Virus record (IMG/VR): IMGVR_UViG_3300044950_000361
Coordinates: 1-30,339 of that record
Direction: 5' to 3' (one strand)
Origin: a virus
Length of the DNA stretch: 30,339 nucleotides
The position numbers and the translations under genes were made by a program. The notes under the pieces were generated by a model that saw only the letters and a program-made list of their open reading frames with translations, made no database searches and was not told the origin of the DNA. This document shows, piece by piece, positions 1 to 30,339 of this stretch. Position 1 is the stretch's first letter. Every line of letters begins with the position of its first letter.

Positions 1-5
1 GCATC

Positions 6-3000
6 ATGGTGTCTGTCAAGATTGCATCCGATCAGGGCACCGCACGCAACCTGTCGTGGTATGGCTTTGAATCTCCGAGCAACCTCGCCAAGGCCGGGTG
101 GCTTGAGGTCAAGTACATCACCAAGCGCCCTGTTTCCAACTTCCCCGGCGGCAAGAAGTGGGCGTTCGTGTTCCAGACGGACGACGCACGCAAGACGGCG
201 AACGACGCCTACACCTCCGAGTTCGTCGCCCACGGCGGCAAGTACACCATCTATGCCACCAAGGACTATCTGCGCGGCACCGGCATCGCTTCAGAGTCTG
301 ACTTGCTGGCGTGGTACAACGCGGGCATGGAGATCGGTGCGCACTCCCGGCACCACATCGCCGCCACCGCCTATCGCCTGAGCTACGACGCCAACGGATA
401 CGCTGCGGCTGACACCACGAACTACTCGGCCGGCTGGGACTCGATGAAGGTCTCGCTCAAGCCGGCGTGGATGTATGCGCTGGGAGATTCTCTCGGCATC
501 GACCGCGCAAGTCGCCGCTGGGCGAAGTCAATGGCCCTGCCGGAAAACGAATGGTCCCCGTGGACTACGAAGCTGTGCGCCATGCTTGGCTACTCGACCG
601 TCCGGTGCGGGCAGTCCGGGTACTATGGGAACCTCCCGAGTGTGGGCATGGGCCGCGCCTACGCCGATACGGCGTTTTGTGGCCTTCCGTCGCAGCTTGG
701 TCGCGCGCCGCGCAATGTCATGATGCTCCCGACGTGGTTCGGCATCGAGTCAGTGGTCGGGGCCAAAGCGAACACCACGATCAGCGAGGCGCAGGTCAAA
801 GCGAACTTCACGAAGCTGGTCGAGCAGACGCTCGCCGACGGGCGCAACGTCGTTTCCCTATTCGTGCACGACTTCAAGACCAACCCGAGCGGCGCCGGAT
901 ACAACGAGGGTCTGGATCAGGAAGAACTCGACTGGATGCTCGACATCGTGGACGCAAAGGGCGGCTGCTACATGACCGCTACCGAATACGGTGACTGGAT
1001 CAGGGGGAATGCGACTGCCATTGACACACCGGCTTCTGCACATCGAGATTCGTTCCCGTTCTTCAAGTACGAGGCGGCAAGCCGAGTTTGGTACAAACCT
1101 GACGGCATCGACAACCGCTGGATTCGCGGAGTTCGCGCTCCGGGTTCCGCGGCTGCCTTCGACGTGACGGAGCCCGCCGCCTCCGCTGACCTGTCGGCTA
1201 CCGCGGGCGACGGCTACGTCTACCTGTACTGGACGCCATCGGTGTCGGCTGACGCCAGAAGCTACAGGGTCTACCGATTCTTCGACGGCGCCACGGACAC
1301 GACGCTGATCGGTACGGCAACGCAGCCGTACTTCATGAGTACATCCGTAGTCAATGGATCGCCCCACAACTACTTCGTGACGACCCTGGATGCCGCAGGA
1401 AATGAGAGCGCAGACAGTCCCCATATCGCGGCCTATCCGGGCAAGATCCTGCCGTCGATCACCCGCCCGGCGTACTATGCCCTGTGGTTCCAAGATCCGG
1501 GCTCGTCAATTACGTCGGCGCAGTTGGACTCGCTCGCGGCGTTCGACGCGGTTGTACTCGGCCCCTTCGCAATGGAGGGCTCGGTTGCGGAGCCCGCGTA
1601 TGCAACGATGCTGGCCGACCTGCGGTCGCGCAATAGCGACATCATCGTCCTGCAGTACGCCCATCCGTGGATGGTCCGCACTGACGGCCAAGGGAACGAT
1701 AGGTCGCCGTACATTCGCATGAAAGCATATGCTGACACTGGCGCAGATTCTTCTGGTTACGCGCTGAACGCTGACGGGCAGATCGTGCGCAGATCTGATG
1801 TTGCGAATATGCGCTTAATCAATTTCATGCGCACCGGATGCGCCGACTCGGTTGCGTTCATTTGGGCCGAGGCGTACGAAAAGAATAGCAGCATGAGTGG
1901 TGAATACACGGGACTGTTCATAGATGACGTTGCTCCTGACCCGGACTATCCCGTGTACCCCAACGTCCTGAGCGGAACGCCTTCAAGTGCCATTGATGTT
2001 ATCGACGCCGACCAGAACGCAGATGTGTATAGTGCCGGCAGCGAGGAGCCTGCGGCATTCCGTGCGTACCAGTTCGCGTTCCTGAAGGCGCTCCGCCGTG
2101 AGTTCGCGCAGCGAGGTCTACAGAATCGCCTGATCGTCGCTAATAACTGGTTCGGCGAGACGGGGACGACGACCACTACGGAGTCTATCCTCGCTCTGGT
2201 TGATGGGGCAATGGTGGAGGGCGCGAATAGGTGGTTCCCCGGCAATGCCGCTGCGGATACCACATGGGACCGCGCCTTCGGTCTGCGTGATCTGATGACG
2301 CATACGCAGGTTGCCCCTCCGATGCAGATGTTCCAGGTACACACGGACTCGTCCATCGCGTACCAGGCCGAAGTTCTTGCCCTCGCCAATGATTCGTGGG
2401 TGGGCGTCAACGACTTCCGCAACAAATACGGGCTCTCGCATATCCCCGTGATGCCCCGTCGCCTGCCGGCACCGGGAATCTATTCCAGTTACGACATATC
2501 CACCGGAGGATCTGATCCCGACACACTCAGCGTCAGGTGGGCAAATTACACGGCAAAGATGATCCTTGAGCGGAACTCAAGTGCGCCTACTGACACCTTC
2601 GCCGTGTGGCCCTACGTCATCTTCAACCCGACGACGCACGATACGCTGTCGATCTCGAAGTACTGGGAGAAGGCGCCGGATGTCGGCACGCCCCCGGCGC
2701 TCCAGATCGCCGTGTCCGGCGGCGACAACTACAACGATGTGGCGTGGGGCGGCGTCACCTACGCTGGCGACATCGACCACTTCAACATCAGGCGCTCGAC
2801 CGATAGCTCGTCGCCCACCGACCTGTTCAAAGTGCAGGCGGCGAACGTGAACAAGGATCTCAGTGGCAACTGGTCGTGGCGCGACTCGACGGCAGTCAAC
2901 GATTCTACGGAATACTGCTATTCAGTGGCATCGGTGGACGTGGCCGGCAACGAGGGTCCGCACGTTGACTACGAGTGCGCCACGCCAAGCGATGTCTGGC

Positions 3001-4844
3001 CTCCTTCAGCACCGTCCGGCTTCACGGCAGTTGGCGGCCCCGGCTGCAACGTCCTTAACTGGGGAACTTCCGGTGCGCCTGACTTCGCCAGCTACAAGGT
3101 ATACCGCAGGCAGGAAGGCGTTGCGTTCTCCCTGATCGCCACGCGCACCAACCAGATGAACTCGTTCCTGAACGACTCGACTGCGGTGCAATCTTCGATC
3201 TACCGCTACACCGTGGCGCAGGTCGATGACGATGCGAATCAGTCGGCACTTTCTGACACGCTGGAATCCTCGTGGTCTGGTCCGCCGCAGCCTGGTGTGC
3301 CTACGAACCTGACGGTCAATGCCAACACGCCCGCCCAGGAGCAGGCGCGGCTGACGTGGGCGGCGCCGTCGTCGCTGACCAACTTCGTTCGGTACAGAAT
3401 CTACAAGACCGCCGGCCTGTCGAGAGTGTTCTTCTACACCGACCTGATCGACAGCACGACGAGCCCGACGTGGGACGACACCGACGCTCCGTATGATGAG
3501 GGCTACACATACTGCGTCAAGGCTCTGTATTCTCCCGGTGGGTTGAGCGCGCGGTCGAACTTCGCGTTCAACAGCAACGAGGACACCTACCCGCCGACCT
3601 CGCCAACGCTCCAGATCGCGGCAGGCAACGGCATCGACGGCATCGACCTCAACTGGTCTGACGTGACAGGCGCGGCCATGTACTACGTCTGGCGCGGCAT
3701 CGGGTCGGCCAGCACAAAGATCGACTCGACGGCGACCAGTGTCTACACCGACACGGGCGCCGCCGAGAACACGACATACACCTACGGCATCAAGGCCCGC
3801 GACGGCGCGTTGAACATGAGCGCGCTGTCGAACACGATGACGGCCTCGTGGACGGCCACTCCGGCTACCGGGCCGTCTGTCAGCACGGTCACGGGCACGT
3901 TCGCGCACGGCAACACGATCACCGTGGCCGGAAGCAACTTCGGGGCAAGGACCGGGTACGGCGGCGCCGCGGTCGAGACGATCTTCGACGGCATGGAGTC
4001 GGGCGCGATCTCGTCCGGCTGGTCCGACAACGACGGATCTCCTGCCGGGATGATCGCATACAACAACAGCGCGTCATACCGGCGGCACGCCAACAGCACG
4101 GCGCAGGCTGTGACGAACTTCAACGGGGCCGTAGACGGCAACTACATGAGCTACGGGAGCCTGCGCTGGAATCCCACCACGCTGTCCGACAAGTACTTCT
4201 GCCAGTACTGGATCTACTTGGACAGCGACTTTGAGTGGGGTGCGAGCAGGAACCTCGCAAACATCAAGATCTTCCGGTTGTTGAGCGGAAGCCGTAGCTA
4301 CGTCATCGCGTTCAACCTGTTCGGCGGCAGCAACGCGATCAACTATGCCGCAGAGAACATTGACTCGGACATGGACTACGGCGGGTTCTCGCAAGTACGC
4401 ACACTGATGACCACAGGCGCGTGGCATTGCCTGCAGTTTGAGGCAGTAGAGAGCCAGCCGAATGTCGCTGACGGTAGTCTCAAGTTCTGGATCGACGGAA
4501 CCTTGATCAAGCACGCTACGCTGATGACCAGAAACGACACGGCGAGAAAGTACCTCCAGTATCTCGGCTGGTTCGACAGCTTCGCGGACCCAGGTTACAA
4601 CGACAACCATGTGTACTGGGACGACTTCTACGCGAGTACGTCCATTGCGCGGGTCGAAATTGGCAACAACTCCAACTACGACTCCTGCACGCACCGCGAG
4701 ACTCAGGTACCTACGTCGTGGACCTCAACGTCGACCACGTTCCCGGCAAACACTGGGTCGTTCACCAACGGCGGAGCGTACCTGTTCGTAGTTGATGCAG
4801 AAGGAAACGTCTCGGCTGGCAAGGCCATCACGATCAGCAACTAG
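6..4844 (+). CDS. Giant tail fibre/tailspike with deacetylase-like and glycosidase-like domains (5' end probably outside window)
   Basis: This is a 1612-residue protein as seen, probably a receptor-binding or capsule-degrading tail fibre. Residues 1-40 resemble the end of a beta-sandwich (DNRLRE-like) domain, and no stop precedes the ATG, so the gene probably begins upstream of the window. Residues about 50-340 look like a polysaccharide-deacetylase (NodB-type) fold: TDD at 58-60 and the zinc-type H-S-x-x-H at 113-117. A fibronectin III-like segment (about 390-475) follows. A TIM-barrel glycosidase-like region (about 485-800) contains GLFIDDV, with D640/D641 as candidate catalytic acids. Further FnIII-like repeats run from about 890 to 1285. 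The C-terminus holds an IPT/TIG-like half (about 1289-1320), a jelly-roll (LamG-like) stretch, and what looks like the second TIG half (about 1549-1611). The gene sits directly upstream of the terminase. The enzymatic calls rest on motif reading and are moderately sure; the fibre role is inferred from domain style and context. Confidence 0.75.
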   Translation: MVSVKIASDQGTARNLSWYGFESPSNLAKAGWLEVKYITKRPVSNFPGGKKWAFVFQTDDARKTANDAYTSEFVAHGGKYTIYATKDYLRGTGIASESDLLAWYNAGMEIGAHSRHHIAATAYRLSYDANGYAAADTTNYSAGWDSMKVSLKPAWMYALGDSLGIDRASRRWAKSMALPENEWSPWTTKLCAMLGYSTVRCGQSGYYGNLPSVGMGRAYADTAFCGLPSQLGRAPRNVMMLPTWFGIESVVGAKANTTISEAQVKANFTKLVEQTLADGRNVVSLFVHDFKTNPSGAGYNEGLDQEELDWMLDIVDAKGGCYMTATEYGDWIRGNATAIDTPASAHRDSFPFFKYEAASRVWYKPDGIDNRWIRGVRAPGSAAAFDVTEPAASADLSATAGDGYVYLYWTPSVSADARSYRVYRFFDGATDTTLIGTATQPYFMSTSVVNGSPHNYFVTTLDAAGNESADSPHIAAYPGKILPSITRPAYYALWFQDPGSSITSAQLDSLAAFDAVVLGPFAMEGSVAEPAYATMLADLRSRNSDIIVLQYAHPWMVRTDGQGNDRSPYIRMKAYADTGADSSGYALNADGQIVRRSDVANMRLINFMRTGCADSVAFIWAEAYEKNSSMSGEYTGLFIDDVAPDPDYPVYPNVLSGTPSSAIDVIDADQNADVYSAGSEEPAAFRAYQFAFLKALRREFAQRGLQNRLIVANNWFGETGTTTTTESILALVDGAMVEGANRWFPGNAAADTTWDRAFGLRDLMTHTQVAPPMQMFQVHTDSSIAYQAEVLALANDSWVGVNDFRNKYGLSHIPVMPRRLPAPGIYSSYDISTGGSDPDTLSVRWANYTAKMILERNSSAPTDTFAVWPYVIFNPTTHDTLSISKYWEKAPDVGTPPALQIAVSGGDNYNDVAWGGVTYAGDIDHFNIRRSTDSSSPTDLFKVQAANVNKDLSGNWSWRDSTAVNDSTEYCYSVASVDVAGNEGPHVDYECATPSDVWPPSAPSGFTAVGGPGCNVLNWGTSGAPDFASYKVYRRQEGVAFSLIATRTNQMNSFLNDSTAVQSSIYRYTVAQVDDDANQSALSDTLESSWSGPPQPGVPTNLTVNANTPAQEQARLTWAAPSSLTNFVRYRIYKTAGLSRVFFYTDLIDSTTSPTWDDTDAPYDEGYTYCVKALYSPGGLSARSNFAFNSNEDTYPPTSPTLQIAAGNGIDGIDLNWSDVTGAAMYYVWRGIGSASTKIDSTATSVYTDTGAAENTTYTYGIKARDGALNMSALSNTMTASWTATPATGPSVSTVTGTFAHGNTITVAGSNFGARTGYGGAAVETIFDGMESGAISSGWSDNDGSPAGMIAYNNSASYRRHANSTAQAVTNFNGAVDGNYMSYGSLRWNPTTLSDKYFCQYWIYLDSDFEWGASRNLANIKIFRLLSGSRSYVIAFNLFGGSNAINYAAENIDSDMDYGGFSQVRTLMTTGAWHCLQFEAVESQPNVADGSLKFWIDGTLIKHATLMTRNDTARKYLQYLGWFDSFADPGYNDNHVYWDDFYASTSIARVEIGNNSNYDSCTHRETQVPTSWTSTSTTFPANTGSFTNGGAYLFVVDAEGNVSAGKAITISN

Positions 4845-4857
4845 CGGAGGATCGCCC

Positions 4858-5064
4858 GTGAACTTCGACATGACGCTCAGGCTCGACTTCCTGCTCGTAG
4901 CAGCCAGCGTGCTGTTCTTCGTGGCGAGGCTCCAGTCGAAGGTTGATGGCCTTTCGTCGGCGGTCGAGCGGATCAGCAAGTTGCTCAGTGACGTGGAGAT
5001 CCGCGTCAGGGACACAGAACTCAATGTGGCCGAACACATGGGCGAGAGCAGGGCGCAGAAATGA
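4858..5064 (+). CDS. Small membrane protein with one TM segment and coiled coil
   Basis: This is a 68-residue protein. I chose GTG at 4858 because GGAGG at 4846-4850 lies seven bases upstream; the longer reading from 4792 would overlap the fibre gene heavily. The N-terminus has one hydrophobic segment (FLLVAASVLFFVA, about residues 11-23). It is followed by a heptad-like, charged stretch (KVDGLSSAVERISKLL) of coiled-coil character. The stop overlaps the next start as ATGA. The layout fits a small phage inner-membrane protein such as a holin or spanin-like lysis protein, but there is no diagnostic motif, and the M15 endolysin lies far away at 27.1 kb. Function is not assigned. Confidence 0.7.
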   Translation: MNFDMTLRLDFLLVAASVLFFVARLQSKVDGLSSAVERISKLLSDVEIRVRDTELNVAEHMGESRAQK

Positions 5065-5276
5065 TCACCAAGATCCTCGGCCACGTCCAGATGACGCAGA
5101 TGATGAAGAAGCTGCGCGGCGGGCCGCAGTCGATGGTCCCGATGGCGCCGGCCAAGGGGTCGGGCGTGCCGAACGCTTCCGGGCTCACGCCGAAGAAGGC
5201 TCGAGGGTACGTCACGCCGATGCAGAAGCCCAACTGGACCGTGCCGACGACGATGACCGCGAAGAAGAAGGTGTAG
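5061..5276 (+). CDS. Small basic hypothetical protein
   Basis: This is a 71-residue protein that I do not recognise. It is rich in Lys, Met, Pro and Gly with a basic C-terminus ending AKKKV, and has no membrane segment. It begins inside an ATGA overlap with the preceding gene and ends four bases before the terminase start, so it is translationally linked to both. The position immediately upstream of the large terminase is where small terminase or packaging helpers often lie, but 71 residues without a visible HTH is weak support for that. It is best left as hypothetical. Confidence 0.65.
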   Translation: MITKILGHVQMTQMMKKLRGGPQSMVPMAPAKGSGVPNASGLTPKKARGYVTPMQKPNWTVPTTMTAKKKV

Positions 5277-5279
5277 ACC

Positions 5280-6701
5280 GTGGCAAGGCCGCACGAAGAA
5301 TCAATCGCTTGGGAGCCGCAACCCGGCCCGCAGACGCTGCTCGTTCAGTGTCCGGCCGAGGAGTGCTTCTATGGCGGTGCGGTCGGTGGCGGCAAGACTG
5401 ACGGCCTCCTGGGCGACTTCTCCCGCGGCATCCAATACGGGTCGAAGTGGATCGGCCTGTTCGTGCGCCGGTACACGCCTGACATGAGCTACGTCATCCG
5501 CCGCGCGCAGGAGATCTTCTGCCCGGTGTACGGCGCCGAGTGCTGGAAAGAGGCCAAGCAGCAGTTCGTGTTCCCCGGCGGGGCGATCCTTCAGTTCAGG
5601 GCCGCCGACCGGGACGCCGATGCGCTGAAGCATCAGGGCCAGCAGTATTCGTGGATCGGCATCGACGAGTTGACCCAGTGGGAAACGGACTACGTTTACA
5701 CCTACCTGTTCCACCGCATGAGGACGGCCAACAAGGGCATCCCGCTGCGGATGCGGGCGACCGGCAATCCTGGTGGACCGGGCCATAATTGGGTGAAGTC
5801 TAGGTTCATTGATATCGCGCCTCCGGGCATCCCGGTGCTGGTCACGCGCAAGGACGGCACGACCTACTACCGCGTGTTCATCAAGTCGAAGCTCGAGGAC
5901 AACCAGCGGCTGATGCAGGCTGACCCCGGCTACGGCGGGCGCATCTACGAGATCAGCGACCCGGTGATGGCCCGCGCGATGCGCGACGGTGACTGGAACA
6001 TCGCCGTCGGCGCCGCCTTCCCCGAGTTCGACCCGAAGATCCACGTCATCGACAACGCGCCGATCCCGACCGATGCCAAGATCCTCCGGGCGATGGACTG
6101 GGGATCGACAGACCCCTACTGCTGCCTGTGGGGGTTCTGCTACGACGGCGACCTGATCATCGGCGGCGAGCGGTACGGATGGGGCGGGAAGCCCAACGTC
6201 GGCACCGGGGAGGCGCCAAGCACGGTCAGGGCCAAGCTGGCCGGGTACGAGCGCATGAACGAGATCTACGTCCCCTACGGGTGGCTGGACAGCCAGTGTT
6301 GGGACACCAACAGCGGCATCGGGATGATCGCCAGCGAGTTGATGGGCAAGCGCGACGACCCTGATCACATGGTCTGGCACCCCTGGAAGAAGGGGCCGAA
6401 CAGCCGCGTGAACCAGAAGCAGGCCGTCCACCAGATGCTTCAGGTGGTCAATGGCAAGTCGCGCCTGAAGATCATGCGCCGCTGCGAACACCTGATCCGC
6501 ACGCTGCCGGCCGTGGTGCGCGACAAGCACAACAACGAGGACGTGGACACCAACTGCGAGGATCACGCCTACGACACGCTCCGGGCGCTGATCGCCTCGG
6601 GCATCCCCACCAGGGAGGATCTTCGTAGGCGCACCATGCGGCAGTACCAGGAGTCGTACACCGTCATCAGGCCGAGCGAACTGCCCGGTGGAGGGTTCTA
6701 G
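5280..6701 (+). CDS. terL: Terminase large subunit (packaging ATPase/nuclease)
   Basis: The 473-residue protein is the motor that pumps phage DNA into the prohead and cuts the concatemer. The ATPase motifs are clear: Walker A GGAVGGGKT at residues 32-40, Walker B WIGIDE at 125-130 with the catalytic Glu, and a coupling-type motif RATGNPGG near 159-166. The C-terminal nuclease (RNase H-like) part starts at about residue 265 with MDWGSTDPY, whose Asp is a candidate metal ligand. It ends with EDHAYDTLRAL, which supplies the last acidic ligand. Length is normal for the family. The start is GTG, and the stop TAG shares one base with the GTG of the portal gene (TAGTG). Confidence is high. Confidence 0.95.
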   Translation: MARPHEESIAWEPQPGPQTLLVQCPAEECFYGGAVGGGKTDGLLGDFSRGIQYGSKWIGLFVRRYTPDMSYVIRRAQEIFCPVYGAECWKEAKQQFVFPGGAILQFRAADRDADALKHQGQQYSWIGIDELTQWETDYVYTYLFHRMRTANKGIPLRMRATGNPGGPGHNWVKSRFIDIAPPGIPVLVTRKDGTTYYRVFIKSKLEDNQRLMQADPGYGGRIYEISDPVMARAMRDGDWNIAVGAAFPEFDPKIHVIDNAPIPTDAKILRAMDWGSTDPYCCLWGFCYDGDLIIGGERYGWGGKPNVGTGEAPSTVRAKLAGYERMNEIYVPYGWLDSQCWDTNSGIGMIASELMGKRDDPDHMVWHPWKKGPNSRVNQKQAVHQMLQVVNGKSRLKIMRRCEHLIRTLPAVVRDKHNNEDVDTNCEDHAYDTLRALIASGIPTREDLRRRTMRQYQESYTVIRPSELPGGGF

Positions 6702-8671
6702 TGGCAATCACTATCAAATCCGAGGCTGCGCTCGCCCAGATCCGCGATCAGGTCGTGGACAATTGGCGGCACTACAAGGATGACCGGGCGGAGCTTGAGG
6801 CCGTCTGGAAACGCTGCATGATGGCCTACCTCTGCAAGTTCGACAAGAAGTGGGTCCAGTACGCCGACGCAGCGAACCGATCGCACCGCTACCTATCTAT
6901 CAGTTTCGACGCCGTTGAGACTTGGGTTCCCCAGATCTACGACGCCGTTCTGGGCCGCGACGAGGCGATCAACATCGTCCCTTGGCGCGTGGGCGGCGAC
7001 AACGAGATGGACGACAAGCTGGCCGACGATATGCGGTTCCTGCTGCGCTTCCAGATGGAGTACGGAAAGTACCGCCGGACGATGCAGAAGGGGCTCAGGT
7101 CCATCGCCATCACCGGAAACTGCCCGTGGTGGGTGGACTGGAAGGTCAAGCGCGGCGTCAACTACCAGGCGTTCTCGCAGGCGATGGATCAGTGGATGGT
7201 CGAGGCCGTCGAGTACAAGCAGGAACACGACGCGATCATGCAGGATTGGCAGGGCATGGTCATTCAGTCGTCGGTGGCCGGTTCGCAGCCGCCGCCCATG
7301 CCCGAGTTCACGCCGCCGCCGGAGCCGCCGAAGGACACGGACATCATCTATCAGGGACCGATCCTGCGCGTCGGGTCGATCTTCCACTACGTCCAAGAGA
7401 CGTACCCGAGGACCGAAGAAGATGCCATCCGCATCATGCGCTCGTTCGTGACGAAGGAGTACCTGAAGTCGATGTCGAAGCCCGACGACACGGGCTACGT
7501 CATGTTCGAAAACGTGGATAAGGTCCACAACGTCACGAGCGAGGACAAGGCCAAGGACAACGACGCCGACGCGCTGGTCAAGATGGCGCTCGGGTTGCAG
7601 ATGCCCGTCGGCCCCGACAAGGTGGACCTGAAATCGCAGCACGGGACGTTCGAGATCCCGAGCGGGCCGGACGCCGGGATCTACGAGAACTACGTCGTGG
7701 TCGTGGCGAACGACCTGACGGTCATCCGCTGCGAGCCGTCCCCGATGTTCAGCGGCCGGCCGCTGGTGAACAACGCCCGTCTGACCGTGGTCGAGGGCGC
7801 CGTCTACGGCATCGGGATTCTGGAGAAGGCGCTGGACGAGCAGGACACCGCGAATGCCCTGCACAACCAGAACATCGACGCCACCAACTCGATCATCCAG
7901 CCGGAGTGCGAAGTCGTTCAGGACTGGCTGGTCGATGGCATCATGAAGCCGAGCGGCCCCGGCGTGCGGCACTACGTCACGCAGCAGGGCTCGATCACGC
8001 CGATCCAGAAGAACTTCCAGGGTCTGCCTATCGGCTTCGCGGCCGAGGAGGCGGCTATCGCGCGTCACGAGAGGATCACCGGAGCGGTCAACACGGCCGG
8101 TGGAGTCAAGGAATCTGCAACCAGAACCGCCCGTAATTCCAACGTCATTGCGACGAAACTGGGCGGGGCCGTTGAGGCCGTGGAGGAGGATCTGTTCGAG
8201 GAGGCTCTGAACACCGCGATGGAGATGAATATGCAGTACGTCACGGAGGACGTGGTGGCTGCGCTCACGCAGGACGGCAAGAGCGTCGTGCGGAAAATCT
8301 CCCCGGTGGACATCAGGCGCGGGTGGACGGTCCGGGTCGCCGGGTCGAAGCACATGGCCGAGAAGCAGGAGCGCACGCAGAACCTGATGATGGCCACGCA
8401 GATGTCGGCCCAGTTTGAGGCCGGCGGACAGCCATCGCCCATCCGCAAGGAGAAGCTGGCCCAACGGCTGTTCAAGGAGATCCTGGGCGAGTCGGGCGAC
8501 CTGGTGATGGACACCGAGGAGTACAAAGCCCTGATGGTGGAGTTCCAGGCAGCGCAGGCGGCGGCGCAGATGGCCGCGCAGACGGGAGCGATGGGCGATG
8601 CAGCAGGACCAGGAGCAGGAACGGAACAGCCGGGAGCGGGTGCGCCAAGCGGCCCTCCGCAGGGCTCATAG
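6701..8671 (+). CDS. Portal protein
   Basis: This is a 656-residue protein lying between terminase and scaffold, the standard portal position. The N-terminal half (about 15-200) is rich in aromatic and charged helices and contains SISFDAVETWVPQIYDAVLG, typical of podovirus-type portals. A proline-rich segment (PPPMPEFTPPPEPPKD) lies near residues 200-215. The middle contains the wing/stem-like stretch around ALDEQDTANALHNQNIDAT. The C-terminus (about 610-656) is Ala/Gln/Gly/Pro-rich and low in complexity. The portal forms the dodecameric channel for DNA entry and exit and binds the terminase. The start GTG overlaps the terminase stop by one base. The last 74 bases overlap the next gene. Confidence 0.88.
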   Translation: MAITIKSEAALAQIRDQVVDNWRHYKDDRAELEAVWKRCMMAYLCKFDKKWVQYADAANRSHRYLSISFDAVETWVPQIYDAVLGRDEAINIVPWRVGGDNEMDDKLADDMRFLLRFQMEYGKYRRTMQKGLRSIAITGNCPWWVDWKVKRGVNYQAFSQAMDQWMVEAVEYKQEHDAIMQDWQGMVIQSSVAGSQPPPMPEFTPPPEPPKDTDIIYQGPILRVGSIFHYVQETYPRTEEDAIRIMRSFVTKEYLKSMSKPDDTGYVMFENVDKVHNVTSEDKAKDNDADALVKMALGLQMPVGPDKVDLKSQHGTFEIPSGPDAGIYENYVVVVANDLTVIRCEPSPMFSGRPLVNNARLTVVEGAVYGIGILEKALDEQDTANALHNQNIDATNSIIQPECEVVQDWLVDGIMKPSGPGVRHYVTQQGSITPIQKNFQGLPIGFAAEEAAIARHERITGAVNTAGGVKESATRTARNSNVIATKLGGAVEAVEEDLFEEALNTAMEMNMQYVTEDVVAALTQDGKSVVRKISPVDIRRGWTVRVAGSKHMAEKQERTQNLMMATQMSAQFEAGGQPSPIRKEKLAQRLFKEILGESGDLVMDTEEYKALMVEFQAAQAAAQMAAQTGAMGDAAGPGAGTEQPGAGAPSGPPQGS

Positions 8672-8873
8672 CGACGGAGCCCTTGACGGGCTGATCGAGT
8701 TTATTGAATCGCAGGTCAGCCGGCACGAGTTGCCGATTGAGCCTACGGGAGCGGAATGGCCCTACAAGCGGGCCTTCCAGGATGGGCAGTTGAACCAGGC
8801 GGTCGCCATCCACAGATGGCTCGCCGCCAGAATCAAGAAGTCGCCCGACGGGGCGGAAAACACGGAGGGTTAG
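8598..8873 (+). CDS. Small hypothetical head-region protein overlapping portal
   Basis: This is a 91-residue protein. Its ATG lies 74 bases inside the portal gene; a GTG at 8640 in the same frame, preceded by a GGGAG-like stretch, is an alternative start that would shorten the overlap to 32 bases. The sequence is polar and helical, with a Gln/Glu/Arg-rich start and a conserved-looking end (WPYKRAFQDGQLNQAVAIHRWL). There is no membrane segment. It lies between portal and scaffold, and its stop overlaps a possible GTG of the scaffold gene. I do not recognise the family. The context suggests a minor head-assembly factor, which is inference only. Confidence 0.7.
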   Translation: MQQDQEQERNSRERVRQAALRRAHSDGALDGLIEFIESQVSRHELPIEPTGAEWPYKRAFQDGQLNQAVAIHRWLAARIKKSPDGAENTEG

Positions 8874-8875
8874 TG

Positions 8876-9775
8876 ATGGGACTCAACGACGACCTGAGAG
8901 AACTCGGTGAGTTGGCCGAAATGGTCAACGACGATGGCGCTCCGCTGCCGGAGTTTCAGGCCACCTTCGCCACGCAGCCGGTCGCGGTTGTGGGCGAGGA
9001 GCCCGCTCCGGCGCCTGTGGAGGCCCCTGCGCCTTCCGGCGGGGATGAACCGGCAGAACTCGACCTCGACGCCCTGCTCGGCCTCAGCAAGCCTGTGGCC
9101 GCTCCTGAGCCCGAGAGGGGCAGCGGGACTCCCGCCCCCGAGACGAGTGAGCCGCCCGCGGGCAGCGCCGATGCACGGATCAAGGAACTGACCGACCGTC
9201 TCCGCAAGTCGGAGGAGGAGCGCGAGGCGCTGTTCCGGCGGGCTCTGGGCGACCAGACGGCCCCGGATCAGCCGCCGACCGACGCCCCCGTACTCGACGA
9301 GGCGACGAGGGAGTTCCTGAAGCCCTACATCCAAGCCGAGGTGGACAAGGTTGTCGCGGAGAAGGTCGCGCCGATGGAGCAGGAGCTTGCTCCGATGCGC
9401 CAGCAGCAGCAGGACGCCGCGCTCGCACAGGCGCTGTCCAAGACGGTCGCTCCGGGGTTCACCCCGGAACACGTCAAGGTGCTGCACGATGCCTACAACG
9501 CCACCACTGACGAGGACATGAAGGCCATCTATGGCAATGGTCTGGCGGGGGCCACAGCGCTCGCCCAAAGCCTGATCAACCGCGGTGTGTTGGATCTGGC
9601 CGGAAGCAAACCGAAGCCGAGGGTCAATCCCCTCGTGGCGCGTCACAACTCTCCGTCCGGCGGTCCTGCCGGCGGGATGGATGACGGCCGCGACGAGGAC
9701 GCCAGGGTTCGGGCAATTCTCAATGCCGACAACGATGCGTGGCTCGCCGCGCTTCGCAGGCAAGGCATAGACTAG
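8876..9775 (+). CDS. Capsid scaffold/assembly protein
   Basis: This is a 299-residue protein from ATG 8876, with a GGAGG core at 8864-8868; GTG 8873 immediately before it is a possible alternative. The N-terminal 115 residues are acidic and Pro/Ala-rich, hence disordered. A coiled-coil-like segment follows (IKELTDRLRKSEEEREALFRR). Helical and Gln-rich stretches come next, and a short charged C-terminal helix ends in AWLAALRRQGID. This layout is typical of phage scaffolding proteins, whose C-terminal helix binds the coat protein, and the gene directly precedes the major capsid gene. No protease motif is visible, so it appears to be a plain scaffold. The call rests on composition and position. 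Confidence 0.8.
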   Translation: MGLNDDLRELGELAEMVNDDGAPLPEFQATFATQPVAVVGEEPAPAPVEAPAPSGGDEPAELDLDALLGLSKPVAAPEPERGSGTPAPETSEPPAGSADARIKELTDRLRKSEEEREALFRRALGDQTAPDQPPTDAPVLDEATREFLKPYIQAEVDKVVAEKVAPMEQELAPMRQQQQDAALAQALSKTVAPGFTPEHVKVLHDAYNATTDEDMKAIYGNGLAGATALAQSLINRGVLDLAGSKPKPRVNPLVARHNSPSGGPAGGMDDGRDEDARVRAILNADNDAWLAALRRQGID

Positions 9776-9793
9776 CAACAGCGGAGGAAGATC

Positions 9794-10942
9794 ATGGGTT
9801 ACAACACTCTGACTGGGCTCCGGGCCTCGAGCGAAGCGGCTGCTTCTTCGTTCTGGGACGGAACCGCGGGCGCTCTGGACACCAACGGTATGCCGCGGGC
9901 TACGCGCGCTTACTACATGAAAACGTTCCTGGCCGTGGCCGAGGGCAAGCGCCTGCACGCCAACTGGGGCCAGCAGACCACGCTGCCGCAGGGCAACGGC
10001 AACACCGTCATGTGGCGGCGTTACCTGAAGCTCACGGCCGCGACCACGCCGCTGACCGAGGGCGTGACCCCGACCGGCAGCAACCTGGCCTATGAGCAGG
10101 TTCTGGGCACGGTCAAGCAGTACGGTGACTGGGTGGGCATCACGGACATCGTGACCTACCTGCACCCGGACAACACGCTGGCCCAGGTGACGAAGGCTCT
10201 GGCTCGCCAGGCCGCCGACACCGAGGAAGTCATCGTCCGCGACATCATCAACGCCGGAACTTCGTTCATGCGTTGCTCTGTCGATGGCACCGGGACGATG
10301 GCGATTGTCCTGACCGCGCGGTCGAACACGGCGGCCAGCCTGCACAAGCGGGCGCTGGACACGGCGATCACGATGCTCGAGGGCGCCGACGCCGAGTACA
10401 TCCACGGCCAGATGAACGCCTCGGTGAAGGTTGGCACGAGCCCGCTGGCGCCGTCGTACATCTGCATCATCCACCCGCACGTCGCGCACGACCTCCAGAG
10501 CGTCAACATCGCTGCTGGTACGGGCGCCCCGAGCGGCATGAACACGGGCGACTTCATCCCCCGCCAGAAGTACGCCTCCGGCGCCGTGGCCTACCCGACG
10601 GAGATCGGCACCTACCGGAACGTCCGGTTCGTGACCTCGACCTTCGCGAAGGTCTGGGCCGATCAGGGTGCGGCGGCGACGAGCGGCCCGACGGCTGCGT
10701 CGGTGTTCCGGGCCACCACGGCCACGGACACGGCGGCCGACGTGTACTCCAGCCTGCTGATCGCCAAGGACGCCTACGGCGTCATCAAGCTGGCCGGCTC
10801 CAGCGGGACGTACTACGACGCCCCCGGTGGTCAGGGCGATCCCCTGCATCAGCGTTCCACGGCGGCGTGGAAGCGGATGATGGGCGCCGCGATCCTGAAC
10901 GACGACAACATGGTCCGCCTCGAGTCGCTGGCTCGCTGGTAG
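9794..10942 (+). CDS. Major capsid protein, N4-gp56 family
   Basis: This is a 382-residue coat protein. The N-terminus carries the features I associate with the N4 gp56 capsid family: a short arm, then AYYMKTFLAVAEGKRLHANWG, a Leu/Pro/Gln/Gly/Asn stretch with TVMWRRY, and the VKQYGDWVGITDIV segment. The remainder (ADTEEVIVRDIINAGT, then SYICIIHPHVAHDLQ) fits an HK97-like fold. Upstream is a strong ribosome binding site (GGAGGAAG at about 9782-9789), as expected for the most abundant virion protein. It follows the scaffold and precedes a small structural gene. Confidence 0.92.
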   Translation: MGYNTLTGLRASSEAAASSFWDGTAGALDTNGMPRATRAYYMKTFLAVAEGKRLHANWGQQTTLPQGNGNTVMWRRYLKLTAATTPLTEGVTPTGSNLAYEQVLGTVKQYGDWVGITDIVTYLHPDNTLAQVTKALARQAADTEEVIVRDIINAGTSFMRCSVDGTGTMAIVLTARSNTAASLHKRALDTAITMLEGADAEYIHGQMNASVKVGTSPLAPSYICIIHPHVAHDLQSVNIAAGTGAPSGMNTGDFIPRQKYASGAVAYPTEIGTYRNVRFVTSTFAKVWADQGAAATSGPTAASVFRATTATDTAADVYSSLLIAKDAYGVIKLAGSSGTYYDAPGGQGDPLHQRSTAAWKRMMGAAILNDDNMVRLESLARW

Positions 10943-10970
10943 ACCACAACCCTGACTGAGAGGTGCGAAC

Positions 10971-11327
10971 ATGGCAGTCGGAGACATCACCTACAACGGT
11001 GGCGGAATGGAGAACGTGAAGGCCGTCGCCACCGGCAAACTGATCGTGGACGCGGACGCCGCGGCCAAGATCTACTGCGGGTTCCAGCCTTCGCGGGTGG
11101 AACTCATCCTGGCGGACGCGGGCGGCACCGCCGACGCCGTGCTGATCTTCCACGCCAGCATGGCGGCCGGCACGCATCTGCGCGTCGGCAACGACGGGGA
11201 ACTGACGTTCCCGACCTCCCTCGGCGTTACGATGCTGTCGGACAGCGGCGGCGAGGGGTTCACGATCCCGGCGAGCCAGACCGGGGCCGCGGACTCGGAC
11301 GTGATCTACTGGACGGCGTGGCGCTAG
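10971..11327 (+). CDS. Small head protein, possible capsid decoration
   Basis: This 118-residue protein is Gly/Ala/Thr-rich, with alternating hydrophobic strands and no long helices, so a compact beta protein is likely. There are no membrane or signal segments. The position directly after the major capsid gene, the good ribosome binding site (GAGAGG) and the size match capsid decoration or stabilisation proteins, but there is no specific motif. A strong hairpin follows the stop by 12 bases and closes the head block. Confidence 0.7.
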   Translation: MAVGDITYNGGGMENVKAVATGKLIVDADAAAKIYCGFQPSRVELILADAGGTADAVLIFHASMAAGTHLRVGNDGELTFPTSLGVTMLSDSGGEGFTIPASQTGAADSDVIYWTAWR

Positions 11328-11339
11328 GCCACCACGGAC

Positions 11340-11361
11340 GGGGGCGGCTTCGGCCGCCCCC
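11340..11361 (+). terminator. Perfect 9-bp hairpin with UUCG loop after head genes
   Basis: The arms GGGGGCGGC (11340-11348) and GCCGCCCCC (11353-11361) are perfect complements around a TTCG tetraloop, the exceptionally stable cUUCGg type. No T-run follows, so it is not a classic rho-independent terminator. It may partly terminate or pause transcription, or protect the 3' end of the capsid mRNA from exonucleases. It lies 12 bases after the stop of the small head gene. Confidence 0.7.
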
Positions 11362-11369
11362 AACAACTC

Positions 11370-11385
11370 TCGCCTGACGAGGCGA
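11370..11385 (+). repeat. Second small inverted repeat in the same intergenic gap
   Basis: TCGCCT (11370-11375) and AGGCGA (11380-11385) are perfect complements with a GACG loop, followed by AAAAA. With the UUCG hairpin eight bases upstream it forms a tandem hairpin pair that fills most of the only sizeable gap in the late block (11328-11407). A role in mRNA stability or attenuation is inferred. Confidence 0.5.
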
Positions 11386-11407
11386 AAAACACGGAAGGAC
11401 GACCGAC

Positions 11408-11929
11408 ATGGGACGCGACTTTGCACTGAAGCCCGAGGACCGTGACAAGGTTATTGCGGCGGCCGACAGCGCCGAGGAACAGATCATCGCTCAGGAGCGC
11501 ATCCGTATCGCCAGCGAGCGGCTGGCCGAACAGGACGGCGACAACGTGGACCGCGGGAACCGAGAGAACTTCCGCATCAAGGCCGGGTCGCCCCTGCCCG
11601 AGAAGTTCATCAACCCGCCCTGCGGCGAGGACGGCCACCTCTGCGTGGATCAGGGCGGAGTGTACCGGCCCGACTGGTCGCAGTTGATGCTGTTCCGGCT
11701 GCACGAGGGTCAGGCCGACCCGCAGACGTTCCCCCTGGGCTCGCGCTGGCGGGTGCCGCTGGAGAAGTGGGTGGACGTGCCGCCCGAGGTGATGGTGTCG
11801 CTGGGCGATGCCGTCGAGACGCATCACCGAATGGACTTCATGCCGGGCGACATCCTGCTCGGCAAGCCGGCCGTTCATTCCGAGACGAAGCGTCGGCGCT
11901 TTCAGTACGACACGAAGCGCAGCGCGTAG
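11408..11929 (+). CDS. Hypothetical virion-region protein
   Basis: This 173-residue protein has a charged helical N-terminal third (about 1-55, with EEQIIAQERIRIASERLAEQ). A more globular part follows, containing a Cys pair (PPCGEDGHLC), WSQLMLFRLHEG, and a C-terminal half with PLEKWVDVPPEVMVSL. There is no signal or membrane segment. I do not recognise the family. It lies just downstream of the capsid hairpins and just upstream of the tailspike, so a structural or assembly role is plausible. The ribosome binding site GGAAGGAC precedes ATG 11408. Confidence 0.7.
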   Translation: MGRDFALKPEDRDKVIAAADSAEEQIIAQERIRIASERLAEQDGDNVDRGNRENFRIKAGSPLPEKFINPPCGEDGHLCVDQGGVYRPDWSQLMLFRLHEGQADPQTFPLGSRWRVPLEKWVDVPPEVMVSLGDAVETHHRMDFMPGDILLGKPAVHSETKRRRFQYDTKRSA

Positions 11930-11938
11930 GAGAACGAC

Positions 11939-13501
11939 ATGAAGAAGATCCTGCCGTACCTGATGCTGCTGATGCTCGTGGCTGTCCCGGCTCGGGCGGC
12001 CACGACGTATCGGTACAGCGACAGCGTGACCACGGTGCGCGGTGACGCTGTGGGTGGCGCGTCCGTCACGGTCTACAACGCCAACACGACGACCAAGGCG
12101 ACCCTGTACTCGTCGAGCGCGACCGGCACCAAGGCCAACCCTGCGACCACGGACGGATACGGCAGGTTCTCCTTCTATCTGCTCCCCGGCACCTACGACT
12201 TCGTTGTCAGCGGGACGAACGTCACGTCGTACACCATCGAGGACGTGCGGGTATTCTCGGACACCGGGTACACCTACAACGTGATGGACTACGGAGTAAC
12301 CGGGGCTGGCGCGGCCAATGACAGTACGGGCATAAATGCGGCGATTGATGCAGCCGAGGCGTCGGTCTACGGCGGGCGCGTATATTTCCCGCCCGGCATC
12401 TACCTCGCGTCTGGAATCAAGGTTCGCGGGAACGACATCTGCATCGACATCGACAAGGGCGCAACCATCGTTTCTGCGTCAACGAACCGCGCTGCATTTC
12501 TGGTGGACGACTCTGAAGGGTTCTCGATGACCGGCGGCGGCACCATCTCTGGCCCGGTGACGCTCACATCTTCGTGCAACGCCGTCCTGGTGGATTCGTG
12601 CTACGGGGCCAGGTTCGATGACATCAATATCGTTGGGTTCCGCAACGGAATCCGGGCCACCAGCGCCACCACGCACACCGCCTACTCGGGCCTGTCGTTC
12701 GTCAGTACGGCATTCTGCGCCCTGTGGCCCCACAGCGGAGACATCGTGACGGGGTGCCGCTTCGAGGACATCGGGACTCTCAGCACGCACCACGGCATCT
12801 ACATGGACGAGGAAACCAGCGATGTCGTCCTGTCTGGGAACTACTACAAGAACATCACCGGGGCTGGCGTGCAGATTTACAGCCCGTCGGCGGGATTCTC
12901 GGACATCTCCTGCACCGGAGAGGTCTTTGATCGGTGCGGGGTCGGCTACATCATCGCCGGAACGCCTGCGGTCAGGATCAACATCTCCGGGGCGGTGATC
13001 GACAGTTGCCGCAATCTGGCGGCGAACGAGACGCAGACTGGCGTTGGCATCAACATCACGGGTACGGCCAAAAACCTGAACATCAGCGCCACTATCTCGT
13101 ACCCAGACAGCCTGCTGCTGAACACGAACACGTCGCTGTCCGACAGCAAGTTCAACATCGCTGGCGTTGGGGCCGTAGTGGATGGCATCAGGATGTACGG
13201 CAGCGACTGCATCGGCACGTTCTCGGTGGACGACTGCGGGGCCATAGGGTTCTACCTTGGATCGTCAAGCAGCCGCAACAACTTCACGATTAAGACGCGC
13301 GGCAACGCCAGCAACGGGATCTACGTCTCAGGTGCCGACAGGAATATGTTGAGCGTCATCACGTCACTCAACAACATCGGCATCGGCCTTACGTCTGGCG
13401 CCGACTCAAACGTCGTTTCTGGGATGTCTGGAGCCAACACCGGCAACGAGCTTGACAACGCCGGAACCGGCAACACGACCTCTGGCCTTGTCACCTGGTA
13501 G
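11939..13501 (+). CDS. Beta-helix tailspike-like protein with N-terminal signal peptide
   Basis: This is a 520-residue protein. Residues 1-20 form a textbook Sec signal peptide: MKK, a Leu/Met-rich core, and a cleavage site at A-R-A before ATTYRY. A short Ig-like or prealbumin-like beta domain follows (about 25-100, with DGYGRFSFYLLPGTYDFVVSG). Then comes the pectate-lyase-superfamily entry motif (VMDYGVTGAG, NDSTGINAAIDAA, GGRVYFPPGIYLASG, about 112-160) and a long Asn/Gly/Ser/Thr-rich right-handed parallel beta-helix running to the end. Such proteins bind and often cleave capsular or O-antigen polysaccharide. The signal peptide is odd for a cytoplasmically assembled phage protein. Two TAG codons in tandem end the gene. 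Confidence 0.8.
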   Translation: MKKILPYLMLLMLVAVPARAATTYRYSDSVTTVRGDAVGGASVTVYNANTTTKATLYSSSATGTKANPATTDGYGRFSFYLLPGTYDFVVSGTNVTSYTIEDVRVFSDTGYTYNVMDYGVTGAGAANDSTGINAAIDAAEASVYGGRVYFPPGIYLASGIKVRGNDICIDIDKGATIVSASTNRAAFLVDDSEGFSMTGGGTISGPVTLTSSCNAVLVDSCYGARFDDINIVGFRNGIRATSATTHTAYSGLSFVSTAFCALWPHSGDIVTGCRFEDIGTLSTHHGIYMDEETSDVVLSGNYYKNITGAGVQIYSPSAGFSDISCTGEVFDRCGVGYIIAGTPAVRINISGAVIDSCRNLAANETQTGVGINITGTAKNLNISATISYPDSLLLNTNTSLSDSKFNIAGVGAVVDGIRMYGSDCIGTFSVDDCGAIGFYLGSSSSRNNFTIKTRGNASNGIYVSGADRNMLSVITSLNNIGIGLTSGADSNVVSGMSGANTGNELDNAGTGNTTSGLVTW

Positions 13502-13513
13502 TAGGAGGCTGAG

Positions 13514-14266
13514 ATGGTAGTCGTCGGAACATCAGGCATCGCCCGCACCTTCGTGCAGGCCGTGGATCGCGTCATCCGCGACATCGGGGAGTCGGGTGTC
13601 GAAACCCTGACCACGCCGTCGAACCGCGTTTCCACGGCCATGCGGGCCGTCGAGGACGCCCGCGACGAGGTGTACTACAAGACGATGTGGAAGTTCAGGC
13701 GCGGCCTGTTCAACATCGACCTCGCGGCCTCGACGATGTGGTACGAGTTGCCGAGCGACTTTCACAAGCTGGCGACGTTCATCTCGCGCAACACCGTCGA
13801 TGACAAGATCTGGTTCAAGACCTACGACGACATCATGCTGGAGTACCCGAACCTGCGGATGTTCCCGCCGGGTACGGGCGTGCAGACGCTTGCCAGCTTG
13901 GCGCAGGCGGCCGGCCAGACCAACACCATCGGAACGCCCGCGTACTGCACGGACTACATGGGCTACCTCGGGCTGATGCCGATGCCTGACGCTGCGTTCG
14001 CGAAGCTTGAGGGCTATCTGTACTCCCACTACTGGAAGCACGCTCCGGCGCTGGTGAGCGCCCAAGACGACATCGGGCTGCCGCGCGAGTTGTGGTCGGC
14101 GCACCATCACCTCGCCCTGTCGAGGATGAAGAAGGCTGTCGAGTACAGCGACTGGGAGGCCGACCGGGCTGTCGGCCAGCGCGAGTTGTTCATGGCGTCA
14201 TCGTCCCAGGGCGACCCGATGGACGGCAACGTAAACCACAACGGCGGCATCAACTACAACGAGTAG
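13514..14266 (+). CDS. Tail tubular protein A-like / head-to-tail adaptor
   Basis: This 250-residue protein starts after a strong GTAGGAGG site. The alpha-helical N-terminal part (about 1-55) is followed by MWYELPSDFHKLATFIS, then a mixed region with YCTDYMGYLGLMPMPDA and YLYSHYWKHAPAL. A C-terminal helical bundle follows (LWSAHHHLALSRMKKAVEY). This 'lpsDf ... YY ... P ... h' layout is what I expect of gp11-type adaptors of short-tailed phages, which bridge portal and nozzle. The following gene looks like the partner nozzle protein. The call is by pattern and context. Confidence 0.72.
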   Translation: MVVVGTSGIARTFVQAVDRVIRDIGESGVETLTTPSNRVSTAMRAVEDARDEVYYKTMWKFRRGLFNIDLAASTMWYELPSDFHKLATFISRNTVDDKIWFKTYDDIMLEYPNLRMFPPGTGVQTLASLAQAAGQTNTIGTPAYCTDYMGYLGLMPMPDAAFAKLEGYLYSHYWKHAPALVSAQDDIGLPRELWSAHHHLALSRMKKAVEYSDWEADRAVGQRELFMASSSQGDPMDGNVNHNGGINYNE

Positions 14267-14272
14267 GTGATC

Positions 14273-15973
14273 ATGGGCTACGAGGAACGTCCACAGCAGA
14301 CCCCAATGAGCCAGTTCGGCGGGCTGAATGTCGTGGACAACGAACTTGGCCTGCCCGACGACGACAGCCCTTTGCTGCTAAACGTGGACCTGCACCCGGC
14401 TGGTTCGCTGAAAAAGCGGCTCGGGTGTGCGGCGCTGACGCCGCCTACGGGCGAGAAGAAGATCGAAGCGGTCATGCCTCTGGTCCAGCCGGACGCTGGT
14501 ACGGCGTGGGTCTACTGCATTGCCGGCGGGAAGATCTACCGGACGGCTGACCCAGCAACGTGGGCATGGAGTGCGTGTACCTCAACGCCCGCCTACACGC
14601 TCCCGACGCAGACAACGTGGGGCCGGGAGAACTCCCGGTATCTGGATGGGTCCACGGAGCGCCAGTCGGTGCTGTACCTGCCCCGGTCGAACGGGGCGCC
14701 GCTGATCGCCACCGGAGGCGCATCGGCCACAAACGACATCGTGGCGCTGACGGCGGCGGCCTACGGCGTAACGCCGGCATACGGCTACCCCATCGACGAC
14801 GGCGTGTACTTCAAGGGCTGGAAAAGCGGGTCGAATGGGGCGCCTAACCATTGGCCGACGCATATGCGCCTGATCGGCCTGGGGCGTGGCTCGAGGATGT
14901 TCGCGTGGGGATTCGCTGACGACAAGGGCCGCATCGACTACTCGGAAATGGACGTGCCGTACCATTTCATGCGAAACAATATGGCGACAGCCGGGTCCAA
15001 TCCGCAGCCCCTCATAGACGGCGGCTGGTTCTACCCGCGCCCCGGTGACGGTGACGAGGTGACGGCCGTTGTGGATATGTTCTCCTACATGGTCGTGTTC
15101 AAGAAGCACCGGACGCTGATATACTCTGGCGAAGTTGGGAGCGATGGCGATTTCACGGTAGCGGCGGACTTCCCTGTTGGGTGCGTCTCCGACAGGGCGT
15201 GGGCCAAAGTCGGCAACGACCTGCTCTTTTGGAGCTACGACGGCATCCGCGCCCTGTCGGCGGTGCAGGAGTACGGCGATCTGGCGCAGGCCGACCTGTC
15301 GTTCAAGATCGCCTCACTGGTCCGTGCGGTGGTCCCCGGAGGCCACGAGCGCATCTGCTGCTACCACGATGTCTCCAATGCGCGGGTGGTGTGGTTCTGC
15401 CCTCTGTCCGGCAACACGAAGAACGACGCGGCGTTCGTCTACTACTACAACGCGAAGAAGTGGTCCAAGTGGAACGGCGATATGTGCGAGGTCATAGACG
15501 TGACCGTGCTGAAGCCGAACGCGGAGCTTCCCGAGCGCATCGTGGCCGGGACATATGACGCCGGGCTGGTTCAGGTCCAGTCTGGGTACGCCGACATCGC
15601 CGCCGACGTGGTTTCGTCCTACACGACAAACTGGCTGAACTTCGGGCCGATCTCGGACAACGAGCGCGCCATGTGGCTTGACGTGTTCTTCGGTGACGGC
15701 GGCACGGACGTTGACATATACTTCCAGACGGACCTGAATGACACCTGGACGCAGATCACGCGCACCACCAAGTCGTTCGGCGGCAGCGGCACCGTATGGG
15801 GCAAGTTCATCTGGGGCACCGCCGTCTGGGGCGTCCCCGGTCGGGCTCACAGGCGCTACGAACTGGACGCGCTGTTCGGGATGATCAGGTTCAAATTCAC
15901 TAAGACCGGGACCGCGGGATTTGAGATCATGGGCTACCGGCCCGAGATCCGGCTGAAGGGACCGCGAGCATGA
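14273..15973 (+). CDS. Tail tubular protein B-like / tail nozzle protein
   Basis: This is a 566-residue protein from ATG 14273; GTG 14267, two codons earlier and directly after the previous stop, is an alternative. The N-terminus has the FGGLNVVDNE motif common in phage tail nozzle and stabilisation proteins. A beta-rich, probably propeller-like, middle follows with repeating strand units (GGKIYRTADPATW; GSRMFAWGFADDKGRIDYSE; SYMVVFKKHRTLIYSGEV; DLLFWSYDGIRALSAVQEYG). It lies between the adaptor and a GNAT gene, and overlaps the latter by ATGA. It probably forms the distal tail tube through which DNA leaves. Confidence 0.75.
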   Translation: MGYEERPQQTPMSQFGGLNVVDNELGLPDDDSPLLLNVDLHPAGSLKKRLGCAALTPPTGEKKIEAVMPLVQPDAGTAWVYCIAGGKIYRTADPATWAWSACTSTPAYTLPTQTTWGRENSRYLDGSTERQSVLYLPRSNGAPLIATGGASATNDIVALTAAAYGVTPAYGYPIDDGVYFKGWKSGSNGAPNHWPTHMRLIGLGRGSRMFAWGFADDKGRIDYSEMDVPYHFMRNNMATAGSNPQPLIDGGWFYPRPGDGDEVTAVVDMFSYMVVFKKHRTLIYSGEVGSDGDFTVAADFPVGCVSDRAWAKVGNDLLFWSYDGIRALSAVQEYGDLAQADLSFKIASLVRAVVPGGHERICCYHDVSNARVVWFCPLSGNTKNDAAFVYYYNAKKWSKWNGDMCEVIDVTVLKPNAELPERIVAGTYDAGLVQVQSGYADIAADVVSSYTTNWLNFGPISDNERAMWLDVFFGDGGTDVDIYFQTDLNDTWTQITRTTKSFGGSGTVWGKFIWGTAVWGVPGRAHRRYELDALFGMIRFKFTKTGTAGFEIMGYRPEIRLKGPRA

Positions 15974-16494
15974 CGGCAACGTGGACGATCCGCAGGGTCG
16001 ATCAGGCGACGGCAACGCCGGAGTACCTGTTCGACCTCATCAAGAAGCACCGGATGCTGCCGGACAACGTGGACGTGGCGGTGGCCTACTGCCGCAACGC
16101 CGCGGCGTCCTGCCTCGTTCTGGAGATCCTGAACGAGAACCACGAGAAGGTGGCCGACGCCATCATCTCGGAGATCATCGACGGCGACTCGGCCACGCTG
16201 GACCTGATGGTCGTGTCGAAGTTCTACGCCCGGTTCAACGCCGACAAGAGCGAGAACGAGGTGCCGTTCAACGACCTTACGCGGGATGCGCTTCGCCCGG
16301 CTCTGGTCCGGCTGGTCGAGGCGCGCGGGTTGCGCCGGATCACGGCGGCCATCCCGCGCTCAAGGAATCGGACGTTCAACGCGCTCATCGAGTGCGGGTT
16401 CAGCAGGGAGGGCGTCATGCGCCGCGCGGTGAAGCTGCGCGGCAAAGACCCCGAGGATCTGGTCATCATGGGCTTCCTGCCCGACAAGGAGTAG
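15970..16494 (+). CDS. GNAT-family N-acetyltransferase
   Basis: This 174-residue protein has the GCN5-related acetyltransferase layout. A central beta strand pair (ATLDLMVVSKFYARF) leads to the acetyl-CoA-binding helix (ALRPALVRLVEARGLRRITAAI). Next come the usual Asn-rich segment (PRSRNRTFNALIECGFSREGVMRRA) and a last strand (DLVIMGFLP). It starts in an ATGA overlap with the nozzle gene and is followed within four bases by an ejection-type protein, so it is co-expressed with virion genes. The target is unknown. It could modify a virion protein or a host component; the sequence does not say which. Confidence 0.8.
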   Translation: MTATWTIRRVDQATATPEYLFDLIKKHRMLPDNVDVAVAYCRNAAASCLVLEILNENHEKVADAIISEIIDGDSATLDLMVVSKFYARFNADKSENEVPFNDLTRDALRPALVRLVEARGLRRITAAIPRSRNRTFNALIECGFSREGVMRRAVKLRGKDPEDLVIMGFLPDKE

Positions 16495-16497
16495 GTC

Positions 16498-17265
16498 ATG
16501 TCGTTTCTCGGTGGACTGATCAAGGGCGCTGTCGGGCTCGCTACGGGCGGGGTCGGGAGCGCGGTCCTGGGTCTGGCCGGCGACCTGCTCGGTGGGGCTG
16601 GCGGCGGCCAGAGCCAGACGGCATCGCAGTCTGGGTCCAGCACATCCACGCAGGAAACCCAGTTGCGCGACTTTTCGGCCAAGGAACAGTCGCTATACAA
16701 CCAGGCTGCGGCCGGGCTCGCCGCGTCCGGTCAGCCGATGACGCCCGCGGCCGAGGCAGCGATCCGCAAGCGGATCTACGACGCGAACTTCCTGCCTCAG
16801 AAGCAGGCGATTGAGAATGGGCTGGCTACGGCCGGAGCTAACCGATACTCGCAAGCGGCGAGACGTGGCGCCGGGCAGTCTAGCGCGACCGTAGCCGGCT
16901 CTGCTACCGACAGCGCGGTGGCAGCGCGTGAGGTTGGGCTGGCGTCCCAGAACGCCACGATCTCTGCGGAGAATCAGGTGCTGGCGCAGCAGCAGGCTCA
17001 GTTGCAGGCGTCCCAGAGCTACGTCCAGACGATGAACGCCCTGTGGGACCAGCGGACGAAGGGGTCGAAGATCGTCACGACCAACTCGTCGAACGCCAGC
17101 AGTTCGCAGCAGTCTCCCGGCGGCGGGCTTCTGGGCGGCATCGGCTACGCGCTCGGCAACAAGGACTCGTGGCTGAACAAGAACGTGCTGAAGAAGCAGC
17201 CGACATGGGGCAGCGACGTTAAGGACGAAACGAGGGCTGCCGGCGCTGGAGGTACGACATGGTAG
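16498..17265 (+). CDS. Internal virion / DNA-ejection protein candidate
   Basis: This 255-residue protein has a Gly/Ala/Leu-rich hydrophobic N-terminus (about 1-37, GGLIKGAVGLATGGVGSAVLG). A long Gln/Ala/Ser-rich helical region follows with few acidic residues. A Ser/Asn/Gly-rich tail carries a second hydrophobic glycine patch (GGGLLGGIGYALG). This glycine-zipper plus Gln/Ala helix layout is typical of podovirus ejection proteins that form the trans-envelope channel. The ribosome binding site AAGGAG lies six bases before the ATG. The stop overlaps the next ATG. Confidence 0.7.
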   Translation: MSFLGGLIKGAVGLATGGVGSAVLGLAGDLLGGAGGGQSQTASQSGSSTSTQETQLRDFSAKEQSLYNQAAAGLAASGQPMTPAAEAAIRKRIYDANFLPQKQAIENGLATAGANRYSQAARRGAGQSSATVAGSATDSAVAAREVGLASQNATISAENQVLAQQQAQLQASQSYVQTMNALWDQRTKGSKIVTTNSSNASSSQQSPGGGLLGGIGYALGNKDSWLNKNVLKKQPTWGSDVKDETRAAGAGGTTW

Positions 17266-18695
17266 ACTTTCTCAACAGCCTTGCCGGCGGCTACGCCCAG
17301 GGTCAGGCGCAGTTCAAGGCGAACGAGGCCGTGCGAAAAGAGGCGGCCGAGAAGGCCGCCAAGGCGGCGCAGGACGCGGCCGAGTTCCGGCTGAAGCTCG
17401 CGCAGCACAGCCAGACGCTGACCAACTCGGCGGAAACCGAGTACAACGCCATCATGGACGAAATCACGGCCGACGATTGGGATCCGGCCAAGATCCCGGC
17501 GCTCATGCCGCGCGTGGCAAACTTCGACAAGACCTACGGCGCGGTGTGGGGCGGGGGCAGCGCGGCCGAGATGGTCAAGAAGGCGCTGCACCTGGACCCG
17601 ACGAGCAAGCCCACCACCAAGCTGAAGCCGGGAACGTATGGCCCTGCCGATCAGCCTCGCTACGACGACCCGCTCATGGGATTCACGTCCGAGGCCCAGA
17701 AGGGCGCGGCTGACGACAAGGCGCGTAAGGCGCGCACCAAGCAGAAGGCCACCGAGTTCGCCGTGGGCGCGGCTGAGTACGCCCGCAATCCGAATGGCGG
17801 GATGCCCGACGAGGCGACGTTCTACCGCAAGGTCTACGAGTACCAGGATATGCTGAACCGCACCGATCCCGAGCGGTACGACCTGGAAACCATCAACGAA
17901 GCCATGAAAACGATCCGCGAGGCGGCGGCTGGCTACTTCAAGGGGCTCGCGTCGAACATGGACCTGCTCGCCAAGCAGTCCACGATGACGGATGCGATCA
18001 GCGAGCGGACCGACAAGGTGATCAGGAACATCTCGTCGTGGGTCAACCAACTGCTGATGTTCGACGCCAACGGCGCCTCCCTGACGGGCGACCTGTTCGC
18101 GGAGCGCACGCCGCTGCGTCTGGAGATGGAGAGGGAGGCAGCCGAGCTTGCCATGCAGGGTATGTCCGAGGGTCAGATCAGGTCCAACCTCATCTTCAAG
18201 CACCGCGAAAAGATGGGCGGCCTTGAGTTGGACATCAAGCAAAGCCCCTACTCGGGGTCGCTGACGCTCATGGGCGCCGACCCAGGATTCCAGTCTGCGG
18301 TCAACCGCTTCTACGACCTGAACGAAGATCCGAACGAGGACCAGATCATCCCGATGTGGCGCTCGTCCGACAACACCGGATGGGTTGTCAACCTGCTCAC
18401 CGGGGAGGGCCGGGAGATCTACCGGCCGACCACGCCGAGGCCGCCGGAAGCCGGGGCTGGTCCGTGGAAGAATACCGGCGGGCAGACGCAGGCGCCGCCG
18501 AAGGGCAAGGACGCGCCGAAGGCAAGCAAGACGATGACGCCGGAGGAAAAGGCCGCATACGAGCGCAGGCAGCGCGAGGCGAAGGACATCGAGAAGGCGG
18601 CCAAGGCCACGGTTGGTTTCGTCCCTGACGCCATCAGGGCCATGTTCCCGCCGGGTGCGTTTTCCGAGAACCCATTTGGGGAGAAGAAGAAATGA
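17259..18695 (+). CDS. Internal virion protein candidate
   Basis: This 478-residue protein begins VDFLNSLAGGYAQGQAQF, followed by an Ala/Lys/Glu-rich coiled-coil-like stretch (about 22-60). The middle is charged and helical, and the Pro/Lys-rich tail ends with FGEKKK. There is no signal peptide and no catalytic motif. The position between a glycine-rich ejection candidate and the 2604-residue polyvalent protein, with overlaps on both sides (ATGGTAG at the start, ATGA at the end), points to a three-gene set of proteins packaged in the capsid and ejected with DNA. The family is not recognised. Confidence 0.65.
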   Translation: MVDFLNSLAGGYAQGQAQFKANEAVRKEAAEKAAKAAQDAAEFRLKLAQHSQTLTNSAETEYNAIMDEITADDWDPAKIPALMPRVANFDKTYGAVWGGGSAAEMVKKALHLDPTSKPTTKLKPGTYGPADQPRYDDPLMGFTSEAQKGAADDKARKARTKQKATEFAVGAAEYARNPNGGMPDEATFYRKVYEYQDMLNRTDPERYDLETINEAMKTIREAAAGYFKGLASNMDLLAKQSTMTDAISERTDKVIRNISSWVNQLLMFDANGASLTGDLFAERTPLRLEMEREAAELAMQGMSEGQIRSNLIFKHREKMGGLELDIKQSPYSGSLTLMGADPGFQSAVNRFYDLNEDPNEDQIIPMWRSSDNTGWVVNLLTGEGREIYRPTTPRPPEAGAGPWKNTGGQTQAPPKGKDAPKASKTMTPEEKAAYERRQREAKDIEKAAKATVGFVPDAIRAMFPPGAFSENPFGEKKK

Positions 18696-21600
18696 GCCCG
18701 ATGGCCCCCGACGATCTCCTGCTCCAAGCCGGCATCCTCACGCCCGGTTCCAAGGTGGCGTCAGGCATGGCGTCGGCGGCACCGCAGATGCAGCAGCCGG
18801 CGCAGGCCAGTGGTGGGTGGGCTCCGGCACCGCCGGACCTGCTCCAGCGGGCGCAGGTTGGCCGGTTCATGGTCGGCGGCCCCGACTCGCGCATGGCCAT
18901 GTTCCCCGACGAGTTCCCCGAGGCGAAGGCTGACAAGCCGAACGTGGTGATGCGCGGCGTTCGCGGGATCGCGGCGGGCATCGCTGACATGGCCCCCTCG
19001 ACGATGGCGCTGGCGGCGAGCGTGATCGACTTCATGGGCGCCGACGAGGCGGGGGCGCAGTTGGGTCAGGCGTCCCTGGACGTGTCCTCGTGGCTGAACG
19101 ACCACCTCGCGGTGGAGAACCCGAACCTGTACGACCACGCGATGCGTGGCGTCGGGTCGATGCTGACGCTCATCCTGCCGGGCATCGGGGCGGCTTCGGT
19201 GGGTGGGAAGATCGCGATGGCGGCCGGCATGGTCGAAAAGACGGCGCAGGGGGCGACCGTTCTGAGCAAGGTCGGCCAAGCCTTCCGCGCCCTGACCGGC
19301 GGCGGCGCCATGTCGTTCCTCGAGTCCGCCGTCGAGCAGTCGCAGCGGGAGATGGAACTGATCGGGCAGGGCAAGACCCCCGAGCAGGCCATGAAGGAAT
19401 CGGCCCCGATCTTCTGGCACAACATGGGCGTCCTAATGGCGACCAACACGGTGTCCTATTTCCTGCCGCTGCCCATCAAGGTGAAGAACGAGTTCGTGCG
19501 CCGGGCGGCCAAGGCCGTCGAGGCGGCGTTCACCGAGGGCGGGCAGGAGCGCGCGCAGGCGGTCATTCAGGACGTAGCCTCCGGTCGCGGCGAGTGGGGC
19601 GACTTCCTCGACCCGAACAAGAACGTCACGGACACCCTGGTCGGGGCTCTGGTCGGCGGCGGCACGGCCGCCCTGCTGCCTGGAGAACCGGACGCCCCCC
19701 AGAACGTCCCAGTCGCCCCCCTGTCGAACGCTCCGGTCCAGCCGTCGCAGCCTTCGGCCACACCCCCGACCCCGCAGCAGGCGCCAGCGCAGGCCGCTCA
19801 GCCTGCCAAGCCGGCACCCCCCTCGGCGGCGCCTGCTGCTCCCATCCCCGTCCCGTCCGATCTGCCGATGCAGCCGGTCGAGGGGTTCGATGTCTGGACG
19901 GGGCAGCAGGAGGACGAGGACGCCGCGCCCCTCGCGCAGACCCCGGCGCAGCAGGAGACGCCCGCCCCGGTCGAGGCGGCACCGCCCGCCCCCGCGCGCG
20001 AGATCGTCAACCACTTCATCAACGAGTCGGATGGTACGGTTTCCGAGGTCATCGGTGAGCCCGACGGCACCTTCTCGGTGGACACCACCGACAGCGAATC
20101 GGGCAACCGGATCGAGCTTCGCAAGCGGTTCCCGACGCAGGACGCCGCCGAGGTCCACGCCAAGCTGATGACCGGGCAGCAGGAACAGGAGGCGGCACCG
20201 CAGGACGCCCCCATCCAGAACGATGTCCAGTTGACCAGCAGGAACCGCCTCGCCACCCCCATCAAGGGCAAGACGGGCGCGTCCATCGTCGGCTACCAGT
20301 GGATGTCCACGACCGAGGAAGGGATGTTCCGCGACCGCAAGGTTAGCGATTGGACCCGTTCGCAGAAAAGCGAGCCGACCGGGCGCGACATCGTTCACGT
20401 CTTTTTCGTCCAGACCGAGGACGGCAGCGTCAAGGTGATGGGCGTTGGCGCCGCGCAGAAGGCGCTTGGGATTAGCACGGACCGCCTGTACTCGATTGCC
20501 AAGTCCGAGCAGCAGATGGCTCGGCAGCGCATCGAGAACCGCGACAAGGAAGAAGCCCGCATTCTGGAGAAGGTCGCGAGCGAGTCCCCCGTCGAGGCCG
20601 CCCGCAAGTGGCGCACGTCAAACGGGGCCAAGGGCGACATCACCAAGACGGTCCTGATGACCAAGGGCGGCAAGTTCTTCAGGACGGCCGACGCGAACCT
20701 TCAGGAGTCGTTGTCTGAGCGCGGGTGGTCGGTTGCCGAGGGCGACCCCGTTGACGAGCTTCGCGAACAGGAGGCGGCTGCATCGCCCGCAGCCGAACCC
20801 ATTCCCGCGCCCGCCCCCGCCGACATCGCCCCGCAGGCGGCCGCGCAGGAATCCGCACCCCCTCCCGCCGCCGTCGCGGAGACTGCGGGGGCACCGGCAG
20901 CGGCGGCCGGTATCGTGTCCATGCCGACATCGGCGCTCACCGTCTCCAAGCCGGGCGAGTTCCAGACACGCGAGAACATCGACAACGAGGAGACGCAGAC
21001 CAACGAGGCCAAGATGACGGCCATCATGGCCGACTTCAAGCCTGATCGCCTGACGCCCATCGTGGCGTGGCGCGACCCTGTTGACGGGAAACTGAAGATC
21101 CTCGACGGCCACCACACGCTTGAAGCCGCGAAGCGCGCCGGTATCCCGAACGTCAACGTCCGCGAGTTCGTGGGAACCCGCGAGGAAGCCAAGACCGAGG
21201 CTGATATCCTGAACGACCTGCGGACGGTCAATGACCCCCTGTCGCGTGCGGCCACCGTCAGGCGCCTACGGGAATCTGGAATGTCCGAGGCTGAGATCGA
21301 GGCCACGTCCCGCCCGCGCTACCAGGAGGGCACGCCGACCGTCCTTCAGTTGTCGTTCCTGAACCCGAACGGGCAGGTCGTCGCGTCCATCAAGCAACTC
21401 ATGGGCTCCGATCAGGACTCGGACTCGACGAGCGACCTGATGAAGATGGCGAAGTGGATCGGTGAGGCCCGCCGCCGAAACACGAACCTGACCGACGCCC
21501 ACGAGCAGGAGATGTTCGACGCGCTGCGCGCTAACTTCGGCAAGACGCCGTGGGCAAAGAACGCGCAGGCGTTCACCAAGCACGTTCGCGGGCTCGCCAC

Positions 21601-24600
21601 CGCAGGGGGCTTCGACGCCAGCAGCCGCTTGAATCTCGGGCTGGACAAGCGCACGCCGGCCGAGAAGAAGTTCGATACAGAGGTTGCCGCAGCGGAGGCC
21701 GCCGTTGCCGAAGCCGAGGCCACACTGAAAGAGAAATCGGCGCAGCTTGCCGCAGCCGGCATCGACGTGAACGTCAAGGACAAGATCCTCAAGCCGTTCC
21801 GCGAGGCTGTCGATATCGCCGAGGCCGATCTAGCCGTCCTGAACGGCAGTCGCGAGCGGTATCTGGAGGCCGAGCGCAATCAGGGCGGCCTGTTCCGCCT
21901 CTCCAGCCCCAGTATCTCCAAGCTGAATGCCGCCGCGTCCAAGCGCGGCCTGACGCCCGCCGAGATGGCAAAGCCCCGCGACCTGATGGACGAGATGGTC
22001 GTGCGCGTGGCGAAGATGTTCGGCTTCAAGAACGTGCAGTTCGTGACCGGCCTCGCGGCTCCGAATGGGCAGATGGCGCACGGCTACTACCAGCAGGAAT
22101 CCGACACCGTGTTCCTGAACGCCGGGTCGTCCGAGCCGATGCTGACCGTGCTGATGCACGAGGTCGGGCACCGCATGGAGGTCGAACACCCGGACCTGTA
22201 CGGGCAACTGATCCAGATCCTGAACGACCCCGCCAACGTCCGCACGGGAGCCAAGGAGATCTACGGCAAGGACGCCAAGGCCCGAGGCTACACCGAGGCG
22301 GGCGTCGAGCGCGAGTGGGTCAGCGACGGTCTGATGGAGGCGTCCAGCCGCCCCGAGTTCTGGAACGTCCTGCAAGAGAAGAACCCGACGCTGGCCGGCA
22401 AGCTCGTCAACATGATCGTGGACGCCATCAAGGCGATCCGCAAGATGTTCGCGGCGTCCGGCGCCAGCGTGGACGTGTACTACAACAACTTCGGCCCGCT
22501 GGTCCGGCAGATCGCCAACGTCGCGGCGCAGATGCAGGCGAGGGAGGCGGAACTGGCGCGGTCTGAAAAGACGGCCAAGGACGCCATCAAGAAGCAGCCG
22601 TCGATGTTCCGCGTGGCCCCGGCGCTCCGCAAGATCGCCACCTGGTTCAGCGGCACCGGAACACTCGAGGCGGTCCTGTCGAACGCGAAGGGCGTCCACG
22701 CCGTCGAGTACAGCCCCGAGATCATCGCGCAGCACAACAAGGCATACGGGACCAGCTACACGGCGCGTGACGTGACCGAGATCGACCCGCTGGAGGTGGC
22801 GGGCACGGGCGCCGATCACTTCCACGCCAGCCCGGTCTGCAAGAACTTCAGCAAGGCCAAGCGCAACCGCGGGTCCAGCAACCTCGACATCGCCAGCGCG
22901 CGGGCCGTAGTCGGCGTGATCCTCAAGGCCGGGATGCCGTCGATCACCATCGAGAACGTGACCGACTACATCGGCACCGAGCCGTACAAGATGATCGTCG
23001 AGGCGCTGAAGAAGGCCGGCTACACGCAGCGCACCGTCAAGGTGAACGCCGCCGACTACGGCGGGGCGCAGAACCGGACGCGGATGGTCATCCAGGCAGT
23101 CAAGGACGGCAACCTGCCGCCGCTGCCGGACAAGACCGGGCCGACCGACTGGTTCGCGGCCATCGAGGATCTGCTGGCGGATGCGCCGAAGTCCACCGTG
23201 GCAGAGGAGCGCGTCAAGGGACGCGGTTGGAACTGGGAGCCTGATCGCATCGCTAAGATGGTCGAGCGGGGAGAACTGGACGCCGACCTGCCCATCATCG
23301 CGATGGGCGGCAGCACCGACAAGGTGCGCGCATGGGCGGCCAACTCGGGCGGCCCTGCGCCGACCCTGAAGGCCACCAAGGGCGAAACCGTCCGCATCAT
23401 CATGCCGGATGGCACGGTCTACAAGGCGACCCCGAGGATGCTGGCCCGCCTGATGGGGATGCCGGACTCGTTCCAGATCCCCGAGAACTACGGCTTCGCC
23501 AAGAAGGTTCTCGGCAACGGCATCCACGGCGCGATCACCAAGGCGTTCATCGAGCCCCTGGTCAACGGCGAGCGCGGCACCTCGCCCGTGTCCGAGGACA
23601 CCGCCGGCCAGATCGAGATGTTCCGAATCGCCCCCATCGCCAACCCGGTCGCCAACGAGATGCGCGACAAGCAGGACGTGGCGATGAAGGCCAACAACCA
23701 GCACCGGCATCAGGGCTGGAGGGCTGGCTGGCGGCACGTCTACATGAACATGGTGGACAAGCACACGTTCACCTACCGGATGGTCCGCGACATCGTGAAG
23801 GCGGCGAACCCGAAACTGGCGAAGGACTTCTCCCTTGCCAAGAGCCCGTACATCGCCCTGCGCCGGTTCGGGTCGTGGATGACGGCGGTTGAGGTGGCGC
23901 TGAAATACGGCGTCTACTCGTTCGACGGCCAGACCGTGCTGGCCCCAGGCATGGAGCAGATCATCAAGAAGCACGGGCTGTCCGACGCCATCGACAGCCG
24001 AGAGTTCGGGCTGTTCTACACGGCGGCAACGCTCGTCTCGCGCAAGTACTCGCTGGACAGTCGCGGCAAGGATTTCTTCGGTGACGACCCGACAACGGAC
24101 GAGTACCAGGCCGCCGAGGACGAGTTCCTGAAGTGGCAGAAGATCTACGACGACTACAAGAAGGCGCACCCCACATGGGAGGCCGCCGTCGATGACTTCA
24201 CGGCCTATGCCTACGCCCTGATCCAGCGGTCCTACGAGGCGGGCGTGATCAACGAGCGCGAGTTCAAAGACTTGACCAAGACGTACAGCGTCTACGCCCC
24301 GCTGTTCGTGATCGAAAGCAGCCGGTACGACGTGGACCGTGGCGACCCGGTTGCCGCCGGGAGTGTCGCGCACGAGATGACGCGGTTCGACCCGACGGCT
24401 GTCCGCATGGACCCCATCGACGCGCTCATCAAGCAGACGTACCACATGGAGTTCTTCACGCGCCGCAACACGGCGGCGCAGCAGCACGCCAACTTCATCA
24501 AGAAGTACCGCGACAAGTCCAAGAAGGGCGTCACCGTCCTCGAGGGCTTCGGCATGAGGGTCCGGCCAAAGGAAGATCCCGTTGCCAAGCGCGTGCAGCA

Positions 24601-26506
24601 GCTTCTGGAGGCGGCCGGGCTGTCAGAGGCTGAGATCGCGGCGCTCGGCAGGACGCCCGAGCAGCTTGAGCGCGAGGCGAAACTGTACGTCACGTCGCGG
24701 ATGCAGCCGGACGGCGTGATCGCCCTGCTGCGCGACGGCGAGGTGGAGTACTGGCAGCTTGACCCGGACATCTACGAGTCGTTCATGGCGGCAACCGGCC
24801 CGAAGGCCATGCACCCGATGATGAAGTTCTTCTCGGCGCAGACGAGCCTGCTGCGGGCTGGCGCCGTGCTGACGCCCGACTTCATGGCGAGGAACCAATT
24901 CAGGGACTTCGCCTCGTCGGCCATCATCTCGCAGCACCTGATCCGCAATCCCATCGACCCGTTCCTGGTGCCGGTGAAGATCCTGCGTGGACTGTCGGCG
25001 GCCATCAATCAGACCGAGGCGTTCAAGGAGTTCATGCTGGAGGTTGGGCACTCCCAATTGCACGCACAGGACCAGAATGGGCTGCGGAAATCGAGCGAGC
25101 AGTTGACCAGGGACTCCCGCGGGCGGTTCAAGTACGTCCTCCACAGCAGCCCGATCACCATCTTGCAGGAGTTCGGCAAGCTGACGGAAAACTCGACGCG
25201 CTACGCCGTGTACTGGAAAACCAAGACCGACCTGCTCAAGATGGGCTGGAGCGAATCCGAGGCCCGCGTCAAGGCCGCGATGGAGGCCCGCGAGTCGTCC
25301 ATCGACTTCGCCCGCTCGGGCAAGTACGGGCAGGTCATCAACCAGATCATCCCGTTCTTCAACGCGGCGGTGCAGGGCAACGACAAGGCGCTCCGCACGT
25401 TTGTCGTGGACAGCGGCGGGCGCGGCTCGGCGTGGCTCAAGGCGACCATGCTGATCACGGTCCCGTCCGTCCTGCTGTGGGCGCTGAACCACGACGATGA
25501 ATGGTACAAGGATCAGCCCATCTGGCTGAAGAACAACTTCTGGCTGTTCTCGGTGGACGGCGGCAAGACCATCCACAAGCTCCCGAAGCCGTTTGAGCTT
25601 GGCCTCATGTACGCCTCGCTGGCCGAGCGGTTCCTCGACTGGCGCGTGGACAAAGACCCGAAGGCGATGAAGGAGTGGTCCGAGGCCGTCCTGAAGAACG
25701 TCGTCGCAGTCAACGACAAGAACCCCATCGCGTCGGTGGGCGGTCTGCTCGGGCCGATGGCCGGCACCATGACCGAGATCGTGTCCAACTACGACTCGTT
25801 CCGCGGCACGCCCATCGTCAAGGGCTGGCTCGAGGAGGTCGTGCCGCGCGAGCAGTACAACGCCAACACGTCCGAGTTCGCGAAGGCGATGGGCGGCATG
25901 GCCCCCGGTGGCGGGATCAGCCCGATGATGATCGACCACTTCATCCGCGGCACGTTCGGTGGGCTTGGTGCCTACGGCGCCCAAGTGGCGTCCGAGATCA
26001 TCATGCTGGCGAGGCCCGAGTTGAAGGCCATGAAGCCGTCGCCCAAGCAGATCCACACGCTCGTCGGCGCCGACGTGCCAGATTGGATTCCGGTGATCAG
26101 GGCGTTCGCGTCCTCCACGCCGTCGGGCTACACCCGGCAGATGAACGACTTCTTTGAGATCTACGACCGCGGGCGCGAGGCGTCCAAGACGATTCAGGCG
26201 TTCAAGGCGTCGGGCGCTCCGGTGGAGAAGTTCAAGGCAGAGTACCGCAGGTCGGGCGCTGAGATCGCCACCTTCAAGGCGTCCCAGGAGGTCGCGGAGA
26301 AGTTGGGCCAGATCTCCAAGCGCGCGCGGTTCATCGAGTCGCTGCCGTCCACCGAGATGACGCGGGACGAGAAGCGCAAGCAGATCGACCAGCTTACGGA
26401 AACGCGCAACCTGATGGTAAAGAAGTTCCTCGAGCGGTACTATGCAATCGACCAGCGCGACCTTCAGCGCCAGATCGACGAAAGCCTCAAGCAGATAGGG
26501 AGGTAG
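18692..26506 (+). CDS. Giant polyvalent virion protein: ParB-like, zincin, C5-MTase and LPD38-like regions
   Basis: This 2604-residue protein is probably packaged and injected with the DNA. Residues 1-330 hold hydrophobic/glycine helices (LTLILPGIGAASVGGKIAMA). About 330-435 is a Pro/Ala/Gln-rich linker. A ParB-like nuclease fold lies at about 740-850 (ILDGHHTLEAAKRAG, DGHH at 805-808). A Gln/Ala/Glu coiled-coil follows at about 1010-1065. A zincin metallopeptidase lies at about 1075-1270 (HEVGH at 1156-1160, with a later EREWVSDGLMEA segment as third-ligand candidate). A DNA C5-cytosine methyltransferase spans about 1315-1625: motif I FSGTGTLEA 1319-1327, catalytic Cys1383 in SPVCKNFS, ENV 1421-1423, QNRTR 1460-1464, RLMGMPDSF, and GNG 1608-1610. 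About 2040-2330 resembles LPD38 (IIPFFNAAVQGND, WALNHDDEWY, KLPKPFELG). The last 100 residues are coiled coil. This matches the 'polyvalent protein' class of phages and conjugative elements, thought to counter host defences on entry. LFRLSS, MFRVAP and MFRIAP mark the domain junctions. The ATG overlaps the previous stop. Confidence 0.88.
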   Translation: MSPMAPDDLLLQAGILTPGSKVASGMASAAPQMQQPAQASGGWAPAPPDLLQRAQVGRFMVGGPDSRMAMFPDEFPEAKADKPNVVMRGVRGIAAGIADMAPSTMALAASVIDFMGADEAGAQLGQASLDVSSWLNDHLAVENPNLYDHAMRGVGSMLTLILPGIGAASVGGKIAMAAGMVEKTAQGATVLSKVGQAFRALTGGGAMSFLESAVEQSQREMELIGQGKTPEQAMKESAPIFWHNMGVLMATNTVSYFLPLPIKVKNEFVRRAAKAVEAAFTEGGQERAQAVIQDVASGRGEWGDFLDPNKNVTDTLVGALVGGGTAALLPGEPDAPQNVPVAPLSNAPVQPSQPSATPPTPQQAPAQAAQPAKPAPPSAAPAAPIPVPSDLPMQPVEGFDVWTGQQEDEDAAPLAQTPAQQETPAPVEAAPPAPAREIVNHFINESDGTVSEVIGEPDGTFSVDTTDSESGNRIELRKRFPTQDAAEVHAKLMTGQQEQEAAPQDAPIQNDVQLTSRNRLATPIKGKTGASIVGYQWMSTTEEGMFRDRKVSDWTRSQKSEPTGRDIVHVFFVQTEDGSVKVMGVGAAQKALGISTDRLYSIAKSEQQMARQRIENRDKEEARILEKVASESPVEAARKWRTSNGAKGDITKTVLMTKGGKFFRTADANLQESLSERGWSVAEGDPVDELREQEAAASPAAEPIPAPAPADIAPQAAAQESAPPPAAVAETAGAPAAAAGIVSMPTSALTVSKPGEFQTRENIDNEETQTNEAKMTAIMADFKPDRLTPIVAWRDPVDGKLKILDGHHTLEAAKRAGIPNVNVREFVGTREEAKTEADILNDLRTVNDPLSRAATVRRLRESGMSEAEIEATSRPRYQEGTPTVLQLSFLNPNGQVVASIKQLMGSDQDSDSTSDLMKMAKWIGEARRRNTNLTDAHEQEMFDALRANFGKTPWAKNAQAFTKHVRGLATAGGFDASSRLNLGLDKRTPAEKKFDTEVAAAEAAVAEAEATLKEKSAQLAAAGIDVNVKDKILKPFREAVDIAEADLAVLNGSRERYLEAERNQGGLFRLSSPSISKLNAAASKRGLTPAEMAKPRDLMDEMVVRVAKMFGFKNVQFVTGLAAPNGQMAHGYYQQESDTVFLNAGSSEPMLTVLMHEVGHRMEVEHPDLYGQLIQILNDPANVRTGAKEIYGKDAKARGYTEAGVEREWVSDGLMEASSRPEFWNVLQEKNPTLAGKLVNMIVDAIKAIRKMFAASGASVDVYYNNFGPLVRQIANVAAQMQAREAELARSEKTAKDAIKKQPSMFRVAPALRKIATWFSGTGTLEAVLSNAKGVHAVEYSPEIIAQHNKAYGTSYTARDVTEIDPLEVAGTGADHFHASPVCKNFSKAKRNRGSSNLDIASARAVVGVILKAGMPSITIENVTDYIGTEPYKMIVEALKKAGYTQRTVKVNAADYGGAQNRTRMVIQAVKDGNLPPLPDKTGPTDWFAAIEDLLADAPKSTVAEERVKGRGWNWEPDRIAKMVERGELDADLPIIAMGGSTDKVRAWAANSGGPAPTLKATKGETVRIIMPDGTVYKATPRMLARLMGMPDSFQIPENYGFAKKVLGNGIHGAITKAFIEPLVNGERGTSPVSEDTAGQIEMFRIAPIANPVANEMRDKQDVAMKANNQHRHQGWRAGWRHVYMNMVDKHTFTYRMVRDIVKAANPKLAKDFSLAKSPYIALRRFGSWMTAVEVALKYGVYSFDGQTVLAPGMEQIIKKHGLSDAIDSREFGLFYTAATLVSRKYSLDSRGKDFFGDDPTTDEYQAAEDEFLKWQKIYDDYKKAHPTWEAAVDDFTAYAYALIQRSYEAGVINEREFKDLTKTYSVYAPLFVIESSRYDVDRGDPVAAGSVAHEMTRFDPTAVRMDPIDALIKQTYHMEFFTRRNTAAQQHANFIKKYRDKSKKGVTVLEGFGMRVRPKEDPVAKRVQQLLEAAGLSEAEIAALGRTPEQLEREAKLYVTSRMQPDGVIALLRDGEVEYWQLDPDIYESFMAATGPKAMHPMMKFFSAQTSLLRAGAVLTPDFMARNQFRDFASSAIISQHLIRNPIDPFLVPVKILRGLSAAINQTEAFKEFMLEVGHSQLHAQDQNGLRKSSEQLTRDSRGRFKYVLHSSPITILQEFGKLTENSTRYAVYWKTKTDLLKMGWSESEARVKAAMEARESSIDFARSGKYGQVINQIIPFFNAAVQGNDKALRTFVVDSGGRGSAWLKATMLITVPSVLLWALNHDDEWYKDQPIWLKNNFWLFSVDGGKTIHKLPKPFELGLMYASLAERFLDWRVDKDPKAMKEWSEAVLKNVVAVNDKNPIASVGGLLGPMAGTMTEIVSNYDSFRGTPIVKGWLEEVVPREQYNANTSEFAKAMGGMAPGGGISPMMIDHFIRGTFGGLGAYGAQVASEIIMLARPELKAMKPSPKQIHTLVGADVPDWIPVIRAFASSTPSGYTRQMNDFFEIYDRGREASKTIQAFKASGAPVEKFKAEYRRSGAEIATFKASQEVAEKLGQISKRARFIESLPSTEMTRDEKRKQIDQLTETRNLMVKKFLERYYAIDQRDLQRQIDESLKQIGR

Positions 26507-26509
26507 GAC

Positions 26510-27106
26510 GTGGACGCGATCAGCACAATTTCAGGGCTCATTTCTGCGGCGTCGTTCGTGGACGGATCGGCAACAGCGACCGGGGCGGCCGTCGTAGCCG
26601 AGTTTGCCCAGTTGATCAACAAGACAAACGAGGTCGTCGATGGGCTGACCGAGGTGGCAGCGCAGGCGGACGAGTCAACCGACGACGTGGTGTTGCTCGA
26701 GGGCCGCATGGCGACGGCAGAGGAAGATATCTCGGCCCTGCAAAGCTCGGCCGGCGACCTTGAGGTCAATGGAGACGTGACGCTGACGGCGGAACAAGTC
26801 CACGACAAGGCCATGATCTACTGCAACAAGACCGGGGTTGCGACCACGATGCGCGTCACACTCCCGGCAACTAGGGAAGCGGGAACCCGCTCGATTGCCA
26901 TCTACAACAACGGGTTCACCACTGTCGCAGTTGGAGCAGCGACGGTGTTCCGCACCGGGAGCGGGATTGGCGAGTCAGCCACCGGAGACATCCAACTCGT
27001 TTCCGGCGCGACTCTGATTATCGCGCCCGATCCTGTCGGTGCAATCGGACACATCCAGTGGTCGATCCTGTACGGGGCGGACATCTCGGACGTGGTGACG
27101 GAATGA
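26510..27106 (+). CDS. Fibre-like virion protein, hypothetical
   Basis: This is a 198-residue protein starting at GTG 26510 after GGGAGG (26498-26503). The first 85 residues form a helical, heptad-like region (LINKTNEVVDGLTEVAAQADESTDDVVLLEGRMATAEEDISALQ) of trimeric coiled-coil character. The rest is a beta-rich domain with Gly/Thr/Val strands (TRSIAIYNNGFTTVAVGAATVF). A coiled coil followed by a beta head is common in short phage fibres and tail tips. The stop overlaps the endolysin ATG. The specific family is not recognised. Confidence 0.65.
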   Translation: MDAISTISGLISAASFVDGSATATGAAVVAEFAQLINKTNEVVDGLTEVAAQADESTDDVVLLEGRMATAEEDISALQSSAGDLEVNGDVTLTAEQVHDKAMIYCNKTGVATTMRVTLPATREAGTRSIAIYNNGFTTVAVGAATVFRTGSGIGESATGDIQLVSGATLIIAPDPVGAIGHIQWSILYGADISDVVTE

Positions 27107-27486
27107 CGCCCTCACGGTGGACCTACTTCACGGTGGAGGAACTGACCTGCCACTGTGGCTGCGGCTGGATGAAAATGGATGGCGATTTCATGCTGAAGCT
27201 GGTGGCACTTAGGGATCTGGTAGGGTTTCCCTTACCGATCTCCAGCGGCTACCGCTGTCCCATCCACAACGCCGCAGTTTCGTCCACGGGCGACGTTGGG
27301 CCGCACACGACCGGGAAGGCTGTCGATGTCCCGATCGGCCGCGTCAGGGCAACGTCGCTCGTTCGCGCGGCGCTGGAGATGAACTTCCGCGGGGTCGGCG
27401 TCAAGCAGCACGGCCCCGATGGGGGCAGGATCGTCCACCTCGACATGGTGCCGAGGCCGGATCAGATCCTGTGGACCTACCCGTAG
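27103..27486 (+). CDS. M15-type peptidase (endolysin / murein L,D- or D,D-peptidase)
   Basis: This is a 127-residue protein from ATG 27103, chosen because it forms the ATGA overlap used throughout the window; a longer reading would start inside the previous gene. It has the peptidase M15_3 layout: F-T-V-E-E-L with a Cys cluster (CHCGCG), the LRDLVGFPLPISSGYRCPIHN segment, HTTGKAVD (H68 and D75 as zinc ligands) and VHLDM (H112 as the third). These enzymes cleave peptide bonds in the peptidoglycan stem and serve as phage endolysins. There is no signal peptide, so a holin would be needed; the next gene is the candidate. Confidence 0.88.
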   Translation: MTPSRWTYFTVEELTCHCGCGWMKMDGDFMLKLVALRDLVGFPLPISSGYRCPIHNAAVSSTGDVGPHTTGKAVDVPIGRVRATSLVRAALEMNFRGVGVKQHGPDGGRIVHLDMVPRPDQILWTYP

Positions 27487-27495
27487 GAGGGTGGT

Positions 27496-27783
27496 ATGAT
27501 CGACGTTGTGGGCATCGCCATCGGGATCGCTGGCGGCGCAGCCGGGAAGCTGGCCGGCGACAGCCCCATCACCGGGTCGAAGGAGTGGGACAAGATCCTC
27601 GGCCCCCTGGGCGCTGTGGTCGCCGTCACGGCCTACAAGAAGTTCGGCGGCAGCGGAACCCTCACCGACGAACAGGCGGCCCAGGCGGGCGTCCTGATCG
27701 CCTCCAGCGCCGTCGGCATCTACGCCGCCGGCAAGGGCATCGTCAAGTTCGTCAAGGCTCTGTTCAAGAAAGGACCGAAATGA
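27496..27783 (+). CDS. Holin candidate (two hydrophobic segments, basic tail)
   Basis: This 95-residue protein has two hydrophobic stretches: a Gly/Ala-rich one at the N-terminus (VVGIAIGIAGGAAGKLAG) with a further LGPLGAVVAVTAY segment, and AGVLIASSAVGIYAAGKGI near residues 66-84. It ends in a basic tail (KFVKALFKKGPK). Small size, membrane character, charged C-terminus and the position ten bases after an M15 endolysin make it the best holin candidate here. The gly-rich helices are less hydrophobic than in many holins, so the call is moderate. Its stop overlaps the next ATG. Confidence 0.65.
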   Translation: MIDVVGIAIGIAGGAAGKLAGDSPITGSKEWDKILGPLGAVVAVTAYKKFGGSGTLTDEQAAQAGVLIASSAVGIYAAGKGIVKFVKALFKKGPK

Positions 27784-28046
27784 GCTTCCTCACTAGCCTC
27801 TGGGCCAAGGTCGTTGCCCGCATGGGCAGCATCGGCCGCTACTTCGGCCTCATTGCCGAGGAGATCGAGATCGCCCTGAAGGAGAAGGACGTGGCGAAGA
27901 TGCGGGCGGCGTCGGCCAAGGCCCGCGAGAAGGCGATGGACGTGATCTCCCTCTGCGACACCGTGGACGAGGCCATCGCGGACAACTCCCTGGATCTCAT
28001 CGAGGGCTCGCAGATCGCCCTGAAGATCGAGGCCATCGTGGACTAG
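27780..28046 (+). CDS. Small hypothetical protein in the lysis region
   Basis: This is an 88-residue protein from ATG 27780 in an ATGA overlap with the holin candidate. It is an almost entirely helical, charged sequence (EEIEIALKEKDVAKMRAASAKAREKAM) with an amphipathic N-terminus (MSFLTSLWAKVVARMGSIGRYFG). There is no lipobox, no clear transmembrane segment and no catalytic motif, so it is not an obvious spanin. It is the last gene before the terminator at 28077. Confidence 0.65.
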   Translation: MSFLTSLWAKVVARMGSIGRYFGLIAEEIEIALKEKDVAKMRAASAKAREKAMDVISLCDTVDEAIADNSLDLIEGSQIALKIEAIVD

Positions 28047-28076
28047 CCGAGAACAAGGCCCGTGCCACAACGGAAG

Positions 28077-28107
28077 AAAGAGCCTTAGAAATAGGGCTCT
28101 TTTCTTT
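28077..28107 (+). terminator. Rho-independent terminator ending the late operon
   Basis: AAAGAGCCTTA (28077-28087) pairs with TAGGGCTCTTT (28092-28102), eleven positions with one T-G wobble, around a GAAA tetraloop. A T-rich run (TTTTCTTT) follows. It lies 30 bases after the stop of the 88-residue gene and directly before a new promoter, so it separates the late block from the accessory block. Confidence 0.85.
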
Positions 28108-28133
28108 GATAATACTCCTTGCTGATAGTATCA
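28107..28133 (+). promoter_or_regulatory. Candidate operator: repeated TGATA half-sites
   Basis: TGATA occurs at 28107-28111 and again at 28123-28127, where it forms the perfect 11-base palindrome TGATAGTATCA (28123-28133). The palindrome lies between the -35 and -10 boxes of the promoter below, the usual place for a repressor operator. The small HTH protein encoded next is a natural candidate ligand; that is inference. Confidence 0.45.
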
Positions 28134-28147
28134 CCACGCGCTATAAT
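28119..28147 (+). promoter_or_regulatory. Sigma70-type promoter for the accessory block
   Basis: TTGCTG (28119-28124), a 17-base spacer, and a perfect TATAAT (28142-28147). The region is distinctly AT-rich against the GC-rich surroundings. It starts transcription about 20 bases upstream of the HTH gene, whose GGGAGG ribosome binding site is at 28160-28165. Confidence 0.8.
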
Positions 28148-28170
28148 TGATGGTAACAAGGGAGGCCAAA

Positions 28171-28428
28171 ATGGCTGACAGATACCTCAATCACGCAGAG
28201 CGTTGCCGCCGGGTGGCGGCCATGCTGGAGAGCAAGGGCTGGACGTGGTACAAGCTGGCGCAGGAGATGGGATGCGACAGCATGACCGTCCGGCGCAACT
28301 TCGACCTCGGCTACAAGAAGCGGCACGGGTTCTGCGAGGACCACCGGCTGTCGCTGGTGCGGTGCCTCGCGGTGGCGACAGGCACGTCGATGGGTTTCTG
28401 GTTGGATCGCAATCCTGGGGGCAAGTAG
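28171..28428 (+). CDS. Small HTH protein, putative transcription regulator
   Basis: This is an 85-residue protein. I chose ATG 28171 because GGGAGG lies five bases upstream; a longer reading would begin within the -10 box. WTWYKLAQEMGCDSMTVRRNF (about 26-46) looks like a helix-turn-helix of XRE/Cro type. It is followed by a helix (HRLSLVRCLAVATG) and TSMGFWLDRNP, the 'xxxxFLD' ending common to XRE-type domains. It is the first gene after the promoter with TGATA repeats, consistent with autoregulation. DNA binding is inferred from sequence pattern only. Confidence 0.7.
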   Translation: MADRYLNHAERCRRVAAMLESKGWTWYKLAQEMGCDSMTVRRNFDLGYKKRHGFCEDHRLSLVRCLAVATGTSMGFWLDRNPGGK

Positions 28429-28643
28429 TGAACGAACCGAGCGTCATCCAGACCACCGCGAACGCCCACAAAGAAGCGGGCGACAACATCATCGCCGTCC
28501 ACCGGCAGATGTCCTATGCCACCGGCTGCACCCCCGCCACGCCCGACAAGATCGACACCTACTGCAAGGGCTACGCCGAGGGTTGGGCGATGGCGACGTT
28601 CTTCATCCTCCAGCACGGCAACGCCCGCTTCGAGAAGGAGTAG
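28428..28643 (+). CDS. Small hypothetical protein
   Basis: This is a 71-residue protein from GTG 28428, which shares one base with the preceding TAG. It is polar and helical, with YCKGYAEGWAMATFFILQHGNARFEKE at the C-terminus; the hydrophobic patch is short and not a convincing membrane span. The family is not recognised. It is co-transcribed with the HTH gene. Confidence 0.6.
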   Translation: MNEPSVIQTTANAHKEAGDNIIAVHRQMSYATGCTPATPDKIDTYCKGYAEGWAMATFFILQHGNARFEKE

Positions 28644-28645
28644 CC

Positions 28646-28783
28646 ATGCTCGACGACCTGCTCCACGATTTGATCCCAGAGGAAGCCGAGGACGAGTACC
28701 TGGAGATGATGGACCGCATCGCCACGAACGCCGAGGCGCGGTGGGAAAATGAGCGCGACCTGGAATTGGAGGACGGGGAGTAA
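28646..28783 (+). CDS. Very small acidic hypothetical protein
   Basis: This is a 45-residue protein from ATG 28646, with AAGGAG just upstream inside the end of the previous gene. It is strongly acidic (LIPEEAEDEYLEMMD and ENERDLELEDGE) and helical. A small acidic phage protein of this kind could mimic DNA or be an anti-host factor, but nothing specific supports that. It uses the only TAA stop in the window, and its final base starts the palindrome at 28783. Confidence 0.55.
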   Translation: MLDDLLHDLIPEEAEDEYLEMMDRIATNAEARWENERDLELEDGE

Positions 28784-28806
28784 TGTCTTGACGCCAGTCA
28801 AGACAT
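28783..28806 (+). repeat. 24-base perfect palindrome (10-bp arms) over a promoter
   Basis: ATGTCTTGAC (28783-28792) and GTCAAGACAT (28797-28806) are perfect complements separated by GCCA. The element covers the -35 box of the promoter at 28788-28816, so it is a probable operator for a dimeric repressor. A transcript hairpin is an alternative, but there is no T-run. Confidence 0.7.
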
Positions 28807-28816
28807 CGACTATCTT
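28788..28816 (+). promoter_or_regulatory. Sigma70-type promoter for the HNH gene
   Basis: TTGACG (28788-28793), exactly 17 bases, then TATCTT (28811-28816), eighteen bases before the HNH start codon at 28835. The -35 box lies inside the palindrome, implying that a protein bound there would block RNA polymerase. Confidence 0.65.
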
Positions 28817-28834
28817 CGGCGTGAAGGAGGAGAC

Positions 28835-29254
28835 ATGGACAAGAGACTCAACGAACACGCCGAAGAAATGTACGCCATGTACCAGAGCGGGCGCAGCTTG
28901 GCAGAGGTCGCCCGTGCGTTCGGCAAGACCCGGCAGTCGGTGTGGGGGCTGTTCAGGTATCGCGGCTGGCCGCGCAGGCCCGTTCAGCCTCTCCCGTTCC
29001 TGACATTCAACGGCGTTCGCTACACGATGGCGAACACAGGGTACTACCGCCGCACGGACGGGAGCCGCAGCCTGATGCACCGCGATGTCTGGGAGTTCTA
29101 CAACGGCCCGATCCAAAAGGGATGGGACATTCACCACATCGACGAGGACCGCACCAACAACGCCATCGAGAACCTTGAGTGCCTGCCGAAAGCGGAACAC
29201 ACCCGCAAGTATTCTCCGCACAACAACCAGTACACGCGAGGAAGGAAGAAGTGA
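28835..29254 (+). CDS. HNH endonuclease with N-terminal HTH
   Basis: This is a 139-residue protein after the strong site AAGGAGGAG. Residues about 18-45 (GRSLAEVARAFGKTRQSVWGLF) form a resolvase/Hin-like HTH. The C-terminal half has the HNH_3-type motif: LMHRDVWEFYNGPIQKGWDIHHIDEDRTNN with HH at 100-101, N108-109, then IENLECLPKAEH with H122 as the last ligand. Proteins of this kind are free-standing phage homing endonucleases or nicking enzymes. It has its own promoter and operator-like palindrome and sits directly upstream of the interrupted methyltransferase. The TGA stop overlaps a GTG at 29251 that opens a different frame from the methyltransferase. Confidence 0.88.
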   Translation: MDKRLNEHAEEMYAMYQSGRSLAEVARAFGKTRQSVWGLFRYRGWPRRPVQPLPFLTFNGVRYTMANTGYYRRTDGSRSLMHRDVWEFYNGPIQKGWDIHHIDEDRTNNAIENLECLPKAEHTRKYSPHNNQYTRGRKK

Positions 29255-30216
29255 CCTGGGTATGTATTCCTTGCACCTGTTCGCAGGAGCCGGCGGGGGA
29301 ATCCTTGCCGACGCCCTCATCGGCCACACCCCCATCGCGGCGTGTGAAATCGACCCGTATGCTCGACGGGTTCTACTTCAACGGCAGATTGACGGAGTTC
29401 TACCGGTGTTTCCCATTTGGGACGACATCAGGACCATGCGGGCCGACAACCCAGAGTGCGCCGAAGCATTCGCAACCTGGAAGGAGGTCCGAAGGGAACT
29501 CGTCATTTGTGGCGGGTTCCCGTAGCTTTGCACAGACATCAGTTCAGCCGGCAAGGGCGCCGGCATCGACGGCGAAGCCAGCGGCCTCTGGTCCGAAATG
29601 GCACGCATTATCGGTGAGGTACGACCTCGCTACGTCTTCGTGGAAAACAGCCCGCTGCTTGTTTCCAGAGGACTTGCCCGAGTCCTCGGTGACCTTGCCA
29701 CGCTGGGGTATGATGCGCGGTGGGGAATTGTGGGAGCGGACGACGTCGGGGCCCCGCACAGGCGCAAGCGCATCTGGATTGTGGCCGACGCCGCGGGCGG
29801 GGAACCCAGGCAGCAGACCGAACGGGGCTGGCGGGAAGATCTTGTCAGAGGAAGTGCTGATCTCGGAGGGGCTTCGTCAGCGTGGTCAACAGACGTGGCC
29901 AACCCCGAAAGCCAGCGCAGCCGGCCCGGACTTCGCCAAGATGGACAGGTCGGCAACGGGGATCAGTTTGCAGACGGCGGTGGCGATGTTCCCGACGCCC
30001 AAGAGCCGGGACGGCAAGGGGCAGTCGCAGCGGGGGATTCATGCCCAGGGGGATGCGCTGCCGAACATGGACCGGGGCGATGGGGCTGTGATTGGTGGCT
30101 CACTGAACCCAACGTGGGTCGAGTGGCTCATGGGGTGGCCTCTCGGGTGGACCGACTTAAGTGCATCGGGAACGGACAAGTTCCAGCAGTGGCTGCAATC
30201 GCATGGCGCCTGCTAA
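29251..30216 (+). CDS. Overlapping frame with methyltransferase-associated 'WPTP ... WVEWLMGWP' signatures
   Basis: A frame +1 to the Dcm-like gene stays open across the whole region. From about 29585 it reads like a protein seen in phage methylase loci: RYDLATSSWKTA, then LPRWGMMRGGELWE, repeated WPTP/FPTP units (LWPTPRA, TWPTPKA, MFPTPKS), and the end motif LNPTWVEWLMGWPLGWTDL. That last motif resembles motif IX of C5-methyltransferases. GTG 29251 is a reasonable start: it forms a GTGA overlap with the HNH stop and has GGAAGGAAG just upstream. A start at ATG 29179, inside the HNH gene, is also open. The N-terminal third looks unlike a folded protein. It may be a genuine overlapping gene, a frame-decayed remnant, or chance; family recognition is from memory of similar sequences. 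Confidence 0.45.
   Translation: MTWVCIPCTCSQEPAGESLPTPSSATPPSRRVKSTRMLDGFYFNGRLTEFYRCFPFGTTSGPCGPTTQSAPKHSQPGRRSEGNSSFVAGSRSFAQTSVQPARAPASTAKPAASGPKWHALSVRYDLATSSWKTARCLFPEDLPESSVTLPRWGMMRGGELWERTTSGPRTGASASGLWPTPRAGNPGSRPNGAGGKILSEEVLISEGLRQRGQQTWPTPKASAAGPDFAKMDRSATGISLQTAVAMFPTPKSRDGKGQSQRGIHAQGDALPNMDRGDGAVIGGSLNPTWVEWLMGWPLGWTDLSASGTDKFQQWLQSHGAC
29262..29525 (+). CDS. N-terminal fragment of Dcm-like methyltransferase
   Basis: This 87-residue product ends at the amber codon. It contains the SAM-binding motif I (FAGAGGG), the following acidic strand (ACEIDPYARRVLL), IWDDIRT, and stops at ICGGFP, one step before the catalytic Cys. Alone it cannot methylate. The ATG is weakly served by GGAAG sequences about ten bases upstream. 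Confidence 0.55.
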   Translation: MYSLHLFAGAGGGILADALIGHTPIAACEIDPYARRVLLQRQIDGVLPVFPIWDDIRTMRADNPECAEAFATWKEVRRELVICGGFP

Positions 30217-30236
30217 CCGAGGAGGACGGACGATGA
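29598..30236 (+). CDS. C-terminal fragment of Dcm-like methyltransferase
   Basis: This 212-residue reading from ATG 29598 is in the same frame as the N-terminal fragment. It carries motif VI (VFVENSP), the segment LARVLGDLATLGYDARWGIVGADDVGAPHRRKRIWIVADA, a variable region with VAD/VAN/VPDA units, and motif X (RVDRLKCIGNGQVPAVAAIAWRLL). The catalytic Cys codon at 29529 lies upstream of this start. There is no good ribosome binding site before 29598, so it may not be translated independently. The stop overlaps the next ATG. Confidence 0.45.
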   Translation: MARIIGEVRPRYVFVENSPLLVSRGLARVLGDLATLGYDARWGIVGADDVGAPHRRKRIWIVADAAGGEPRQQTERGWREDLVRGSADLGGASSAWSTDVANPESQRSRPGLRQDGQVGNGDQFADGGGDVPDAQEPGRQGAVAAGDSCPGGCAAEHGPGRWGCDWWLTEPNVGRVAHGVASRVDRLKCIGNGQVPAVAAIAWRLLTEEDGR

Positions 30237-30339
30237 CCACCCGCGAACAATTCGCAATGGCGGCGATGGTGGCCGCCGTGAGCAGCGATTCGACAGGGTA
30301 CGGCGATGACGAGATCCCCGGGCTGGCTCGGTTCTCGGT
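30233..30339 (+). CDS. Start of a small phage protein (3' end outside window)
   Basis: ATG 30233 overlaps the preceding TGA and is preceded by GAGGAGG (30219-30225). The 35 visible residues begin MTTREQFAMAAMVAAV, a start typical of short phage proteins found near early-region and recombination genes. The rest runs off the window. No function is assigned. Confidence 0.7.
   Translation, partial: MTTREQFAMAAMVAAVSSDSTGYGDDEIPGLARFS

Follow-up and report, generated by a model that had tools for sequence, protein, structure and literature searches.

The window analysed here, a linear virus record of 30.3 kb (30,339 nucleotides) made up of one metagenomic contig and probably a fragment of a virus genome, encodes a giant polyvalent protein in the gene position of T7 gp16, with an intact-looking C5-cytosine DNA methyltransferase embedded in its middle. 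By analogy with the virion-borne methylases of other phages, we give a probability of about 0.6 to the reading that this protein would be injected and that its methyltransferase would methylate the entering DNA against restriction.

Gene neighbourhood of the giant protein

The giant gene (18692..26506, plus strand) runs from an ATG start to a TAG stop and encodes 2604 aa; the ORF call confirmed the single 2604-residue frame noted in an earlier reading of these letters (hereafter the sequence-only reading). It lies among virion structural genes, and those preceding it on the same strand are conserved in a second virus record, IMGVR_UViG_3300009506_000114 (hereafter L002). An SU10-type head-tail adaptor (13514..14266; PF24175, E=4.9e-9), syntenic in L002, is followed by a tail protein, probably the nozzle (14267..15973; phrog_21185 'tail protein', E=2e-7; phrog_5107 'amidase', E=3e-19), whose homologue in L002 (E=8.5e-151) keeps the same place. 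Three genes come next: a small conserved one (15970..16494; L002 homologue, E=6e-40) without a match in the Pfam search, which by position shares the slot of the acetyltransferase gene of relatives; a conserved gene (16498..17265) with homologues in L002 and in a further record, L058, whose slot carries the label 'internal virion protein (B)' in related phages; and, immediately upstream of the giant gene, a conserved gene in a gp15-like position (17259..18695; L002 homologue, E=1.9e-20). The order adaptor, nozzle, three genes and giant gene is common to the window and L002, and comparable orders, with neighbours annotated as internal virion proteins, occur in Pelagibacter phage Lederberg and podovirus ct8d5349. 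Being the largest gene and standing after the nozzle and three smaller internal-protein genes, the giant gene occupies a T7-like gp16 slot, and the ejection-protein position that had been proposed for it is borne out by gene order and by the synteny with L002. The match to T7 gp16 is one of gene slot; no structural link was found (the C-terminal model has no PDB match with E<=0.001).

A 1612-aa frame at 3-4844 (plus strand), open at the 5' end of the contig, may encode a tail fibre or adhesion protein; its sole family match, which stays far below the cut-off, pairs aa 1095-1387 with a C-terminal portion of exoglucanase CbhB (NF041611, E=3e-15). Positions 11939-13501 (plus strand), flanked by the genes for capsid and adaptor, encode a 520-aa protein with pectate-lyase-like and tail-spike matches.

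Domain layout of the giant protein

The chain begins with a conserved, Gly/Ala-rich region (aa 1-330; 18692..19681, plus strand, as for all domains of this protein) that has moderately hydrophobic segments at aa 93-112 and 153-178 in the hydropathy profile and a phmmer match to L002 only (E=2.5e-71), followed by a low-complexity Ala/Pro-rich linker (aa 330-735). A ParB-like domain with a helical extension then occupies aa 738-985 (20903..21646). It matches phrog_1033 (ParB-like) over aa 737-869 (E=3.5e-12), has DGHH at aa 805-808 and follows a strand and helix order, in the AlphaFold (AF2) model, that agrees with this assignment; the TIGR00180 match is weak, and a PDB sequence search with the region gave nothing significant. 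The same region is 31% identical over 280 aa to gp43 of Salisaeta icosahedral phage 1 (SSIP-1), a 2319-aa protein annotated as structural, which differs in having an NPPF-type (N6) methylase and in which no counterpart of HEVGH, C5-methyltransferase or LPD38 was seen. SSIP-1 is a tailless membrane-containing phage. On these sequence comparisons a domain of the ParB/Srx superfamily is well supported, and the ParB-like call first made from DGHH stands on the phrog_1033 match and the SSIP-1 gp43 homologue.

A coiled linker separates this domain from a zincin-like metallopeptidase domain (aa 1085-1290; 21944..22561) with HEVGH at aa 1156-1160 (nt 22157-22171) and a predicted third ligand, Glu1208. 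In an alignment of four divergent copies (window, L002 and two in the giant protein of another record, L069) only nine columns are invariant, and these include H1156, E1157, H1160, Glu1208 and Asp1212; a profile built from the window and L002 retrieves both L069 copies at E=2e-18. The AF2 model of aa 735-1645 gives a helix, three strands, the HEXXH helix (414-431 in model numbering) and the Glu helix holding E1208 (468-484), with pLDDT of about 80 over a stretch covered by two sequences only. The predicted order of helices and strands fits a zincin and, given those two covering sequences and a PDB sequence search of the region without significant match, we call the zincin probable, an assignment based on the conservation of residues across the divergent copies. 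The best Pfam match, DUF6782 'putative metallopeptidase', falls below cut-off (E=8e-4), and the best 50 Foldseek matches listed for the same model are methyltransferases only. The zincin proposed at HEVGH is made probable by HEXXH and Glu1208, invariant in the four copies, and is the weakest part of the domain scheme. The further idea that it cuts host factors found no support; for polyvalent proteins as a class, Iyer et al. (2017; PMC5512222) propose polyprotein processing, and by this analogy the domain would more probably process its own polypeptide than cleave host proteins.

Past the methyltransferase, the protein ends in an all-helical module (aa 2013-2586; 24728..26449; AF2 pTM 0.74) that holds the LPD38 core (aa 2269-2453; 25496-26050; PF18857, E=1.2e-34, 120.5 bits against a cut-off of 27). 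An LPD38-like region had been recognised from the letters with limits, 2040-2330, that are slightly off, the core at 2269-2453 lying within the conserved 2013-2586. Relatives of this module occur at no fewer than 595 IMG/VR loci. The matches of its model in BFVD (Foldseek) are other LPD38 giant proteins, and in the PDB none reaches E<=0.001 (best E=0.06); with no solved relative found for the module, it is gene position and homology, not structure, that support the ejection role.

By the criteria tested, namely at least two domains of disparate activity in one chain and a place among virion structural genes, both found here, the giant protein is a phage-type polyvalent protein, the class to which it had been assigned beforehand.

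The C5-cytosine methyltransferase domain

The methyltransferase spans aa 1314-1629 (22631..23578), with its catalytic Cys1383 at nt 22838-22840. PF00145 matches aa 1318-1620 (E=2.2e-19, 70.5 bits against a cut-off of 22), the DNA-methyltransferase PHROG phrog_116 matches aa 1280-1612 (E=1e-29), and TIGR00675 (dcm, NCBIfam) gives E=8e-16, below its cut-off. Motifs I, IV (catalytic Cys), VI (ENV), VIII (QxRxR, here QNRTR), IX and X are all present and in order, together with GNG, so that the full motif order described in the sequence-only reading holds by PF00145, by motif check and by conservation across the clade. In the AF2 model pLDDT is mostly >90 across the domain, and the fold asked of structure prediction was found: the top Foldseek matches are M.HhaI structures (E=3.6e-12, target TM 0.69). 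Fold, motif order and catalytic residues are those of M.HhaI and stand-alone PF00145 enzymes, from which the window domain differs in being embedded in a giant protein, in belonging to a separate clade and in its PVC(K)NF motif IV.

This last feature, Cys1383 lying in SPVCKNF with PVC where the canonical motif is PPC, is what speaks for a structural or DNA-binding relic without catalysis. We consider such a relic very improbable: over 30 aligned methyltransferases conservation is >=90% for the Cys, for ENV, for the arginines of motif VIII and for the Asn of motif X, GNG is conserved as well, PVC is the standard at motif IV across the clade, and GC3 is unbroken. The GC3 of the C5 segment (0.93) equals that of its flanks; by this measure the segment neither came in recently from a foreign source nor was misjoined. 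That the domain is intact-looking is solid, and activity is predicted from its sequence and model.

A removable cassette

The giant protein of L002 (9725-17626; 2633 aa) is 41% identical to that of the window and colinear with it end to end, sharing the N-terminus, ParB, HEVGH/zincin and LPD38 regions; its region corresponding to aa 330-735 is unlike the window's. It lacks exactly the methyltransferase (window aa ~1308-1640), and no PF00145 match was found anywhere in the L002 record. L002 was the only record returned when IMG/VR was scanned at protein level with the complete ORF, with the C-terminus or with the ParB-zincin region. Because a colinear ortholog lacks only that domain, the methyltransferase is, as judged from this sequence comparison, a removable cassette, and the two proteins form a natural with/without pair for testing it.

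The cassette is flanked by two near-identical hexapeptides, MFRVAP (aa 1305; 22604..22621) and MFRIAP (aa 1643; 23618..23635), and LFRLSSP at aa 1067 precedes the zincin. Together these could possibly be processing sites or the trace of an insertion, and the flanking pair may be due to chance. As processing sites common to giant proteins, [ML]F[RS] linkers are unsupported, with 54 observed against 41 +/- 6 expected.

A clade of methyltransferases within giant proteins

IMG/VR and GTDB genomes were scanned with the window C5 domain and its four closest relatives. The scan yielded 37 loci with the SPVCKNF motif, 31 of which lie in ORFs of 1438-5044 aa, a proportion that describes the SPVCKNF clade and not C5-methylases at large, the motif having been derived from giant proteins. 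In a maximum-likelihood tree the window, 31 giants and four shorter proteins form one clade of 36 rows (support 100/96), thus with 32 of the 36 members in giant ORFs, and the stand-alone C5-methylases of cultured phages fall outside it. A control scan from free-standing phage C5-methylases gave no ORF >1000 aa among 79 usable ones, and none >543 aa; the C5-methylase matches inspected in cultured phages were all stand-alone (303-673 aa), with no close cultured example. When the methyltransferase was masked, the C5 giants split into about 17 unrelated backbones. HEXXH occurs in 21 of the 32, where shuffling predicts 1.3, an enrichment that makes the zincin a frequent partner of the C5-methyltransferase. 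The N6-methylase motif NPP[FYW] was found in none of the 32 C5 giants, window protein included, and the cytosine and N6 chemistries were not seen together among them. A contig of a Prevotellamassilia timonensis genome (L040, 521-12460) encodes a 3980-aa protein of the same C5 clade with four HEXXH motifs.

Since the window record is a single metagenomic 30.3-kb contig and the sole ortholog found lacks the domain, one might suspect an assembly chimaera of two genes. We strongly disfavour this explanation to the point of barely crediting it, as methyltransferases of the same clade stand inside the giant ORFs of ~30 other contigs from many samples, and both reading frame and GC3 are continuous. 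The near confinement of this lineage to giant phage proteins suggests a little-described route for marking entering phage DNA.

Comparison with known polyvalent proteins and virion-borne methylases

Like the polyvalent proteins of phages (PMC5512222), the window protein joins several disparate domains, ParB-like and zincin-like ones included, in a virion-gene context, and its LPD38 belongs to the phage-only entries of the domain list in that paper. The methylases of polyvalent proteins described by Iyer et al. (2017; PMC5512222) are mostly N6-adenine enzymes, DarB-like, monophyletic, EcoKI/TaqI-like and joined in one chain with an SF2 helicase and LPD36; the main text of that paper describes no C5-cytosine methyltransferase, 'cytosine' appearing there only in a reference title. 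The window methylase differs from those accounts in being of C5-cytosine and not of N6-adenine type. A search of the open literature, a coverage outside which most subscription journals lie, found no C5-methylase in an injected protein, and we provisionally call the cytosine type undescribed.

P1 DarB, JC1 gp69 and Bcep22 gp75 likewise combine a giant protein with a DNA methylase, theirs being virion-borne and proposed to protect the entering DNA, and JC1 gp69 also carries LPD38 at its C-terminus (PMC9144972). Unlike that group, the window protein has C5 chemistry and fold subclass and contains ParB and zincin domains; no Pfam match to an SF2 (SWI2/SNF2) helicase or LPD36 was found in its 2604 aa. 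As it lacks the N6 motif and no helicase was found in it, the window protein, on sequence grounds, is not a member of the DarB family.

None of 85 proteins with the LPD38 C-terminal module has a C5-methyltransferase, and four of them (L043, L069, L097 and L118) contain NPP[FW], a motif that hints at an N6-methylase. Profile searches found no window-type ParB, window-type zincin or LPD38 in the other C5 giants. In the material searched, the order ParB, zincin, C5-methyltransferase and LPD38 occurs only in the window protein, and the suggestion that this exact architecture may be new has held, with no second case across the 85 LPD38 proteins and the other C5 giants.

Proposed place and time of action

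Relatives that share a single module give the strongest experimental support for a virion location. Proteomics of virions purified on CsCl assigned 51 unique peptides to Burkholderia phage JC1 gp69 (4515 aa, LPD38, DarB-like; PMC9144972), and P1 DarB is a head protein believed to enter the cell (PMC9024508). DarB protects the incoming P1 DNA in cis. It is plausible that the window protein is present in the virion, a location suggested by its homologues JC1 gp69 and SSIP-1 gp43, the homology extending to the C-terminal module alone in the first and to the ParB module alone in the second. The helical C-terminus with the LPD38 region, possibly with the Gly/Ala-rich N-terminus, would form a platform for virion assembly and delivery, and the middle of the protein would hold interchangeable effector cassettes: the ParB-like domain, the zincin-like peptidase and the C5-methyltransferase. 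The methyltransferase would enter with the genome and methylate cytosines of the incoming DNA and thereby shield it against restriction, the part that DarB, an enzyme of N6-adenine chemistry, plays in P1; the zincin may cut the polypeptide and so free the domains. By analogy, the protein is most likely a cytosine (C5) equivalent of DarB that acts on the DNA as it enters, and methylation on entry, ahead of any gene expression, is the best inference as to timing. Packaging, injection, activity, timing and protective benefit are what we infer in this scheme, which would also require the packaged enzyme to fold correctly once ejected and to have S-adenosylmethionine at hand.

The timing bears on an explanation that we regard as unlikely, namely that the methyltransferase works late in the producing cell. 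On this view the giant protein, synthesised along with the virion proteins, would methylate progeny DNA ahead of packaging or while packaging proceeds; the fusion would only position the enzyme near that DNA, and no step after injection would be required. The giant gene does sit in the late morphogenesis cluster, and a further free-standing C5-methylase, consistent with generally 5mC-modified phage DNA, is present in 17/26 records with a giant C5-methylase (L003-L039) vs 4/27 LPD38 phages without one (Fisher p=2e-4; by backbone 13/17 vs 4/27, p=8e-5), groups that differ in record length and relatedness, which makes the effect size uncertain. The small number of companions that were compared fall into different subfamilies, and companion enzymes fit action at entry as well as late action. 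Late action, however, would be served by a free-standing enzyme without any fusion; the lasting fusion on many backbones suggests selection for the virion location itself, and P1 DarB, a packaged protein, is believed to pass into the cell at infection (PMC9024508).

Another explanation, that what the domain acts on at entry is chiefly host DNA, host regulation or competing elements and that protection of phage DNA is not its main task, appears improbable to us. Injected polyvalent-protein enzymes have been proposed to act on host targets too (PMC5512222), and ParB-like and zincin domains are not necessarily directed at phage DNA; yet no feature pointing to host DNA was found, and the precedent of DarB is one of self-protection in cis.

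The window itself carries a second, free-standing C5-methyltransferase gene (29262-30236, plus strand) that is interrupted inside motif IV by an in-frame TAG immediately following GGFP. The catalytic motif is split, as the translation runs GGFP-stop-Leu-Cys, and a relative 60% identical to its product, in record L145, is intact (GGFPCQDIS). Its GC3 is 0.63, vs 0.76-0.94 in the other genes checked. Because TAG is the usual stop in the window, this gene looks broken; recoding was ruled out, TAG being the main stop of the window's genes and no tRNA having been found. Directly upstream (28835-29254, plus strand) lies an HNH_3 endonuclease with a resolvase-type HTH (E=5e-17), and a link between the break and a homing-type element is possible.

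Methylation of entering DNA as a possible entry strategy

Beyond the window, we hold it to be an even chance that the SPVCKNF clade forms a class, not described before, of cytosine methyltransferases carried in virions, in short a 'cytosine DarB': a movable cassette in many unrelated giant ejection proteins that would fill the role held elsewhere by N6-methylases, often in the company of a second, free-standing C5-methylase, which would maintain the mark during replication. Virion-delivered DNA methylation has so far meant mainly P1 DarB and its N6-adenine relatives. If the proposal is true, a cytosine version on many unrelated backbones would mean that the marking of DNA at the time of entry arose with different chemistries, and this version would leave a 5mC footprint, readable by bisulfite or nanopore methods.
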